The position numbers were made by a program, and so were the translations under genes. This document shows, in pieces, positions 1 through 64,000 of a stretch of 64,000 nt of DNA. The stretch covers positions 62,001-126,000 of the forward strand of contig CAISDV010000089.1 in assembly GCA_903884185.1 (NCBI GenBank), written 5' to 3'. The stretch is from an uncultured Chitinophagaceae bacterium (GTDB taxonomy: Bacteria > Bacteroidota > Bacteroidia > Chitinophagales > Chitinophagaceae). The first letter of the stretch is position 1. Every line of letters begins with the position of its first letter. Below the pieces are notes generated by a model, which was not told where the DNA came from, did not search any database, and saw only the letters and a program-made list of their open reading frames with translations.

Positions 1-196
1 GTTCTGTTTTCACACCCATTTCCTGCAACAGGTCGATCAATAAATTCACATCAAGAATATCCGGGATATTGGTGATAGTAATTTTATCAGCAGTCAATAA
101 AACAGCGGACAGTACCTGCAATGCTTCATTCTTTGCTCCCTGCGGGGTGATCTCGCCCTTCAGTTTTTTACCACCAATGACTTCAAAAGATGACAT
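1..196 (-). CDS. murA: UDP-N-acetylglucosamine 1-carboxyvinyltransferase, N-terminal part only
   Basis: The first 65 codons of MurA, which transfers enolpyruvate from PEP to UDP-GlcNAc in the first committed cytoplasmic step of peptidoglycan synthesis. The visible protein begins MSSFEVIGGKKLKGEITPQG and continues into GAKNEAL, which matches the family's GAKN substrate-binding segment (the conserved Lys-Asn pair near residue 22), then an IPDILDVN segment typical of Bacteroidota MurA. The gene runs off the left edge of the window, so the catalytic Cys loop is not visible. It lies downstream of the DUF4290 gene on the same strand, an arrangement common in this phylum. The start is the ATG at 196-194; no better upstream start is in frame. 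Confidence 0.9.
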   Translation of the reverse strand, partial: MSSFEVIGGKKLKGEITPQGAKNEALQVLSAVLLTADKITITNIPDILDVNLLIDLLQEMGVKTE

Positions 197-235
197 GGGA
201 AATGATTTGACTCAACGAATATAGGACGCAAAGTA

Positions 236-284
236 TTCCTCTGTGTTTCTGTTCCCGAAACTTCGGGATCTGTGGCTAATAAAA
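236..284. repeat. Fragment of the CGCAGAG-type palindromic repeat carrying the 16-bp hairpin module
   Basis: Contains TCCCGAAACTTCGGGA at 253-268, a 7-bp stem with a 2-nt loop, flanked by CTCTGTGTTTCTGT and TCTGTGGC. The same 16-mer occurs inside related repeats at 12002, 23055, 27176 and, inverted, 28399. It lies in the gap between the DUF4290 gene and murA. Confidence 0.6.
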
Positions 285-362
285 AACTGATTTATTTAAG
301 GCATTCTAAAAACAAAAAAGACACCCTGTCCAGGATGTCTTTTGATAGAAATATGATCTATT

Positions 363-1139
363 CTAATAACGTTTTTTAAAATTGCGGTTATTGTTGTTGC
401 GGGTGTCGAATGCGCCGCCGGTATTGCCGCCGCGGTTATCTCTTCCACCACCATTATTATTTCTGTTGTTGCCACCACCGCCACCACGATTATCGCGGCT
501 ACCACCTGTATTGCGGTTATCCCTTCCACCTCTTCCTCCAAAATTCTGCCTGCGCCCGCCACTACCAGTCCTGCTGTACTCATCCCTTTCAAAGTTCTGG
601 TTGCGGTGTTTAATATATGGTGTAGCGCTGAATTCAAGTTGCCCGCCGGTGATGCTGTTCAGCTCGGTACGAATGGTATCATCATGCACCAGTTCTTTAT
701 GCCAGTTGCTGTATGCCAACTTCATATAATATGCAATTGCATTTGCAAAGCCCACTTTCTTTTCTGCATCTTCTTCTTTCAATGCTTTATCAATTACCAC
801 TTCCAGGTTCTTTCCTAAATGAGAATATTTTGGATAGCGCCTCGGATACGGTAATGGATCAGGCTTCGCTTTGTAAGTTTCTTTTTGTGGGATAGGATAT
901 GGGCTGTCAACATCCAGCTTAAAATCACTGATAAAGAAAAGATGATCCCACAGCATGTGGCGGAAATCCTCCACGTTGCGAAGATGCGGGTTCAGGAATC
1001 CCATCAGTTCTATGATCACCTTTGTTTGCTGGTTGCGTTTATCGCGGTCCTCTACCGTCAAAAGGTATTCCACCATCTTCTGGATATGGCGGCCATACTC
1101 CTTCATACCCAAATAATTCCGCGACGTATTGTATTCCAT
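363..1139 (-). CDS. DUF4290 domain protein with an RGG/Asn-Gly-rich C-terminal tail
   Basis: A 258-residue protein of a family found in Bacteroidota; its molecular function is unknown to me. Residues 1-185 or so are the conserved domain: it begins MEYNTSRNYLGMKEYGRHIQ, with later landmarks DRDKRNQ, LWDHLFFISDFKLDVDSPYP and KPDPLPYPRRYPKYSHLGKN. From about residue 190 the chain is low complexity, rich in Arg, Gly and Asn with several RGG/RDNRGG units, ending in NFKKRY; this resembles RNA-binding tails. I chose the ATG at 1139 because the family starts at MEYN; an ATG 33 bases further upstream is also in frame. It is co-oriented with murA. No signal peptide is seen, so it is probably cytoplasmic. 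Confidence 0.8.
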   Translation of the reverse strand: MEYNTSRNYLGMKEYGRHIQKMVEYLLTVEDRDKRNQQTKVIIELMGFLNPHLRNVEDFRHMLWDHLFFISDFKLDVDSPYPIPQKETYKAKPDPLPYPRRYPKYSHLGKNLEVVIDKALKEEDAEKKVGFANAIAYYMKLAYSNWHKELVHDDTIRTELNSITGGQLEFSATPYIKHRNQNFERDEYSRTGSGGRRQNFGGRGGRDNRNTGGSRDNRGGGGGNNRNNNGGGRDNRGGNTGGAFDTRNNNNRNFKKRY

Positions 1140-1232
1140 ATTCTCGAATGCCATGAAGGCAAATATAAGCATTACCCGCTAGACCGCACTTTTCGACCCT
1201 TTTTCTATTGCTGGGCTTTTTGACTTTGAGAA

Positions 1233-1264
1233 CCGGAAACTGGCAACTAGCAACCAGTAACCGG
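1233..1264. repeat. Palindromic intergenic repeat upstream of pheS
   Basis: CCGG-AA-ACTGG (1233-1243) is mirrored by CCAGT-AA-CCGG (1254-1264) around a 10-nt centre. The arms pair except at the symmetric AA positions. It lies between the divergent DUF4290 and pheS genes. Runs built from aactggcaac-like words are a common sort of intergenic repeat in this phylum. Confidence 0.5.
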
Positions 1265-1284
1265 CTCTTGCTTATCTTCGCCTA

Positions 1285-2316
1285 ATGGAACAACTGTTAA
1301 AACAGATAGCTGGATATAAAGAAGAAGTGACCTCATTTATGGCGTCAACTCCCGACGCGGCTGAGGAGTTCCGTATCAAGTGGCTCGGAACAAAAGGTTT
1401 GGTGAAGACCGTGATGAGTGAAATGAAAAATGTTCCCGCAGACCAGAGAAAAGAATTTGGGCAGGTGCTGAATGAATTCAAATTATTTGTTGAAGCAAAA
1501 TACGAATCATTAAAAGAGACTGGCCAGGGAAATGCAGGTGCTGGAGTATCAGATATTGACTGGTCGCTTCCCGGAGACCCCACTCCAGTGGGTAGTCGCC
1601 ATCCATTGAGTATTGTCCGCAACCAGGTTGTTTCCATTTTCAGCAGGCTGGGTTTTGCTGTGGCTGAAGGGCCGGAGATAGAAGACGATTGGCACAATTT
1701 CGGCGCCATGAATCTTCCCGAAGACCATCCTGCGCGTGATATGCAGGACACCTTTTATATTAACCGCGATCCTGCCTGGTTATTGCGCACGCATACCAGC
1801 AGTGTGCAGGCAAGGGTAATGGAAAAACAGAAACCGCCGATACGTGTGATATGCCCCGGGCGTGTGTACCGCAATGAGACCATCAGCGCAAGGGCGCATT
1901 GCTTTTTTCACCAGGTAGAGGGTTTATATATTGATGAGAATGTAAGTTTCGCCGACCTGAAACAAACGCTGTACTTTTTTGTGCAGGAGATGTTTGGAAA
2001 GGATGTGAAGATCCGTTTCAGGCCAAGTTATTTTCCTTTCACAGAGCCAAGTGCAGAAATGGATATCAGTTGTTTGATCTGTGGTGGCAGTGGTTGCAAT
2101 GTTTGCAAGCATACCGGATGGGTGGAAATATTAGGAAGCGGAATGGTGCATCCAAAAGTGCTGGAGAATTTTAATATTGATCCCGAAAAATATACAGGCT
2201 TTGCATTTGGAATGGGTGTGGAAAGGATCTGCCAGCTGAAATACCGTGTGAATGATTTGCGTCTTTACTCTCAAAATGATATTCGTTTCCTGAAACAATT
2301 TACCGGTGCTGTCTGA
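1285..2316 (+). CDS. pheS: Phenylalanyl-tRNA synthetase alpha subunit
   Basis: The catalytic alpha subunit of the (alpha-beta)2 phenylalanine-tRNA ligase in the cytoplasm. It is 343 residues, the normal length. The N-terminal part (about 1-90) is the helical arm that contacts tRNA. The class II catalytic domain follows: GSRHPLSIV, the motif 2 area RVICPGRVYRNETISARAH, FHQVEGLYID, and motif 3 as GFAFGMGVERICQLKY near residues 308-322. A CLICGG/CNVCKHTGW pair of Cys clusters near 265-280 is as expected for the family. The ATG is only 4 bases after a TATCTTCG (1273-1280) that resembles a -7 element with one mismatch, so the transcript may have almost no leader. recO follows after 11 bases. pheT is not in the window. 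Confidence 0.96.
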   Translation: MEQLLKQIAGYKEEVTSFMASTPDAAEEFRIKWLGTKGLVKTVMSEMKNVPADQRKEFGQVLNEFKLFVEAKYESLKETGQGNAGAGVSDIDWSLPGDPTPVGSRHPLSIVRNQVVSIFSRLGFAVAEGPEIEDDWHNFGAMNLPEDHPARDMQDTFYINRDPAWLLRTHTSSVQARVMEKQKPPIRVICPGRVYRNETISARAHCFFHQVEGLYIDENVSFADLKQTLYFFVQEMFGKDVKIRFRPSYFPFTEPSAEMDISCLICGGSGCNVCKHTGWVEILGSGMVHPKVLENFNIDPEKYTGFAFGMGVERICQLKYRVNDLRLYSQNDIRFLKQFTGAV

Positions 2317-2327
2317 TATCTTTCACC

Positions 2328-3065
2328 ATGACACACAAGACCAAAGGCATTGTTCTCCGCACCCTGAAATATGGTGAAACCAGCGTCATTACTACGGTCT
2401 ACACAGAATTGTTTGGCATCCAGAGTTATATTGTAAAGGGCATCAGGCAGTCATCCAAAAGATCACAGGGCAAAGCAAATTATTTCCAGGCGGGCGCTAT
2501 TCTTGAAATGGAAGCGTATCATAATGAGTTGAAGCAACTGCAATTCATTAAAGAATTTGAATGGAGTTATTTGTTTGAGAAGATACATTTTGATGTAGTA
2601 CGAAATGCAGCAGCGATGTATATTATAGAATTGTTGCACCATAGCCTCAAGCAACCGGAAGCCAATCCCGATCTATTTTATCTCGCAGAAGAAACATTAA
2701 AACAATTAGACAAAGGAAGCAATGGAATGGTGGCCAACCTGCCACTTTATTTTACACTTCATTTGGGAAGTGAGCTGGGTTTCAGGATACAGGGTGTTTA
2801 TTCTGATCAAACACCTGTACTTGATCTGCAGCAGGGATTTTTTGTTGAGGAAGAAGCAGGGCACCCATACTCCATTACGGGCGACCTGGCAAAACTGGCT
2901 TCGGAAATTCATTCTATCACCAACTATGAGGCGTTGGAAAATATTCATTTGAACAGGAATACCCGGAGGCGTTTACTGGAAGCTTTCCTTCAATATATCT
3001 CACTGCATATTTCAGATTTTGGGGAGATGAGAAGCATTGCAGTGTTGCAGGAGGTGTTGGATTAA
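2328..3065 (+). CDS. recO: DNA repair protein RecO
   Basis: A recombination mediator that helps load RecA on SSB-coated single-stranded DNA together with RecR. It is 245 residues, normal for RecO. The N-terminal OB-fold is recognised by THKTKGIVLRTLKYGETSVI and TVYTELFGIQSYIVKGIRQ, followed by the helical C-terminal region (VRNAAAMYIIELLHHSL, LYFTLHLGSELGFRIQGVYS). The Cys residues of a zinc site present in some RecO proteins are not evident. It starts 11 bases after pheS on the same strand, so the two are probably co-transcribed, and its 3' end faces the amidohydrolase gene with only an 11-base gap. Confidence 0.93.
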   Translation: MTHKTKGIVLRTLKYGETSVITTVYTELFGIQSYIVKGIRQSSKRSQGKANYFQAGAILEMEAYHNELKQLQFIKEFEWSYLFEKIHFDVVRNAAAMYIIELLHHSLKQPEANPDLFYLAEETLKQLDKGSNGMVANLPLYFTLHLGSELGFRIQGVYSDQTPVLDLQQGFFVEEEAGHPYSITGDLAKLASEIHSITNYEALENIHLNRNTRRRLLEAFLQYISLHISDFGEMRSIAVLQEVLD

Positions 3066-3076
3066 ACAAATCGACT

Positions 3077-4246
3077 TTATAAAATTCTCCTGGAAACAGC
3101 GTCTTTATCGATCATTTCATTAGTTATTTTCTCAATAAACACGATTCCGGGCCGTTTTCCCTTCTCAAAGCTACCAAGTTGATCTTGCATCTGCAAAGCT
3201 TCGGCGCCATTTTGAGTGGCCCATTTCAGGATCTCTGTTTGAGGGATAGAAGGAAATTTTTTGGTGATGGTTTTTATTTCATCCAGGATGTTCAGGCTCC
3301 AGTTGCTCGCCAGGCTGTCGGTCCCAACCACCATTTTGCAACCATGTTTGCGGAATAGCTCTACTGGTGGGGTAGCCTCTTCTATATATTGATTGGCATT
3401 TAAACAAAGGCAAAGAAAAAAGCCATTCCCGTTAACCAACTTCACATCTTCTTCTTTCATAAAAGTATTGTGCACCAGCAAAACATTTTCTGCATTCGAC
3501 AATTTTGGTAATGTTGATTGAAGGCTGCTTTTATTTGTTGGATTGAAAAAAGAAATATCCATATTCATCTTTTGGTACATGCGGGTAAGATCGCCGGTAC
3601 CATTAATAAAAAATTCATCTTCAAAAGAAGTTTCCTGGTTATGTATGGTGATGGTTTTATTTTGGAAAAATGGAATGAGATAATTCCATAATTCATCCGA
3701 AACAGAATAAGGTGCGTGTGGTGATAAAGAAGTAGAAGGAAATTGTGCGATGAATGCATCATAATATTCTTTGCTTCTTGTAAAGCGCTGCCCTGCTACA
3801 TTTGGCAGCCAGCCACTAGCTTCAATAAAATTATAATAATGTATCCTGCGTTTTGATTTTTGTGCGAGTGTCAAAACATTATTACAAATATCTCCAACAG
3901 CAACAATTCCATTTTCAAACATTTCATCTTCTGCTTTTGTAATAGCATCCAGGATTTCTTCTTCGGGGAAATGCCTTTGTGTTACCACATTAAAAACAAA
4001 ATCCACCAACCCTGTTTTTTCAGGTAGCAGATTTTTCATGTGGCTTAATTCAAGATGGCAGTGGCAATTAATAAAACCCGGCGACAACATTCCATTAAAA
4101 TATTGAATACCATCACCAGCATCAGTTGCTTTGATAATCTCTTCTACTGTTCCATTTTTTGAAACAATCAACGCATACTCCTTCCCAAGCATTTCGGTGC
4201 CTGTAAAAAGATGGTCCGCCTGAAATTTTCTGTAATCCACGTACAA
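3077..4246 (-). CDS. Amidohydrolase-superfamily deaminase (aminodeoxyfutalosine / S-adenosylhomocysteine deaminase-like)
   Basis: A cytoplasmic metal-dependent hydrolase of 389 residues. The metal-binding signature is clear: LSPGFINCHCHLELSHM near residues 54-70 (HxH), a TIHNQE histidine near 200, VHNTF near 260, and the catalytic Asp in VVGTDSLASN near 310. The order matches the ATZ/TRZ-like subgroup, which includes S-adenosylhomocysteine deaminases and the aminodeoxyfutalosine deaminase of the futalosine menaquinone route. The latter is attractive in Chitinophagaceae but no mqn gene is nearby, so the substrate is open. It is a single gene, convergent with recO and divergent from rplM. The start MYVDYRKF is the first good ATG. 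Confidence 0.75.
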   Translation of the reverse strand: MYVDYRKFQADHLFTGTEMLGKEYALIVSKNGTVEEIIKATDAGDGIQYFNGMLSPGFINCHCHLELSHMKNLLPEKTGLVDFVFNVVTQRHFPEEEILDAITKAEDEMFENGIVAVGDICNNVLTLAQKSKRRIHYYNFIEASGWLPNVAGQRFTRSKEYYDAFIAQFPSTSLSPHAPYSVSDELWNYLIPFFQNKTITIHNQETSFEDEFFINGTGDLTRMYQKMNMDISFFNPTNKSSLQSTLPKLSNAENVLLVHNTFMKEEDVKLVNGNGFFLCLCLNANQYIEEATPPVELFRKHGCKMVVGTDSLASNWSLNILDEIKTITKKFPSIPQTEILKWATQNGAEALQMQDQLGSFEKGKRPGIVFIEKITNEMIDKDAVSRRIL

Positions 4247-4424
4247 AATCGGTTTGTTTCAAAAATCAATCTTTTTATTGGTAAAGGCGGGTTATTAGGG
4301 CCGAAAGATTTAAATAATGGGCTGAGGAGCGGCCTTCCATTTCAAATCATTTAAAATATCAGTCAAAATATTTATTGATTATCAATCATTTATAAAGATT
4401 CAATCAAAAATACTTCCTCAAATC

Positions 4425-4457
4425 TTTGGAAAATCAACCCATAGCCTCCTACCTTTG
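4425..4457 (+). promoter_or_regulatory. Bacteroidota-type promoter for rplM-rpsI
   Basis: TTTG at 4425-4428, then 21 bases, then TACCTTTG at 4450-4457, a perfect TAnnTTTG -7 element. Transcription should start near 4463, leaving a leader of about 65 bases before the rplM ATG at 4527. The leader contains a short CCCGaaaaaaaCGGG stem (4462-4476) and could host autogenous control by L13, but I cannot show that. Confidence 0.65.
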
Positions 4458-4526
4458 CACTCCCGAAAAAAACGGGATAATTTAAGCCACGGGATAGCGC
4501 TGGCTAAACTTAAACAGACCATCATT

Positions 4527-4970
4527 ATGAGTAAACTTCATTTCACCACCAAGCATGCGAATGCGGCTACCGTTAAACACAACTGGTATGTTGTGGACGG
4601 TACTAATCAAACCGTAGGACGTGTATGCGCTAAGATTGCAGCAGTACTTCGCGGCAAGAACAAAGCATATTACACTCCTCACGTTGATTGCGGCGATTAT
4701 GTGATCGTCATCAATGCAGAAAAAGTTGTTTTAACAGGCAACAAAGGCGAAGACAAAATGTATATCAATTACTCTGGTTACCCAGGTGGTAAAAAAGAAG
4801 AAGCAGCTGTTGACCTGCTGAAACGCCGTCCGGAAGTGGTTGTGGAAAGGGCTGTAAAAGGGATGCTTCCTAAAAATCGCCTCGGCCGTAAGATGTACAA
4901 GAAATTGTTTGTATATGTTGGTGCGGCACATCCGCATTCAGCACAGCAACCAAAAGAATTAAAATTTTAA
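4527..4970 (+). CDS. rplM: 50S ribosomal protein L13 (uL13)
   Basis: A 147-residue ribosomal protein, early in 50S assembly. Recognised by [47 protein letters not shown] and the C-terminal [18 protein letters not shown]. The reading frame is open upstream to 4455, but the family start [12 protein letters not shown] fits the ATG at 4527, and the likely promoter at 4425-4457 overlaps the frame extension, so the longer version is not real. rpsI follows after 17 bases. Confidence 0.96.
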
Positions 4971-4987
4971 ATTCCAAATTCAAATAA

Positions 4988-5377
4988 ATGGAAAAGCAAA
5001 AAAATGCAGTTGGTCGCCGTAAAGAAGCCGTTACCCGCGTATTCTTAAGCAAGGGTGATGGTAAGATCACGGTGAATGACAAAGATTACAAAGCGTATTT
5101 CCCACTGGTGTATTTACAGAACCAGGTAGAAGCGCCTTTAAAGTCCACTGAAGTATTGGGCAAATTTGATATACTCGTGAATGCGCAGGGTGGTGGCTTA
5201 AAAGGCCAGGCCGAAGCGATCAAACTGGGTATCGCCCGTGTTTTATTGGAAGTGAACCCTGAGTTCCGCCCTATCTTAAAAGCTGCAGGCCACCTGAAAC
5301 GTGACCCACGCGGTGTTGAACGTAAGAAGTTCGGCCATAAGAAAGCGCGCAGAAGCTTCCAGTTCAGCAAACGTTAA
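4988..5377 (+). CDS. rpsI: 30S ribosomal protein S9 (uS9)
   Basis: A 129-residue ribosomal protein whose C-terminal tail reaches the P-site tRNA. Recognised by AVGRRKEAVTRVFLSKGDGKI, LVNAQGGGLKGQAEAIKLGIARVL and the family ending GHKKARRSFQFSKR. The second member of the rplM-rpsI operon, which is conserved across bacteria. rpsB follows 78 bases later; that gap has no obvious terminator, so rpsB may be partly read through. Confidence 0.97.
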   Translation: MEKQKNAVGRRKEAVTRVFLSKGDGKITVNDKDYKAYFPLVYLQNQVEAPLKSTEVLGKFDILVNAQGGGLKGQAEAIKLGIARVLLEVNPEFRPILKAAGHLKRDPRGVERKKFGHKKARRSFQFSKR

Positions 5378-5455
5378 TCGTATCAAACAAAATACAGGAG
5401 GCAGGCTCGCGCTTGCAACCGGTATCATCATAAAAAAATATAATAAGAAAATAAG

Positions 5456-6334
5456 ATGGAAAATAACACTTCATTGCAACAGCAACTTTTGGAAGCCGGT
5501 GTTCACTTTGGCCACCTGCGTAAGAAGTGGAATCCTAAGATGTTACCTTACATCTTTGCTGAGAAGAAAGGTATCCATATCATTGACCTGAACAAAACTG
5601 TTGACCACCTGCAGGAAACTGCAGCTGCTTTGAAGCAGATCGCAAAGAGTGGTAAGAAGATCATGTTCGTGGCTACAAAGAAGCAAGCGAAAGAGATCGT
5701 AACAGAATGTGCTAAGAGAGTGAACATGCCTTATGCCACAGAACGCTGGCTGGGTGGTATGCTTACCAACTTCAACACAGTTCGTAAGAGTGTGAAGAAA
5801 ATGCAGAGCATTGAAAAGATGCTGGGTGATGGAAGTGCAGAAAGCCTTACAAAAAAAGAACGCCTGACGCTTAGCCGTGATAAAGAAAAAATGGAAAAAG
5901 TATTGGGTGGAATTTCCCAGCTGGGCCGTTTGCCTGCAGCGCTTTTCCTGGTTGATATAGGCCACGAACATATTGCACTGGCAGAAGCAAAACGCCTTGG
6001 CATCACAACTTTTGGAATGGTAGATACCAACTGCGATCCGAATAAAGTTGATTTCGCGATACCTTCTAATGATGATGCTACCAAGTCAATTGCTATCATC
6101 ACCAATTATATAGCAGCCGCTATTGCAGAAGGATTGGCAGAACGCCAGGCAAGCAAAGACGAAGAAGAATCAAGTGAAGACAATAATGAGAACGAAGCAA
6201 AAGCGCGCAGGTTAGAAGCCGAAGCACAAGCTGAAGGTGGCCGTGGCCGTCGTCGTGGCGGAAGCAGCGACAATGCTCCGGGAGGTGCGCCAAAACGCCG
6301 TGTTCCGGGTAATCGCCGCCCTGCAGGAAGGTAA
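5456..6334 (+). CDS. rpsB: 30S ribosomal protein S2 (uS2) with an Arg-Gly-rich C-terminal extension
   Basis: S2 of the 30S subunit. The core (about residues 1-225) is standard: LLEAGVHFGHLRKKWNPKM, the IIDLNKTVDHL segment, WLGGMLTNFNTVRKSVKKM, ALFLVDIGHEHIALAEAKRLGI, DTNCDPNKVDFAIPSNDDA. Residues 235-292 extend beyond many S2 proteins: first an acidic stretch (DEEESSEDNNENEA), then a basic Arg/Gly tail (GGRGRRRGG and a proline-containing end). Bacteroidota S2 proteins often carry such extensions; their role is not established to my knowledge. It is followed by a strong terminator and then tsf, the usual S2-EF-Ts order. Confidence 0.96.
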   Translation: MENNTSLQQQLLEAGVHFGHLRKKWNPKMLPYIFAEKKGIHIIDLNKTVDHLQETAAALKQIAKSGKKIMFVATKKQAKEIVTECAKRVNMPYATERWLGGMLTNFNTVRKSVKKMQSIEKMLGDGSAESLTKKERLTLSRDKEKMEKVLGGISQLGRLPAALFLVDIGHEHIALAEAKRLGITTFGMVDTNCDPNKVDFAIPSNDDATKSIAIITNYIAAAIAEGLAERQASKDEEESSEDNNENEAKARRLEAEAQAEGGRGRRRGGSSDNAPGGAPKRRVPGNRRPAGR

Positions 6335-6354
6335 ACTTGTCATGCAAATCATTC

Positions 6355-6401
6355 GGGCCATTGATCATCCCTAATACTGATTTGATCATTGGCCCTTTTT
6401 T
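6355..6401 (+). terminator. Rho-independent terminator after rpsB
   Basis: GGGCCA-T-TGATCA at 6355-6367 pairs with TGATCA-T-TGGCCC at 6383-6395 (12 pairs and one T-T mismatch) around a 15-base loop, followed by a run of six T. Confidence 0.9.
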
Positions 6402-6510
6402 ATAAAACACAATCGCTTTGATTGCTGTCAGTTACAGAGATAATGGATCATGTTTCCCTTTTGTATCCATTTTTAATCATTTGATAATGAGACTGACAAA
6501 ATGCAGCAGA

Positions 6511-6518
6511 TAATTTTG
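6511..6518 (+). promoter_or_regulatory. Likely -7 element of the tsf promoter
   Basis: TAATTTTG matches TAnnTTTG. The nearest upstream TTTG (6480-6483) is 27 bases away, more than the usual 19-23, so the -33 half is weak. The preceding rpsB terminator makes a separate tsf promoter necessary. Confidence 0.5.
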
Positions 6519-6564
6519 CGGCACAATCTTAGCAAAACACATTGCAAATTTTAAAACTTTTTTT

Positions 6565-7407
6565 ATGAGTACAGTTGTAGCAATAACAGCAGCCGATATC
6601 AATAAATTGAGACAGGCTACGGGGGCAGGTATGATGGACTGCCGTAAAGCATTAACAGAAGCGGGTGGCGATTTTGAAGGCGCCATCGACTGGTTGCGTA
6701 AACAGGGACAGAAAGTAGCGGCTAAACGCAGCGACCGTGAAGCGAAAGAAGGAGTGATCCTTGCAAAGACAACAGCAGACCACAAAACAGGATTGATCGT
6801 TTGGGTAAGTTGTGAAACTGATTTCGTTTCCAAGAATGCAGACTTTGTTGCATTTGCACAAAGCATTACCGACGCAGCCATTACCAATAATGTAAAGAGC
6901 ATAGAAGAACTGAACGAAGTAACCGTTAACGGTGCTAAAGTATCAGACCTTATCAATGATAAATTAGCGGCTATCGGTGAAAAGATCGGTATCGTAAGAT
7001 TCGAAAGAGTGGAAGCGCCTTATGTTGCCTCTTATATCCACCATTCAAACCGTATGGGTGTTTTGGTAGGATTAAATAAAGAAGCTGCTGAAGCGGGTAA
7101 AGATGTTGCCATGCAGATCGCAGCAATGAACCCATTGGCAGTTGATGCAAAGAGCATTCCTGCAGAAGCTATCGACAGGGAAAGAGCTATCGTGGTAGAA
7201 ACCATGAAAGCTGATCCTAAAATGGCCGGCAAGCCAGATGAGATGATCTCCAAGATCGCTGAAGGCAAGCTGAATGTGTTCTTCAAAGAACAGACCTTAC
7301 TGGCACAGGCGTTTGTAAAGGATGGCAGCAAGAGTGTGGCCGACTACCTGAAAAGTGTAGATGCAGGCCTGGAGGTGACAGAATTCAAAAGGGTGGCTTT
7401 AGGATAA
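6565..7407 (+). CDS. tsf: Elongation factor Ts
   Basis: The nucleotide exchange factor for EF-Tu in the cytoplasm, 280 residues. The N-terminal UBA-like domain is clear: ITAADINKLRQATGAGMMDCRKALTEA, then DWLRKQGQKVAAKRSDREAKEG, VSCETDFVSKNADF (the TDFV motif that contacts EF-Tu), and YIHHSNRMGVLVGL, VAMQIAAMNP and LLAQAFVKD further along. It has its own apparent promoter (-7 at 6511) and its own terminator (7428-7458), so it is probably a single transcription unit between rpsB and pyrH. Confidence 0.97.
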   Translation: MSTVVAITAADINKLRQATGAGMMDCRKALTEAGGDFEGAIDWLRKQGQKVAAKRSDREAKEGVILAKTTADHKTGLIVWVSCETDFVSKNADFVAFAQSITDAAITNNVKSIEELNEVTVNGAKVSDLINDKLAAIGEKIGIVRFERVEAPYVASYIHHSNRMGVLVGLNKEAAEAGKDVAMQIAAMNPLAVDAKSIPAEAIDRERAIVVETMKADPKMAGKPDEMISKIAEGKLNVFFKEQTLLAQAFVKDGSKSVADYLKSVDAGLEVTEFKRVALG

Positions 7408-7427
7408 TTTTTAATACATCAGTGGAA

Positions 7428-7458
7428 GGGGAATGTGCATGGCATGTTCCCCTTTTTT
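7428..7458 (+). terminator. Rho-independent terminator after tsf
   Basis: GGGGAATGTGC at 7428-7438 and GCATGTTCCCC at 7442-7452 form an 11-pair stem (two G-U wobbles) with a 3-base loop, followed by six T. Confidence 0.9.
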
Positions 7459-7479
7459 ATTGGGTTGATGGAAGGGTAA

Positions 7480-7602
7480 TTTCTAATTGGCTTTTAATGC
7501 GGGACGATATATCTAATCCTCCGAATAATAGTCATATGGCTATCAATCGGGGGTTACAAGGTTAGAATCCTATTAATCATCAAATCCTAAAAATCCTAGT
7601 AA
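7480..7602. repeat. Degenerate AATCCT-type intergenic repeat
   Basis: The tsf-pyrH gap contains repeated AATCCT words (ctaatcct, gaatcctatt, aaatcctaaaaatcctag), related to the better preserved copies at 24632, 28256 and 41005. No gene or clear promoter is seen in the rest of 7459-7662. Confidence 0.45.
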
Positions 7603-7662
7603 AAAATCCTCGTCATTATTGCTAAAAAAACAGGTTCTTTGCAATCGAAATAAAAACACCCC

Positions 7663-8382
7663 ATGCTCCCAAAATACAAACGTATCCTTCTCAAATTATC
7701 TGGCGAAGCTTTGTTAGGCGATAACGCAAACAGCCCTGATCCATTTGATGCCAAGATCATTGAACAATATGCCAATGATATTAAATTGGTTACGGACCTG
7801 GGAGTACAAGTGGCGATAGTAATTGGTGGGGGAAATATTTATCGCGGAATGAATGAGGCAGAAAGCGGAATTGAAAGAGCACATGGTGATTATATGGGGA
7901 TGCTTGCAACAGTGATCAATGGAATGGCAATGCAGGCGATGCTGGAAAAAATTGGTGTGTATACAAGATTGCAAAGCGCTATCAATATGGAACAGGTGGC
8001 TGAACCTTATATCCGCCGCAAAGCCATGCGTCATTTGGAAAAAGGGCGTGTAGTGATCTTTGGTGCGGGAACAGGGAACCCTTATTTCACAACAGATACA
8101 GCAGGTAGCTTGCGTGCCATTGAAATGAAAGCAGATGTGATCTTAAAAGGAACAAGAGTAGATGGTATCTACAGTGCTGATCCGGAGAAAGACCCTGATG
8201 CAAAAAGATTTGAGAAGATCAGTTTTGACGAATGTATCAAACAGAATTTAAAAGTGATGGATATGACAGCATTCACTTTGTGTATGGAAAATAAACTGCC
8301 TATCATTGTATCTGATATGAATACACCGGGTAATTTATTAGATGTAGTACAGGGAATGAATGTTGGAACATTGGTAAGCTGA
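7663..8382 (+). CDS. pyrH: Uridylate (UMP) kinase
   Basis: Phosphorylates UMP to UDP in pyrimidine nucleotide synthesis; the bacterial hexameric enzyme of the amino acid kinase family. It is 239 residues, normal. Signatures: [16 protein letters not shown] at the N-terminus, [13 protein letters not shown] (phosphate-binding glycine loop), [40 protein letters not shown] (UMP/ATP pocket), [17 protein letters not shown]. It completes the rplM-rpsI-rpsB-tsf-pyrH block. frr, the usual next gene, is replaced here by a TolC-like gene. Confidence 0.96.
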
Positions 8383-8422
8383 TCCATATGAGAATAACAT
8401 CAATCAATTGGTAACCTATTCT

Positions 8423-9718
8423 ATGAAAACTGTTATCACGGCTTTATTACTGTTTATTGGAACATTTTCTTTTTCTCAACAGCGCCTCACGCTGCCCGAT
8501 GCCATTAATATTGCTTTAAAAAACAATCCGGGACTTAAGATCGCCAATAATAATATTGCTATCAGTAATATTGGCAATACGTATGGTTTTGCCGGCGGGC
8601 TCCCGGTGGTTCTTGGAACAGGTTCTGATAATGAACAGGTCACCAACCTCAATCAAAAATTAAATACAGGTACCGAGATCGACAGGTCGGGCAGCGCCAG
8701 CAATTCCGCTGCATTGGGAGTGGCGGGCAGTGTATTAGTATTTAATGGAGGCAAAGTGGTGACTGAGAAAAAAAGACTGGATATAGTAGAAGCACAAACG
8801 CATGACCAATACACTTCAAGAGGACTTACAGTGGTGAGTAATGTGATGGTGAGGTATTATGATATCATTCGCCAGCAGGGCCTGGCAAAAACATTATTGC
8901 AATCAATTGATGCATCGAAGAAAAAATTAGAGATCGTAAAAACACAGCAGTCGGTTGGATTGGCAAATAATTCAGACCTCTTCCAGGCGCAACTTGACCT
9001 GAATGCACAGTTACAATTATTACAGGCGCAGCAATTAGTAATTGACCAGGACAAAACAGACCTGCTTACTTTATTGAACCTGCGCCCCGATTCTACCGTT
9101 ACGATCAGTGATACCATTATTGTTGACAGGAATGTAAAACTGGATTCTGTTTTAAAACATTTGGCGATCAATCCTGATCTGCTTGTTGCAGATCAGCAGA
9201 TCCGTATTAATGAATTACTGCAAACAGAAACAGATGCCTTGCGCGCTCCTGCTGTGAGCGCTACGGCTGGATATACCTTTGGAAGAACGCAAAACCAGGC
9301 GGGTAATGTATTGTTTAACCAAAGCTATGGCCCTTATGTAGGCCTGAATTTTTCTGTGCCGATATTTAATGGCGGGAACTATAAAAGACAATCAAAGATC
9401 GCCGGCATCAATACTGCGAATTCCAAACTATTAAGAGATACTATAGTCATTTCATTTACTTCTGCTGCAGTAAAGAACTGGGAAGCATATAATAATAACC
9501 TGAAGCAATTGGAAACGCAGCAAAAAAATTATGATCTCTCTGTTCAGTTGCTTGACCTGGTGTTGCAACGCTTTCAGTTAAGACAGGCGACCATCCTTGA
9601 CCTGAACCTGGCGCAACAGACATTTGAAAATGCAGCTTACTCGCTTGTCAATATAGCTTATGCCGCGAAAATTGCCGAGATACAGTTAAAAAAACTGTCG
9701 AACCAATTAAGTTTCTAA
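8423..9718 (+). CDS. TolC-family outer membrane protein
   Basis: A 431-residue outer membrane efflux channel subunit. The ATG at 8423 gives a clean signal peptide (KTVITALLLFIGTFSFSQ), so the ATG five codons earlier is less likely. The mature part has the repeated TolC organisation: LTLPDAINIALKNNPGLKIANNN near the N-terminus and a second copy of the helical/strand pattern after about residue 240, with YVGLNFSVPIFNGGNYKRQSKIA, the typical barrel-entry segment of the family. It is Gln/Asn-rich and predicted to form coiled coil. No membrane fusion or inner membrane partner is adjacent; the next gene is an aminotransferase. The exported substrate is unknown. Confidence 0.88.
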   Translation: MKTVITALLLFIGTFSFSQQRLTLPDAINIALKNNPGLKIANNNIAISNIGNTYGFAGGLPVVLGTGSDNEQVTNLNQKLNTGTEIDRSGSASNSAALGVAGSVLVFNGGKVVTEKKRLDIVEAQTHDQYTSRGLTVVSNVMVRYYDIIRQQGLAKTLLQSIDASKKKLEIVKTQQSVGLANNSDLFQAQLDLNAQLQLLQAQQLVIDQDKTDLLTLLNLRPDSTVTISDTIIVDRNVKLDSVLKHLAINPDLLVADQQIRINELLQTETDALRAPAVSATAGYTFGRTQNQAGNVLFNQSYGPYVGLNFSVPIFNGGNYKRQSKIAGINTANSKLLRDTIVISFTSAAVKNWEAYNNNLKQLETQQKNYDLSVQLLDLVLQRFQLRQATILDLNLAQQTFENAAYSLVNIAYAAKIAEIQLKKLSNQLSF

Positions 9719-9727
9719 CTTGCCTGC

Positions 9728-10879
9728 ATGTATTTGCGATCCAAACTCCCGGATGTAGGAACTACCATCTTTACTGTGATGAGCCAGTTGGCCATTGAAC
9801 ACGGTGCCGTAAACTTAGGACAAGGCTTTCCTGATTTTATGATGAGTGAAGAACTCACTTCATTGGTAAGTGAAGCAATGAACAAAGGTTTTAATCAATA
9901 CACACACATGAATGGGTTGCCATTGCTGCGTGAGCGGTTGGCTGAGAAAGTAGAAAAATTATACCAGGCAAAGATCAACCCCGATACACAAATTACTATT
10001 ACACCCGGCGGTACCTATGCGATCTATACGGCACTTACCACTGTCTTACAACCGGGCGATGAAGTGATCGTATTTGAACCTGCTTATGATAGTTATATTC
10101 CAAACATCGTGATCAATGGTGCTGTTCCGGTTTTAATTCCATTGCAGTACCCTGATTATTCTGTGCCATGGAATATGGTGAGGGAAAAGATAACTGCAAA
10201 GACAAGAATGATCATGATCAACTCGCCGCACAACCCAACTGGTAGTGTGTTGAGTGAAGCGGATATGCTGGAGCTGAGTATGATCGTTGAAGGAACAAAT
10301 ATTTTAATTCTCAGTGATGAAGTATACGAGCATTTGGTATTTGACGGGATCAGTCACCAGAGCGTGTTGCGTTACCCGGGCCTGCGCGACAGAAGTTTTG
10401 CCTGTTTTTCTTTTGGCAAGACCTATCACTGTACCGGATGGAAGATCGGTTACTGCATTACTTCGGCAGAGTTGATGAAAGAGTTCAGGAAAGTGCACCA
10501 GTTCAATTGTTTTAGTTGCGATACACCCAAGCAGGTGGCATTGGCAGAATACATACAAAATGAAGAAGCATATCTAACGCTCGGATCTTTCCTGCAAAAG
10601 AAAAGAGATTATTTCAGGGAGCTGATGGACGCCACTCCATTCCGGCGCATCACTTCACATGGTAGTTATTTTGAGTGTTACAGCTATGGGCATTTCACCA
10701 ACGAACCCGATAAAGAACTGGCAATTCGTTTAACAAAAGAATATGGCATTGCTACCATACCTGTATCTGTTTTTTACCAGAGCGGCAAGGATGATAAAGT
10801 ATTGCGTTTTTGTTTTGCTAAGAAAGAAGAGACGTTGAAGAGAGCGTTGGAGAAGTTGGTGGGGTTGAGGGTGGGATGA
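9728..10879 (+). CDS. Class I/II PLP-dependent aminotransferase, methionine aminotransferase-like
   Basis: A 383-residue fold-type I aminotransferase. Key features: NLGQGFPDF near residue 33, NQYTHMNGLPLLRE, ITPGGTYAIYTALTTVLQPGDEVIVFEPAYDSY, SPHNPTGSVLS (the NPTG segment), ILSDEVYEHLVFDG (Asp to the PLP ring nitrogen and Tyr to its hydroxyl), SFGKTYHCTGWKIGY (PLP lysine in SFGKT) and the C-terminal LRFCFAKKEETL with the substrate-binding Arg. The overall pattern is that of YbdL-like methionine / kynurenine-type aminotransferases. It begins 9 bases after the TolC-like gene, so co-transcription is likely but a shared function is not obvious. Confidence 0.85.
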   Translation: MYLRSKLPDVGTTIFTVMSQLAIEHGAVNLGQGFPDFMMSEELTSLVSEAMNKGFNQYTHMNGLPLLRERLAEKVEKLYQAKINPDTQITITPGGTYAIYTALTTVLQPGDEVIVFEPAYDSYIPNIVINGAVPVLIPLQYPDYSVPWNMVREKITAKTRMIMINSPHNPTGSVLSEADMLELSMIVEGTNILILSDEVYEHLVFDGISHQSVLRYPGLRDRSFACFSFGKTYHCTGWKIGYCITSAELMKEFRKVHQFNCFSCDTPKQVALAEYIQNEEAYLTLGSFLQKKRDYFRELMDATPFRRITSHGSYFECYSYGHFTNEPDKELAIRLTKEYGIATIPVSVFYQSGKDDKVLRFCFAKKEETLKRALEKLVGLRVG

Positions 10880-10903
10880 TTTTTTGATTATAAATAATAA
10901 ACT

Positions 10904-11059
10904 ATGGGATTAGTAAAAGAACCCAAAAATGTTGACCTCGTTATACAATCTACACCCTGGTCAAAATCTGAATTAACAGAATTGAGCATAATTATTCAAA
11001 AAGCAAAAGAAGCCAATAAACGTAATACAAAAATTATTTCAAAAAAGAAGAGACATTGA
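10904..11059 (+). CDS. Small hypothetical protein (51 residues)
   Basis: A short frame with a plausible start: ATG at 10904, 24 bases after the aminotransferase stop, and TGA at 11057. The product begins MGLVKEPKNVDLVIQSTPWS and ends in a Lys-rich tail (NTKIISKKKRH); it is soluble, has an amphipathic middle (ELTELSIIIQKAKEANKR) and contains no signal or membrane segment. I recall small proteins of similar start (a VKEPKNVDFVI-like opening) in Bacteroidota but cannot confirm a family. Its context next to the small gene at 11147 suggests a patch of accessory genes. Confidence 0.45.
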   Translation: MGLVKEPKNVDLVIQSTPWSKSELTELSIIIQKAKEANKRNTKIISKKKRH

Positions 11060-11146
11060 AAATTATATTGGATAAATTGTAGAGCAATTTTGGGGTAGTA
11101 CTTTATAAATAATTTTTGATAAGACTGAAAACTTTAAGACAAGTTA

Positions 11147-11473
11147 ATGCATCATTCAAACTCTGAACTCAAGCTTAAATATAAAGATCACTTTCATAAA
11201 ATAAGCATCTTTGTAAATGAATTCGATCCGTGTGGATTGATACACGGTGGCGCTCCTGAAGATGAATACGACTGCCTGACAGGCAAACTATTAAGTGCAG
11301 CATATGCTAATAAGAGTAGAAATGAAATAAAGAATATTATATTTCATGAAATCGAGCATCACTTTGGCACACCAGATTTGACTTTATTAAAAGAACCTTA
11401 CAAAACAAAGTTCTATAACGGTACTGAAATATTAATTGATAAAATACAAATCGAAATAGAAAAAAAATTATAG
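11147..11473 (+). CDS. Hypothetical protein, DUF1871-like
   Basis: A 108-residue soluble protein. The stretch VNEFDPCGLIHGGAPEDEYDC resembles the DPxGL...APEDEYD core of the DUF1871 family; the rest (a helical C-terminus with KNIIFHEIEHHFG) is less diagnostic. No function is known to me. It ends 2 bases before the SRPBCC gene, so translational coupling is possible. Base composition looks more AT-rich than the flanking genes, which fits a recently acquired or fast-evolving gene. Confidence 0.55.
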   Translation: MHHSNSELKLKYKDHFHKISIFVNEFDPCGLIHGGAPEDEYDCLTGKLLSAAYANKSRNEIKNIIFHEIEHHFGTPDLTLLKEPYKTKFYNGTEILIDKIQIEIEKKL

Positions 11474-11475
11474 CC

Positions 11476-11907
11476 ATGCGCCACGACCTCACCGTATCAC
11501 AATCCATAGACATTAACGCACCAGTTTCCAAAGTTTGGGAAGGGCTTACCAATCCGGCTATCATCAAAGAATGGTTGTTCGGAACCAATACCACCACAGA
11601 CTGGCAACCGGGAAGCGAGATAGTCTTCTCTGGAGAATATAACGGGCAGACATACCGCGACAAGGGTATTATCCAGGAGTTTGTTGTAAATAAAATAATC
11701 AGCTATACTTACTGGTCGGGCTTCTCCGGTTTGGAAGATACACTTGAAAATTATTCATTGGTAACTCTTACAGTAGCAGATAATGGCAACGGCACCACCA
11801 ATTTTACCTGGACACAAAAGGGGTTTGGTTCAGAAGAAGGTTACCAGCATTCTTTGGGTGGAATGACAGAGTTTTTGGAGAAGATAAAATCTGTTATTGA
11901 ACAATAG
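11476..11907 (+). CDS. SRPBCC / AHSA1-like START-domain protein
   Basis: A 143-residue single-domain protein of the AHA1/Bet v 1-like fold, a hydrophobic-ligand cradle. Diagnostic features are SIDINAPVSKVWEGLTNPAIIKEWLFGT at the start, the central strand region (GEYNGQTYRDKGIIQEFVVNKIISYTYWS) and the closing helix (GGMTEFLEKIKSVIEQ). Members bind lipids or small metabolites, but the ligand cannot be read from the sequence. It follows the DUF1871-like gene by 2 bases. Downstream is a palindromic repeat that fills the gap to the convergent MORN gene. Confidence 0.85.
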   Translation: MRHDLTVSQSIDINAPVSKVWEGLTNPAIIKEWLFGTNTTTDWQPGSEIVFSGEYNGQTYRDKGIIQEFVVNKIISYTYWSGFSGLEDTLENYSLVTLTVADNGNGTTNFTWTQKGFGSEEGYQHSLGGMTEFLEKIKSVIEQ

Positions 11908-11909
11908 AA

Positions 11910-12034
11910 TTACCGCAGAGCCGCAGAGACGGGGAGAAACGCAGAGATAAATTGGATTAGATTAAATGAGATAATAATACTTTAACTCTGCGAACCTCTC
12001 CTCCCGAAACTTCGGGATCCCCGCCTCCCCGGTA
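11910..12034. repeat. CGCAGAG-type palindromic repeat with 16-bp hairpin module
   Basis: The left half (taccgcagagccgcagag, then acggggagaaacgcagag) is mirrored by the right half (ctctgcgaacctctcc and ccgcctccccggtaa), with TCCCGAAACTTCGGGA (12002-12017) embedded in the right arm. It fills the gap between two convergent genes and could act as a two-way terminator or mRNA 3'-end hairpin. Confidence 0.7.
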
Positions 12035-12038
12035 AAAA

Positions 12039-12815
12039 TTACCCGTTAATCTCTATACTCACTTCATAACTCCCTGCTTCAAGGAATTCGATCTCTACCA
12101 GTTCTGAGCTGATAGTTAATTTCATCCGTGCAGGATATGCCACATCATATAAAATGGTTTCACTCTTTTTTGCATGATCCTGGTTTTGTGTCATCCTTGT
12201 ATAATTACCCAGGGTCAAGGCAATATCATCGATCTTCATCTTTGTAACACCATTGGCTTGTCCGCCAAATAGTGCATTATTGGGGTTGCCACCACCTGCC
12301 CGCCTCGCACTATCTGTTCGCATGATCCCGGCACCTCCTAAAGTATTTGACACAAGAAAATTGATCTGCTTAAAAGCATCCCTTTTGAATTTCACATCTA
12401 CAGTAACCACCAGCCTACTGGTATAATGAACAATATATGGGTGTTCGTTCTTGCCAATAAATTCATCCTTTTCCCAAAACCCATCCAGGTAGCTTGCTGC
12501 GCCATCCTGGTTTTTAACGGTCATGATACCTTTTCCTTCACGCTGCCCTTTTGAAAATTTGCCTGTGTAAGAATCGCCATTGCTCCAGGTATAGGTTCCT
12601 TGCCCGTCGGGCATCCCGGCTTTGAATTCGCCTTCATAGGTATCGGTACCAATAGCTTTGCCCTTCCCACTTGCTTTTCCCCTTTTACAATCGCCGGTAT
12701 AGGTACCTTTCAACGATGCTTTTTCAACAGTGCAATTCTGTGAAAAAACAGAAGGGCAGATCAGCGCTGCGATAATCAAAGTAAAAAAAATCCTGATGTA
12801 AGGAGTGTGTCTCAT
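12039..12815 (-). CDS. Secreted MORN-repeat protein
   Basis: A 258-residue exported protein. Residues 1-25 are a signal peptide (IRIFFTLIIAALICPSVFS). Residues 35-100 hold about three MORN units (GTYTGDCKRGKASGKGKAIG, TYEGEFKAGMPDGQGTYTW, SYTGKFSKGQREGKGIMTV), which form an extended beta sheet. The remaining 150 residues are not a family I recognise; they contain a beta-rich, lysine-rich segment with DVKFKRDAFKQINF and end EIEFLEAGSYEVSIEING. The gene is divergent from the M16 peptidase with a 97-base gap. A TAACTTCG (12840-12833, minus strand) 17 bases before the start is a possible -7 element with one mismatch. Confidence 0.8.
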   Translation of the reverse strand: MRHTPYIRIFFTLIIAALICPSVFSQNCTVEKASLKGTYTGDCKRGKASGKGKAIGTDTYEGEFKAGMPDGQGTYTWSNGDSYTGKFSKGQREGKGIMTVKNQDGAASYLDGFWEKDEFIGKNEHPYIVHYTSRLVVTVDVKFKRDAFKQINFLVSNTLGGAGIMRTDSARRAGGGNPNNALFGGQANGVTKMKIDDIALTLGNYTRMTQNQDHAKKSETILYDVAYPARMKLTISSELVEIEFLEAGSYEVSIEING

Positions 12816-12912
12816 CGGGTGGGCTTTGTTTTCGAAGTTACTGAAAGAGAGAAAGATTTTGTCATATTCATTTTATCCGGTAATTTTTCATTCCTCAAAA
12901 AAACCTCTCACC

Positions 12913-15813
12913 ATGAAACCAAAACTATTCCTGTTCCTGCTTGTATGCTTTGCAATGAACAGTTCACTTTTCAGCCAGGCCAAATTAGTAGAAAAGATCA
13001 CCAAGAAAGGAGATGAACTGATCATCCCCTATGAAAAGTATGTGTTGCCCAACGGACTTACATTAGTTGTGAGTGAAGACCACAGTGATCCGATTGTGCA
13101 TGTGGATGTAACCTACCACGTTGGCTCTGCACGTGAAGAAATAGGAAAAAGCGGTTTCGCGCATTTCTTTGAACACATGATGTTTGAAGGAAGCGACCAT
13201 GTTACAGACCAGCAACATTTTAAACTGGTGACAGAAGCCGGAGGTACACTGAATGGATCTACCAACCGCGACCGTACCAATTATTATGAAACGGTTCCCA
13301 ATAATCAACTCGAAAAAATGTTGTGGCTGGAAGCAGACCGCATGGGCTTCTTACTGGATGCAGTAACACAAAGAAAATTTGAAGTACAGCGCTCTACTGT
13401 AAAAAATGAACGCGGACAGAATTATGATAACCAGCCTTATGGACTGGCAGGAGAAGTGTCTGCAAAAAATTTATATCCCTATGGACATCCTTATTCCTGG
13501 TTAACGATCGGGTATGTAGAAGAGCTGAATAGTGTAAGTGTGGACGACCTGAAACATTTCTTCCTGCGCTGGTATGGCCCAAACAATGCAACACTGACCA
13601 TTGGTGGCGATGTAAAAACAGAAGATGTGGTGAAGATGGTAGAAAAATATTTTGGCAGCATTCCCCGTTGCCCGGCTGTATCGCGTGTACAACTTGATCC
13701 TGTTGTGCTGGATAAAGACAGGTATGCAAGTTATACAGACAATTATGCAAGAACACCGCAATTAAGAATTGTATATCCCACCGTAGCAGAATATAATCCT
13801 GATATGGCAGCACTGGCATGCCTTGCACAGGTATTCGGCGGCGGTGGAGGAGGTGGCGGACGTGGTGGAAGAGGCGGCGGTGGAGGAGGTGGCGGAGAAA
13901 GTAGTTCCATCCTGTATCAGACATTGGTAAAAACACAGAAGGCATTACAGGCAAGCGCCAACAGCAGTTTGAGCGAATTGGCAGGCGAGTTTTCATTTTC
14001 CATCACACCATATCCCGGTAAATCACTGGCAGATATGGAACAGCTGATCAGCGAAGCAATGGCTGCATTTGAAAAGAAAGGAGTAACAGATGATGATATC
14101 GAGAAATTTAAAAGTGGGTTTGAAAGCAGGACCATTAACGGGCTTGCAAGCATATCAGGTAAAGTAAATCAATTAGCGGCGTTTCAAACTTTTGCTGGCA
14201 ATGCAAATATGCTTCCCACATTATTAAAGATGTATCATGATGTTACAAAAGAGGATGTATTGCGTGTGTATGAAAAATATGTCAAAGGGAAACACCGTGT
14301 AGTGCTGAGCATTCTTACCAAAGGCCAGGAAAATTTAAAAGCAGCTGCGGATAATTATACAGTTGACCAATCTCATTACAAGAAACCGGAATATGGATAT
14401 GCTTCTTTAAAATATACAAAAGCAAAAGATAATTTCGACAGGAGCAAGGTTCCGCCAAGTGGCCCCAACCCGGTTGTAAAAGTTCCTGATTTCTGGGCAA
14501 GCACTTTGCAAAACAAAATGAAAGTGATTGGCACAGAGAATACAGAAATACCTGTGGTAACAGTAAGCATTTCATTAAAGGGCGGACGTTTTGTAGAAGC
14601 CAATGACCTTTCCAAAGCAGGATGGGCGAATCTTTTTGCCGATATGATGAATGGGGACACACAAAAATATACAGGTGAAGAAATATCTGTGGAACTTGCA
14701 AAATTGGGAAGCTCCATCGGCATTAATAACTCAGACGATGCGATCGTGTTTACTGTTACATCGCTCAAGAAAAATATTGACAGGACATTGGAATTGCTGA
14801 GAGAAAGAATGATGGGCCCTAAATTCAGTGAGAGTGGATTCGACCGCGTGAAACGCCAGTTGAGCGAGCGCATGAAGAGTGCCAAGACACAAGCTGCAGG
14901 CGTTGCTACCAGTGTGTATGCAAAGCTCAGCTATGGTGGCAATAATATTTTAGGAATACCTGAGAATGGTACTCTCGCAACGCTTGACAATATCAAGTTC
15001 GCTGATATACAGAAATACTATGACACTTATATCAGTTCAGATGAAGGCAAAGTAATTGTTGTGGGTGATATCAAAGAATCAGAGATACTTCCTAAACTTG
15101 CTTTCTTAAACAGGCTTCCTGCAAAACCAATTACCATGCCTGTACCTGGGCCGGCACCTGTAATTGAAAAAACAAGAATATACCTTGTTGATATACCCAA
15201 AGCTGCACAAACAGAATTCCGTGTGGGTGAAGTAACGGGATTAAAATATGATGCTACCGGTGAATTCTACCGCGCAGTACTCACTAATTATAATTTGGGT
15301 GCGGCATTCAACAGTCGACTGAATATGAACCTTCGTGAAAACAAAGGCTGGACATACGGTGCACGCAGCAGCTTCAGCGGAAACAAATACACAGGCGGTT
15401 TTGCATTCAGCAGCGGTATCAGGGCAAATGCCACCGACAGCGCATTGTATGAAACGATCAGGGAAATAAAAGGATTTGCTGCGAATGGAGTTACGGCAGA
15501 TGAGATCGCATTTATGAGAAACTCTATCGGGCAAAGTGATGCGCGCAATTATGAAACAAGTGTACAGAAAGCGGCGTTCATTGGGCGCATACTGCAGTAT
15601 AATCTGCCGAATGATTTTATCAGTAAACAAAGCGCGATCCTTAACTCCATTTCAAAACCTGAAATGGATGCGCTGGCTAAAAAATATTTAGATGTGAACA
15701 AGATGAATATTCTTTTGGTGGGCGATAAGCAATTGATCTTACCAGGATTGAAGAGACTGGGGTATGAGATCATTGAGTTGGATGCTGATGGGAATAAGAT
15801 GGGGACGTTGTAG
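12913..15813 (+). CDS. M16 family zinc metallopeptidase, two-domain, with a poly-glycine insertion
   Basis: A 966-residue exported protease of the pitrilysin/insulinase family. The ATG at 12913 gives a signal peptide (KPKLFLFLLVCFAMNSSLFS); the frame is open further upstream without signal. The first half is active: HFFEH (His84, Glu87, His88) is the inverted zinc motif, with the third ligand probably Glu166 in VKNERGQ. The second half (from about 540, VPDFWASTLQNKMKVIGTENTEIP) is the second, inactive M16 pair with the NLRENKGWTYGARSSF arginine/tyrosine motif. Odd: residues 309-328 are 18 glycines and two arginines, where relatives have a short loop before SSxLYQxLVK. Strong terminator downstream. 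Confidence 0.92.
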   Translation: MKPKLFLFLLVCFAMNSSLFSQAKLVEKITKKGDELIIPYEKYVLPNGLTLVVSEDHSDPIVHVDVTYHVGSAREEIGKSGFAHFFEHMMFEGSDHVTDQQHFKLVTEAGGTLNGSTNRDRTNYYETVPNNQLEKMLWLEADRMGFLLDAVTQRKFEVQRSTVKNERGQNYDNQPYGLAGEVSAKNLYPYGHPYSWLTIGYVEELNSVSVDDLKHFFLRWYGPNNATLTIGGDVKTEDVVKMVEKYFGSIPRCPAVSRVQLDPVVLDKDRYASYTDNYARTPQLRIVYPTVAEYNPDMAALACLAQVFGGGGGGGGRGGRGGGGGGGGESSSILYQTLVKTQKALQASANSSLSELAGEFSFSITPYPGKSLADMEQLISEAMAAFEKKGVTDDDIEKFKSGFESRTINGLASISGKVNQLAAFQTFAGNANMLPTLLKMYHDVTKEDVLRVYEKYVKGKHRVVLSILTKGQENLKAAADNYTVDQSHYKKPEYGYASLKYTKAKDNFDRSKVPPSGPNPVVKVPDFWASTLQNKMKVIGTENTEIPVVTVSISLKGGRFVEANDLSKAGWANLFADMMNGDTQKYTGEEISVELAKLGSSIGINNSDDAIVFTVTSLKKNIDRTLELLRERMMGPKFSESGFDRVKRQLSERMKSAKTQAAGVATSVYAKLSYGGNNILGIPENGTLATLDNIKFADIQKYYDTYISSDEGKVIVVGDIKESEILPKLAFLNRLPAKPITMPVPGPAPVIEKTRIYLVDIPKAAQTEFRVGEVTGLKYDATGEFYRAVLTNYNLGAAFNSRLNMNLRENKGWTYGARSSFSGNKYTGGFAFSSGIRANATDSALYETIREIKGFAANGVTADEIAFMRNSIGQSDARNYETSVQKAAFIGRILQYNLPNDFISKQSAILNSISKPEMDALAKKYLDVNKMNILLVGDKQLILPGLKRLGYEIIELDADGNKMGTL

Positions 15814-15842
15814 AGTCAACTTCTAAATATTATTTAATGAAA

Positions 15843-15869
15843 GGGTGCACAAACTTGTGTGCCCTTTTT
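15843..15869 (+). terminator. Rho-independent terminator after the M16 peptidase gene
   Basis: GGGTGCAC (15843-15850) pairs with GTGTGCCC (15857-15864) around AAACTT, followed by five T. Confidence 0.85.
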
Positions 15870-15877
15870 ATTTAAAA

Positions 15878-16002
15878 TTTCACGCAAAGACGCCAAGTTA
15901 AAAAAGACGCAAAGAAAAATTCTAATTCGATAAACTCTTTGCGCCTTTGTATTAAACTTAGCGTCTTTGCCCGCCCGGCTATGCCATTCGGACGAGCGTG
16001 AA
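15878..16002. repeat. CGCAAAGACGC-type palindromic repeat with an inserted GC-rich segment
   Basis: Outer arms TTTCACGCAAAGACGC (from 15878) and GCGTCTTTGC ... GCGTGAAA (to 16002). The right arm is interrupted by about 25 bases (15971-15995) that can form their own hairpin: CGCCCG and CGGACG, 6 pairs with one G-U. Removing them restores the GCGTCTTTGCGTGAAA seen in the copy at 41844-41934. Confidence 0.65.
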
Positions 16003-16033
16003 AAAAAGAGCTGCCGGTTTCCCAACAGCTCTT
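16001..16033 (-). terminator. Rho-independent terminator of the RND efflux operon
   Basis: On the minus strand, AAGAGCTG (16033-16026) pairs with CAGCTCTT (16013-16006), followed by a T run (16007-16001 read as A on the plus strand). It lies 27 bases after the RND stop codon. Confidence 0.8.
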
Positions 16034-16059
16034 CACTAAAAACCAACTGTAATTTTTAT

Positions 16060-19000
16060 TTAGAACCAACTGCCAATAAAGGCATCATTTACTTTTTGTC
16101 CTTGTAATTTTCTTGCACGCCTTGCCCTTGTGATCCAGTGACCGATCATTACCACTATCATCAATGGCATAAAGAGGAAGATCAATGGCGGTATTCCCAT
16201 CATGCTGATCCACTTGCCACCAAACATCCTGCGCATCGGCCTTCTCAAACGCTCAGCTATCAGGTACATGCTTGGGACAATGATCAGTGTCATAAAGAAT
16301 GCAAATGCCAATCCAAAAATGATCGTCCAGCTCAATGGTTTCCAGAATGCTACGTTATCACCACCTAAGAAAATATGCGGGTTGAGGGTAGAGAACAGGG
16401 AAATAAAATTGATATTGAAACCAATTGCTATAGGAATAAAACCAAGTATCGCTGCTAATGCTGTGAGTAATACAGGAATGATACGTGTTTTGCCTGCCTG
16501 TACAACGGCTTCTCTTGTTTTTAAACCCCGGCTGCGTAGCTCATCAGTAAATTCTATTACCAATATTCCATTCTTTACCACGATACCTGCTAATCCAACA
16601 ATACCCAATCCTGTCATTAATACAGATACTTCCATTCCCGTGATCGCAAAGCCAAGCAATACACCTATTACACTAAAAATAATTTCTGTTAAGATGATCA
16701 CCGATTTGCTCACACTGTTAAACTGTAACACGAGTACAAACAAGATCGTCATCAATGCGATAAGTAAAGCTTTTCCTAAGAAAGCGCCGGTCTCTGCCTG
16801 TTGTTCGCCTTCGCCAGTCTGTTTGATCGTTGCATCGCCAGCTTTTTTGGTAAAGTTCTCAATATGTTTCGCGATCACCTGGTTCACTGCTGTTGCGTTA
16901 AATCCTTTCGTGGTCAGTACATTCGAGCGCAGCGTGATCTGGCGTTTTTCATTTTTTCTTTTTACACTGCCCAGGGTATTGGTAGGCTCAACGGTAACGA
17001 CCGAACTGATAGGAACAGATTTTATAGCGCCCCTATCTGCTATGTCGCGGAATGTTACATTCATGCTCAACAGGTCAACAAGGCTTTTTCTCTGCAATTG
17101 ATTATTGCGCAATTGAATTTTATATTCGTCTTTTCCTTCTTTTATTTTAGAAACTTCCTTTCCAAATAAAGCGGTGCGTATTTGCTGGCCGATCTGCCCT
17201 GTTGAAATACCCGCGATCAATGCTCGCTGCCTGTCGACAGTTAAAGTGATCTCCGGATTTTGCAGGTCCACATCCATCTTTAATTCTTCCACGCCCGGCA
17301 CTTGTATGGAGTCGAGATAATTTTTCAGGTTGACTGCTGTCTTTATCAGGTTATCAAAATCTTCGCTGGCGATTTCTATATTGATGGGCGGATCAGTAGG
17401 AGGGCCGCCACCTTCCTGGTCAACACTGATCTCTGCGCCGGGTATGCCTTTGATGGCAGCGCGGATATTATCTAAATAAGTTCTTGTAGAAACACCATGG
17501 CGTTTTTCAAATTCCACAAAAGAAACCTGCACTCTTCCCAATTCACTTTTGGTGCTCCTGTCATTACTCATAGGATCGGCTGCGCCAATAGCTACATTAC
17601 TGATCACACTTTCCACTAATGGATTTGTTTTACCGCTATCAAGGCCTAACACTTTATTCACTTTTTTCTCCAGCACGCGGGTGATTGAATCGGTATAATC
17701 CACACTTGTTCCTACAGGTAATTTAAGATATACATATACCTGGTTGGGGTCGGCCTTAGGAAAAAAGGAAACGCCAATCCTGTTTGATTTAATGGCCATA
17801 ATAAATACCACAACAGATACAAAAAGCAAAGCAATAGTGCTTAATAGTAAATACACAGGCCTCCATCCATGAAGCGCCCATCGTAATAATCTTTCATAAT
17901 GTCCCATGATCCATGGAAGCGCCCTGTTCTGGAATCCATGAATAGCTCCTTCCAAAACGTATCTATTCAATAAAATCAACAGCATGAAAAAGATCAGCAG
18001 GTTGCCGGCGAATGGAAGATGGGCAAGATCCAATAACACTCCTATTGCAATCGCGATCCAGAATCCGGGTTTTTTAAAGATGGCATTTTTAGGTTCTTTC
18101 TTTTCGCTTTCAGGGTGATTCATGAAATCAACCGCGAACACAGGGTTCATGATAAATGCCACTACCAATGATGCAGCCAATGTGAAGATGAGCATGGTAG
18201 GCAGGTACACCATGAATTTACCAATGAGTCCCGGCCAGAATAATAATGGGAAGAACGGCGCAAGTGTAGTTAAAGTTCCGGAGAGTACAGGAACGAAGAC
18301 CTCGCCCGCAGCCATCCTTGCGGCAAGCGGAGCGGAAATTTTTCCTTTGCCCTGTACAAATATTCTGTGTGTATTTTCAATTACTACGATAGCATCATCC
18401 ACAATAATTCCTAAGCCAAACAATAGCGCAAACAATACGATCATGTTAAGTGTAACATGCGATCCTACAATAAGATCGGCGCCGGGAAGAAATACAAACG
18501 CAACGAACATACTTAATGGTACAGACAACGCCACAAAGAAAGCATTCGTTACTCCCATAAAAAACATTAGCACGATCAACACCAAAATAAAACCGATCAC
18601 GATCGAATTCACCAGGTCGTTGAATGAGGTCCTTGTCTTAATGCTTTGATCGCCCGTGATCACGGCTTTCAGGGTACTTGGAAACAGGACACCTTTAGCT
18701 TCTTCTACTGTCTTTTTTACACCATCACTTGTTTCAATCAGGTTCTCGCCACTTCTCTTGATGATATTCAGTGTCACCACATTTTTACCATCCAGGCGTG
18801 CATAGCTTTCTGTGGCTTTGGTAGTGTCTATAATGCTGGCAATATCTTTCAGGTAAACAGGAGCACCATTTGAATTGCGGACGATGATCTTTTGTATGTC
18901 GAACGCTGATTTTAATTGCCCCTTTAATTGCAGGGTACGTTTCATATTACCCACATCCAGTAAACCTCCGGTAATGTCCATGTTTTCGCGCTGAACGGCG

Positions 19001-19656
19001 TTGCTGATATCATCAAAAGTGATACCTGAATTTTGCATGCGGTAATTATCTACATTGATCTGGAATTCGCGCTCTGGAGCACCCACAATATCCACGCGGT
19101 TGATCTGCGAAAGGTCTTCGAGCTTGTCTTTCAGGTCATCAGCAAATTTTTTCAAATGCTGCATATCAAAATCACCGCTCAGGTTTACATACATGATCGG
19201 TTGTTCACTTAAATTCACTTCCTGTGCCACAGGTTGCTGGGTAAGATCATTGGGCAGGTCCTGCTTTGCCTTGTCTACCGCATCCTTTACTTTTTGAAGT
19301 GCCACATCCGTCTTTACATCCGTATCAAACTCAACCACAATGGCCGAAAAATCCTGCTGTGAAGTACTCGTGAATTTTTTGATCTTGGCGCCAGTAATGC
19401 TTTTGACCTGTTTTTCAATAGGCCTCGTCACCAGGTTCTCAATGTCTTTGGGCGAGTTACCTACATATACAGTAGATACATAAATGGTTGGGATCACAAT
19501 TTCCGGAAACTGCTCTTTGGGCAGTGTGATGAATTGCACAATACCTACCAGGCTCACAAACACCATCACCAAATAAACAGATGTTTTGTTTTTGATGCTC
19601 CAGCTGGTTGGCCCGAACTCTTTGAATTTATGTCTTATGTTATCTATTACACTCAT
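16060..19656 (-). CDS. RND-family efflux permease (AcrB/MexF/CusA superfamily)
   Basis: The inner-membrane proton-driven pump of a tripartite exporter, 1,198 residues, longer than the usual 1,030-1,070. The first membrane helix is NKTSVYLVMVFVSLVGIVQF, followed by the porter domain (PEIVIPTIYVSTVYVGNSPKDIE). TM4 holds the proton-relay aspartates in GLGIIVDDAIVVIENTHR. The extra length is partly a hydrophobic double segment around 535-580 (FWIAIAIGVLLDLAHLPFAG, NLLIFFMLLILLNRYVLEG) between the halves. The second half has VLQFNSVSKSVIILTEIIFS and VLMTGLGIVGLAGIVVKNGILVIEF. It is last in the TetR-TolC-MFP-RND operon. Substrate unknown; the sequence is more like organic-compound pumps than heavy-metal pumps, but no residue decides it. 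Confidence 0.93.
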   Translation of the reverse strand: MSVIDNIRHKFKEFGPTSWSIKNKTSVYLVMVFVSLVGIVQFITLPKEQFPEIVIPTIYVSTVYVGNSPKDIENLVTRPIEKQVKSITGAKIKKFTSTSQQDFSAIVVEFDTDVKTDVALQKVKDAVDKAKQDLPNDLTQQPVAQEVNLSEQPIMYVNLSGDFDMQHLKKFADDLKDKLEDLSQINRVDIVGAPEREFQINVDNYRMQNSGITFDDISNAVQRENMDITGGLLDVGNMKRTLQLKGQLKSAFDIQKIIVRNSNGAPVYLKDIASIIDTTKATESYARLDGKNVVTLNIIKRSGENLIETSDGVKKTVEEAKGVLFPSTLKAVITGDQSIKTRTSFNDLVNSIVIGFILVLIVLMFFMGVTNAFFVALSVPLSMFVAFVFLPGADLIVGSHVTLNMIVLFALLFGLGIIVDDAIVVIENTHRIFVQGKGKISAPLAARMAAGEVFVPVLSGTLTTLAPFFPLLFWPGLIGKFMVYLPTMLIFTLAASLVVAFIMNPVFAVDFMNHPESEKKEPKNAIFKKPGFWIAIAIGVLLDLAHLPFAGNLLIFFMLLILLNRYVLEGAIHGFQNRALPWIMGHYERLLRWALHGWRPVYLLLSTIALLFVSVVVFIMAIKSNRIGVSFFPKADPNQVYVYLKLPVGTSVDYTDSITRVLEKKVNKVLGLDSGKTNPLVESVISNVAIGAADPMSNDRSTKSELGRVQVSFVEFEKRHGVSTRTYLDNIRAAIKGIPGAEISVDQEGGGPPTDPPINIEIASEDFDNLIKTAVNLKNYLDSIQVPGVEELKMDVDLQNPEITLTVDRQRALIAGISTGQIGQQIRTALFGKEVSKIKEGKDEYKIQLRNNQLQRKSLVDLLSMNVTFRDIADRGAIKSVPISSVVTVEPTNTLGSVKRKNEKRQITLRSNVLTTKGFNATAVNQVIAKHIENFTKKAGDATIKQTGEGEQQAETGAFLGKALLIALMTILFVLVLQFNSVSKSVIILTEIIFSVIGVLLGFAITGMEVSVLMTGLGIVGLAGIVVKNGILVIEFTDELRSRGLKTREAVVQAGKTRIIPVLLTALAAILGFIPIAIGFNINFISLFSTLNPHIFLGGDNVAFWKPLSWTIIFGLAFAFFMTLIIVPSMYLIAERLRRPMRRMFGGKWISMMGIPPLIFLFMPLMIVVMIGHWITRARRARKLQGQKVNDAFIGSWF

Positions 19657-19711
19657 ACAGTTAGTTTAAATATTATACCAAATCATAGTAATCATAAAAA
19701 TCACTCTGCAA

Positions 19712-20902
19712 TCATAGCCTGACAGTGGTAAGTAACTGGCCGTCATACACACCCTGGAACCCATCAACGATGATCTTATCACCTGCCACCAAACCGCTTT
19801 TTATTTCCAGTTTATCGCCATACAATTCGCCAATGGCCACAGATCTTTTTCTTGCGATCGTTTTACCATTTTCTGTAACAGCTACTATCACAAATTTTCC
19901 TTTCTCATCATTCTGTAAAACATTCACAGGAATCGTGATGGCATTGGGTGCGGAGTAATCCTGTATCCTCACCAATGCCACCTGGTTAGGACGAAGATCT
20001 TTGTCCGCAGGTAATTGTGCTTCTACCCAGAATGAATGACTGTTGGGATCGATCATTTGCCCGCCCGCAGTTACTGTTGCATCCAATGTTTTATTCTGGT
20101 CGGGGAGTGTTACTTTAATATGGCTGCCCACATTTACTTTGCCCAAATAATTTTCCGGGATCTGTGTTACTACTTTCAGGTTCGTGTTATTCACGATCTT
20201 GATCTGACCCGCACCTGCAAACAATTCACCTTCACGAACATTCACATCTTCTGCCACGCCACTCACATCGCTATATACTGAAGTAAAGCTCTGCTGCTGC
20301 TCATTTAATTTTACTTGTTCCTGTGCACTCTTTAACTGGTTCTGCAACAATTCAACATTGTTCTTATCGGTGATCAGTTGCACTTCCGTTCCAATACCTT
20401 GTTTCCAGAGATTGTTCTGGCGGTTGTACATGTCCTGCGCATAGCCAAGCTGTGTCTTGATCGTTTCCAATCCTTGTTTTGCGGCTACAACACTTTGGTT
20501 TGACATGGCATCATCCAGTTTCAATACCAATTGCCCTTTGGAAACTGATTGTCCTTTTTTAATATACAAGGCTCTTACTTGTCCGCCCGCACCACGTGGA
20601 GTGATATAAGAAATATTCACCGCATCGATCTTTCCCTGCAGGTCAATATAATGCGTAAAGGTTTCCGGTGCGATGGTGCCCAGCGTTACCAGCTTTGGTT
20701 TTTCTTCCTTCTTCGCAGAAGTATCAAGTTTGGCGATCTCTGCTTCCAGCTTGGTGATATCACCCGCAACATCTGTCTGCTGCTTTTTCAGTGCTTCCAG
20801 TTTTGCTTTCTTTTCTGTTAACTCAGCATTCTTGTCTTTTGGCGCGCAAGATGCCAGTGTGATGATGGTTACAAGAAATGCTGCCCGTACTAATGTTCGC
20901 AT
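19712..20902 (-). CDS. RND efflux periplasmic adaptor (membrane fusion protein), lipoprotein
   Basis: A 396-residue adaptor that bridges the RND pump and the TolC channel. Residues 1-19 are a lipoprotein signal ending LASC, so Cys19 should be lipidated. Residues 25-65 are a charged coiled coil (ELTEKKAKLEALKKQQTDVAGDITKLEAE), an extra N-terminal helix not seen in AcrA. Then come a lipoyl half (GKIDAVNISYITPRGAGGQVRALYIKKGQSVSKGQLVLKLDD), the helical hairpin (about 145-215), the second lipoyl half (VYSDVSGVAEDVNVREGELFAGAG) and the beta-barrel domain (VTQIPENYLGKVNVGSHIKV). It lies between the TolC and RND genes. Confidence 0.93.
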   Translation of the reverse strand: MRTLVRAAFLVTIITLASCAPKDKNAELTEKKAKLEALKKQQTDVAGDITKLEAEIAKLDTSAKKEEKPKLVTLGTIAPETFTHYIDLQGKIDAVNISYITPRGAGGQVRALYIKKGQSVSKGQLVLKLDDAMSNQSVVAAKQGLETIKTQLGYAQDMYNRQNNLWKQGIGTEVQLITDKNNVELLQNQLKSAQEQVKLNEQQQSFTSVYSDVSGVAEDVNVREGELFAGAGQIKIVNNTNLKVVTQIPENYLGKVNVGSHIKVTLPDQNKTLDATVTAGGQMIDPNSHSFWVEAQLPADKDLRPNQVALVRIQDYSAPNAITIPVNVLQNDEKGKFVIVAVTENGKTIARKRSVAIGELYGDKLEIKSGLVAGDKIIVDGFQGVYDGQLLTTVRL

Positions 20903-20929
20903 ATATCGTGTTTTAAATTTTGGATTTAA

Positions 20930-22282
20930 TTATTGAAGTTTTCCTGTTGCTTTTAAATAATCTACTTTAGAAATGATGGCATCATACATGGCATTGATAT
21001 AATTTGTCTGTGCCGTTTTAAAGTCTGTTTGCGCTGTGTTGATCTCTGTGTTGGAACCTGTACCTGCCTCAAATTTCTTTCTCGTCTGTTCATAAACATT
21101 CTCCGCCAGTTGCATGTTCTTCTTTTGATAATCCATTGTGATGATGGCTGTTTTGAAACTCAACGTAGCTTGCTGCACTTCATTATCAATAGAACTTTTC
21201 AGGTTGTCCATTGAGTTTTGTATCTGCTGCACTTCCAGCCTTGATTGCTTGATCTTGGAGTCTTTGTTGAACCCGTCAAAAATGGGAATTGAAAGATTCA
21301 ATCCAATAAAAGAGGTCGTGTACCAGTCGCCCTTGCTGCTTGTGAAGTCGAATGTGTTGCGCTGCGCCTGTTTGCTGTATGTGCCGTTAAGAGAAAGTAC
21401 GGGCAGGTAACCAAGCTGGTATCTTTTCACATTGAACTCATTCAGCCTTTTCAGGAGCCCGAGGTATTGAAAATCTTTTCTGTCTGTATACTGATAGGAA
21501 GCATCGGCAAGGATGCCTGTCTTTATTTCATCTTCAGTGATCTTGTCTGTCAGCACCAGTGTGTCTTTTATTGGCATGCCCATCAAAAATTTCAAACCAT
21601 AATAGCCAATGTCGATAGTGTTCAGCGCTTTCTGTTTTTCTGTTTGAAGATTGGAAAGTTGTACCGATATTTTATCTATGTCTAATTTTTCAGCAAAACC
21701 ATTCTTGAACATTTCAGAGATATCATGTTTTAATTTTTCCAGTCGCGCGATGTTTGCATCCAATAATTCGATCTGTGTTTTGCTCAGCACCAGTTGATAA
21801 TAAACTTTGTAAATATTTGTTTTGACCGCTTCTTCTGTCACTTCCACATTCTTCTGCTGGTAGTCCATCGCCGTGGATCTTGCTTTTAATCCAACAAAAA
21901 CCTGCCCGTCAAACAATGTCTGTTGCAATTGAAGGCTTGCGGTGCTGATATACTTTGTACCAAACTGCACGGGAGCGAATGATCCCGGAGGGCCACCAAA
22001 GAACTGCGCAGGAACCAATGTGGTGGGGATGTTCAGGTAATCTGTCATTCCGCCGCTGCCACTAAGAGTTGGCAATGCACCAGCTGTGATGCTCCTGTTG
22101 GTTTGCTTTTGAATGAGTACGCCCAGCAATGCATTTTTTACCTGCACATTATTTTTCTTAGCATAGTCAACTGCCTGCTGGATAGAAAAATCATGTTTTG
22201 TCTGGGTTTGCGCAGTGAGAGATACACTTGTTACAAGGGTGCATAAGAGTAACACTATTCCAACGCTTCTTCTTTTCGTCAT
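20930..22282 (-). CDS. TolC-family outer membrane efflux protein
   Basis: A 450-residue outer membrane channel subunit of the tripartite exporter. Signal peptide at residues 1-24 (RSVGIVLLLCTLVTSVSLTAQ). It has the two-repeat TolC organisation: FSIQQAVDYAKKNNVQVKNALL at the start of repeat one and FIGLNLSIPIFDGFNKDSKIKQSRLEV in repeat two, the same turn-to-barrel segment seen in the TolC-like protein at 8423, from which it is otherwise quite different. The start is 4 bases after the tetR stop codon, so the two are surely co-transcribed. Confidence 0.92.
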   Translation of the reverse strand: MTKRRSVGIVLLLCTLVTSVSLTAQTQTKHDFSIQQAVDYAKKNNVQVKNALLGVLIQKQTNRSITAGALPTLSGSGGMTDYLNIPTTLVPAQFFGGPPGSFAPVQFGTKYISTASLQLQQTLFDGQVFVGLKARSTAMDYQQKNVEVTEEAVKTNIYKVYYQLVLSKTQIELLDANIARLEKLKHDISEMFKNGFAEKLDIDKISVQLSNLQTEKQKALNTIDIGYYGLKFLMGMPIKDTLVLTDKITEDEIKTGILADASYQYTDRKDFQYLGLLKRLNEFNVKRYQLGYLPVLSLNGTYSKQAQRNTFDFTSSKGDWYTTSFIGLNLSIPIFDGFNKDSKIKQSRLEVQQIQNSMDNLKSSIDNEVQQATLSFKTAIITMDYQKKNMQLAENVYEQTRKKFEAGTGSNTEINTAQTDFKTAQTNYINAMYDAIISKVDYLKATGKLQ

Positions 22283-22286
22283 AAAC

Positions 22287-22895
22287 CTATTTTTTTTGTC
22301 TTTGTAATTTGTATTTATGAATTAATTTTTGCCCTTTTGCTGTTGTCAGCCCAAACAGGAAATGTTCCAGTATTTCAAGGGAAGTATCAAACAGGCCGTA
22401 TTTGGAGGGGGGAAAAAGATCGGTGTTGAATACCACGAACATGCTCGACAGCCTGAATTTGGCAAGGATATCGCTGTGCGCTTCTTCGCGGTAGAGCTCT
22501 TCCTTTTTACCTCTTTCAATATTGTCTTTCATCACATCATACATGAAGCGGCTCTTGTGTTCGTTGAATTTTTTAAAAGCTTTGGGGTGATATTTTTCCA
22601 GGTCGTAGATCACGGAAGGGTTCATCATTTTGAACATTTCCTTCATCATGTCCATGGCCAGGAATATCTCGTGAACAGCATTCTCGCTTTTCTCGCGGTG
22701 TGAGCGGCATTCTTTTTCTGTAGAATTGATCTCTATGCCCACGGCGCCTTCCACCAGCGCGTCCTTGTCTGCGTAGAACTGGTAAATGGTCTTTTTGGAG
22801 ATACCCAGGTGGGCGGCTATCTCGTCCATGCTGATGCTGCGAATGCCATAACGCATAAACAGTTCATGGCTTTTTGCTAATATTCTTTCCTGCAC
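22287..22895 (-). CDS. TetR/AcrR-family transcriptional regulator of the efflux operon
   Basis: A 202-residue repressor, first gene of the efflux operon. The N-terminal HTH is clear: RILAKSHELFMRYGIRSISMDEIAAHLGISKKTIYQFYADKDALVEGAV (residues 4-53). The helical ligand-binding part shows no close match I can name. The start codon is GTG at 22895-22893; no ATG lies upstream in frame before the promoter (-7 element 22923-22916), so the short leader fixes GTG as the start. A perfect 9-bp inverted repeat between the -33 and -7 elements is the likely autoregulatory operator. Induction by a pump substrate is the expected behaviour of this family. Confidence 0.9.
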   Translation of the reverse strand: MQERILAKSHELFMRYGIRSISMDEIAAHLGISKKTIYQFYADKDALVEGAVGIEINSTEKECRSHREKSENAVHEIFLAMDMMKEMFKMMNPSVIYDLEKYHPKAFKKFNEHKSRFMYDVMKDNIERGKKEELYREEAHSDILAKFRLSSMFVVFNTDLFPPSKYGLFDTSLEILEHFLFGLTTAKGQKLIHKYKLQRQKK

Positions 22896-22915
22896 GATTC
22901 TTGTTTTTGAGAGCG

Positions 22916-22946
22916 CAAAACTACGGAAACTTTTTTCGTAACCAAA
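22916..22946 (-). promoter_or_regulatory. Promoter of the TetR-TolC-MFP-RND operon
   Basis: On the minus strand, TTTG (22946-22943), 19 bases, TAGTTTTG (22923-22916): a perfect Bacteroidota promoter pair. Transcription should start near 22910, about 15 bases before the GTG start of the regulator. Confidence 0.75.
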
Positions 22947-22952
22947 GTTTCC
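22925..22952. promoter_or_regulatory. Probable TetR operator
   Basis: GGAAACTTT (22925-22933) and AAAGTTTCC (22944-22952) are perfect inverted arms with a 10-base spacer. The site covers the -33 element and the spacer of the operon promoter, an ideal position for a repressor to exclude RNA polymerase. Confidence 0.75.
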
Positions 22953-22991
22953 ATGAAATATTTTTGTTATTTTTTGATGAACGGCGAAGGA

Positions 22992-23088
22992 ACACCGCAG
23001 AGACAGAGAGGCGGGGAGGCTCGCAGAGTTAAATATGACTCCCTGTTTCTCCCTTCCCGAAACTTCGGGATCTGCGTCTCCCCGGTAA
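22992..23088. repeat. CGCAGAG-type palindromic repeat with 16-bp hairpin module
   Basis: accgcagagacagagaggcggggag on the left and ctgcgtctccccggtaa on the right, with TCCCGAAACTTCGGGA at 23055-23070. It separates the divergent tetR and DUF502 genes. Confidence 0.65.
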
Positions 23089-23127
23089 TTCTTTCAATTG
23101 TCGCTACTTTATCGTAAACTTTGCACC

Positions 23128-23772
23128 ATGAACAAGAGCAGGTTCAACCTCATTTACAGAAACTACCTCAGAAAAGCCCTTCAATATTTTTTACAGGGCA
23201 TGGTCGTACTCGTTCCCATCGGCATTACAGTGTATGTGATCGTTTCCCTTTTCAATTTTGTGGATGGCATCCTTCCGAATATTGCGCATTCGATTTTTCC
23301 CGACTGGATAGAGAAAGATGTGAACGGCAACCTGAAGCACATGCCCGGGCTTGGTTTTATCATTGTTATCTTATTTGTTCTTTTTGTTGGACGTATATCT
23401 TCTTCCTTCGTTGTAAAAAAACTGGTTGACCTGTTGGATATGGTGCTGGAAAACACACCCGGTGTCAAATTCATCTACTCATCAGTAAAAGATTTTCTTG
23501 AAGCATTTGCAGGCAACAAAAAGAAGTTTGATAAACCGGTGCTGGTGAATGTAGATGCAGCAGATGTATGGCGGGTAGGATTTATTACGCAGCAGAATGC
23601 AACAGATTTTGGAATTGATGATCATGTAGTAGTATATGTTCCGCATTCTTATGCTATTAGTGGCATTACTTATATCGTTCCCAAAGAAAAGGTCAGGCTC
23701 TTAAATAATATGAGCGCTTCAGAGGCGATGAAGTTTGTGGTAAGCGGGGGAGTGACGCACGTGGGGGATTAG
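23128..23772 (+). CDS. DUF502-family membrane protein
   Basis: A 214-residue integral membrane protein. Two hydrophobic segments are clear: residues 18-40 (FLQGMVVLVPIGITVYVIVSLF) and about 72-90 (LGFIIVILFVLFVGRISSSF). The soluble C-terminal part has PGVKFIYSSVKDFLEAFAGNKKKF and DDHVVVYVPHSYAISGITYIVPKEKV, typical of DUF502 proteins. Function is unknown. I chose the ATG at 23128 (MNKSRFNLIYRNYL); the upstream frame extension runs through the repeat. An ACTTTG just upstream (23118-23123) is part of a poor promoter match. It stands alone, divergent from the efflux operon. Confidence 0.82.
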   Translation: MNKSRFNLIYRNYLRKALQYFLQGMVVLVPIGITVYVIVSLFNFVDGILPNIAHSIFPDWIEKDVNGNLKHMPGLGFIIVILFVLFVGRISSSFVVKKLVDLLDMVLENTPGVKFIYSSVKDFLEAFAGNKKKFDKPVLVNVDAADVWRVGFITQQNATDFGIDDHVVVYVPHSYAISGITYIVPKEKVRLLNNMSASEAMKFVVSGGVTHVGD

Positions 23773-23829
23773 GGATGCGGGATGCGGAAATTTTTTACTT
23801 AGTAAGATAGTGAAACCTCTTAGTATATT

Positions 23830-24353
23830 ATGAAATATAAAAACAGGCTGGCTTATTTTATATTCATTTTATTATTGGGATGCCAGCAAGGGCAAAACCC
23901 CAATCAATCAAATTTAAAAAAATCGGATAATCTGTGGCTAAAAGAAAAAATCACAAATGCTGACCAAGTAATATTGGTAAGTCACACGGGAATCAGTGGA
24001 GATGAAAAAACGAATCAAGAAATTTTTCCGAAAATATTGAGTAATAATAAAATCAATGATAAAATTTTCACGAACGGAAGGCTCTTTCTAAAAAAGAAAT
24101 TGATGAGCTAATTCAAATTTTAATAATACCGAATACTGAAAAAGTTGATACTGTACATTGTTTTGACCCACATCATACTATTTTTATCATAAAAGGAGAC
24201 ATCATCTCATATATAGATATTTGTTTTGGTTGTTACGGCGTGTCCACATCCGAGGATTTGGATTCAATAGAAGGGTTTAATGAAGAAAAATATCAAAAAA
24301 TGCTTTCTTTTTTTAGAAAGACGGGATTTAAATATGAAATACCACGCGAATAA
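23830..24353 (+). pseudogene. Frameshifted lipoprotein gene, unknown family
   Basis: The first frame (23830-24111, 93 residues) begins with a lipoprotein signal (residues 6-18, LAYFIFILLLGC, Cys18 lipidated) and ends in an unnatural NGRLFLKKKLMS. In the -1 frame, from about 24067, an open stretch reads FHERKALSKKEIDELIQILI and continues through FDPHHTIFIIKGDIISYIDICFGCYGVS to EIPRE with a TAA at 24351. Together they would make one protein of about 170 residues. One missing base, most easily a T in the TTTT run at 24065-24068, would explain the break. A sequencing error is possible, as is -1 slippage at A-AAA-AAG (24090-24096). I do not recognise the family. Confidence 0.6.
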
Positions 24354-24459
24354 GCTCAACCAATCCTCCCATCTTCAAATCCTACGAATCTTAATGCTGA
24401 CTTCTTTCTTAATCCCGAAGGGATGCAATTATTATAGAAACGGAAAAACAAAATTTGTT

Positions 24460-24510
24460 AAACCCCGAAGGGGTGACATGAGTAAGAATAATTTCACCCC
24501 TTCGGGGTTT
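24460..24510. repeat. 17-bp perfect inverted repeat, each arm itself a hairpin
   Basis: AAACCCCGAAGGGGTGA (24460-24476) and TCACCCCTTCGGGGTTT (24494-24510) are exact reverse complements with a 17-base spacer. Each arm also folds alone (ACCCC-GAA-GGGGT), so the element can switch between two small hairpins and one long one. Confidence 0.75.
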
Positions 24511-24547
24511 CGATCCCATATCAATCTTGCTTTGCTACAATCATTTC

Positions 24548-24562
24548 AGCCCTTCGGGCTTT
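24548..24562. terminator. Hairpin resembling a terminator
   Basis: AGCCC-TTC-GGGCT followed by TTT. It could end transcription from the frameshifted lipoprotein gene, but it shares the CCTTCGGG core with the neighbouring repeat and may just be another repeat unit. Confidence 0.4.
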
Positions 24563-24631
24563 TGTCAAAAATTTATGTCAATCTAATAGTCGGTTTCTAT
24601 GAATTTGACAGCAATTAAAAACATTAGTCAA

Positions 24632-24687
24632 CCAATCCTCCCATCTTAAAATCCTACGAACCTGTCCGCCTCTGGCGCGATCCTAAT
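24632..24687. repeat. 56-bp repeat, left copy of an inverted pair
   Basis: An AATCCT-type unit with an embedded GC-rich module (CTGTCCGCCTCTGGCGCG). It matches the reverse complement of 28256-28311 at 54 of 56 positions by eye. Confidence 0.8.
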
Positions 24688-24716
24688 ACAGACACCATTT
24701 TGTATCTTGCGGCCTC

Positions 24717-25796
24717 ATGCAAGCAATGAAGAGACATAATTTCAACTCAGGCCCATCCATCCTCCCCCAGGAAGTGCTGGAACAGGCAGCCAAAGCCATC
24801 ATCAACTTTAATGATACAGGCTTATCCATACTCGAAATAGGCCACCGCACCGAATGGTTTGTTTCAGTAATAGAAGAAGCAAAGGCATTAGTAAAAGAAC
24901 TGATGCAATTAGGCAATGAGCATGAAGTATTGTTCCTGCATGGCGGCGCTACCACTCAGTTTATGCAGGTGCCGATGAATTTATTGGATACGAATGAAAC
25001 AGCAGCTTACTGCGATAACGGTATCTGGGGAAGCAAAGCCATTAAAGAAGCATCACTGTTTGGCAACGCAGTAGAAGCAGCTTCATCAAAAGATAAGAAC
25101 CATACTTACATTAATAAGAGTTTGCACATTCCCCCTGAATCAAAATATTTGCACATCACTACTAACAACACGGTAGAAGGAACACAGTGGCATCATTATC
25201 CAAATACAAACGTTCCATTGGTTGCCGATATGAGTAGTGATATTTTCAGCAAACAAATTGATTTTAAAAACTTTGCATTGATTTATGCCGGTGCACAAAA
25301 AAACATGGGCGCAGCAGGTGTGAACCTGGTGGTGGTGAGGAAAGATATACTGGGAAAGATCAAACGCCCCATTCCCGCTATCATGGATTACCGGAAACAT
25401 ATTGAAGCTAATTCATTGTTAAATACGCCTCCGGTCTTTGCTATTTATACAGCATTGCTGACTTTGCGCTGGATTAAAAAAGAAGGAGGCCTGGCCGTGA
25501 TGGAAAAACGAAGCATCGAAAAAGCCAACCTCTTATATTCAACTATTGATGCATTACCTGCTTTCACTTCACATATTGCTAAAGAGGACAGAAGTTTAAT
25601 GAATGCTGTTTTCTTTTTGCGCAATCCGGCAAATGAAACACCTTTCCTCGAATTGTGTAAGAAAGAAGGAATGGTAGGCGTAAAAGGATACCGCACCATT
25701 GGCGGAGTAAGAGTGAGTATGTATAATGCGTTACCGTTGGAAAGTGTGCACGCAATAGTAGATTTAATGACAGAGTTTTCAAATAAAAATGCATAA
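24717..25796 (+). CDS. serC: Phosphoserine aminotransferase
   Basis: The PLP enzyme that makes O-phosphoserine from 3-phosphohydroxypyruvate in serine synthesis (and acts in PLP synthesis in some bacteria). It is 359 residues, normal. Signatures: KRHNFNSGPSILPQEVLEQA at the start, GHRTEWF, VLFLHGGATTQFMQVPMNLL, TNNTVEGTQWHHYP, ADMSSDIFSK, YAGAQKNMGAAG (PLP lysine in AQKN) and VKGYRTIGGVRVSMYNALP at the end (phosphate-binding Arg). The start may instead be the ATG at 24726 (MKRHNF), three codons in. It is followed after 15 bases by the DUF1015 gene, a pairing common in Bacteroidota; serA is usual nearby but absent here. Confidence 0.94.
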   Translation: MQAMKRHNFNSGPSILPQEVLEQAAKAIINFNDTGLSILEIGHRTEWFVSVIEEAKALVKELMQLGNEHEVLFLHGGATTQFMQVPMNLLDTNETAAYCDNGIWGSKAIKEASLFGNAVEAASSKDKNHTYINKSLHIPPESKYLHITTNNTVEGTQWHHYPNTNVPLVADMSSDIFSKQIDFKNFALIYAGAQKNMGAAGVNLVVVRKDILGKIKRPIPAIMDYRKHIEANSLLNTPPVFAIYTALLTLRWIKKEGGLAVMEKRSIEKANLLYSTIDALPAFTSHIAKEDRSLMNAVFFLRNPANETPFLELCKKEGMVGVKGYRTIGGVRVSMYNALPLESVHAIVDLMTEFSNKNA

Positions 25797-25811
25797 GAAC
25801 AACTGTTCCCT

Positions 25812-27074
25812 ATGGCATCGATCAGCCCATTCAAATCCCTCCGTCCCCGCTCGGAATTAGCCAAACAAGTAGCTAGTCGCCCCTACGACGTCATGAACAG
25901 CGCAGAAGCGAAAACCGAAGCGCAGGGAAACCCATATTCTTTTTTGCATATCACAAAAAGTGAGATTGATCTTGCAGATACTATTGATACGCATTCTGCA
26001 GAAGTATACGAGAAGGCAAAAGAGAACCTCGCTGCATTTATTAAGAAAGACACACTGTTCAGAGAAGATAAAGCCTGCTACTATATTTATCGGTTAATCA
26101 TGACCGATCCCCAAAACCCTGAAGTAAAACGTAGTCAATCAGGACTGGTTTGTGTAAGTAGTTTAGATGATTATGATAACGATATCATCAAAAAACATGA
26201 ATTCACGCGACCGGAGAAAGAGAAGGACAGGATAGATCATATCACTGTAACCGGCGCACAAACCGGCAATGTGTTTATGGCTTACCGGGATGATAAGGAA
26301 GTGAATATATTATTATCTGATTGGGTAAACAGCAAAGATCCGATCAATGATTTTGTTGCAGAAGATGGTATACAACATACTCTGTGGATAGTGAATGACG
26401 ACAAAACAATTGAAAAGATAACATCTTTATTCTCATCCAATATTCCTTTTACCTATATCGCTGATGGACATCACCGCGCGGCTTCAGCAGCCAAAGTGAG
26501 AAAGGCATTAGGTAAGAATGCAGGAGAAGATGCCAATTATTTTCTGACCACTTTATTCCCGGCAAGTCAATTGCATATCATGGATTATAACCGTGTACTG
26601 AAAGACCTGAACGGGCATGAACCCAGGGAATTTATTTCATTGTTAAAAAGGGATTTTGAAGTGGAAGGAATAGGTGCACAGGCATTCCGCCCGCAACAGC
26701 CACATGAGTTTGGCATGTATTTCGAAGGATCATGGTACAAATTGGTGGCGAGAAAAGGAACTTATACGAATGACCCGATAGGTGTGCTGGATATCACCAT
26801 CTTACAAAATAATATTCTTGATAAAATATTAGGTATCAAAGACCAGCGGACGGATAAGCGAATTGATTTTGTGGGGGGGATGCGCGGAATGGGTGAACTG
26901 GAGAAAAGAGTGAACAGTGGCGATATGAAACTTGCTTTCAGCCTTTACCCCGTTACTATCCATCAATTGTTCGATATTGCAGACAGTGGAAATGTGATGC
27001 CGCCAAAAAGTACCTGGTTTGAACCGAAATTGAGGGATGGGTTGCTGACACATTTGATTTATGATGAAAAGTAA
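25812..27074 (+). CDS. DUF1015 domain protein
   Basis: A 420-residue cytoplasmic protein of a conserved family often encoded next to serC and serA; a role in serine metabolism has been proposed from context only. Landmarks: ISPFKSLRPRSELAKQVASRPYDVMNSAEAK at the start, SFLHITKSEIDL, IYRLIM, FTYIADGHHRAASAAKVRKA (the highly conserved ADGHHR motif, near residue 215), FPASQLHIMDYNRVLKDLNG and FVGGMRGMGELEKRV. No membrane or signal segment. It probably forms an operon with serC and ends in a palindromic repeat. Confidence 0.88.
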   Translation: MASISPFKSLRPRSELAKQVASRPYDVMNSAEAKTEAQGNPYSFLHITKSEIDLADTIDTHSAEVYEKAKENLAAFIKKDTLFREDKACYYIYRLIMTDPQNPEVKRSQSGLVCVSSLDDYDNDIIKKHEFTRPEKEKDRIDHITVTGAQTGNVFMAYRDDKEVNILLSDWVNSKDPINDFVAEDGIQHTLWIVNDDKTIEKITSLFSSNIPFTYIADGHHRAASAAKVRKALGKNAGEDANYFLTTLFPASQLHIMDYNRVLKDLNGHEPREFISLLKRDFEVEGIGAQAFRPQQPHEFGMYFEGSWYKLVARKGTYTNDPIGVLDITILQNNILDKILGIKDQRTDKRIDFVGGMRGMGELEKRVNSGDMKLAFSLYPVTIHQLFDIADSGNVMPPKSTWFEPKLRDGLLTHLIYDEK

Positions 27075-27077
27075 TGA

Positions 27078-27208
27078 TTCACCGGGGAGCCGCAGAGGCG
27101 GAGAGAAACGCAGAGATTAGTTGTAGTCATGATTAGATTAAGGAAGTATTGAAATTAAACTCGGCGAACCTCCCCTCCCGAAACTTCGGGATCCCCGCCT
27201 CTGCGGTA
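27078..27208. repeat. CGCAGAG-type palindromic repeat with 16-bp hairpin module
   Basis: Left half caccggggagccgcagaggcggagagaaacgcagag, right half ctcggcgaacctcccc, TCCCGAAACTTCGGGA (27176-27191), then tccccgcctctgcggt. Very like the copy at 11910-12034. Confidence 0.7.
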
Positions 27209-27241
27209 AAAATAAAATAGAACGATAATTCAAATAGTTAT

Positions 27242-28255
27242 ATGAAGACTCTTTTAATTGCTAATTTTTTTCTTCTCGGGTTTTTTACATCCCATGCGCA
27301 GGATGCCAAACAATTATATGCAAATGCCCGTACGCTGATGCAGCAAGGCGATTATGATAATGCCACGTTAGCAATGAACAAGGCATTGGAAAAAGAGCCG
27401 GCCAACCTTGAGATGCTGAAAGATTTTGCATTTCTCAATTACCTGAAAAGAGATTTTGCAGGATCCATTCAAACAGGAAAAATTATTATTGAAAGGCCCG
27501 ATGCTGATGAACAGGCTTTTCAAATATTGGGAATGGATTATAAAGCGATAGCTGATTTTACAGAAGCCAGCAAATTATATAAACGCGGGTTAAAGAAATT
27601 CCCGAACAGTGGAGTTTTATATAATGAATCTGCTGAGTTGTTAGCCATGCAACACGACCTTCCCGGTGCCATTATTGAATGGGAAAAAGGAATTTCGGTA
27701 GCGCCGAATTACAGCAGCAACTACTATAATGCTGCTATGTATTATGCCCGCACATCTGATATTTTCTGGGCAGTGGTATATGGAGAAGTATTTGTGAACC
27801 TGGAAAGTTATTCTGCACGCACAGCAGAAATAAAAAGCGTGCTCCTTGAAGCGTACCGAAAATTATATACAGAGGGCACTATTGCGAATCATATTGCAGC
27901 ACAGAAAAGCGCCACTTTTGAAAAAGCATTTTTAGAAACATTGAATAAAAGCAAGAGCATGGCTGCTGATGGCATTACAGCAGATAACCTTACTGCCATG
28001 CGCACAAGATTTATACTGGATTGGTACAGCGCCGGTAACAATGAAAAATTTGCTTTCCGTTTGTTTGATAACCTGCAATATTTATTAAGGGAAGGAATGT
28101 TCAACGCCTACAACGAATGGCTGTTTGGTACAGCGGCAAGTCCTGCCAAATACCAGGTCTGGGTAGATACCCACGATAAAGAAGCCAAAGCATTTAAAGA
28201 CTTCCAGGAAGGAAGGGTCTTTAAAATGGTGGCGGGGCAGATATATAAAAGCTAG
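27242..28255 (+). CDS. Exported tetratricopeptide-repeat protein
   Basis: A 337-residue protein with a signal peptide (residues 1-19, KTLLIANFFLLGFFTSHA). Residues 20-190 contain about four TPR-like helical pairs: DAKQLYANARTLMQQGDYDNATLAMNKALEKEPANLEML, FLNYLKRDFAGSIQTGKIII, GMDYKAIADFTEASKLYKRGLKKFPNSGVLYNESAELLA and AIIEWEKGISVAPNYSSNYYNAAMYYART. The C-terminal half is helical with no motif I recognise. TPR proteins act as assembly scaffolds; no partner is evident here. The stop codon directly abuts the right copy of the 56-bp inverted repeat. Confidence 0.8.
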   Translation: MKTLLIANFFLLGFFTSHAQDAKQLYANARTLMQQGDYDNATLAMNKALEKEPANLEMLKDFAFLNYLKRDFAGSIQTGKIIIERPDADEQAFQILGMDYKAIADFTEASKLYKRGLKKFPNSGVLYNESAELLAMQHDLPGAIIEWEKGISVAPNYSSNYYNAAMYYARTSDIFWAVVYGEVFVNLESYSARTAEIKSVLLEAYRKLYTEGTIANHIAAQKSATFEKAFLETLNKSKSMAADGITADNLTAMRTRFILDWYSAGNNEKFAFRLFDNLQYLLREGMFNAYNEWLFGTAASPAKYQVWVDTHDKEAKAFKDFQEGRVFKMVAGQIYKS

Positions 28256-28311
28256 ATTAGGATCGCGCCAGAGGCGGACAGGTTCGTAGGATTTGAAGAT
28301 GGAAGGATTGG
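28256..28311. repeat. 56-bp repeat, right copy of an inverted pair
   Basis: The reverse complement of 24632-24687 with two mismatches, including the embedded CGCGCCAGAGGCGGACAG module. It starts at the first base after the TPR gene's stop. Confidence 0.8.
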
Positions 28312-28330
28312 TAGTGCTATTGACATTTGA

Positions 28331-28427
28331 TTTACCACAGACGCACAGAAACACAGAAGAAGGTCTTTAAGAATACCAACAACTCTTTGCTCCTTTGCTC
28401 CCGAAGTTTCGGGATTTGCGTGAAACC
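28331..28427. repeat. Mixed CGCAGAG/CGCAAAG palindromic repeat with inverted hairpin module
   Basis: accacagacgcacagaaacacag on the left and ctcctttgc, TCCCGAAGTTTCGGGA (28399-28414), tttgcgtgaaa on the right. The 16-mer is the reverse complement of the other four copies. Confidence 0.6.
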
Positions 28428-28452
28428 ACTTAATTTGTACAACTTAAACTTC

Positions 28453-28539
28453 AGTCGATGTGTGATGCGTGATGCGAGATTCGGGATGGGGATTTGGGAT
28501 AGGAGATACATCGTACATCTAACATCGTAAATCGTACAT
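28453..28539. repeat. ATGTACGATG-type repeat
   Basis: tcgatgtgtgatgcgtgatgcg followed by tacatcgtacatctaacatcgtaaatcgtacat. The right part recurs, nearly unchanged, at 33733-33764, and left and right parts are loosely complementary. It sits just upstream of the acyl-CoA synthetase gene. Confidence 0.6.
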
Positions 28540-28545
28540 GATTTT

Positions 28546-30333
28546 ATGCTACCAATGAAAAGACTATTCGATGCTGTTGACCATCAATTGGAACGGTTTC
28601 CAAAATCCGATATGCTGGCAGCAAAGGAAAATGGACAATGGAAATTATACAGCACCCATGATGTAAAAAATGCAGTGAACCGGCTTAGCGCGGGGTTATT
28701 GCAATTGGGCGTAAGTGGAAATGATATGAGCGCGGAGGGAAGCGACAAGATCGCGATCATCAGCAATAACCGTCCTGAGTGGGTGATAACTGACCTGGCA
28801 GTACAACAACTGGGTGCGATATTAGTACCTGTTTATCCTACCACCAATCCACTGGAACTTGAATTTATCCTGAATGATGCACAGGTGAAATACATGTTTG
28901 TGAGCAATACAGAAATGCTGGAAAAGATCAAAGCGCTGAAAGAGAAAGTGCCATCACTAAAAAACATTTATACTTTCGATACCATTGCAGGCGCCGATCA
29001 CTGGAGTAAAATAACGGCAATGGCAGATGATGCATCGCTACAGAAAGTGGAAGATATCAAAAAACATATTCCGCTCACTCACCTCGCCACTATCATTTAT
29101 ACATCAGGCACAACAGGCACACCCAAAGGCGTGATGCTGAGCCATAATAATATTTATTCCTGCCTGCATTACAGCCGCGAAAGTTTTCCTTTTGAAGATG
29201 CACCGCAAAACAAGGCATTGAGTTTTTTGCCGCTGAATCATATTTTTGAAAAGATCATTACATATATCTATCTCTATAGTGGTGTGGGAATTTATTATGC
29301 CGAAAGCCTTGAAACAATAGGAGATAACTTAAAAGAAATTAGCCCCAACGGGTTTAGTACAGTTCCACGTTTGCTGGAAAAGGTCTTTGAAAGGATCATG
29401 CAAAAGGGAAATGAACTTACTGGTATTAAAAGAAAATTATTTTTCTGGGCGGTAGCGCTTGCAGAGAAATACGATAATAATATTAGCGGCGGTATTTTTT
29501 ATAACCTGCAACTGGCGATCGCCAATAAACTCATTTTTGTAAAATGGCGTGAGGCGCTTGGTGGAAAGGTAGATTATGTGGTTACCGGTGGAGCAGCATG
29601 CCAGGTAAAATTATTGCGCATCTTCAATGCGGCGCGGGTGCCCGTGTACGAAGGGTATGGCCCAACAGAGAACAGCCCGGTGATCTGCATCAACCGCAAA
29701 GGAAAAGGCGGAACAAAATTCGGGACCGTTGGCCCACCCATTGATGGCATCGAATTAAAACTGGAAGCCGATGGAGAGATATGTGTGAAAGGCCCAACAG
29801 TGATGGAAGGATATTATAAACGGCCCGACCTTACTGCAGAGGCCGTGATGGATGGATGGCTGCATACAGGTGATATTGGTGTTCTGGATGCGGATAATTT
29901 TTTAAAGATCACCGACAGGAAAAAAGAACTCTTTAAAACAAGCGGTGGCAAATATGTAGCGCCGCAACCCATCGAAAATAAATTAAAGGAAAGCCCGTTT
30001 GTGGAACAGGTACTGGTGGTGGGGGCAGAGAAAAAATTTGTTGGTGCACTCATTGTTCCTTCTTTCAGCGCATTGAAAGTATGGATGAAAGAAAATAATA
30101 TTGATTTTGTGAGTAATGAAGATGCCGTACATCAACCCAAGGTATTGCACTTATACCGCGAACTGGTTGAGCGCTATAATGTATTCTTCAATCATGTGGA
30201 ACAGATAAAAAAATTTGAACTGCTCCCAAAAGAATGGAGCATTGAAACAGGCGAGATGACACCGAAGATGAGTTTAAAAAGAAAAGTGGTGATGGAGAAG
30301 TATAAGGATGCGGTGGAGAGAATTTATGCTTAA
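28546..30333 (+). CDS. Long-chain fatty acid-CoA ligase (AMP-binding enzyme)
   Basis: A 595-residue adenylate-forming enzyme that activates fatty acids to acyl-CoA. The P-loop motif is LATIIYTSGTTGTPKGVMLSH (about residues 183-203). The remaining core motifs are present: LPLNHIFEKI, YVVTGGAACQVKLLRIFNAARVPVYEGYGPTENSPV (A5), GWLHTGDIGVLDADNFLKITDRKKELFKTSGGKYVAPQPIE (A7/A8, Asp and Arg to the ribose) and the C-terminal GEMTPKMSLKRKVV (A10 lysine area). The length and the ILxVPVYPTTNPLELEFILNDAQ insert fit the FAA1/FadD15-like long-chain group. Start at 28546 or the ATG at 28555. Convergent with the M1 peptidase. Confidence 0.9.
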   Translation: MLPMKRLFDAVDHQLERFPKSDMLAAKENGQWKLYSTHDVKNAVNRLSAGLLQLGVSGNDMSAEGSDKIAIISNNRPEWVITDLAVQQLGAILVPVYPTTNPLELEFILNDAQVKYMFVSNTEMLEKIKALKEKVPSLKNIYTFDTIAGADHWSKITAMADDASLQKVEDIKKHIPLTHLATIIYTSGTTGTPKGVMLSHNNIYSCLHYSRESFPFEDAPQNKALSFLPLNHIFEKIITYIYLYSGVGIYYAESLETIGDNLKEISPNGFSTVPRLLEKVFERIMQKGNELTGIKRKLFFWAVALAEKYDNNISGGIFYNLQLAIANKLIFVKWREALGGKVDYVVTGGAACQVKLLRIFNAARVPVYEGYGPTENSPVICINRKGKGGTKFGTVGPPIDGIELKLEADGEICVKGPTVMEGYYKRPDLTAEAVMDGWLHTGDIGVLDADNFLKITDRKKELFKTSGGKYVAPQPIENKLKESPFVEQVLVVGAEKKFVGALIVPSFSALKVWMKENNIDFVSNEDAVHQPKVLHLYRELVERYNVFFNHVEQIKKFELLPKEWSIETGEMTPKMSLKRKVVMEKYKDAVERIYA

Positions 30334-30339
30334 ACAAAA

Positions 30340-30430
30340 TTTCACGCAAAGACGCAAAGAAAAAATAAGGCGCCAAGGAAGCTTTAAAACTTTCTTGGCG
30401 CCTTTGCTTCCTTATTTGCTTTGCGTGAAA
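30340..30430. repeat. CGCAAAGACGC-type palindromic repeat filling a convergent gap
   Basis: Outer arms TTTCACGCAAAG and CTTTGCGTGAAA, inner arms AAGGCGCCAAGGAA and TTCTTGGCGCCTT. The element fills almost all of the 100 bases between the convergent acyl-CoA synthetase and M1 peptidase genes and could serve as a terminator for both. Confidence 0.75.
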
Positions 30431-30433
30431 CTA

Positions 30434-33046
30434 CTATTTAAAATCACTGTCCGGAAGTCCACTATTTACCTTAATCGTTGTTATCTTAAATTCTATCGCT
30501 TGTCCGCCGCCGGCATCGATCTTTCTTGCATAAGGGATCTTGACACCATTAAAAACATCGCGGTAATCGCCCAATATTTCAGGGGTGGCATTCTCATTAC
30601 CCATTTCCAAATGCTGAACTTTTAAAGAAGTTTTTTGATCATAATAATCCATGCTCTTTTTTCCTGATGGCGAAGTAACAGTTACTACATACACTAAAAC
30701 GTCATTCACTACTTCCATGTTTGGATCCAGTTTTAACGAATAACCGCCGGTGGCATAATTTAATTCAGGGAAGATGGCAACAGATTCTTTCAGGCCTGCT
30801 TTCATATCATCTTTTACAGGAACATCCTGCCCCATTGCTTTCATCGAAATATTATCGCCGTTCTGCACCATTCGTGTAGGAACAATATTCATAGATGGAA
30901 CATTGATCTCGTAATACATTTTATCAGGCATTTTCTGTTTGCTGGTTAGTTGAACATCAATACCCTGTATACTTCCAGTAGCTGAAATGCTGATATCCGT
31001 AACGGTTTTTAATTTATCAGCGCCACCAATCGCCTTCAGGTAATTATTTACTACGTCTGTTGCTGTAGTGCCTGCAGGTATTGCTTTTGAAGCACCAGCC
31101 CATGTATTGTTGGTGGGGTTGATATCAGGGAAGACATGATCAGGATCCAATACCACTTTTGTAACCTTGGCTGTGGATGCAAAACGGAATGTCCATGAAG
31201 TGCCACGCTGCCATATCTCAGCAGGTAATTTTACTGTATCAACTTTTCCACCTTCCTGTGTAATGGCTGCAATAACAGGAAGCGCCATTTCTTCCAGGTT
31301 TTCTATTGTGATCAATGAACCCTTTGAAGGATCATTGTTCTGGTATTTTACATCTTTTACTGCCTGGTCAAGTTTCCAGTTGTTGATGAACCATCCGCGC
31401 CAGAACCAGCTCAGGTCTTCGCCCGAAGCATTGTCCATTGAACGGAAAAAATCCCATGGAGTTGGGTGTTTGAAGGCCCATCTCTTAATATAAGTACGGA
31501 AAGCATAATCAAACCTATCGATCCCCAGAATATTGTAACGCAAAATTTCCAATCCCATACCCGGTTTAAAATAAGAAGCAATACCCTGGAATTGAGGGTC
31601 TATTACATCGGGTGTATTCATGATAGCTTCAGAAGTAGCGCTGAACATAAACTTCGCTATTCTTTGTGCATCGGTCTTGGAATCAAACTCGCCTTTATTA
31701 AAAACTTTGGTATCTACACCATTGATGAAAGTATTAAATCCTTCATCCATCCATGCATATTTACGTTCATTGGAACCCACCACCATCGGGAACCAGTTGT
31801 GTCCAAATTCATGATCGGTCACATTCCATAAACCGCCGCCTGTACTGTTTGATCCGCAGAACACAATGCCGGGATATTCCATTCCACCTACAATACCCGC
31901 CACATTGGTAGCAACCGGGTAAGTGTATTCAAACCATTCCTGTGAGTATAATTCAATAGCACCTTTTACAAATTCTGTAGAACGCCCCCAGGCTTTTGGC
32001 CCTGCACTTTCAACAGGATAAACAGATTGCGACAATGCTTTTTTTCCGCTTGGTAAATTAATTCTTGCAGCATCCCAGATAAATGCTTTTGAAGCGCCCC
32101 AGGCAACATCTCTTGTATTCTTGCATAAGAAATGCCATGTCAGGGTTGCTTTTGCAGGATACGCACTCTTGCTGTCAAGCTCACTTGAATCCCTGATAAA
32201 TACTGTGCTTTCACTTGTTCTTGCTTTTGCCATTCTTGCCAAAGCTGTTGGTGTCATCACCTGTGCAGCGTTCAGCAATTCGCCTGAACCCACTACTACT
32301 AAATTAGCAGGTGCGGTAACACTATAATCTATGTCGCCGTATTCCAAATAAAATTCCGATGAACCCAAATAAGGGATCGTGTTCCAGCCAGACACATCAT
32401 CATACACTTCCATGCGCGGGTACCATTGTGCCACTTCATATATCCATCCATTTTTAGAATGCTCTCTTCCCATACGGTCTGTGCCATATTCGGGAATATC
32501 AAAAGCATAGTTGATCTTAATTGAAATTTTACCACCGCCTGATGCAAGTGCGTCTTTTAAACGAAGTTGTAAACGAGTATCTGTAACGATATAATCTGTT
32601 TTTTCAGATTTGCCATCTTTGATGATCTCTACAGATTTTATTTCATCACCCTGTGTAAAAGTGCGGTTGGTGAAACGGCCGCCTGATATAAGAGCAGTAG
32701 CTTCAGCGCGTGAATCTTCGCGGTAAATATTCTGGTCGAGCTGCATCCAGAGAAAAGGCAATTTATCGGGGCTGTTGTTTGTATAACTAAGCACAACAGA
32801 ACCACTTACCCTGTGGGTAGCGGTATCGAGCGATACATCTATTTTATAATCAGCACGGTTCTGCCAGTATTTAGGGCCGGGCTCACCACTGGCGCTCCTG
32901 TATTCATTACCATTATCGGTATAGAAGTTTGCCATAAATACTTTATGCGGATCGTATTTAGAGGCAGGTGCCGTTTGTGCAGACACGTTTACGCTAACAA
33001 TGATGGCCAGTAAAGGCAGTAGGGAAAGAATTTTTCTCAGGTTCAT
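30434..33046 (-). CDS. M1 family zinc aminopeptidase
   Basis: An 870-residue exported metallopeptidase. Signal peptide at residues 1-23 ([19 protein letters not shown]). The zinc site is HEFGH (412-416) with the third ligand Glu435 in WMDEGFN, giving the HExxH-18-E gluzincin spacing. The usual exopeptidase motif GxMEN appears in altered form as [11 protein letters not shown], as is common in this Bacteroidota subgroup. The C-terminal 200 residues, including [29 protein letters not shown], form a separate beta-rich domain resembling outer membrane lipoprotein-sorting folds. Probably periplasmic; the substrate is likely peptides taken from the environment. Confidence 0.92.
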
Positions 33047-33229
33047 ATAACTGTTTTAAATGAAAGATGATACAGGGGGGCTAAATTAGGCAGCATTCTA
33101 CTGGCAAACAAAAAGCGGGGAACAATTTATTTGAAAGGTATAGGCACCCAAATTAATTCAATACAGCGCATTCCTGCAACTGCATGAATATGAGTTTACC
33201 CGGCGTTTTTTAGGCTGAAGGGGAAGGCG

Positions 33230-33436
33230 TTATTGCACAGTCTGAATGTTGCTCGCTTGCTTGCCTTTGGGGCCGGTAGTTATTTCAAAGGAAACTTTAT
33301 CGCCTTCCTTTAATACTTTAAACCCGCCCATATTGATCGCGGAAAAATGTGCAAATAGGTCTTCTCCACCGTCATCGGGAGTAATAAAGCCGAAGCCTTT
33401 AGAACCATTGAACCATTTTACAGTTCCTGTTGCCAT
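33230..33436 (-). CDS. Cold-shock domain protein
   Basis: A 68-residue single-stranded nucleic acid-binding protein of the CspA type. It has both RNA-binding motifs: GFGFI (RNP1, in [11 protein letters not shown]) and LFAHFSAI (RNP2), with the start [12 protein letters not shown] and the end [13 protein letters not shown]. The frame is open upstream to 33553 but the family start ATG at 33436 is correct. A promoter (33488-33459) precedes it with a short AT-rich leader. Confidence 0.96.
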
Positions 33437-33458
33437 AGTAGTAATTATTATTATTTCC

Positions 33459-33488
33459 CGAAAATACTGATTTTTGGGGGTTTTGCAA
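33459..33488 (-). promoter_or_regulatory. Promoter of the cold-shock gene
   Basis: On the minus strand, TTG (33488-33486), 19 bases, TATTTTCG (33466-33459), one mismatch to TAnnTTTG. The leader to the ATG is about 15-20 bases. Confidence 0.5.
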
Positions 33489-33695
33489 CCATTATCCTTT
33501 TTCACCGGGGAGGCGGGGAATGATACATTTGAATGTAAACAGGGCTTATCCATTGGTGGCTACTTATGCAGATGCTTTTATTATTAGCCCGCTCGGCTGC
33601 GATGTTCAATTTACAAGGAACAAGCAAAATAAAGTGATGATGATGAAAATGAGTGTTACGAGAGCGAGGGGAGTGGAATTCATTAAAATTTATTA

Positions 33696-33800
33696 ATGTA
33701 CGATGTTAGATGTCGGATGTACAATGTGTCACTGCATCTAACATCGTACATCGCAAATCGTACATTGTTCCATCCCCCATCTCCCATCCCGCATCTCTTC
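33696..33800. repeat. ATGTACGATG-type repeat
   Basis: atgtacgatgttagatgt on the left and gcatctaacatcgtacatcg, then caaatcgtacatt, on the right form an imperfect palindrome; followed by a purine/pyrimidine-skewed ccatcccccatctcccatcccgcatctc run. Related to 28453-28539. Confidence 0.6.
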
Positions 33801-34033
33801 CTGCAACAACCCCCTCTTTGTTGCATTCCCTCTCAACCCCCTATTAGTAAGAGTTCCGAATCTCAGGTCGCCTATCACAAATCTCCAATTCCACATCCAC
33901 ACCGCAACAAAAAAACATTGTTGCATATTTTTCTTTGCTCTTTATTGTTCTTTTTTTAGTTTAAATTTATTCGTTCTAATTCTTGTCAACTTAATTGAAC
34001 GCCTGTTCAGTTGTAAAAATCCAAAACATAGCG

Positions 34034-36715
34034 ATGCTGAAAAATTTTTTTTATTCCGGGAAATTTATACTTCGAACACTGGCAATTGTAATGATTGCTT
34101 CTGTTATTAATTCATGCCACCAGCAGCAATTTCGTTTTCGCGATACAAGCCTGAGTATCGAAGAACGCGTGAACGATCTTGTAAGCAGGATGACCATTGA
34201 TGAAAAAATAGGGCAGATGATGAATGCTGCCCCGGCTATTGAACGCCTGGGCGTTCCCGAATATAATTGGTGGAACGAATGTTTGCATGGCGTGGCAAGG
34301 GCCGGACTGGCAACAGTGTTTCCGCAAGCCATAGGACTGGGCGCTACCTGGGATGAGGATATGATGTTCCGTGTATCGGATGCGATCTCGGATGAAGCAA
34401 GGGCGAAGTATTCAGACTTTCAATCAAAAGGGAAAAGGATCATTTACCAGGGACTTACGTTCTGGTCGCCGAACATAAATATTTTCCGCGACCCGCGATG
34501 GGGACGTGGACAAGAAACTTATGGTGAAGACCCATACCTGACAGGAAAACTGGCAGTACAATTTATTAAAGGGTTACAGGGTGATGATACTACTTACTAT
34601 AAGACCATTGCCACAGTGAAACATTTTGCCGTGCACAGCGGGCCTGAATTGTTACGCCATTCATTTGATGTGAAAGAAGATGAAAGAGATTTTCGCGAAA
34701 CATATCTCCCTCAATTTGAAATGGGCGTGAAAGAAGGGAAAGCATATTCTGTGATGTGTGCCTACAATAGATATGGCGGCGAAGCTTGTTGCGGAAGCAG
34801 CAGGTTGCTGACAACTATCCTTCGCAATGAATGGGGTTTTAAAGGATATGTGGTTTCCGACTGCGGCGCCATCGGCGATATTTATCAAAATCATAAAATT
34901 GTTTCCACTCCAGAAGAAGCGGCTGTACTGGCTGTAAGATCGGGCTGCGACCTGGAATGCGCTACCACTTATGAATCTTTGAAAGAAGCATTCAAAAAGA
35001 AAATGATCACGGAAGCAGAAATAGATATTTCGCTGAAAAGATTATTTGTGGCACGTTTTAAATTGGGAATGTTTGATCCACCTGAAAATGTAAAGTATAA
35101 TAAGATACCGTACAGCGTGGTGGACAGCAAAGAAAATCATGCACTGGCACTGGAAGCTGCACATAAATCAATTGTGCTGTTAAAGAACGACCACCTGCCA
35201 GGGCAGACAGGCAACATCCTCCCCCTAAAAAAAGATATTAAAACAATTGCTGTGATTGGGCCTAATGCAGATGAGTGGCGTATGTTACTGGGCAATTATA
35301 ATGGTATCCCTTCTAATGCGATCACGCCATTCAAAGGCATCAAAGAAAAATTACCGAATGCAAATGTGTTATACGCACAGGGATGCGAAGTGGCAGAAGG
35401 CATTCTTTCATTCAGCGTAGTGCCGGCAAAATTTCTATCAACCGGGAACAAGCCGGGGCTGAATGTTGAATACTATAATAATAAAGAAAGAACGGGCAAT
35501 GTATTATTTACCGCCATTGATTCAAACCTGGATGCGAACTGGTATGATAAAGCACCAAGAAAGGATATGGACGATGATAATTTTGGCGTGCGCTGGACAG
35601 GCGAGATCGTTCCGGATAAATCGGGTGTTTATCAATTAGGAATTATCACTACCTGCAAAACCAATCTCTATCTAAACGATAGCGCGATCGCAAATACTAG
35701 TTATCATTTCAGGGATGAGTTTGGTGATCCGCGATTGAGAAGATCGGGCAATGTTCAACTGGAAGCCGGTAAGAAATATAAGATCAGAGTGGAAGCAGGT
35801 GAATCGTATGGTGATGCGCAGGTGCAATTGGTTTGGTCTGTTCCCAAAGCTGATCCAAAAACAGAATTAAAAAAGCAGGCAATAGAGATTGCGAAACAAT
35901 CTGATGTTGTGATCATGTGTATGGGATTAACAGCAAGACTGGAAGGCGAAGAAATGGATATCAAGATAGATGGTTTTAGCGGCGGTGACCGAACCAGCCT
36001 GAACCTTCCTAAAATACAGGAAGACCTGATACAGGAAATACGTGCATTGGGCAAGCCTGTAATATTGGTTTTACTGAATGGCAGCGCGCTTTCTATCAAT
36101 GAAGAAAATAAAAATCTCCCCGCCATTATTGAAGCGTGGTATCCTGGTCAGGCAGCAGGGCAGGCGATCGCAGATGTATTGTTTGGTGATTATAACCCGG
36201 GTGGGAAATTGCCGGTAACATTTTATAGATCTGTTTCTGATCTTCCCGGATTTGAAGATTATGGTATGAAGGGAAGAACTTATCGCTATTTTAAAGGCGA
36301 GGCATTGTATCCTTTTGGTTATGGATTGAGTTATACAAATTTTGCTTACGATAATTTAAAAACAGTAGCCGAATCTAAAGTGGGAGACAGTGTGAGTGTG
36401 TCTGTGAATGTAAAAAATACGGGAGCCATCGCGGGCGATGAAGTGGTGCAATTGTATTTATCAAATCTTACTGCTACCGTTCCTGTTCCTATCCGCACAC
36501 TAAAAGGATTTAAGAGAGTGCATTTGAATGCGGGTGAAACAAAGACAGTGAATTTTGTTGTTCCTGCTTCTGCCTTTTCTGTGATAGATGATCAGAATAA
36601 ACGTGTAATTGTTCCGGGAAAATTTGAAATGACTGTAGGTGGCGGGCAACCGGGTAAAACAGATCAGCTTGGTAAAATTTTAAAAACAACGATCAATCTT
36701 ATTGCTAAATCTTAA
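34034..36715 (+). CDS. GH3 glycoside hydrolase with PA14 domain, beta-xylosidase-like lipoprotein
   Basis: An 893-residue enzyme. The ATG at 34034 gives a lipoprotein signal ending VINSC; the frame upstream lacks one. The GH3 N-terminal barrel has YNWWNECLHGVARAG and FPQAIGLGATWD, a pattern typical of xylan beta-xylosidases / arabinofuranosidases, NIFRDPRWGRGQETYGEDPYL, ATVKHFAVHSGPE, and the nucleophile Asp276 in VVSDCGAIGD. A PA14 domain is inserted into the C-terminal domain at about 475-610 (LNVEYYNNKERTGNVLF to VQLVWSVPK). A fibronectin-III-like domain ends the chain (DEVVQLYLSN, LKGFKRVHLNAGETKTV). First in a run of five co-oriented genes; PmoA follows after 5 bases. Confidence 0.88.
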   Translation: MLKNFFYSGKFILRTLAIVMIASVINSCHQQQFRFRDTSLSIEERVNDLVSRMTIDEKIGQMMNAAPAIERLGVPEYNWWNECLHGVARAGLATVFPQAIGLGATWDEDMMFRVSDAISDEARAKYSDFQSKGKRIIYQGLTFWSPNINIFRDPRWGRGQETYGEDPYLTGKLAVQFIKGLQGDDTTYYKTIATVKHFAVHSGPELLRHSFDVKEDERDFRETYLPQFEMGVKEGKAYSVMCAYNRYGGEACCGSSRLLTTILRNEWGFKGYVVSDCGAIGDIYQNHKIVSTPEEAAVLAVRSGCDLECATTYESLKEAFKKKMITEAEIDISLKRLFVARFKLGMFDPPENVKYNKIPYSVVDSKENHALALEAAHKSIVLLKNDHLPGQTGNILPLKKDIKTIAVIGPNADEWRMLLGNYNGIPSNAITPFKGIKEKLPNANVLYAQGCEVAEGILSFSVVPAKFLSTGNKPGLNVEYYNNKERTGNVLFTAIDSNLDANWYDKAPRKDMDDDNFGVRWTGEIVPDKSGVYQLGIITTCKTNLYLNDSAIANTSYHFRDEFGDPRLRRSGNVQLEAGKKYKIRVEAGESYGDAQVQLVWSVPKADPKTELKKQAIEIAKQSDVVIMCMGLTARLEGEEMDIKIDGFSGGDRTSLNLPKIQEDLIQEIRALGKPVILVLLNGSALSINEENKNLPAIIEAWYPGQAAGQAIADVLFGDYNPGGKLPVTFYRSVSDLPGFEDYGMKGRTYRYFKGEALYPFGYGLSYTNFAYDNLKTVAESKVGDSVSVSVNVKNTGAIAGDEVVQLYLSNLTATVPVPIRTLKGFKRVHLNAGETKTVNFVVPASAFSVIDDQNKRVIVPGKFEMTVGGGQPGKTDQLGKILKTTINLIAKS

Positions 36716-36720
36716 TATCT

Positions 36721-37995
36721 ATGAAAAGAATTTATTTAATGTTGTTCTGTTTGTGTGTGTTTGCAATGAGCCGTGCGCAGAAGATAGCCAGTTTTGAAGT
36801 AAATCCCACACATGTATCTAATGGAATACAGATGCCCGTTAGCGTTGACCTGGATGCTGTGACCTTTCTGCCCGATTCGGTACTGCAATTGGTAGAAGTG
36901 CAGGGTAGCAAACGCATACCTGTTCCTTACCAGGTACAAAGTACAGGTAAGCGGGTTCTGTACTGGCAGGTAGATCAAACCGGCGACAAGGCACAAAAAC
37001 ATGTATATGAATTGATCAAAGGCGAGGCCCGTCCGAACGGCGTAGCCGGGCAGGCAAAAAATAGTTTCCCTGTGATCAGTGCAAAAAAAGATACGGGTGC
37101 TCTCACCATTGGCACGGGCAACAGAAGTTTTCTGAGTTATTATTATCTCACACGTTATCCACCCAAAGGAGTGGATACAGCATACAGGCGTAGTGGATTC
37201 ATACACCCTTTATTTTCTCCACATGGCCAGGTACTCACGCGCATACAGGCGCCGGATCATTATCATCACTATGGACTATGGAATCCATGGACGCATGTAT
37301 TGTATCAAAAAGACACGATCGATTTCTGGAACCTGAACAGCAAACAGGGAACAGTGCGGTTTGCAAAATTTTTATCAATGAATGATGGCCCTGTATTCAG
37401 TGAATATAAAGTGCTGCATGAACATGTTGTGTTGAAGAAAGGCCCGGCTAGCGGAAAAGTAGCTATGAATGAAGTGCAGACTGTGCGTATCTATCAGCCC
37501 AATAATCCTGATTACTATATTATGGACATCACAAGTGAACTAAACTGTGCCGATACCAGCGAAGTATTATTATTGGAGTATCGTTATGGTGGGTTGGGAT
37601 GGCGCACCACCGAAGAATGGGATAATAAGAACAGCGAAGTGCTTACTTCTGAAGGAAAGACTAGAAAAGATGCAGATGGCACAACAGCAAGATGGTGCAT
37701 TGTACAAGGCAAGCTGAGCAATGATTATGGCGGATTGGAGATGATGTCGTATCCCGGCAATTACAATCACCCCGAGCCTTTGCGTGTGTGGCCGGAGAAC
37801 CAGTTTGTGCGTGGTGATATGTATGCCAATTTTGATCCCACCAAGAACATGAACTGGTTATTGAAACCGGGCCATACCTATACATTGCATTACAGGTTCC
37901 TGGTGTTTAATGGTCATTTTACAAAAGAGAAAGCAGAGAGTGCCTGGCAGAATTACAGCACACCTCCGGCAGTACAGGTAAAGATTGAAAAATAA
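36721..37995 (+). CDS. PmoA-like (DUF6807) exported protein
   Basis: A 424-residue protein with a signal peptide (residues 1-19, KRIYLMLFCLCVFAMSRA). From about 130 it matches the PmoA/DUF6807 group: SYYYLTRYPPKGVDTAYRRSGFIHPLFSPHGQVLTRIQAPDHYHHYGLWNPWTHV. The name recalls methane oxygenase subunit annotation, but these proteins are beta-rich and found in carbohydrate-active loci; methane oxidation is not implied. The conserved His cluster (DHYHHYG) could bind metal or sugar. It starts 5 bases after the GH3 stop codon, so it is in the same operon and probably acts on the same glycan or its product. Confidence 0.75.
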   Translation: MKRIYLMLFCLCVFAMSRAQKIASFEVNPTHVSNGIQMPVSVDLDAVTFLPDSVLQLVEVQGSKRIPVPYQVQSTGKRVLYWQVDQTGDKAQKHVYELIKGEARPNGVAGQAKNSFPVISAKKDTGALTIGTGNRSFLSYYYLTRYPPKGVDTAYRRSGFIHPLFSPHGQVLTRIQAPDHYHHYGLWNPWTHVLYQKDTIDFWNLNSKQGTVRFAKFLSMNDGPVFSEYKVLHEHVVLKKGPASGKVAMNEVQTVRIYQPNNPDYYIMDITSELNCADTSEVLLLEYRYGGLGWRTTEEWDNKNSEVLTSEGKTRKDADGTTARWCIVQGKLSNDYGGLEMMSYPGNYNHPEPLRVWPENQFVRGDMYANFDPTKNMNWLLKPGHTYTLHYRFLVFNGHFTKEKAESAWQNYSTPPAVQVKIEK

Positions 37996-38022
37996 ATTCC
38001 TCACTATAAAAAATATCTGATC

Positions 38023-39423
38023 ATGGAAAACGAAAAGAAAAAAGAGATCTCAAGAAGAGATTTCCTCAGCAACTCCACCAAAGCTGCAATAGCTACATCA
38101 CTTGCGCTGAGTGGATTCCCTTCTATTGTTCCTGCCAGTGTATTTGGAAAGAATGCACCAAGCAACCGTATTAATATTGGAGCGATCGGTAATGGGCGAA
38201 TATCGCGTGTGCATGATATGCCGGGAACATTAAAATATGAGCAGGCGCAGATCATGGCTGTTTGTGATCTTGACCTGGATCGCGCGAATGATGCAAAGAA
38301 ATTCGTGAATGATTTTTATACAAAGAAAAACGGAAAGCCCTATGATGGTGTAGCGGTGTATCAAAACTATCACGAGCTGCTTGCTAATAAAGATGTGGAT
38401 GCGGTATTGATCAGTACACCTGATCACTGGCATACATTGATCGGTATTGATGCGATCAAAGCCGGTAAAGATGTGTATATGCAAAAACCTGCTTCACTCA
38501 CTATTGCAGATGGAAGGGCTTTGTGCAAGGCGGTAAAACCATCGGGACGCATTTTCCAGATAGGCAGCCAGCAACGTTCCATGCCTCAGTTTCGTTATGC
38601 TGCTGAGTTGGTGCGTAATGGAAGGATCGGCCAATTAAAAACAGTGTATGTTGGATTGCCAGGTGACCCTTCAGGTAATGTAGAACTTGAAATGCCGGTA
38701 CCACCGAATTTTAATTATGATATGTGGCTGGGTTCTACACCTAATGTTTATTACACTGAAAAACGTGTACACCCGCAGAAAGGATACGACCGCCCGGGAT
38801 GGTTGCGCTGCGAGCAATTTGGCGCGGGCATGATCACAGGCTGGGGCGCGCATCATGTTGACTCTGCACATTGGGGAATGAATACAGAACTCACCGGCCC
38901 AATTGAAGTTTGGGGCCATGCTGATTTCCCAACCAGCGGATTATGGGATGTGCATGGAATCTTCCGCACAGAAGCGATGTATGCAAACGGCGTGAAAATG
39001 GTGATCAGTAATGAGATACCCAATGGTGTTAAATTTGAAGGAACAGAAGGATGGATATTTGTTACGCGCGGAGATTACCAGGCAACGGGAAGTGATCCTG
39101 TTCCGGGAAGAGATGGCGTAAAATCATTGGAAGCAAGTGATCCAAAGATCATTCGTTCAGTGATCGGCCCTAATGAAATTCATTTGTATGAAAGTGCAGA
39201 CCAGCATGGCAACTGGCTGGATTGTATCAAGTCGCGCAAAGAAACCATTGCACCGGTAGAAGTGGCGCACAGGGCATGTTCTACTTGCCTCGTACATCAT
39301 ATTGTGATGAAGCTGAAAAGAAAAGTACAATGGGATCCAGCGAAAGAAAGGTTCATCAATGACGACCAGGCCAATAGTATGCTGGCACGTACGCAGCGTT
39401 CACCGTATATTATCAAAGCATAA
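38023..39423 (+). CDS. Gfo/Idh/MocA-family oxidoreductase with twin-arginine signal
   Basis: A 466-residue NAD(P)-dependent sugar oxidoreductase. The N-terminus carries SRRDFLSNSTKAAIATSLALS, a Tat signal, so the protein is folded with cofactor before export to the periplasm. The Rossmann domain follows (INIGAIGNGRISRVHDMPG, IMAVCDLDLDRANDAKKF), then DAVLISTPDHWHTLIGIDAIKAGKDVYMQKPASLTIADGRAL with the family lysine in the MQKPAS segment (EKP in classical members, here QKP) and a substrate His in the ITGWGAHHVDSAHWGMN region. Such secreted members oxidise or isomerise sugars, for example to 3-keto forms. Third in the 34-42 kb run. Confidence 0.85.
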   Translation: MENEKKKEISRRDFLSNSTKAAIATSLALSGFPSIVPASVFGKNAPSNRINIGAIGNGRISRVHDMPGTLKYEQAQIMAVCDLDLDRANDAKKFVNDFYTKKNGKPYDGVAVYQNYHELLANKDVDAVLISTPDHWHTLIGIDAIKAGKDVYMQKPASLTIADGRALCKAVKPSGRIFQIGSQQRSMPQFRYAAELVRNGRIGQLKTVYVGLPGDPSGNVELEMPVPPNFNYDMWLGSTPNVYYTEKRVHPQKGYDRPGWLRCEQFGAGMITGWGAHHVDSAHWGMNTELTGPIEVWGHADFPTSGLWDVHGIFRTEAMYANGVKMVISNEIPNGVKFEGTEGWIFVTRGDYQATGSDPVPGRDGVKSLEASDPKIIRSVIGPNEIHLYESADQHGNWLDCIKSRKETIAPVEVAHRACSTCLVHHIVMKLKRKVQWDPAKERFINDDQANSMLARTQRSPYIIKA

Positions 39424-39430
39424 CGGATAT

Positions 39431-39528
39431 ACTTTGCGAACATTGCGATTCCTTGCGCTCTTTGCGATACAGCTTTAATTTTTTTGTATCGCAAGGCTCG
39501 CAAAGTTTCCGCAAAGGACGCAAAGAGT
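39431..39528. repeat. CGCAAAG-type palindromic repeat
   Basis: TTGCGATAC (39462-39470) and GTATCGCAA (39486-39494) are perfect inverted arms inside looser ctttgcg / cgcaaag arms. It lies between the two oxidoreductase genes. Confidence 0.65.
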
Positions 39529-39554
39529 TTTAGCTATCATGTTAACCAGATTAT

Positions 39555-40919
39555 ATGAAGAAATTGTCTTTACTGTTAGCCCTGTTATATATGTCATGCA
39601 ATACTCCAACAACTGACAAAAGCAGTTACCCTGTTCAATTGATCACAGTTGATCCCGGTCATTTTCATGCGGCGCTGGTGCAAAAGATCATGTACCCCGA
39701 AGTGGATTCGGTGGTGCATGTGTATGCTCCGGCTGGCCCTGACCTGCAATTGCATCTCGACAGGGTGAAAGGATATAATGCAAGAACGGCTGATCCTACA
39801 CACTGGAAAGAAGAAGTGTATACAGGTGATGATTTCTTTCAGAAGATGCTGGCAGATAAAGCAGGCAATGTGGTGGTATTGGCAGGTAACAATCAAAAGA
39901 AAACAGAATACATATCAAAATCGCTCAGCGCAGGGTTGAATGTTTTAGCCGATAAACCCATGGCCATCAACAGTGAAGAATTTGCATTGCTGAAAAATGC
40001 ATTTGATACAGCAAAGAAGAAAAATTTATTGTTGTATGATATCATGACAGAACGTTTTGAGATCACAACTATTCTTCAGCGTGAATTATCTATGAAGCCT
40101 GATGTATTCGGTACCCTGCAAAAAGGAACCCTTACCGATCCTGCAGTAATAGAAGAAAGCCTGCACTGTTTTTATAAATATGTTTCAGGAAATGTATTAA
40201 CTCGCCCGCCATGGTTCATGGATGTAGTGCAGGAAGGCGATGGCATTGTAGATGTTACAACGCATTTGGTTGACCTGGTGCAATGGGGTTGTTTTCCTAA
40301 CCAAAGTATTGATTATACAAAAGACATCAATGTACTGGCTGCAAAACGCTGGCCAACGAATATGAGCCTAACGGAATTTAAGACGATCACAAAACTGGAT
40401 GGCTTTCCCGATTACCTGAAAAAAGATCTCGTAAAGGATACGATGCTGCCGGTGTATTGCAATGGCAATATCAATTACACGATACGTGGTGTGCATGCAA
40501 AAGTTTCTGTTGTATGGAATTATAAGCCACCGGGTGGAACGGGTGATACACATTATTCTATCATGAAAGGAACAAAAGCTAACCTTGTCATACGACAGGA
40601 GGCGGAACAAAAATACCAGGCCACATTATATATTGAACCGGTTGGCAATGATGCTGCTTATGAAAAAACATTACAGGAACAGGTAAAACAACTGGCAGTA
40701 AAATATCCGGGAATAGAATTAAAAAAATCAGGCAAAGGCTGGGAACTGATGATTCCTGAAAAATATAAAGAGGGGCATGAATCGCATTTTGCGCGAGTAA
40801 CAAATAATTACTTGGAGTATTTTAAAAATCATAACATGCCGGAATGGGAAGTGCCGGGGATGATAGCGAAATATTATACGACGACGAAGGCACTAGAGAT
40901 CGCAAAGTCTGGACTATGA
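39555..40919 (+). CDS. Gfo/Idh/MocA-like oxidoreductase, lipoprotein
   Basis: A 454-residue protein with a lipoprotein signal ending MSC (Cys15). The N-terminal domain is Rossmann-like but its glycine-rich start is replaced by VQLITVDPGHFHAALVQKIMY, so NAD binding may be altered. The EKP-equivalent is LNVLADKPMAINSEEFALL, and DVTTHLVDLVQWGCFP is the substrate-region histidine helix. The rest (from about 270) is the oxidoreductase C-terminal domain found in such lipoproteins. It probably acts in the periplasm beside the Tat-exported paralogue upstream. Whether it is an active enzyme is uncertain because the dinucleotide loop is non-canonical. Confidence 0.75.
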   Translation: MKKLSLLLALLYMSCNTPTTDKSSYPVQLITVDPGHFHAALVQKIMYPEVDSVVHVYAPAGPDLQLHLDRVKGYNARTADPTHWKEEVYTGDDFFQKMLADKAGNVVVLAGNNQKKTEYISKSLSAGLNVLADKPMAINSEEFALLKNAFDTAKKKNLLLYDIMTERFEITTILQRELSMKPDVFGTLQKGTLTDPAVIEESLHCFYKYVSGNVLTRPPWFMDVVQEGDGIVDVTTHLVDLVQWGCFPNQSIDYTKDINVLAAKRWPTNMSLTEFKTITKLDGFPDYLKKDLVKDTMLPVYCNGNINYTIRGVHAKVSVVWNYKPPGGTGDTHYSIMKGTKANLVIRQEAEQKYQATLYIEPVGNDAAYEKTLQEQVKQLAVKYPGIELKKSGKGWELMIPEKYKEGHESHFARVTNNYLEYFKNHNMPEWEVPGMIAKYYTTTKALEIAKSGL

Positions 40920-40954
40920 TTTATGTGATTAAATGATTCACCTGATTAGACCCT

Positions 40955-41040
40955 GAGGTATTCTTGGCGCTTTCTTGGCGGAACTTTGCGGTTAAATTGT
41001 CTGTATTAGGATTCGTGGGATTTGATGATTGAAGGATTCT
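40955..41040. repeat. Degenerate CGCAAAG-type unit followed by an AATCCT-type unit
   Basis: attcttggcgctttcttggcggaactttgcgg (40959-40990) is a decayed relative of the 30340 repeat. attaggattcgtgggatttgatgattgaaggatt (41005-41038) is the simple form of the 24632/28256 unit without its GC-rich module. Confidence 0.55.
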
Positions 41041-41064
41041 GATAAATTAAAAAATGGTTCACCA

Positions 41065-41841
41065 ATGAAAAAATTACTCCTCTCCATTCTTATCCTCAGC
41101 TCAACAACAATATTCTCGCAAAAAAAAGACACCTTGAAATCGGGCGTCTATAGCTGGAGTGCAGCAACAGTAACAAAAGAAGAAACACGTGAAAGGAGAG
41201 AAATGATGGAAGGCAGTACACTGGACCTCGGCTATTTTGAAATACATACTTCTACCATTGATCCCGGCAAAGCGCCACACCCGCCGCATACACATGGTGA
41301 TACAGAAGAAATTATTATTGTAAGAACAGGTCAATTGAAAGTAACTATTGCAGGCCATTCAAAAATACTGGGCCCGGGAAGTGTTGCATTGGCTGTACCC
41401 GGTGATGAACATGGTGTTGAGAATGCAGGAACTACGCAATCAACTTACTATATATTAAAAATGAAATCTAAAACTCCGATGAATATGGACCGTGCAAAAA
41501 AAGCAGGCGGCTCCATCATGGTGAATTGGGATGATATGGTAGTTGATAAAACAGGGAAAGGTGTTCATCGTTCTATCTTCGACAGGGCATCTTCACAATT
41601 TGGGAAACTGGAAATGCATGAGACCACTTTAAATAAAGGCGAAGTGAGCCACGACCCGCATACCCATCGTGCAGAAGAATTGATCATTTTGAAAAAAGGA
41701 GAAGTACAGATGCTGATCGGTGGTAAATTTTACAGGGGGGTTACGGGCGACCTGTTCCTGCTGAACTCAAATGTGCAACACGGACTCATAAATACCGGCG
41801 GCGAACCCTGCGAATATTTTGCGTTTCAGTGGCAGAATTGA
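41065..41841 (+). CDS. Exported bicupin protein
   Basis: A 258-residue protein with a signal peptide (residues 1-19, KKLLLSILILSSTTIFS; ATG at 41065 rather than the TGA-proximal frame start). It has two cupin barrels: the first with HPPHTHGDTEEIIIVRTGQLKV, GPGSVALAVPGDEHGVEN; the second with HDPHTHRAEELIILKKGEVQM, GDLFLLNSNVQHGLIN. Both carry HxH...E...H metal ligands, so each barrel may bind a metal. Secreted bicupins of this type could be sugar isomerases, epimerases or lyases. It is the last gene of the 34-42 kb run; the gap of 145 bases upstream contains repeats, so it may have its own promoter. Confidence 0.78.
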   Translation: MKKLLLSILILSSTTIFSQKKDTLKSGVYSWSAATVTKEETRERREMMEGSTLDLGYFEIHTSTIDPGKAPHPPHTHGDTEEIIIVRTGQLKVTIAGHSKILGPGSVALAVPGDEHGVENAGTTQSTYYILKMKSKTPMNMDRAKKAGGSIMVNWDDMVVDKTGKGVHRSIFDRASSQFGKLEMHETTLNKGEVSHDPHTHRAEELIILKKGEVQMLIGGKFYRGVTGDLFLLNSNVQHGLINTGGEPCEYFAFQWQN

Positions 41842-41843
41842 GG

Positions 41844-41934
41844 TTTCACGCAAAGAAAACAAAGGAGCAAAGGCGCCAAGGATTCCCCCTAAATAAACTT
41901 TGCGCCTTAATTCACTTTGCGTCTTTGCGTGAAA
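41844..41934. repeat. CGCAAAGACGC-type palindromic repeat
   Basis: TTTCACGCAAAG (41844) and CTTTGCGTGAAA (to 41934) as outer arms, AAGGCGCCAAG and ACTTTGCGCCTT as inner arms. It follows the bicupin stop codon by 2 bases. Confidence 0.7.
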
Positions 41935-41955
41935 TAAAATCCCCCCTTTTCTACT

Positions 41956-41983
41956 AATGTGTATCTTGGACACATTATATTTG
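41956..41983 (+). promoter_or_regulatory. -7 element and overlapping inverted repeat upstream of the secreted GH13 gene
   Basis: TATATTTG (41976-41983) matches TAnnTTTG and lies 30 bases before the ATG. AATGTGT (41956-41962) and ACACATT (41970-41976) form a perfect 7-bp inverted repeat touching it. No good TTG lies 19-23 bases upstream, so an activator may be needed. The palindrome differs from the LacI-type operators further right. Confidence 0.5.
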
Positions 41984-42013
41984 TGAGGCACAATCACCCT
42001 TCATTTGCCATAG

Positions 42014-44929
42014 ATGAAATTTGTTACTCTTATATTATGTGTATTGCTTACCAGCTTTTGCCATGCGCAATTGCTTAGCTGGTCGCCAAATTTTATCCAG
42101 GACAACTCTTCATCCGTTACCATCACCTGCGATGCCACAAAAGGCAACCAGGGATTATTGAATTATACGCCAACAACCGATGTGTACGTTCATCTAGGCG
42201 CAATTACCACAGCAAGTACCAGCCCTTCTGACTGGAAATATGCCCCATACACCTGGGCAACCACCAATGCCCTGGCGCAATGCACTTACCTCGGCAATAA
42301 TAAATGGTCGTATACGATCAATGGTGGATTGCGCACTTATTTTGGTATGACTAATGCTTCTGAAAAAATTCTTCGCATTGCTATCTTATTCAGGAGCGGT
42401 AATGGTAACAAAGCTTTACGCAACTCAGATGGTGGCGATATGTATGTGCCGGTTTATGATAATGGTTTATATGCAAGAATAGATACTCCTTTGCGCCAGC
42501 CATTTTATACCCCAACACTTGAAACGATCACAAAAAATGTAGGCGACAATATTTCCATTTTTGCAAAAGCCAGCCAGTCGTCCACGATGAAAATATTCTT
42601 TAACGGAACCGCGATCGCAACTGCTTCTGCTGCTACACAGGTATCTGCTGCACCATCTATTACAGCAACAGGAACACAAACAATCATTGCCGAAGCAAAT
42701 AATGGCACCAGCACGGCGCGTGATACTATTTCATTTTTAGTTTCGGGAGGAACTACGTTTGCGCCACTGCCATCAGGAGTAGTGGATGGCATTAATTATG
42801 AAAGTGGCGATACCTCTGTAACACTTGTTCTGTTTGCGCCTAAGAAAACTAAAATATTTGTAACGGGCGATTTCAATAACTGGACACCTACTACTGCCTA
42901 CCAGATGAATGAGACCCTTGACAGCAACCGTTTCTGGATAAGGCTGAAAGGATTAACACCCGGAACAGAATACGCCTATCAATATGTAATAGATGCATCA
43001 TTGACCGTAGCAGATTATAATGCAGAAAAAATATTAGACCCTGCGAACGACCAATATATTCCTTCGGCAACTTACCCGAGTTTAAAAGCATATCCTACCG
43101 GCAAAACAACAGGTATCGTGAGTGTGTTGCAAACTGCGAAGCCTGCATACAACTGGCAGGTGACAACTTTTACAAAACCGAGTAAAAATAATTTAGTGAT
43201 CTATGAATTACTGATCAGGGATTTTGTTGCTGCAGCTAACTGGCAAACACTAAAAGATACACTCACTTATTTAAAAAGACTGGGAGTGAACGCCATTGAA
43301 GTGATGCCGTTTAATGAATTTGAAGGCAACCTGAGCTGGGGTTATAATCCTAATTTTTATTTTGCCCCTGATAAATATTATGGCACTGAAAATTCGATCC
43401 GCCAATTTATTGACCAATGCCATTTACAGGGTATTGCGGTCATCATGGATATGGTAATGAACCATTCCATGGGTTCATCGCCGATGGCGCAGATGTATTG
43501 GGATGCAACAAATAATATTCCTGCCGCCAACAATCCATGGTTTAATCAATACCCCACACATCCGTTTAATGTGGGGAATGATTTTAATCACTCCAGCCAG
43601 GCAACGAAAGATTTTGTTGACAGGGTTGTTACGCACTGGCTCACGAAATATAAGATTGATGGTTTCAGGTGGGATCTCTCAAAAGGGTTTACGCAAACAA
43701 ATAGTTGTACCAATCCACCAGCTTGTAATGGCACCAATGATGTTGCCAACATGGGGCACCTTGATGCAAGCCGTATTGCTATATGGGAAAGGATCTATGA
43801 TAAGATGCAGGCTGTAGTGCCTTCTTCTTATTGCATTCTTGAACACTTTGCAGATAACAGCGAGCAAACGATCCTCGCCAATTATGGTATGTTATTATGG
43901 GGGAATGAAAACTATAATTTCAACCAGGCAACGATGGGTTATTCTACAGGCTGGGATTTTAGCGGAGGAATTTTTACAACATTGGGATGGAACAATCCCA
44001 ATTTAGTGATGTACCAGGAAAGCCACGATGAAGAAAGGCTGATGAATAAGAATGAGCTCTATGGTAATACCAGCGGGTCATATAATATAAAAGATACTGC
44101 CACAGGATTGAAGCGTAATGAAATGGCCGCAGCATTCTGGGCAATGATACCCGGCCCTAAATCGATGTGGCAATTTGGAGAACTGGGGTATGATTATTCC
44201 ATCAACGCCTGTCAAAACGGAACAGTGGATGCCACCGGCGGATGCAGAACGGATAATAAAGCGATACGCTGGGATTATTATGCAAATGCAAACAGGAGAT
44301 CGTTGTACAATGTATATAGTAAACTCATACAACTGAAATTGATCCCTAATTATCTCACCACTTTTACTACGCACAATGTTACTTACAGCACTTCCAGCGG
44401 ATTTAAATGGATGGTATTAAATGATGATTCATTGAAAGTAGTGGTGATGGGTAATTTTGATGTAACTGCACAAAGTGGTTCTGTTACTTTCCCATCTTCG
44501 GGTACATGGTATAGTTATTTAACCGGCGCCACACGCACAGCAACAGGTTCTGCGGAGTCGATCACGCTGCAGCCCGGCGAATATTATGTGTACACGAGTA
44601 AAAATGTGAATGCTACTGTAGTAACAGCAGTTGCGCCTGTAAATAATGATCTGAGTGATATGGAAGTGAATATCATTCCCAATCCTGCAAACACAGCAAC
44701 AACAGTCTGGTATAATTTACCCAAAAGCGGAACGGTAAATATTAGTGTGATGGATATGGCCGGAAGAAAATTAACCAACTTGTTCAACGGTTTCAAAGCA
44801 AAAGGCCAGCAAAGCATTTCATTAAACAGCAACGGGTTCAATACGGCACAACTTGAAACAGGGATATACCTGTTGCAGATACAGGAAAATGGACAGCGTC
44901 GTACAGAGAAATTTGTAGTGGTAAACTAA
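42014..44929 (+). CDS. Secreted GH13 alpha-amylase-like enzyme with T9SS sorting domain
   Basis: A 971-residue starch-active enzyme. Signal peptide at 1-18 (KFVTLILCVLLTSFCHA). N-terminal beta modules fill residues 20-240, then a CBM48/E-set module (TLVLFAPKKTKIFVTGDFNNWTP, about 275-350). The GH13 barrel (about 385-800) has VMPFNEFEGNLSWGYNPN, VIMDMVMNHS, nucleophile Asp554 in GFRWDLS, acid/base Glu610 in CILEHFA and Asp672 in YQESHDEE. The last 85 residues are a type A T9SS sorting domain (VNIIPNPANTATTVWYNLPKSG to RTEKFVVVN), so it goes to the surface or the medium. It probably starts starch breakdown, feeding the SusA-like enzyme and transporter downstream. Confidence 0.9.
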   Translation: MKFVTLILCVLLTSFCHAQLLSWSPNFIQDNSSSVTITCDATKGNQGLLNYTPTTDVYVHLGAITTASTSPSDWKYAPYTWATTNALAQCTYLGNNKWSYTINGGLRTYFGMTNASEKILRIAILFRSGNGNKALRNSDGGDMYVPVYDNGLYARIDTPLRQPFYTPTLETITKNVGDNISIFAKASQSSTMKIFFNGTAIATASAATQVSAAPSITATGTQTIIAEANNGTSTARDTISFLVSGGTTFAPLPSGVVDGINYESGDTSVTLVLFAPKKTKIFVTGDFNNWTPTTAYQMNETLDSNRFWIRLKGLTPGTEYAYQYVIDASLTVADYNAEKILDPANDQYIPSATYPSLKAYPTGKTTGIVSVLQTAKPAYNWQVTTFTKPSKNNLVIYELLIRDFVAAANWQTLKDTLTYLKRLGVNAIEVMPFNEFEGNLSWGYNPNFYFAPDKYYGTENSIRQFIDQCHLQGIAVIMDMVMNHSMGSSPMAQMYWDATNNIPAANNPWFNQYPTHPFNVGNDFNHSSQATKDFVDRVVTHWLTKYKIDGFRWDLSKGFTQTNSCTNPPACNGTNDVANMGHLDASRIAIWERIYDKMQAVVPSSYCILEHFADNSEQTILANYGMLLWGNENYNFNQATMGYSTGWDFSGGIFTTLGWNNPNLVMYQESHDEERLMNKNELYGNTSGSYNIKDTATGLKRNEMAAAFWAMIPGPKSMWQFGELGYDYSINACQNGTVDATGGCRTDNKAIRWDYYANANRRSLYNVYSKLIQLKLIPNYLTTFTTHNVTYSTSSGFKWMVLNDDSLKVVVMGNFDVTAQSGSVTFPSSGTWYSYLTGATRTATGSAESITLQPGEYYVYTSKNVNATVVTAVAPVNNDLSDMEVNIIPNPANTATTVWYNLPKSGTVNISVMDMAGRKLTNLFNGFKAKGQQSISLNSNGFNTAQLETGIYLLQIQENGQRRTEKFVVVN

Positions 44930-45055
44930 CTGTTGATCTCCCGAATATATTCAGCAAGAATTTTTATAGGTGGAAGTAAAAGTGAAAACAGTTACTTTTA
45001 AAAATGACTTGAGTACTATTATAGTCAGCTATTGATCGCATTTAAAATTGCCGGT

Positions 45056-46903
45056 ATGAAAAAATTACTATTTATTTTATCTTCTTTCTGCTTATGTGCA
45101 GGAGTTCTCGCACAGTTGCCCGATCTGGACCGAGTTCAGCCAGGTAACTGGTGGGTGGGTATGAAGAACCCCAAACTGCAAATAATGGTTCATGGCAATA
45201 AAATTGCAGAACGTAATGTGAGCCTGGCATACGCAGGAGTGAAACTTGTGAAAGTGAATAAAGTAGAAAACCCTAATTATCTTTTTTTGGATATTGAAAT
45301 TACTGCCACTGCAAAACCCGGAACATTTCCCATTGAATTTACTTCAGCAGGAAAAAAATCAGTATCGTATAATTATGAATTGAGTTCGAAGAACAGATCT
45401 GCTGGTCGCGTGCAGGGAGTAACCAGCAAGGACCTGATCTACCTTATCATGCCCGATCGTTTTTCCAATGGCGATGTAAGCAATGATAAAGTAAATGGAA
45501 TGAGGGAGATGACTCTGAACAGGGATTCTATGTACGACAGGCACGGCGGAGATATACAGGGCATCATCGATCACCTTGATTATTTAAAAGACCTGGGTAT
45601 TACTACTGTATGGTGTACACCCGAGATAGAAAATGATATGCCACATGCATCCTATCATGGGTATGCGGTAACAGATCATTACAAGATAGATCCGCGTTAC
45701 GGAACAAATGAATTGTTTAAAACTTATGTAGAGAAATGCCATGCGATGGGTTTGAAAGTGATCAAAGATGCGGTGCATAATCATATCGGGAGTTATCATT
45801 GGACGATGCTTGACCCGCCAATGAAAGACTGGGTACACCAATGGTCAAAATTTACGCAGACAACTTATAAAGAACAGACGGTGATGGATCCGTATGCATC
45901 AGCGGCCGATAAAAAATTAATGCTCGATGGATGGTTTGTGCGTTCTATGCCCGACATGAATGAAAGCAATCCTTATGTACAAAATTTTTTAACACAGAAT
46001 CTTATTTGGTGGGTGGAATATGCAGGAGTGGATGGATTGAGGCTGGACACTTATCCATACAATGATCCCGCATACATGGCACAGTGGGCAAAGGATATGA
46101 AAACAGAATTCCCGCACCTGAGCATTTTTGGTGAGACCCTGGTGGGCAGCGTGATCAACCAGGCATTTTTTACAGAAGGGAATACAGTCAGCAGGGGATT
46201 TGATACGCATTTACCCGGCATTACAGATACACAGGTAAAGGATGGCATCTATGAAGCATTGAATGGAAAGAAGGGATGGGCGAGTGGAGTGAACAGGTTA
46301 TATAATACTCTTGCCAATGATTTTGTTTATAAAGACCCAAGCCGGAATGTGATCTTCATGGATAATCATGATATGAGCCGTTACTATTCATTGGTGGATG
46401 AGGATATCAATAAATTCAAATCAGGGTTGATCATGCTTTTTACAACGCGTGGAATACCGCAGATATATTATGGAACAGAGATATTGATGAAAAACCTGTC
46501 AAACCCCGATGGCCTTGTCCGACTTGATTTCCAGGGTGGATGGAAAGGCGATAAGAGTAATAAATTTACTGCAGAAGGAAGAACGGACAGTGAAAATGTT
46601 GCTTTCAATTTTGTAAAAAAATTGGCCAATTACAGGAAGAACAATGCAGTATTGCAAACGGGTAAGCTGATGCAATACGTTCCGCAGGATGGTGTGTATG
46701 TTTACTTCCGTTATAATGAAAAGAAAACAGTAATGGTGGTGGTGAACAGTAATGAGAAGGAAGAAAAGATCGATGCAAAAAGATTTTCAGAAAGAATGAA
46801 TGGATTTGCAACAGCTATTGATGTTATAAGCGGAGTAACAACAAATATCAGCGGGCTTGCCATCGCTCCAAAAACAACTGAAGTGTTTGAATTGAAAAAA
46901 TAA
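45056..46903 (+). CDS. SusA-like neopullulanase / cyclomaltodextrinase (GH13)
   Basis: A 615-residue exported amylase that hydrolyses maltodextrins, expected in the periplasm. The ATG at 45056 yields a clean signal peptide (KKLLFILSSFCLCAGVLAQ). An N-terminal cyclomaltodextrinase domain (RVQPGNWWVGMKNPKLQIMVHG) precedes the barrel: YLIMPDRFSNGD, HGGDIQGIIDHLDYLKDLGITTVW, VIKDAVHNHIG, nucleophile Asp331 in GLRLDTYPY, acid/base Glu360 in IFGETLVG, Asp439 in MDNHDMSRY. The C-terminal domain ends VFELKK. It lies between the secreted GH13 and the sugar transporter; all three share strand and likely substrate. Confidence 0.92.
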   Translation: MKKLLFILSSFCLCAGVLAQLPDLDRVQPGNWWVGMKNPKLQIMVHGNKIAERNVSLAYAGVKLVKVNKVENPNYLFLDIEITATAKPGTFPIEFTSAGKKSVSYNYELSSKNRSAGRVQGVTSKDLIYLIMPDRFSNGDVSNDKVNGMREMTLNRDSMYDRHGGDIQGIIDHLDYLKDLGITTVWCTPEIENDMPHASYHGYAVTDHYKIDPRYGTNELFKTYVEKCHAMGLKVIKDAVHNHIGSYHWTMLDPPMKDWVHQWSKFTQTTYKEQTVMDPYASAADKKLMLDGWFVRSMPDMNESNPYVQNFLTQNLIWWVEYAGVDGLRLDTYPYNDPAYMAQWAKDMKTEFPHLSIFGETLVGSVINQAFFTEGNTVSRGFDTHLPGITDTQVKDGIYEALNGKKGWASGVNRLYNTLANDFVYKDPSRNVIFMDNHDMSRYYSLVDEDINKFKSGLIMLFTTRGIPQIYYGTEILMKNLSNPDGLVRLDFQGGWKGDKSNKFTAEGRTDSENVAFNFVKKLANYRKNNAVLQTGKLMQYVPQDGVYVYFRYNEKKTVMVVVNSNEKEEKIDAKRFSERMNGFATAIDVISGVTTNISGLAIAPKTTEVFELKK

Positions 46904-46941
46904 AGATTACGAGACTCATTCATCATCTTAATTAATTGTCC

Positions 46942-48282
46942 ATGGCCGCGATCATCACAAAACCGAAACTTTCTTTCTGGCAGATCTGGAATATGAGCTT
47001 TGGATTTCTTGGAATACAGTTCGGGTTTGCATTACAGAACAGTAATGTCTCCAGGATATTACAAACTTTTGGAGCTGATGTTGAGAACCTTTCATTCTTC
47101 TGGCTGGCAGCACCTATTACGGGAATGATCGTGCAGCCTATCATTGGGCATTACAGCGACAGGACATGGAACAGGCTTGGAAGGCGTAAACCGTATTTTT
47201 TAGCGGGAGCATTACTTGCATCAGCAGCATTATTATGTATGCCTAATGCAGGAGCGCTGGCATATTATATATCACCAATCATGATCGGTGCGGGTATGCT
47301 CATGATCATGGATGCATCTTTTAATGTGGCGATGGAACCATTCCGTGCTTTGATCGGTGATAATCTTCCGGATAGTCAGCGGACCCTTGGATTTTCTGTG
47401 CAAACATTTTTAATAGGAATAGGAGCGGTGCTGGGTTCGTGGTTGCCGTATATTTTTTCTGAGTATTTACATATTGCAAAGACTGCAGCACCCGGGCATG
47501 TACCACCCAATGTGATCTACTCTTTTTATACCGGCGCATTTGTTTTAACAGTGAGTATACTTTGGACAGTATTCAGAACAAAAGAATATTCGCCTAAAGA
47601 GTATGCGGCATTTTATCCTGCAGAAGAAAAAGAAGAATCCAAAGGGCTGCTCACGATCGCGAAAGATTTTTATCATATGCCCAAAACCATGCTACAACTG
47701 GGTTTGGTGCAATTCTTTTCATGGTTTGCATTATTTACGATGTGGGTTTTTACAACACCTGCTATTGCGCAGCATGTATATAAAGTAACACCTGGCGATA
47801 CTTCTTCTGCAAAGTTTGCCGATGCGGGAAACTGGGTAGGAATTCTATTTGGTATATATAATGGTGTGTCGGCTATATATGCTTTGATCTTACCTTCTAT
47901 TGCAAAGGCCTGGGGCCGTAAGAAAGCACATTCTTTTTCATTGGCTTGTGGAGGCATTGGACTGGTTTCCATTTATTTTATCAGCAACCCTAATATGCTG
48001 ATCTTCTCTATGATCGGGATCGGTTTTGCCTGGGGAAGTATTTTATCGATGCCTTATGCAATACTGGCCGGCTCTATTCCTGCAAAAAAGATGGGAGTGT
48101 ACATGGGCATTTTTAATTTCTTTATTACGTTCCCGCAGATCGTCAATGGTTTTTTTGGTGGAATGATGGTAAAGAAATTTTTTAATGGAGAACCTATTTA
48201 TGCAATAGTGCTGGCAGGTGTTTGTATGTTTTGCGGAGCTGTTTCTATCCTATATGTAAAGGATCAAAAATCACTGAATTAG
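46942..48282 (+). CDS. MFS sugar transporter (GPH/SLC45-like, probable maltose transporter)
   Basis: A 446-residue inner membrane transporter with about 12 hydrophobic segments. Signatures are WNMSFGFLGIQFGFALQNSNVSRILQTFGA at the start and PIIGHYSDRTWNRLGRRKPYF, the RxGRRxP loop characteristic of the sucrose/maltose-type GPH and SLC45 carriers. ATG at 46942 (MAAIITKPKLSF), two codons inside the open frame. It follows the SusA-like gene by 38 bases, so the likely cargo is maltose or short maltodextrins released by that enzyme. Confidence 0.87.
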   Translation: MAAIITKPKLSFWQIWNMSFGFLGIQFGFALQNSNVSRILQTFGADVENLSFFWLAAPITGMIVQPIIGHYSDRTWNRLGRRKPYFLAGALLASAALLCMPNAGALAYYISPIMIGAGMLMIMDASFNVAMEPFRALIGDNLPDSQRTLGFSVQTFLIGIGAVLGSWLPYIFSEYLHIAKTAAPGHVPPNVIYSFYTGAFVLTVSILWTVFRTKEYSPKEYAAFYPAEEKEESKGLLTIAKDFYHMPKTMLQLGLVQFFSWFALFTMWVFTTPAIAQHVYKVTPGDTSSAKFADAGNWVGILFGIYNGVSAIYALILPSIAKAWGRKKAHSFSLACGGIGLVSIYFISNPNMLIFSMIGIGFAWGSILSMPYAILAGSIPAKKMGVYMGIFNFFITFPQIVNGFFGGMMVKKFFNGEPIYAIVLAGVCMFCGAVSILYVKDQKSLN

Positions 48283-48299
48283 GACCGGTAAAGCTGTTA

Positions 48300-48316
48300 G
48301 CCAAAAAAAATTTGGC
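48300..48316. repeat. Perfect 6-bp hairpin overlapping the susC -33 element
   Basis: GCCAAA-AAAAA-TTTGGC. There is no T run after it on the plus strand, so it is not a normal terminator for the transporter gene. It overlaps TTTG at 48311-48314. Confidence 0.5.
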
Positions 48317-48341
48317 GAATTAAAAAAAAGTTTTAGGTTTG
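48311..48341 (+). promoter_or_regulatory. Promoter of the susC operon
   Basis: TTTG (48311-48314), 19 bases, TAGGTTTG (48334-48341): a perfect Bacteroidota promoter. The transcription start should fall near 48347, inside the first operator, leaving a leader of about 160 bases before the susC ATG. Confidence 0.75.
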
Positions 48342-48355
48342 TGTAAACGATTGCA
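48342..48355. promoter_or_regulatory. LacI-type operator 1
   Basis: TGTAAACGATTGCA, a pseudo-palindrome with the central CG typical of LacI/GalR sites. It directly abuts the -7 element and covers the expected start site. Confidence 0.8.
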
Positions 48356-48386
48356 TTGTGGAGTTTAGAGTAAATCTTATTTATTG

Positions 48387-48400
48387 TGTAAACGATTGCA
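48387..48400. promoter_or_regulatory. LacI-type operator 2
   Basis: The same 14-mer, TGTAAACGATTGCA, 45 bp downstream of operator 1. Here the symmetry extends outward: ATTG before it and CAAT after it complete a 22-bp imperfect palindrome (48383-48404). Confidence 0.8.
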
Positions 48401-48452
48401 CAATATTTTTTGAGGAAAAATGTTAAAATATTCAAGACAATTAATTAACATC

Positions 48453-48467
48453 GTGTAAATTTTACAC
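48453..48467. promoter_or_regulatory. Perfect 15-bp palindrome in the susC leader
   Basis: GTGTAAA-T-TTTACAC. It shares the GTGTAAA half-site with both operators but lacks the central CG. It may be a weaker or different regulator site, or an mRNA hairpin 40 bases before the susC ATG. Confidence 0.5.
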
Positions 48468-48507
48468 TAAGTATATCTTGGTTTTAAAACTCTAACAACT
48501 GATTGCC

Positions 48508-51500
48508 ATGAAAAAATGCCTGCCAGACAAACTGTCTTTTGCTGCCTTACATCGTTATGCTAAGGTTACTGCTCAAAGCAAATTCTTTTTTCTTCTTGTG
48601 ATAAACCTGGTTGTGTTTAACCTCTGTGTTCTTGCACAACAGAAAGCTGTTTCAGGAAAAGTGACCAGCTCAAAAGGCGGTGCTCCGGTTGATGGAGCCT
48701 CGATCACAGTGAAAGGATTTAAAACCGGTACTACCACAAAAGCAGATGGAACATTCAGTTTAAATGTTCCTTCAGCGGCTACTACGCTGGTGATCTCTTC
48801 CGTTAATTTCGGAACAAGAGAAATGGCTATCGGAAGCGGAAAAGGTATTTCTATCAGCCTTGACCCGGTTAGTGAAGCATTGAGCGAAGTAGTAGTGATA
48901 GGTTACGGTACTGTAAAGAAAAAAGACCTGACCGGTGCTATTGCAACAGTTACTTCCAAAGATTTTCAAAAGGGAGTGATCACTACACCCGAGCAAATGC
49001 TTGCAGGAAAAGTTCCGGGTGTTTCTATTATTTCCAATAACGGCCAACCTGGTTCAGGAAGTACGATCCGTATTCGCGGTGGCGCTTCTTTGAATGCGAG
49101 CAATGATCCATTGATCGTGGTAGATGGAGTTCCTTTGGATAATGGTGGTATTTCAGGCTCAAGCAACGCATTAAGTTTTATCAATGCAAATGATATTGAA
49201 TCTTTCTCTGTATTAAAAGATGCATCTGCTGCAGCTATTTATGGAACAAGGGCTTCTAATGGTGTGATCATCATCACCACCAAAAAAGGAACCGGCGGTA
49301 AATTAAAAGTAGACTTCAGTTCTGTGAATTCTCTTTCAACTACTACCAAAGAAGTATCTGTATTAAGTGCTGCACAGTTTCGTACGATTGTAAACGCAAA
49401 CGGAACTCCTGCACAGCAGGCAATGCTTGGATCTGCTAACACCGATTGGCAGAGCCTTATTTATCAAAATGCTTTGGCAACAAATAATAATATCAGTTTT
49501 AGCGGAGGTGTCAAAGGCCTTCCTTACAGAATATCCCTCGGTTACCTGAACCAGAACGGAATATTAAGAACAGATAATCTCCAAAAAACTTCTTTGGCAG
49601 TAGTGCTGAATCCAACTTTTTTTAATAATCACCTGAAAGTGGATATTAATTTAAAAGGAAGCATGGAGAATACAAGGTTTGGTAACCAGGGTGCAATTGG
49701 CGGTGCTACCAGCTTTGACCCAACACAACCTGTTTACTCAAACAGCAAAAGATATGGCGGATATTTTGAGTGGGTAGATGCTTCAGGCAACCTCACCAAT
49801 CTTGCCGGAAAAAATCCACTGGGCCAGTTATACCAACGTATGGACCAGAGCACGCCACAAAGAAGCATTGGTAATATACAGGTGGATTATAAATTTCATT
49901 TCTTCCCTGACCTGCATATCAATGCCAATTTTGGTTATGATGTAGCTACCGGAAAGGGAACAGTATTTGTTTCAGACAGCGCTGCTGCAGAATATACAAG
50001 AGCAGGTGAAAGCAATCATTACCTGACAAACAGAACGAATACAGTATTTGAATCTTACCTGAGCTATGCAAAAGATATCAAATCCATTAAAAGCCATGTA
50101 GATGTTTTAGCAGGGTATTCATATAATGATTACCTGACAACGAATTATAGTTATGCTGATTATAATGCACACGGAGTTAAGATACCTAACTCAGACCCTT
50201 CGTTCCCATTCAATCAACCAGAACATACTTTAATCTCTTATTTCAGTCGTGCGAATTTTTCGTATGATGGACGCTACCTGGTAACAGCTACACTTCGCCG
50301 TGATGGTTCTTCACGTTTTGCACCGGTTAACAGGTGGGCATTGTTTCCATCGGTTGCATTTGCATGGAAGGCCAGCGACGAATCTTTCCTGAAGGGCAGT
50401 AAAGTATTATCAGACCTGAAGATCCGTTTGGGTTATGGTGTTACCGGCCAGCAGGATGGAATAGGTAACTATGATTATCTCTCTTATTATGCTTTGAGTT
50501 CTGCCAACGCCTCTTACCAGTTTGGAAACACTTTCTACCAGGGCTTCAGGCCGGGTGGATTTTATGCCAACAGGAAATGGGAGCAGACAACTACTTATAA
50601 TATTGCCGCTGATTTCGGTTTCTTAAATAACAGGATCACCGGTAGTGTTGATTTCTACCTCAAACAAACAACAGACCTCTTAAACCAGATACCTCAGCCT
50701 GCAGGAACAAACTTCTCTGCATACGTTGTAGCCAATGTGGGCAGCATGGAAAACAAAGGAGTAGAACTGAATGTTAACATGCAGATGATCAGGCACAAGA
50801 ACTTTACCTGGGACCTGAGCGTGAATGGTACCTATAACAAAAACACGATCACGAACCTGACCGTAATACCTAACGACCCTAACTACCTTGGTTTCCAGAG
50901 CGGTTCTATCGCGGGTGGTATTGGCGGGCAGTTTGCTTACCTGAATGCAGTGGGATCCAGCAAGAACACCTTTAACTTGTACAGGCAGGTTTATGATAAA
51001 TCATCAAACCCTGCAGAGGGAGTTTTCGTAGATAAGAACGGTGATGGCATCATTAACCAGAATGACCAGTTTAAAGGAAAACATTCTGACCCTGACTTTT
51101 ATTTTGGGCTTAGCACCAACGTTGGATATAAGAAATGGAGCGCCGGATTTGTAATGCGTGCCAGCGTAGGCAACTATGCTTATAATAATACGTATAGTCA
51201 AACAGGCACATTGAACCAGCTATTAGGTAACTCTGTTTTATATAACGCATCAAGCAACTACCTGGCAACATTGTTCAAGGGTGGTAATGGGCAGGAGTTG
51301 CTGAGTGATTATTATATTCAGAATGCTACTTTCTTAAGAATGGATAATTTCAATATCGGGTATAATGTGGGCAGGGTATATCATGACAAGGCAAACCTCA
51401 GGTTAAGTGCAAACATTCAGAATGTATTTGTCATAACGCAATATACCGGCCTGGATCCTGAATTGAGTGGAGGTATTGATAACAACCTTTATCCAAGGCC

Positions 51501-51537
51501 AAGGGTATTCTCTTTAGGATTAAATCTTGATTTTTGA
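48508..51537 (+). CDS. SusC/RagA-type TonB-dependent outer membrane transporter
   Basis: A 1,009-residue outer membrane importer for oligosaccharides. Export signal within residues 1-44 (FFLLVINLVVFNLCVLAQ). Then a carboxypeptidase-regulatory-like domain (KAVSGKVTSSKGGAPVDGASITVKGFKTGTTTKADGTFSLNV), the SusC box SEVVVIGYGTVKKKDLTGAI, the plug (TPEQMLAGKVPGVSI, IRIRGGASLNASNDPLIVVDGVPLDNG, DIESFSVLKDASAAAIYGTRASNGVIIITTKKG) and the beta barrel to the terminal FSLGLNLDF. First gene of the proposed galactan locus, behind a consensus promoter and two LacI-type operators. susD follows after 29 bases. Confidence 0.96.
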   Translation: MKKCLPDKLSFAALHRYAKVTAQSKFFFLLVINLVVFNLCVLAQQKAVSGKVTSSKGGAPVDGASITVKGFKTGTTTKADGTFSLNVPSAATTLVISSVNFGTREMAIGSGKGISISLDPVSEALSEVVVIGYGTVKKKDLTGAIATVTSKDFQKGVITTPEQMLAGKVPGVSIISNNGQPGSGSTIRIRGGASLNASNDPLIVVDGVPLDNGGISGSSNALSFINANDIESFSVLKDASAAAIYGTRASNGVIIITTKKGTGGKLKVDFSSVNSLSTTTKEVSVLSAAQFRTIVNANGTPAQQAMLGSANTDWQSLIYQNALATNNNISFSGGVKGLPYRISLGYLNQNGILRTDNLQKTSLAVVLNPTFFNNHLKVDINLKGSMENTRFGNQGAIGGATSFDPTQPVYSNSKRYGGYFEWVDASGNLTNLAGKNPLGQLYQRMDQSTPQRSIGNIQVDYKFHFFPDLHINANFGYDVATGKGTVFVSDSAAAEYTRAGESNHYLTNRTNTVFESYLSYAKDIKSIKSHVDVLAGYSYNDYLTTNYSYADYNAHGVKIPNSDPSFPFNQPEHTLISYFSRANFSYDGRYLVTATLRRDGSSRFAPVNRWALFPSVAFAWKASDESFLKGSKVLSDLKIRLGYGVTGQQDGIGNYDYLSYYALSSANASYQFGNTFYQGFRPGGFYANRKWEQTTTYNIAADFGFLNNRITGSVDFYLKQTTDLLNQIPQPAGTNFSAYVVANVGSMENKGVELNVNMQMIRHKNFTWDLSVNGTYNKNTITNLTVIPNDPNYLGFQSGSIAGGIGGQFAYLNAVGSSKNTFNLYRQVYDKSSNPAEGVFVDKNGDGIINQNDQFKGKHSDPDFYFGLSTNVGYKKWSAGFVMRASVGNYAYNNTYSQTGTLNQLLGNSVLYNASSNYLATLFKGGNGQELLSDYYIQNATFLRMDNFNIGYNVGRVYHDKANLRLSANIQNVFVITQYTGLDPELSGGIDNNLYPRPRVFSLGLNLDF

Positions 51538-51566
51538 TCAGTTCTAACAATTGTAAAAAAGCATAT

Positions 51567-53177
51567 ATGAAAACAAGAAATCGTTTTGAAACCATTCTTA
51601 CCGTTGTTATTCTGATAGCAACCTTAGGAGCATGTACCAAAAAACTGGACCTGACGCCAACGAATGATATCACTTCCCAGACAGTGTACAGCACTTCTGC
51701 CGGGTATAAGATGGCATTGGCGAAAGTATATGACGCTTTTGCGCTAACAGGTAACCAGGGTGGAACGGGTAACCCCGATATCCCAACGCAAATCATCTCG
51801 GATGAAGGTAACTCCGACTTTTTCAGGTTGTACTTTAATGTGCAGGAGCTTACTACCGACGAAGCTGCATGGACATGGCAGAATGATGGTGGCATACAAG
51901 GCTTGCATGAAATGAGCTGGTCTGCTATCAACCCGATCATTGATGGTTTATACTATCGCTCTTTTTTCCAGATAACATTGGCCAACGATTTTATCAGGCA
52001 ATCTTCAGATGCGAATTTGAGCTCAAGAGGAATTACAGGTGCCAGTGCAGACAGCATACGCCACTACAGGGCTGAAGCAAGATTTTTAAGAGCTTACCAG
52101 TATTTTGTGCAGATGGACCTGTTTGCAAACCCTCCGTTTGTTACTGAGAATGATGCCATTGGTAGTGTGATACCTAAACAAATAAAACGTGCAGATCTGT
52201 TTACTTATATCGAATCTGAATTAAAAGCGATTGATGGAAGCCTTGTTGCACCAAAAACAAATGAATATGGCCGTGCAGACCAGGCTGCTGCATGGGCACT
52301 CTTGTCACGTATGTATTTGAATGCAGGGGTTTATACCGGTACAGCGAGATATACAGATGCGATCACTTATTGCAACAAACTTACCAGCGTTTACACATTG
52401 CATCCTGATTACACTCAATTGATGCTGGCTGATAATAATCTGAATACCGACGAATTCATCTTCACTATTAACTATGATGGTACTTATACCCAAAACTGGG
52501 GAGGTACAACTTATATGGTTCATGGGCCTGCAGATGTTCCGGCCGGAGTTTCTGGTACCAGCGGTGACTGGGGTGGATTACGCTGCACACAAAATTTTGT
52601 GACATTGTTCTCTGATTACAGTGGAGCTACTGATAAACGCGCACAGTTCTACCAGACAGGACAAAACCTGGCGATGAATGATCTCTACACAAAGACCGAT
52701 GGTTTCTCAACATTTAAATACAGGAACGTAACAAGAACAGGAGCTAAGGCTGCTCATGCGGATCCTGCAGGAAACTGGGCTGATGTGGATTTCCCTTTAT
52801 TCAGGCTTGGAGAAACATATCTTATTTATGCTGAAGCAGTATTGCGTGGCGGAACAGGTGGTGATGCGGCTACAGCTTTAAGCTATATCAATAAAATACG
52901 CACCCGTGCATATAATGGAAGCACAGCAGGAAACATTACATCGGGCCAGTTAACTACTGATTTTATCCTGGATGAAAGAGCAAGAGAAATGTATTATGAA
53001 GCTACCAGGCGTACAGATCTGATACGTTACGGTAAATTCACTACCAGCGCTTATTTATGGGCATGGAAGGGTGGAGTTAAAGCAGGGACATCAGTATCGG
53101 ATAAGTATAATATCTTTCCTATCCCAACTACCGATCTGTCTGCGAACCCGAACCTTGTTCAAAACACAGGATATTAA
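51567..53177 (+). CDS. SusD/RagB-type nutrient-binding lipoprotein
   Basis: A 536-residue surface lipoprotein that caps SusC and binds glycan. The ATG at 51567 gives a lipoprotein signal ending LGAC. The conserved opening follows: KKLDLTPTNDITSQTVYST, then the TPR-like helices (RAEARFLRAYQYFVQMDLFANPPFVTENDA) and the C-terminal half with FPLFRLGETYLIYAEAVLRGG, YINKIRTRAYNG, DFILDERAREMYYEATRRTDLIRYGKF and IFPIPTTDLSANPNLVQNTGY. Complete and of normal length. Its glycan specificity cannot be read directly. Confidence 0.96.
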   Translation: MKTRNRFETILTVVILIATLGACTKKLDLTPTNDITSQTVYSTSAGYKMALAKVYDAFALTGNQGGTGNPDIPTQIISDEGNSDFFRLYFNVQELTTDEAAWTWQNDGGIQGLHEMSWSAINPIIDGLYYRSFFQITLANDFIRQSSDANLSSRGITGASADSIRHYRAEARFLRAYQYFVQMDLFANPPFVTENDAIGSVIPKQIKRADLFTYIESELKAIDGSLVAPKTNEYGRADQAAAWALLSRMYLNAGVYTGTARYTDAITYCNKLTSVYTLHPDYTQLMLADNNLNTDEFIFTINYDGTYTQNWGGTTYMVHGPADVPAGVSGTSGDWGGLRCTQNFVTLFSDYSGATDKRAQFYQTGQNLAMNDLYTKTDGFSTFKYRNVTRTGAKAAHADPAGNWADVDFPLFRLGETYLIYAEAVLRGGTGGDAATALSYINKIRTRAYNGSTAGNITSGQLTTDFILDERAREMYYEATRRTDLIRYGKFTTSAYLWAWKGGVKAGTSVSDKYNIFPIPTTDLSANPNLVQNTGY

Positions 53178-53219
53178 AATTGAAGAATCTATCTAATGAA
53201 TCATTATAAAAACAACCGT

Positions 53220-54380
53220 ATGAAAAATTTATTTAACAAGCTCTGCCTGGTAAGCACGATCGCTTTCCTCTTCTTTGCCTGCAAAAAAGATGATCCAGGA
53301 CTGCTACTGAAAAACGGAACCTTCTTTACATCAGGTTCTGTGGGGCTGTCAGCAACCCCATCTACTCCATTGGTATTAGACAGTACCAGCGGAGGCTCCA
53401 AAACTGCTGTTACATTGAACTGGCCTGCAGTGGATTTTGGTGCGTCGGTTGCGGTAACGTATACACTACAGATAGATTCTATCAATGATAATTTTGTGAA
53501 GCCCACCACCTATTCCATGGCGAGCGGTCTTACAAAAACTTTTACGATGGGCGACTTCAATACACTGGCGCAGAACCTGGGCTTAACACCTGGTACAGCC
53601 GGCCAAATCAAAGCGCGCGTAAAAGCAGATGTTAACCAGAGTAATGGAGTAGCTACTTCGGTACCAACTGTATATTCTAATACACTGACAATAACAGTAA
53701 CACCTTACTCAACAATACCTAAACCAATTTACCCGGTTCCTGCCGGTTTATATCTCGTTGGAGATGCAACAGCAGGCGGATGGAATAATCCTGTTCCTGT
53801 TCCAACACAGGTGTTCACGCAGATAGACGCGAATACATTCGGTATCGTTGCACAGTTAACAGGTGGTGGCCAATTCTTAGTATTACCTGTTAATGGCGAC
53901 TGGAGCCATAAATATGCTATCACAGGCGCAGGAAATCCTGCCGGCGGTGCATTTGTACCAGATGCTAATAATAACATGGTAGGGCCAACTACTACAGGTT
54001 TATATAAGATCGTTATGGATTTTGTAAAAGGAACTTATACGATCACTCCTGCAGTTGCGGGTGCAATACCAACAGCTCTCTTCCTGGTAGGAGATGCTAC
54101 AGCAGGTGGATGGAACAACCCTGTGCCTGTACCATCACAACAATTTACACGCATCAGCTCGGGAGAATATAAGATCACAATTGCATTGAGCAGTGCCGGA
54201 TCTTATTTATGGCTGCCAGTGAATGGCGACTGGACACATAAATATGGTGGTAGCAGCAAAACAGGTGGTGCGGTCTTGTTTGATAGCGCTGTTCCGGGAT
54301 CTAATACACCAGCTCCTTCAGCAAACGGAACTTATACCATTGACGTGAACTTCTTTAGTAACCTGTACACTGTAAAATAA
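53220..54380 (+). CDS. SusE/SusF-like outer membrane lipoprotein with duplicated C-terminal module
   Basis: A 386-residue surface glycan-binding lipoprotein. The signal ends FFAC, followed by KKDD, which resembles the lipoprotein surface-export signal of Bacteroidota. Residues 25-170 are the SusE domain (an Ig-like fold, VTYTLQIDSINDNFVKP). Then come two tandem copies of one module, each starting LxLVGDATAGGWNNPVPVP (about 178-275 and 285-386) and each with LPVNGDWxHKY in the middle. The copies differ at many synonymous sites, so the duplication is old. The aromatic WNN and W-HKY residues are candidate sugar contacts. The gene follows susD by 42 bases and ends at a strong terminator. Confidence 0.88.
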   Translation: MKNLFNKLCLVSTIAFLFFACKKDDPGLLLKNGTFFTSGSVGLSATPSTPLVLDSTSGGSKTAVTLNWPAVDFGASVAVTYTLQIDSINDNFVKPTTYSMASGLTKTFTMGDFNTLAQNLGLTPGTAGQIKARVKADVNQSNGVATSVPTVYSNTLTITVTPYSTIPKPIYPVPAGLYLVGDATAGGWNNPVPVPTQVFTQIDANTFGIVAQLTGGGQFLVLPVNGDWSHKYAITGAGNPAGGAFVPDANNNMVGPTTTGLYKIVMDFVKGTYTITPAVAGAIPTALFLVGDATAGGWNNPVPVPSQQFTRISSGEYKITIALSSAGSYLWLPVNGDWTHKYGGSSKTGGAVLFDSAVPGSNTPAPSANGTYTIDVNFFSNLYTVK

Positions 54381-54408
54381 TTTTTATTCGAAACGGAATA
54401 AGGTAAAA

Positions 54409-54438
54409 GGGTGGTCAATATGGCCATCCTTTTCTTTT
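54409..54438 (+). terminator. Rho-independent terminator after susE
   Basis: GGGTGGTC (54409-54416) and GGCCATCC (54422-54429) form an 8-pair stem (two G-U) with loop AATAT, followed by TTTTCTTTT. Confidence 0.85.
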
Positions 54439-54538
54439 AAAGAGAGATCCGGGATTAGAAGGAGATTAGTTCTTGAAAAAAGATAAAGGAAGACATATTT
54501 ATCCGGTGTGATCTTTACTTTTTACGGATGCATTTTAG

Positions 54539-54546
54539 TAAATTCG
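54539..54546 (+). promoter_or_regulatory. Possible -7 element of the lacI-type gene
   Basis: TAAATTCG, one mismatch to TAnnTTTG, 20 bases before the ATG. No TTG at the right distance upstream. Confidence 0.3.
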
Positions 54547-54566
54547 TAGTACCCTAATTGTCAATA

Positions 54567-55604
54567 ATGAGTTACAAAGCAACGATAACAGATATCGCCA
54601 AGGAGTTGAACACTACTGCGGCAACTGTTTCGAGGGCACTGAGTGACCACCCGGGAATCAGTGAACATAGAAAGAGGTCTGTGCAACTGGTTGCGCAACG
54701 TTTAAATTATAAGAGAAATAAGATTGCGTCCTCTCTTCGTTCGGGCCGCACACACATGATCGGCGTGATCGTTCCAAGCGCCGAGATCAACTTCTTCGGA
54801 TCAGTAGTACATGGTATTGAAAGTATTGCCAACTCCAACGGCTATAATGTACTCATCTACCAATCGAACGAATCTTATGAACAGGAAGTAAAAGGAATCG
54901 AAACTTTCTTAACGGCAAGAGTGGATGGTATATTAGTATCCATCGCAAAAAATACAGTTGATTTTTCTCATTTCACTGAAGTAAAAAAAAGAGGGATCCC
55001 TATTGCGTTTTTTGATAGAGCGAATGATACCCTTGGGATACCTTCAGTGGTGATCAATGACTATAGTGGCGCTTATCATGCAACAGAACATCTCATCAAA
55101 CAAGGATATAAAAGGATCGCGCATGTTGCCGGGCCTAGCCATATCAAAATATTTAACGACAGGTTGAAAGGCTATGAAGATGCCCTGGCTGCCAATCATA
55201 TTAAAAAAGATCCCAGCCTGGTGTACCGTGGTAATGTATCGATTGAATCAGGAAAGGAAGCAGCTGCTTATTTTCTTGGGCTTGCTTCTCCGCCAGATGC
55301 AGTTTTTGCAGTAGAAGATTTTACCGCACTTGGATTAATGAAAGAAATAAAAGAAAGAAAACTTCGCATACCTGAAGACTTTGGTATTGTTGGTTTTGCG
55401 AATGAATTATTTGGTGAACATGTAACGCCAGCGATGTCAACCGTTGACCAGCAAACAGTGGCCATGGGAAAAGAAGCAGTTACTATGATCATGAAACTGA
55501 TAGACGCTACAGGCAAGGAGAAAAGCATGCAGGAAGAAAAGATCGTTCTCGATGCCATTCCCGTTTACAGGGAATCATCTATTAAAAAACACAAAAAGAA
55601 ATAA
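54567..55604 (+). CDS. LacI/GalR-family transcriptional regulator
   Basis: A 345-residue repressor-type regulator. The ATG at 54567 starts SYKATITDIAKELNTTAATVSRALSDHPGISEHRKRSVQLVAQRLNYKRN, the LacI HTH and hinge helix. The periplasmic-binding-like sensor domain follows: IGVIVPSAEINFFGSVVHGIES, VDGILVSIAKNT, VVINDYSGAYHATEHLIKQGYKRIAHVAGP, DAVFAVEDFTALGLMKEIKERKLRIPEDFGIVGFANE and STVDQQTVAMGKEAV. It lies between susCDE and the GH53 gene, and three identical LacI-type sites flank it (two upstream of susC, one upstream of GH53). It is the obvious regulator of this locus; galactose or a galacto-oligosaccharide is the likely effector. Confidence 0.93.
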   Translation: MSYKATITDIAKELNTTAATVSRALSDHPGISEHRKRSVQLVAQRLNYKRNKIASSLRSGRTHMIGVIVPSAEINFFGSVVHGIESIANSNGYNVLIYQSNESYEQEVKGIETFLTARVDGILVSIAKNTVDFSHFTEVKKRGIPIAFFDRANDTLGIPSVVINDYSGAYHATEHLIKQGYKRIAHVAGPSHIKIFNDRLKGYEDALAANHIKKDPSLVYRGNVSIESGKEAAAYFLGLASPPDAVFAVEDFTALGLMKEIKERKLRIPEDFGIVGFANELFGEHVTPAMSTVDQQTVAMGKEAVTMIMKLIDATGKEKSMQEEKIVLDAIPVYRESSIKKHKKK

Positions 55605-55646
55605 GCAGTAAGCCAGGATCATCTAATACAATTTTATCAGCAAGAA

Positions 55647-55660
55647 TGTAAACGATTGCA
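55647..55660. promoter_or_regulatory. LacI-type operator 3, upstream of the GH53 gene
   Basis: TGTAAACGATTGCA followed by CAAT, identical to operator 2 on its right side, ending 14 bases before the GH53 ATG. No consensus TAnnTTTG is visible in the 70-base gap, so it may act as a roadblock to transcription from the regulator gene or on a non-consensus promoter. Confidence 0.8.
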
Positions 55661-55674
55661 CAATCAACCGAAAA

Positions 55675-56757
55675 ATGAAAAAAATAACGCTAACGCTCGG
55701 GCTTGCCATCGCCATTTTATTAACTGGCTGCAGTAAAAATGATCCGGCTGCATCCTCTTCTGGTGGCGGAACAGTAACTCCTCCTTCATCGGGTGGTAGT
55801 GGTGGTGGAGGTACCTCTACTTCATCTGCCATTTTTGCAAAAGGTGCAGATATCAGCTGGCTCACACAAATGGAAGCGTCGTCATATAAATTTTATAATG
55901 CTTCAGGCACACAAATGGAATGTATGCAACTGATGCAAAGCCTGGGGATGAATTCGGTGCGGCTGCGTGTATGGGTAAACCCAACAGGTGGCTGGTGCAA
56001 TAACGCAGACCTTGTAGCCAAAGCTGTTCGTGCAAAGAATTTAGGATTGAGGATCTTACTCGATTTTCACTACAGCGATACATGGGCCGATCCCGGGCAC
56101 CAGGCAAAACCTGCCGCATGGGCCTCTTATGATTTTGCAACACTCACCAATGCTGTTAGCACCTATACACATAAAGTGATGGATACTTTACTCGCAAATG
56201 GTGTGATCCCAAGCTGGGTACAAATAGGTAATGAAACTAATGATGGAATGCTATGGCAGGATGGGAGAGCTTCTGTGAATATGGCAAACTTTGCGGCATT
56301 GGTGAAAGCCGGTTATACTGCGGTAAAAACTTACGGCGATTCTATTAAAGTTGTGGTGCATGTTTCTAATGGATATGATAACAGTTTATTCCGCTGGATG
56401 TTTGATGGATTAAAAACAAATGGTGCAAGCTGGGATGTGATAGGAATGTCGTTGTACCCATCCACCAGCAACTGGCAATCTTATGATAGTTTATGCCTTG
56501 TGAATATGAATGACATGATCTCACGATACGGAAAACAGGTAATGGTAGTTGAAGTGGGAATGAGTGTAACTGCAGCATCTACCTGCCAATCGTTCCTAAC
56601 AGACCTGATCACTAAAACAAGATCTATTGCAAGCAATAATGGATTGGGTGTATTTTACTGGGAACCGGAATGTTATAATAACTGGCAGGGATACGGATTA
56701 GGTGCGTTTGACAATACCGGAAAACCAACCGTCGCGATGAATGCATTTGCGAACTGA
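55675..56757 (+). CDS. GH53 arabinogalactan endo-beta-1,4-galactanase, lipoprotein
   Basis: A 360-residue enzyme that cuts internal beta-1,4-galactosyl bonds in pectic galactan. The lipoprotein signal ends LTGC (Cys19); a Ser/Gly/Pro/Thr linker (about 22-55) lifts the catalytic domain off the membrane, suggesting the outer surface. The GH53 barrel starts FAKGADISWLTQMEA, with LGMNSVRLRVWVNP, LRILLDFHYSDTWADPGHQ, acid/base Glu187 in VQIGNETNDGM and nucleophile Glu293 in MVVEVGMS, and ends VFYWEPECYNNW and so on. It lies directly after the LacI-type gene, with an operator in the gap, and precedes two more glycosidases. Confidence 0.93.
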   Translation: MKKITLTLGLAIAILLTGCSKNDPAASSSGGGTVTPPSSGGSGGGGTSTSSAIFAKGADISWLTQMEASSYKFYNASGTQMECMQLMQSLGMNSVRLRVWVNPTGGWCNNADLVAKAVRAKNLGLRILLDFHYSDTWADPGHQAKPAAWASYDFATLTNAVSTYTHKVMDTLLANGVIPSWVQIGNETNDGMLWQDGRASVNMANFAALVKAGYTAVKTYGDSIKVVVHVSNGYDNSLFRWMFDGLKTNGASWDVIGMSLYPSTSNWQSYDSLCLVNMNDMISRYGKQVMVVEVGMSVTAASTCQSFLTDLITKTRSIASNNGLGVFYWEPECYNNWQGYGLGAFDNTGKPTVAMNAFAN

Positions 56758-56777
56758 TCCCGCGCAGGGGATCTTTT
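56756..56777 (+). terminator. Weak terminator or attenuator after the GH53 gene
   Basis: GATCCC (56756-56761) pairs with GGGATC (56768-56773) around GCGCAG, followed by only four T. It overlaps the GH53 stop codon and would reduce, not stop, transcription into the next gene. Confidence 0.45.
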
Positions 56778-56811
56778 GCATGATTGATATATAAATGATT
56801 ATCCGAAAACC

Positions 56812-59397
56812 ATGAGAAATAACAGGCTCTGTATCGCTGCTATATCAGCAATGGTGTGCTTCTCATCTATTGCGCAGAAATCACCTTCAGCAAATGATGG
56901 GCCATTGGTGTATGTAGACAAGCAAGGCATATTAAAATGGACGGCAACAAATAAAGAAGCTGCTTTTTTCGGAGTGAATTATACAGTACCCTTTGCTTAC
57001 GGATACCGTTCTGTAAAATCATTGGGTATTGATCTTGAAAAAGAAATTGATGCTGATGTATATCATTTATCACGTATTGGCGTAGATGCTTTTCGTGTGC
57101 ATGTTTGGGATATTGAAATAACAGACTCGCTTGGTAATTTATTTGAAAATGATCACCTGCGTTTGTACGATTATCTTTTGTACAAACTTGAGCAGCGTGG
57201 CATCAAGATCATTCTTACCCCAATAGCCTTCTGGGGAAATGGTTATCCCGAGCGGGATGAAAAAACACCGGGATTTTCAAGTGTATATGGTAAAGACAAA
57301 TCATTAGTGAATGAACTGGCTATCAAAGCCCAGGAAAATTATCTTCAGCAATTATTAAAACACGTCAACCCATATACAAAGCGTACATATACGCAGGATC
57401 AACAAGTGATTGCAGTGGAAGTAAACAATGAACCACATCCATCTGGCCCGAAAGAAAAAGCAACGGAATATATCAACCGCATGGTGAGCGCTATTAAAAG
57501 TACCGGATGGAATAAACCTGTTTTTTATAATATCAGCGAATCACCTTTTTATTCTGATGCAGTAGCGAAATCAAATATTGATGGTTGCAGTTTTCAATGG
57601 TACCCCAGCGGACTGGTAGCCAATCACACACAGAAAGGAAATTTTCTTCCCAATGTTGACCGTTATATATTTCCTTTTGATTCAATCCCCCAATTTGCCA
57701 ACAAAGCAAGGATGGTATATGAGTTTGATGCTGCAGATATATTGCAATCCTGCATGTACCCTGCCATTGCCAGAAGTTTCAGGGGAGCCGGATTTCAATG
57801 GGCCACACAGTTTGCATATGATCCGATGGCAACGGCTTATGCGAACACAGAATACCAGACGCATTATCTGAACCTTGCTTATACTCCATCAAAGGCCATC
57901 AGTTTATTAATTGCTTCAAAAGCATTTCATCAATTGCCGCGTTTAAAAAGTTATGGCATCTATCCAGCTGATTCCAGCTTTGATGTATTCCGCGTCAGCT
58001 ATCGCGAACAATTAAGTGAGATGAATTCGGATGAAGAGTTTTATTATTCCAATTCAACTTCCACTCAACCAAAAAATACTTCAACGTTAAAACATATAGC
58101 AGGTGTAGGAAGCTCGCCGGTTGTCATGTACAAGGGATCAGGCGCTTATTTTATCGATAAACTGGAAAATGGTGTATGGCGATTGGAATTGATGCCGGAT
58201 GCGATCCATATACGTGACCCGTTTGAAAGAGCATCATTGCAAAAAGAAGTAACGCGCATTCAGTGGCAGTCGCAATCCATGCAAATTTTATTAACTGATC
58301 TTGGTGATGATTTTACACTGAAGGCTTTAAATGATGGAAATAGTTATACTGCGACAGCGAGTGGTTCTAATTTTCAAATACAACCCGGGGCCTATTTATT
58401 AATTCGCAAAGGGAAGGAGTCTTCAAACTGGAAAGCTACCAGCGAATCCGTTTATATCCATTTAAATGAATTTGTTGCGCCAAAACCTTTCAGCAATGAA
58501 CCTTATGTAGTGCACGAACCAAACTTTGAACATAGCAGTGGAAAAGCATTTACTATACAAACAAAGATCACAGATGTAGAAGCTGCAGATAAGGTAACAC
58601 TCGCGATCAATAAACTCAATGGCCCATCACGCAGTATTGTAATGGAAAGGGTTTCAACATTTGACTATTATGCACAAGTGCCTGCCGAATTAGCTGCTCC
58701 CGGGGTACTGAGTTACAGGATTATTATTCAAAAAAATAATGGCGACTATTATAGTTTTCCGGGAAATCATAAGGGTAACCCGTTTGCCTGGGATTACTAT
58801 TACAATGATACATGGCAGACATTCGTAGCAAATGATAAAAGCAATCTTGAAATACTGAATGCTTCAAAGGACAGGAACCTCTTGCTATACCCGGCATTCA
58901 GAAGAAATACTGAAACGCAATACATAGGGGGGGAGTCATCCGGGCAACTGGCATTGCATATGGGCGTTACCACAGAGTTGCAGGGCGATCATACCATTGG
59001 CTTCCAATATTATTTTGGCGATAAATTAAAAGGGCGCGTTTCCGAACTTTCTTCTTTCAGCAAAGTAGTGGTAAGAGTGCGGACAACATCCCCTCAACCC
59101 ATAAAAGCAAAATTATCATTGATCACAAGTGACGCCTCTCCGTATGCTAGCTATTTTACATTGGATAATAATTACCGAGATATAGAAATTCCGCTGAGCA
59201 AGCTGCAACCCGATTCCTCATTGTTATTGCCAAGGCCATACCCGGGATTTCTACCATTGTGGTTTAAAACAGGCAAGACAAATTTTTCTGTAACAGATAT
59301 TGAGAAAATGGAATTCACTATTGGATCAGATATCCTGCCATCAGAACTAGCGAAAGCATATAATTTTGAAATTGAATGGATAAGATTATCCAAGTAG
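56812..59397 (+). CDS. Clan GH-A glycoside hydrolase of uncertain family, exported
   Basis: An 861-residue protein with a signal peptide (residues 1-21, CIAAISAMVCFSSIA). Residues 30-390 form a barrel with clan-A landmarks: FFGVNYTVPFAYGYRS, DAFRVHVWDIEI, YDYLLYKLEQRGIKIILTPI, candidate acid/base Glu207 in VEVNNEPHP (the NEP motif) and candidate nucleophile Glu304 in MVYEFDAAD. This looks like a GH5/GH35/GH42-type relative but I cannot place it in a named family. Residues 400-560 are beta-rich (VVMYKGSGAYFIDKL), and 560-861 contain one or two further beta domains that could bind carbohydrate. It lies between the two galactanase genes, so an activity on galactan side chains or termini is likely. 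Confidence 0.75.
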   Translation: MRNNRLCIAAISAMVCFSSIAQKSPSANDGPLVYVDKQGILKWTATNKEAAFFGVNYTVPFAYGYRSVKSLGIDLEKEIDADVYHLSRIGVDAFRVHVWDIEITDSLGNLFENDHLRLYDYLLYKLEQRGIKIILTPIAFWGNGYPERDEKTPGFSSVYGKDKSLVNELAIKAQENYLQQLLKHVNPYTKRTYTQDQQVIAVEVNNEPHPSGPKEKATEYINRMVSAIKSTGWNKPVFYNISESPFYSDAVAKSNIDGCSFQWYPSGLVANHTQKGNFLPNVDRYIFPFDSIPQFANKARMVYEFDAADILQSCMYPAIARSFRGAGFQWATQFAYDPMATAYANTEYQTHYLNLAYTPSKAISLLIASKAFHQLPRLKSYGIYPADSSFDVFRVSYREQLSEMNSDEEFYYSNSTSTQPKNTSTLKHIAGVGSSPVVMYKGSGAYFIDKLENGVWRLELMPDAIHIRDPFERASLQKEVTRIQWQSQSMQILLTDLGDDFTLKALNDGNSYTATASGSNFQIQPGAYLLIRKGKESSNWKATSESVYIHLNEFVAPKPFSNEPYVVHEPNFEHSSGKAFTIQTKITDVEAADKVTLAINKLNGPSRSIVMERVSTFDYYAQVPAELAAPGVLSYRIIIQKNNGDYYSFPGNHKGNPFAWDYYYNDTWQTFVANDKSNLEILNASKDRNLLLYPAFRRNTETQYIGGESSGQLALHMGVTTELQGDHTIGFQYYFGDKLKGRVSELSSFSKVVVRVRTTSPQPIKAKLSLITSDASPYASYFTLDNNYRDIEIPLSKLQPDSSLLLPRPYPGFLPLWFKTGKTNFSVTDIEKMEFTIGSDILPSELAKAYNFEIEWIRLSK

Positions 59398-59432
59398 GAT
59401 TAAGATTCGTAGGAGTAGAAGATTAAAGGATG
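59398..59432. repeat. Degenerate AATCCT-type unit
   Basis: gattaagattcgtaggagtagaagattaaaggatg, related to 41005-41038. No operator or clear promoter is seen in the rest of this 108-base gap. Confidence 0.45.
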
Positions 59433-59505
59433 ATAAGAGATTGCATGTTCGTTAATTGTATTAAATTTTATGTGTAAAAAATATTGTCAACCGTAAACTA
59501 GCCTT

Positions 59506-62500
59506 ATGAAACAGATGAGCTTGTGCTTGTTAATGACCTTCTTATTTCAAAGCATGATTCCCGCAGGATCGTATGCGCAATTTTCTTCCCAGCGCAAACA
59601 GATCAACTTTGATGAAGATTGGAAATTTCATTTTGGTGATGCAGCCGATCCATCTAAAGATTTCAACTTCGGTGTAGCTACTATTTTTTCCAAATCAGGC
59701 AAAAGTGAAAGAACTGCGATAGACCCAAGGTTTAAGGACAATGACTGGCGTACGCTGCAACTTCCACACGACTGGGCGGTAGAGCTTCCTTTTGAAAATT
59801 CGAAAAGCTTTGATGTGCTTTCACATGGATATAAACCAGTAGGTGGTTTGTATCCTCATACAAGTGTAGGTTGGTACCGTAAACATTTCTCTACAGCAAG
59901 AGCCGATTCTGGCCAGCGTTTTGTGATCCAGTTTGATGGAATTTTCCGCGACAGCAAAATATGGATCAATGGTTTTTATGTTGGGAATAATATGAGCGGC
60001 TATGTAGGAGCTTCTTTTGACGTCACTGATTACCTGAATTTTGATAAAGAAAATGTGATCGTTGTGCGCGTAGATGCTTCGCAGTATGAAGGATGGTTCT
60101 ATGAAGGTGCTGGTATCTATCGACATGTATGGCTGAATCAATACAATAATCTCCACATCGGTAATGATGGCGTTTTTGTTCATACTTCAGTTCAGAATAA
60201 AATAGCAACAGTAAACATTGAAACGCCTGTTACCAACCAGGACAGTCACTTGTCTAATTGTACCGTTGCAGTAACTGTTACAGACAGAAATGGAAAGGTC
60301 ATTGCACAATCTCCGGAACAGCCGTTATCACTTCGCATTAACGAAACAAAAACTGTTCAGCAAAAAGTTGCTATCAATCAACCCATTTTATGGTCGGTAG
60401 ATGATCCATATTTATACAGGGCGGTATCAGTGATCAGATCAGGCAATAAAATTATCGACAGTAAGAAAATAAGATTCGGCATCCGCACCATTAAAATTGA
60501 TTCAAGCGGTTTGTATGTAAATGGAAAATATACAAAAGTAAAAGGTGTGAATAACCACCAGGATCATGCGGGAGTGGGGAGCGCTTTACCTGATTACCTG
60601 CAATACTATCGCATTCGTTTGCTGAAAGAAATGGGCGTGAATTCCTATCGCACCAGCCATAATGCACCAACACCTGAATTATTAGACGCCTGTGATAGCC
60701 TGGGTATGCTGGTATTGGATGAAAACCGTTTACTAAACAGCAGCCCTGAATACCTGGGACAGTTTGAAAGATTGGTCCTTCGCGATCGCAGCCATGCATC
60801 TGTTTTTATGTGGTCAATCGGAAATGAAGAAGGCTATCTGCATACCACTACCGTAGGTAAACGGGTTGCATTAACCTTACTCGCTAAGCAAAAAGAATTA
60901 GACCCTACGCGCGTGAGCACTTATGCTGCAGATGTGGCGAATGTTTACAGGGGAGTGAATGAAGTGATACCTGTGCGTGGTTTTAATTATCGCATCCTTG
61001 GCGTGGATCCTTATCACAAAGACCATCCCAGCCAACCGATCATTGGAACAGAAATGGGAAGCACGGTTACTACCCGCGGTATTTATACAAAAGACAGTAT
61101 CCGTGCTTATGTGCCGGATGAAGATATCACTGCACCATGGTGGGCTAACACGGCAGAACAATGGTGGACACTTGCAGCAGACCGTCCCTGGTGGATGGGC
61201 GGATTTGTATGGACTGGTTTTGATTATCGTGGCGAGCCTACTCCTTATGAATGGCCAAACATCAGTTCGCATTTTGGAATCATGGATGTATGCGGCTTTC
61301 CTAAAAATATTTACTACTATTATAAATCATGGTGGACAGATGAAGATGTATTGCATATCTCTCCTCACTGGAACTGGAAAGGAAAAGAAGGGCAACCGAT
61401 CAATGTATGGGTGAATACAAATGCAGATAATGTTGAATTGTTTTTGAATGGCAAGAGCCTTGGAAAAAAAGATATGCCACGCAACAAACACCTTGAATGG
61501 AATGTGCCTTATGAAGCAGGAACACTGGAAGCCGTTGCATTTAAGAATGGAAGAAAGATCACCAGTAAAGTAGAAACAACCGGCGCTGCCAGTGAAGTTG
61601 TTGTAACGCCTTATAAAACCACGATGCTGGCAGATGGTACCGATGCATCAGTCATTAATATTAGTGTTGTTGATAGGCAGGGGCGTGAAGTACCTGATGC
61701 CAATAACCTGATAAAATTTATGATCAAGGGTGATATGAAAATTATTGGTGTAGGAAATGGAGATCCAAGTGATCATGACCCGGATAAATGCACAGATAGC
61801 GCATGGCAACGTCATTTATTCAATGGTAAATGCCAGCTGATCGTACAATCCGGCAGACACAAGGATATGATACGCTTTGAAGCAAAAGCTGATGGATTGC
61901 AAACAGGTAACACAGATATCATTACTATTCAACCCGGCGAACCACATGCAGTGGCTTCTGTGAAGAATGGTTTTGTGGCGCATCCACCTGCACATGCCAA
62001 GCCCGTTGATAAAATGATCGGCGCAGATATTTCTTTTTTACCACAACTGGAAGACAGGGGAATGAAATTTTCTGATAAAGGAGTTCAGAAAGATGCGGTG
62101 CAAATATTAAAAGACCATGGCCTGAATTATATACGGCTTCGCATTTTTAATGATCCTGCACGCGATAGTGGTGGCTATTCTCCTAAAAGAAGTTTTTGTG
62201 ATTTGGAACATACAAAGCAAATGGCAAAAAGGATCAAAGCAGCAGGCATGAAATTTTTACTTGACTTTCATTACAGTGATACATGGGCCGATCCGGGTAA
62301 ACAATATAAACCAGCAGCATGGCGCAATGAAGATTTCATGCAGTTGAAACAATCATTGTATGAATGGACAAAAAAAGTAATGGACGAATTGAAAGCGCAA
62401 GGCACTTCACCTGATATGGTTCAAGTTGGTAATGAGATCAATCATGGAATGGTATGGCCCGAAGGAAATATAGGTAACCTGGATAGCCTGGCGCAATTGG

Positions 62501-62931
62501 TGTATGCAGGTATCTGTGGTGTACAGGCGGTGGAACCATCTACTACCATCATGCTGCATATTGCGCTGGGTGGACAAAATGATGAGTCGCATTTATTCCT
62601 GAATAGTATGATAGAAAGGAGTGTGCCGTTTGATGTGATCGGCTTATCCTATTATCCAAAATGGCATGGTACATTAACCGACCTGAAATATAATGTAAAT
62701 GAACTGGCTAAAAGATATGGTAAGGATGTGATCGTAGTAGAATATTCACAACTGAAACGCGAAGTGAATGATATTGCATTTAACGTTGCGGATGGGAGGG
62801 GGAAAGGCACTTGTATATGGGAACCATTGAGTACCTGGGAAGGATTTTTTGACAGGGCAACAGGCAAATCGAATGATTTTCTGCTGGTCTATGATGAACT
62901 GAATAAGAAATTCATTGCCGGCAAGCCTTAA
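59506..62931 (+). CDS. GH2 beta-galactosidase fused to a GH53 endo-galactanase
   Basis: A 1,141-residue exported protein with two catalytic domains. Signal peptide 1-24 (LCLLMTFLFQSMIPAGSYAQ). GH2 part (about 30-610): sugar-binding domain (FDEDWKFHFGD, LPHDWAVELPF, GWYRKHFS, NPxYL-like DDPYLYRAVS), barrel with KVKGVNNHQDH, MGVNSYRTSHNAPTPELLDACD, acid/base Glu441 in MWSIGNEEG and nucleophile Glu516 in PIIGTEMGS. Then two beta domains: DUF4982-like (about 625-690) and GH2 domain-5/Big-like (about 695-825). From about 835 a complete GH53 barrel follows: MIGADISFLPQLEDRG, LDFHYSDTWADPGKQ, acid/base Glu977 in VGNEINHGM, nucleophile Glu1079 in VVEYSQLK. Both active sites look intact and no frameshift is visible. 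It probably trims imported galacto-oligosaccharides to galactose. Confidence 0.92.
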   Translation: MKQMSLCLLMTFLFQSMIPAGSYAQFSSQRKQINFDEDWKFHFGDAADPSKDFNFGVATIFSKSGKSERTAIDPRFKDNDWRTLQLPHDWAVELPFENSKSFDVLSHGYKPVGGLYPHTSVGWYRKHFSTARADSGQRFVIQFDGIFRDSKIWINGFYVGNNMSGYVGASFDVTDYLNFDKENVIVVRVDASQYEGWFYEGAGIYRHVWLNQYNNLHIGNDGVFVHTSVQNKIATVNIETPVTNQDSHLSNCTVAVTVTDRNGKVIAQSPEQPLSLRINETKTVQQKVAINQPILWSVDDPYLYRAVSVIRSGNKIIDSKKIRFGIRTIKIDSSGLYVNGKYTKVKGVNNHQDHAGVGSALPDYLQYYRIRLLKEMGVNSYRTSHNAPTPELLDACDSLGMLVLDENRLLNSSPEYLGQFERLVLRDRSHASVFMWSIGNEEGYLHTTTVGKRVALTLLAKQKELDPTRVSTYAADVANVYRGVNEVIPVRGFNYRILGVDPYHKDHPSQPIIGTEMGSTVTTRGIYTKDSIRAYVPDEDITAPWWANTAEQWWTLAADRPWWMGGFVWTGFDYRGEPTPYEWPNISSHFGIMDVCGFPKNIYYYYKSWWTDEDVLHISPHWNWKGKEGQPINVWVNTNADNVELFLNGKSLGKKDMPRNKHLEWNVPYEAGTLEAVAFKNGRKITSKVETTGAASEVVVTPYKTTMLADGTDASVINISVVDRQGREVPDANNLIKFMIKGDMKIIGVGNGDPSDHDPDKCTDSAWQRHLFNGKCQLIVQSGRHKDMIRFEAKADGLQTGNTDIITIQPGEPHAVASVKNGFVAHPPAHAKPVDKMIGADISFLPQLEDRGMKFSDKGVQKDAVQILKDHGLNYIRLRIFNDPARDSGGYSPKRSFCDLEHTKQMAKRIKAAGMKFLLDFHYSDTWADPGKQYKPAAWRNEDFMQLKQSLYEWTKKVMDELKAQGTSPDMVQVGNEINHGMVWPEGNIGNLDSLAQLVYAGICGVQAVEPSTTIMLHIALGGQNDESHLFLNSMIERSVPFDVIGLSYYPKWHGTLTDLKYNVNELAKRYGKDVIVVEYSQLKREVNDIAFNVADGRGKGTCIWEPLSTWEGFFDRATGKSNDFLLVYDELNKKFIAGKP

Positions 62932-62962
62932 ATGACGATTATTTAACGAATGGAAAAATAAG

Positions 62963-62993
62963 TTGCAGTATTTTTTTATTTACTTTAAATTTA
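62963..62993 (+). promoter_or_regulatory. Possible promoter of galK
   Basis: TTG (62963-62965), 20 bases, TAAATTTA (62986-62993), one mismatch to TAnnTTTG at the last base. Confidence 0.35.
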
Positions 62994-63017
62994 GAAGCCT
63001 GTAAAGGCAATGCGCAT

Positions 63018-64000
63018 ATGAATAAAGAGGGCCTTCTCAAATATTTTGATTCCATCTTCGGCCAGGAACCCGTTATTGTCCGTTCGCCGGGAAGGGTGAA
63101 CCTGATGGGCGAACACACGGATTATAACAAGGGTTTTGTATTGCCAGCGGCTATTGATAAGGCCATTTATATGGCTGCTTCAAAACGTGAGGATGATGAA
63201 CTGCATTTTGTATCAAGCGACCTGAAGGAAACCTATCGCGGTAGCCTGCATGACCTGAAACCTTCTTCCATGCATTGGCCCGACTATATCCTGGGCGTTA
63301 TCCAGCAATTAAAGAATAATGGTCATACCATCGGAGGAATGAATTGTGTCTTTGGCGGAGATATTCCCATTGGTGCAGGGATGTCTTCATCAGCTGCATT
63401 GGAATGTGCTACACTGTTTGCATTGAATGAAATTTATGGATTGGGGTTAGACAGGTTAAGCATTGCAAAAATGGCGCAGAAAGCAGAGAATGATTTTGTA
63501 GGAGTGCAGTGTGGGATCATGGACCAATTCGCAAATATGTTTGGCAGGGCCGAGCATTTGATAAGATTGGATTGCCGCTCACTTTCTTACGAATACATTC
63601 CTTTTGATTTTAAAAATACCACCATCCTTTTGCTTGATACAGGAGTGAAACATTCACTTGCTTCATCTGAATATAATACCAGGCGTAAGCAATGCGAAGC
63701 AGGTGTTCAATTAGTGAAACGCCATCATCCCGAAGTACAGAGCCTGCGTGATGTTACAATGGAAATGCTGGATGAACATGTATTGGCCTCTGATAAGATC
63801 ATCTACCAGCGTTGTAAATATATTGTAGAAGAGAACAGGCGTTTACTGAACGCATGTAAAGACCTGCAATCGGGAAATGTTCATGCATTTGGTAAAAAAA
63901 TGTTTGAGACGCATGAAGGGCTCAGTAAATTATATGAAGTGAGTTGTGAAGAGCTTGATTTTCTTGTTACACAAGTGAAAAAACATCCTGGTGTTTTAGG
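63018..64000 (+). CDS. galK: Galactokinase, 5' part (open at window end)
   Basis: Phosphorylates galactose at C1 with ATP, the entry to the Leloir pathway, in the cytoplasm. About 327 codons are visible. The start MNKEGLLKYFDSIFGQEP is followed by the galactokinase signature GRVNLMGEHTDYNKG, the GHMP ATP loop IPIGAGMSSSAALECA, and CGIMDQFANMFGRAEHLIRLDCRSL (catalytic Asp area). The GHMP C-terminal region continues past the window edge. A three-codon ATG-CGC-ATA-TGA frame overlaps just before the start and may tune initiation. It lies 86 bases after the GH2-GH53 gene and fits the galactan assignment; no LacI-type operator is seen in that gap. Confidence 0.95.
   Translation, partial: MNKEGLLKYFDSIFGQEPVIVRSPGRVNLMGEHTDYNKGFVLPAAIDKAIYMAASKREDDELHFVSSDLKETYRGSLHDLKPSSMHWPDYILGVIQQLKNNGHTIGGMNCVFGGDIPIGAGMSSSAALECATLFALNEIYGLGLDRLSIAKMAQKAENDFVGVQCGIMDQFANMFGRAEHLIRLDCRSLSYEYIPFDFKNTTILLLDTGVKHSLASSEYNTRRKQCEAGVQLVKRHHPEVQSLRDVTMEMLDEHVLASDKIIYQRCKYIVEENRRLLNACKDLQSGNVHAFGKKMFETHEGLSKLYEVSCEELDFLVTQVKKHPGVL

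Follow-up and report, generated by a model that had tools for sequence, protein, structure and literature searches.

A Single-Chain GH2-GH53 Protein, a Predicted Exo/Endo Enzyme, in a Galactan-Type Locus of an Uncultured Chitinophagaceae Bacterium

Internal cleavage of beta-1,4-galactan is the activity of GH53 enzymes; GH2 enzymes of the GalA type take off terminal galactose, GH2 being a family of many specificities. The two families meet in the pectic galactan locus of Bacteroides thetaiotaomicron, BT4667-BT4673, which encodes a GH2, a GH53, SusE, SusD, and SusC proteins, and a hybrid two-component regulator, HTCS (PMC5238430). GH2 and GH53 are drawn there as separate proteins, a contrast that the original prediction for the present locus had also drawn. 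GH53 is found in other company in Clostridium stercorarium, i.e., with CBM61 modules (PMC6106730). The multicatalytic Bacteroidetes enzyme CE15-GH8 (PMC8417218) and the fused acetyl-feruloyl esterases of Bacteroidetes, whose substrate is described as xylan (PMC7110780), likewise place two catalytic modules of one pathway on one chain. They differ from the protein described below in pairing an esterase with another module and in addressing other plant cell-wall substrates. No mention of "GH2-GH53" or "GH53-GH2" was found in the open-access literature searched, an absence that is no proof that the fusion is undescribed. The arrangement is a new one of known families and is widespread and apparently unstudied.

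A Galactan-Type Gene Cluster

The window, i.e., the whole 64,000-nucleotide stretch of contig CAISDV010000089.1 that was analyzed, carries between positions 48508 and 63998 the clustered SusC/SusD, GH53, and galactose-enzyme genes by which a galactan polysaccharide utilization locus is recognized. The gene order is as follows.

48508..51537, plus strand: SusC-like importer (1329 bits against its counterpart in fused locus L159)
51534..53177, plus strand: SusD-like protein (823 bits against its counterpart in fused locus L159)
53196..54380, plus strand: SusE-like surface glycan-binding protein (Pfam PF14292)
54558..55604, plus strand: LacI-family regulator (Pfam PF00356, PF00532)
55675..56757, plus strand: stand-alone GH53 with a lipoprotein signal (LLTGC, read by eye), likely a surface galactanase (PF07745, 308 bits)
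56812..59397, plus strand: 861-aa protein, probable glycosidase (weak clan GH-A, GH5, match)
59506..62931, plus strand: fused GH2-GH53 gene, a single open frame of 1141 aa (Pfam, NCBIfam, homologues)
63018..63998, plus strand: galactokinase, truncated by the window end and complete in locus L112 (NCBIfam TIGR00131, 271 bits)

The SusC and SusD genes are assigned to the galactan genes, rather than to the starch genes upstream of them, because of their strong matches to the L159 pair. These starch/maltodextrin genes (42014-48282, plus strand), which directly precede the galactan cluster, encode a cyclomaltodextrinase, an MFS transporter, and an amylase bearing a type 9 sorting tail. The 861-aa protein shows the conserved motifs NNEP and VYEFDAAD and adjoins GH53 genes in many loci. 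A GH28 pectinase is present in a related locus.

The likeness to BT4667-BT4673 lies in the GH2 and GH53 families, the SusC/D/E importer, and the proposed order of events, a surface GH53 followed by later trimming. The differences are that the Bacteroides locus has GH2 and GH53 as separate proteins and a hybrid two-component regulator, whereas in the window the GH2 shares one chain with a second, different GH53 type, and a LacI-family regulator and galK are nearby. The second, stand-alone GH53 beside the fusion had been predicted and is borne out; it and the fused frame are the only two GH53 genes found in the genome. An additional GH53 gene is likewise present in 32 of the 60 fused loci with enough flank. 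This pairing fits a division between a surface GH53 and a periplasmic fused enzyme.

Architecture of the Fused Protein

By direct reading of the window, an ATG at 59506 opens a frame that runs without an internal stop to 62931. All of its segments are on the plus strand:

59506..59580: signal peptide MKQMSLCLLMTFLFQSMIPAGSYAQ, about residues 1-25, read by eye, no lipobox
59608..60138: GH2 N-terminal sugar-binding domain, residues 35-211 (Pfam PF02837, 2.7e-17)
60169..60486: GH2 immunoglobulin-like domain, residues 222-327 (Pfam PF00703)
60490..61389: GH2 catalytic TIM barrel, residues 329-628 (Pfam PF02836, match 329-528; 7cwd alignment)
60826-60828: GH2 acid/base Glu441 (alignment to Bacillus circulans beta-galactosidase 7cwd)
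61051-61053: GH2 nucleophile Glu516 (alignment to 7cwd)
61390..61560: DUF4982 domain, residues 629-685 (Pfam PF16355)
61603..61911: GH2_C5 beta domain, residues 700-802 (Pfam PF18565)
61918..62013: C5-to-GH53 linker, residues 805-836 (variable in homologues; low model confidence)
62014..62901: GH53 endo-galactanase barrel, residues 837-1132 (Pfam PF07745; 7osk and 1r8l alignments; model; fold matches)
62434-62436: GH53 acid/base Glu977 (alignments to 7osk and 1r8l)
62740-62742: GH53 nucleophile Glu1079 (alignments to 7osk and 1r8l)

All Pfam domains score far over their curated cut-offs. Residues 36-804 match the whole of the NCBIfam model "beta-galactosidase GalA" (NF041462) at 1079.4 bits against a cut-off of 900. 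Stand-alone GalA-type enzymes belong to the same clade; the fused protein differs from them in adding a GH53 barrel behind the C5 domain. The GalA name comes from an HMM and is no proof of galactan activity; the function is a predicted one.

The GH53 part (Pfam match residues 838-1095) scores 297 bits against PF07745, the cut-off being 24. The match spans only profile positions 2-260 of 340, and completeness was therefore checked by structure. AlphaFold2 modelling on 58 fused homologues gave a structure with a mean pLDDT of 78 and a pTM of 0.79. All eight barrel strands are present in its GH53 part, forming a complete (beta/alpha)8 barrel, which rules out the incomplete GH53 that a match ending at 260 might bring to mind. 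Model residues 811-1108, corresponding to residues 835-1132 of the frame, superimpose on the solved GH53 galactanases 7osk, 1hjs, 4bf7, 1fhl, 2gft, and 6gp5 with Z 33-35 and rmsd 1.9-2.5 over 277-295 residues. The fold matches of this module are fungal, Bacillus, and B. thetaiotaomicron galactanases, and those of the GH2 module are B. circulans and Bifidobacterium beta-galactosidases. Compared with PF07745 members and with BT4668 (structures 6gp5, 6gpa), the fused-type GH53 has the same fold, motifs, and catalytic pair; the stretch that follows its nucleophile is shorter, as seen in the Pfam match stopping at position 260, and it makes up a separate clade.

The catalytic glutamates sit in motifs of the solved structures, namely "WSIGNE" and "GSE" for GH2 and "QVGNE" and "VVEY" for GH53. 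Glu441, Glu516, Glu977, and Glu1079 are Glu in 58 of 58 aligned fused homologues, which are 65-72% identical to the window protein. Thus, what had been proposed from the letters of the window, i.e., a full GH2 running in frame through beta domains into a full GH53, with these residues as the two catalytic pairs, holds up: the domain search returns the GH2 domains followed by a GH53 with both glutamates. Since the catalytic pair is invariant and the barrel complete, an inactive GH53 serving only as a binding module is unlikely.

No part of the protein is less conserved than the linker, which has 60% mean column identity across the 58 fused homologues, against 80% for GH2 and 83% for GH53. Its length varies from 25 to 36 residues, and a low-confidence stretch of the model (model residues 791-810) falls within it. 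A lipobox is absent by a simple pattern in 58 of 62 fused frames, and no sorting tail is among the Pfam matches of the fused protein. Judged by eye and by this pattern, the protein is secreted and probably periplasmic.

Distribution and Origin of GH53 Fusions

The closest homologues were taken as the best 80 loci from one-per-species bacterial genomes. Most of these loci have a complete GH2-GH53 frame, amounting to about 60 distinct complete proteins, so the architecture is not special to the window locus. Fused proteins extend beyond the Chitinophagaceae to records of Flavobacteriaceae, Saprospiraceae, Sphingobacteriaceae, Cyclobacteriaceae, and Flectobacillaceae, and isolates with the fusion include Flavisolibacter nicotianae, Lacibacter luteus, and Arcicella rosea.

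Within the window's own family, the window-type GH53 occurs in 98 of 396 genomes, and 72 of 100 matches lie in frames longer than 1000 aa. These listed lengths are an imperfect proxy for fusion: in genomes G007 and G016 they disagree with the stop-to-stop frames, which are closed by a stop codon lying between two in-frame neighbours. Twenty further loci were therefore read directly. Nineteen show an uninterrupted GH2-GH53 frame; the remaining one, in genome G703 (locus L245), has no GH2. The fusion is thus present in about 70 of the 396 sampled species of the family (~18%). Across the phylum at large it is rare. In a sample of 395 genomes, any match to this GH53 was found in 91 and GH2-GH53 frames in five, one of which is of an independent type.

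The same subfamily also has GH2 enzymes that stand alone (59-72% identity, frames of 805-880 aa). On the GH2 tree, the fused enzymes come out as a single group (98) nested within these stand-alone GalA enzymes, so a single origin of the GalA-type fusion is likely. The GH53 tree unites three sets with good support (100/100): the fused domains, the C5-GH53 proteins, and a clade of short GH53s that stand alone. The order of gain and loss is taken from the GH2 tree, as the forks of the GH53 tree leave the internal order open.

Modules have also been lost among the relatives, namely in L163, in L054, and in the C5-GH53 proteins of Mucilaginibacter. The GH2 tree places the loss of GH53 in L163, a single genome, after the fusion, this relative being 72% identical to the window protein; GH2 was lost in one or more relatives. 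Seventeen distinct C5-GH53 proteins, from Mucilaginibacter and relatives, are in the GH53 tree. They keep GH2_C5 and a window-like linker ("QPG..H.V") and have no GH2 barrel. The simplest reading is that they would derive from a fused ancestor minus its GH2 barrel. Proteins of this kind, of ~470-505 aa, are encoded in L072, L073, L078, L082, L102, and other loci, mostly of Mucilaginibacter, and L078 has two such genes in tandem. Because some relatives dropped one or the other module, the fusion is not essential.

Other GH53 proteins carry different partners, as follows.

L153:7402-10899, minus strand; L219:4098-7625, plus strand; L220:4021-7548, minus strand: GalB-like GH2 joined to a canonical GH53, in one genus of another family
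L221:5328-8989, plus strand: the same GalB-like pair as two overlapping frames (genome G620, same genus)
L155:5226-9080, plus strand: GH35-GH53 in one 1285-aa frame (genome G352, single genome)
L223:7978-11340, minus strand: GH95-type domain and a window-type short GH53 in a 1121-aa frame (genome G031)
L217:4533-7109, plus strand: GH53 with a C-terminal carboxylesterase-type domain
L218:4152-6071, plus strand: GH53 with an N-terminal alpha/beta-hydrolase domain

In addition, L216 has a more divergent GH2 joined to GH53. GH35 is a beta-galactosidase family distinct from GH2, and GH95 is an alpha-L-fucosidase/galactosidase family. The GH2-free frame of G703 is of the same length as that of G031 and comes from the same genus, from which it is expected to be GH95-GH53. 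The GH35-GH53 fusion was not found in the 12 other genomes of the family of L155. Grouping window-type GH53 domains with those of the GalB-like, L216, and L155 proteins is rejected by AU tests (p 8e-7, 3e-6, and 6e-4, respectively); the constraint also separates GalA-type fused rows from their split relatives, so that part of the likelihood cost is unrelated to the other fusion, which leaves GH35-GH53 (p 0.0006) the least clear case. Similar joins to GH53 arose separately elsewhere, with GalB-like GH2, divergent GH2, GH35, and GH95 as partners.

Proposed Function and Significance

We propose, with a probability of roughly 0.8, that the fused protein is a bifunctional secreted exo/endo enzyme belonging to a locus for pectic beta-1,4-galactan, in which the two tethered activities finish off imported galacto-oligosaccharides. 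This reading is favored because the domains score over their cut-offs, the catalytic pairs are invariant, the folds match those of galactan and galactose enzymes, and the neighbours are of galactan type. Degradation would begin at the cell surface with the stand-alone lipoprotein GH53, and SusC/SusD would import the products. In the periplasm, the fused enzyme would complete the breakdown, its GH53 barrel cutting internal beta-1,4-galactosyl bonds of the imported galacto-oligosaccharides and its GH2 barrel removing galactose from the new non-reducing ends. Galactokinase would then feed the galactose into metabolism. The main effect of the fusion may be that a short variable linker keeps the two activities in the same place and at a one-to-one ratio. 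The GH95-GH53 and esterase-GH53 proteins count against the bifunctional reading, as they indicate that GH53 partners are not limited to beta-galactosidases.

It is also conceivable that the two modules differ in the linkage they attack, with beta-1,4-galactan as the target of GH53 and beta-1,3- or beta-1,6-galactosyl caps or branches as that of GH2, the fusion then serving to strip decorations. GH2 is polyspecific, the closest solved GH2 by sequence being B. circulans beta-galactosidase II (7cwd), and the replacement of GH2 by GH95 before the same GH53 type would suit debranching. Against this, genes for galactan and galactose are present in the locus, with no obvious set for arabinogalactan, and no sequence feature examined separates the linkages. 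We regard this division of labor as unlikely, if worth keeping in view.

Direct hand-over of substrate between the two active sites, i.e., the channelling of galacto-oligosaccharides suggested in the original prediction, is a considerably weaker candidate and appears improbable. The modules are adjacent on one chain, and the whole model has a pTM of 0.79, but the region between them varies in length and sequence. Because that linker is both poorly conserved and poorly predicted, a loose tether is more likely. The prediction as a whole therefore stands in its single-chain exo/endo architecture, its catalytic pairs, and its contrast with Bacteroides, and is unsupported in its channelling component. 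Finally, an assembly join or missed frameshift merging two genes has practically no chance of being the explanation, and an artefact of this sort is refuted: gene boundaries do vary, as in the split GalB-like pair, but the window frame has no stop, and about 60 distinct complete proteins, drawn from independent assemblies that include isolates, show the same junction, as do 19 of 19 further loci.

Returning to the bifunctional exo/endo reading, the wider distribution bears on what such a protein may be good for. The separate joins of beta-galactosidase-type modules to GH53 suggest that the union of exo and endo action in a single polypeptide has been selected for. GH53 is also a promiscuous fusion partner in general, since GH95 and esterase-type modules are joined to it as well. 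Tentatively, and at somewhat less than even odds, the joining of an exo-galactosidase to GH53 may be a recurrent Bacteroidota solution, reached from several partner families (GalA-type, GalB-like, and divergent GH2, and GH35), that measurably improves the finishing of imported galactan fragments. The most interesting side of the finding is that such fusions have arisen repeatedly and independently. The fused enzyme would be a ready-made single enzyme for converting pectic galactan to galactose, and the fused, split, and partly lost versions in related bacteria provide a natural comparison set for the value of combining the two activities in a single protein.
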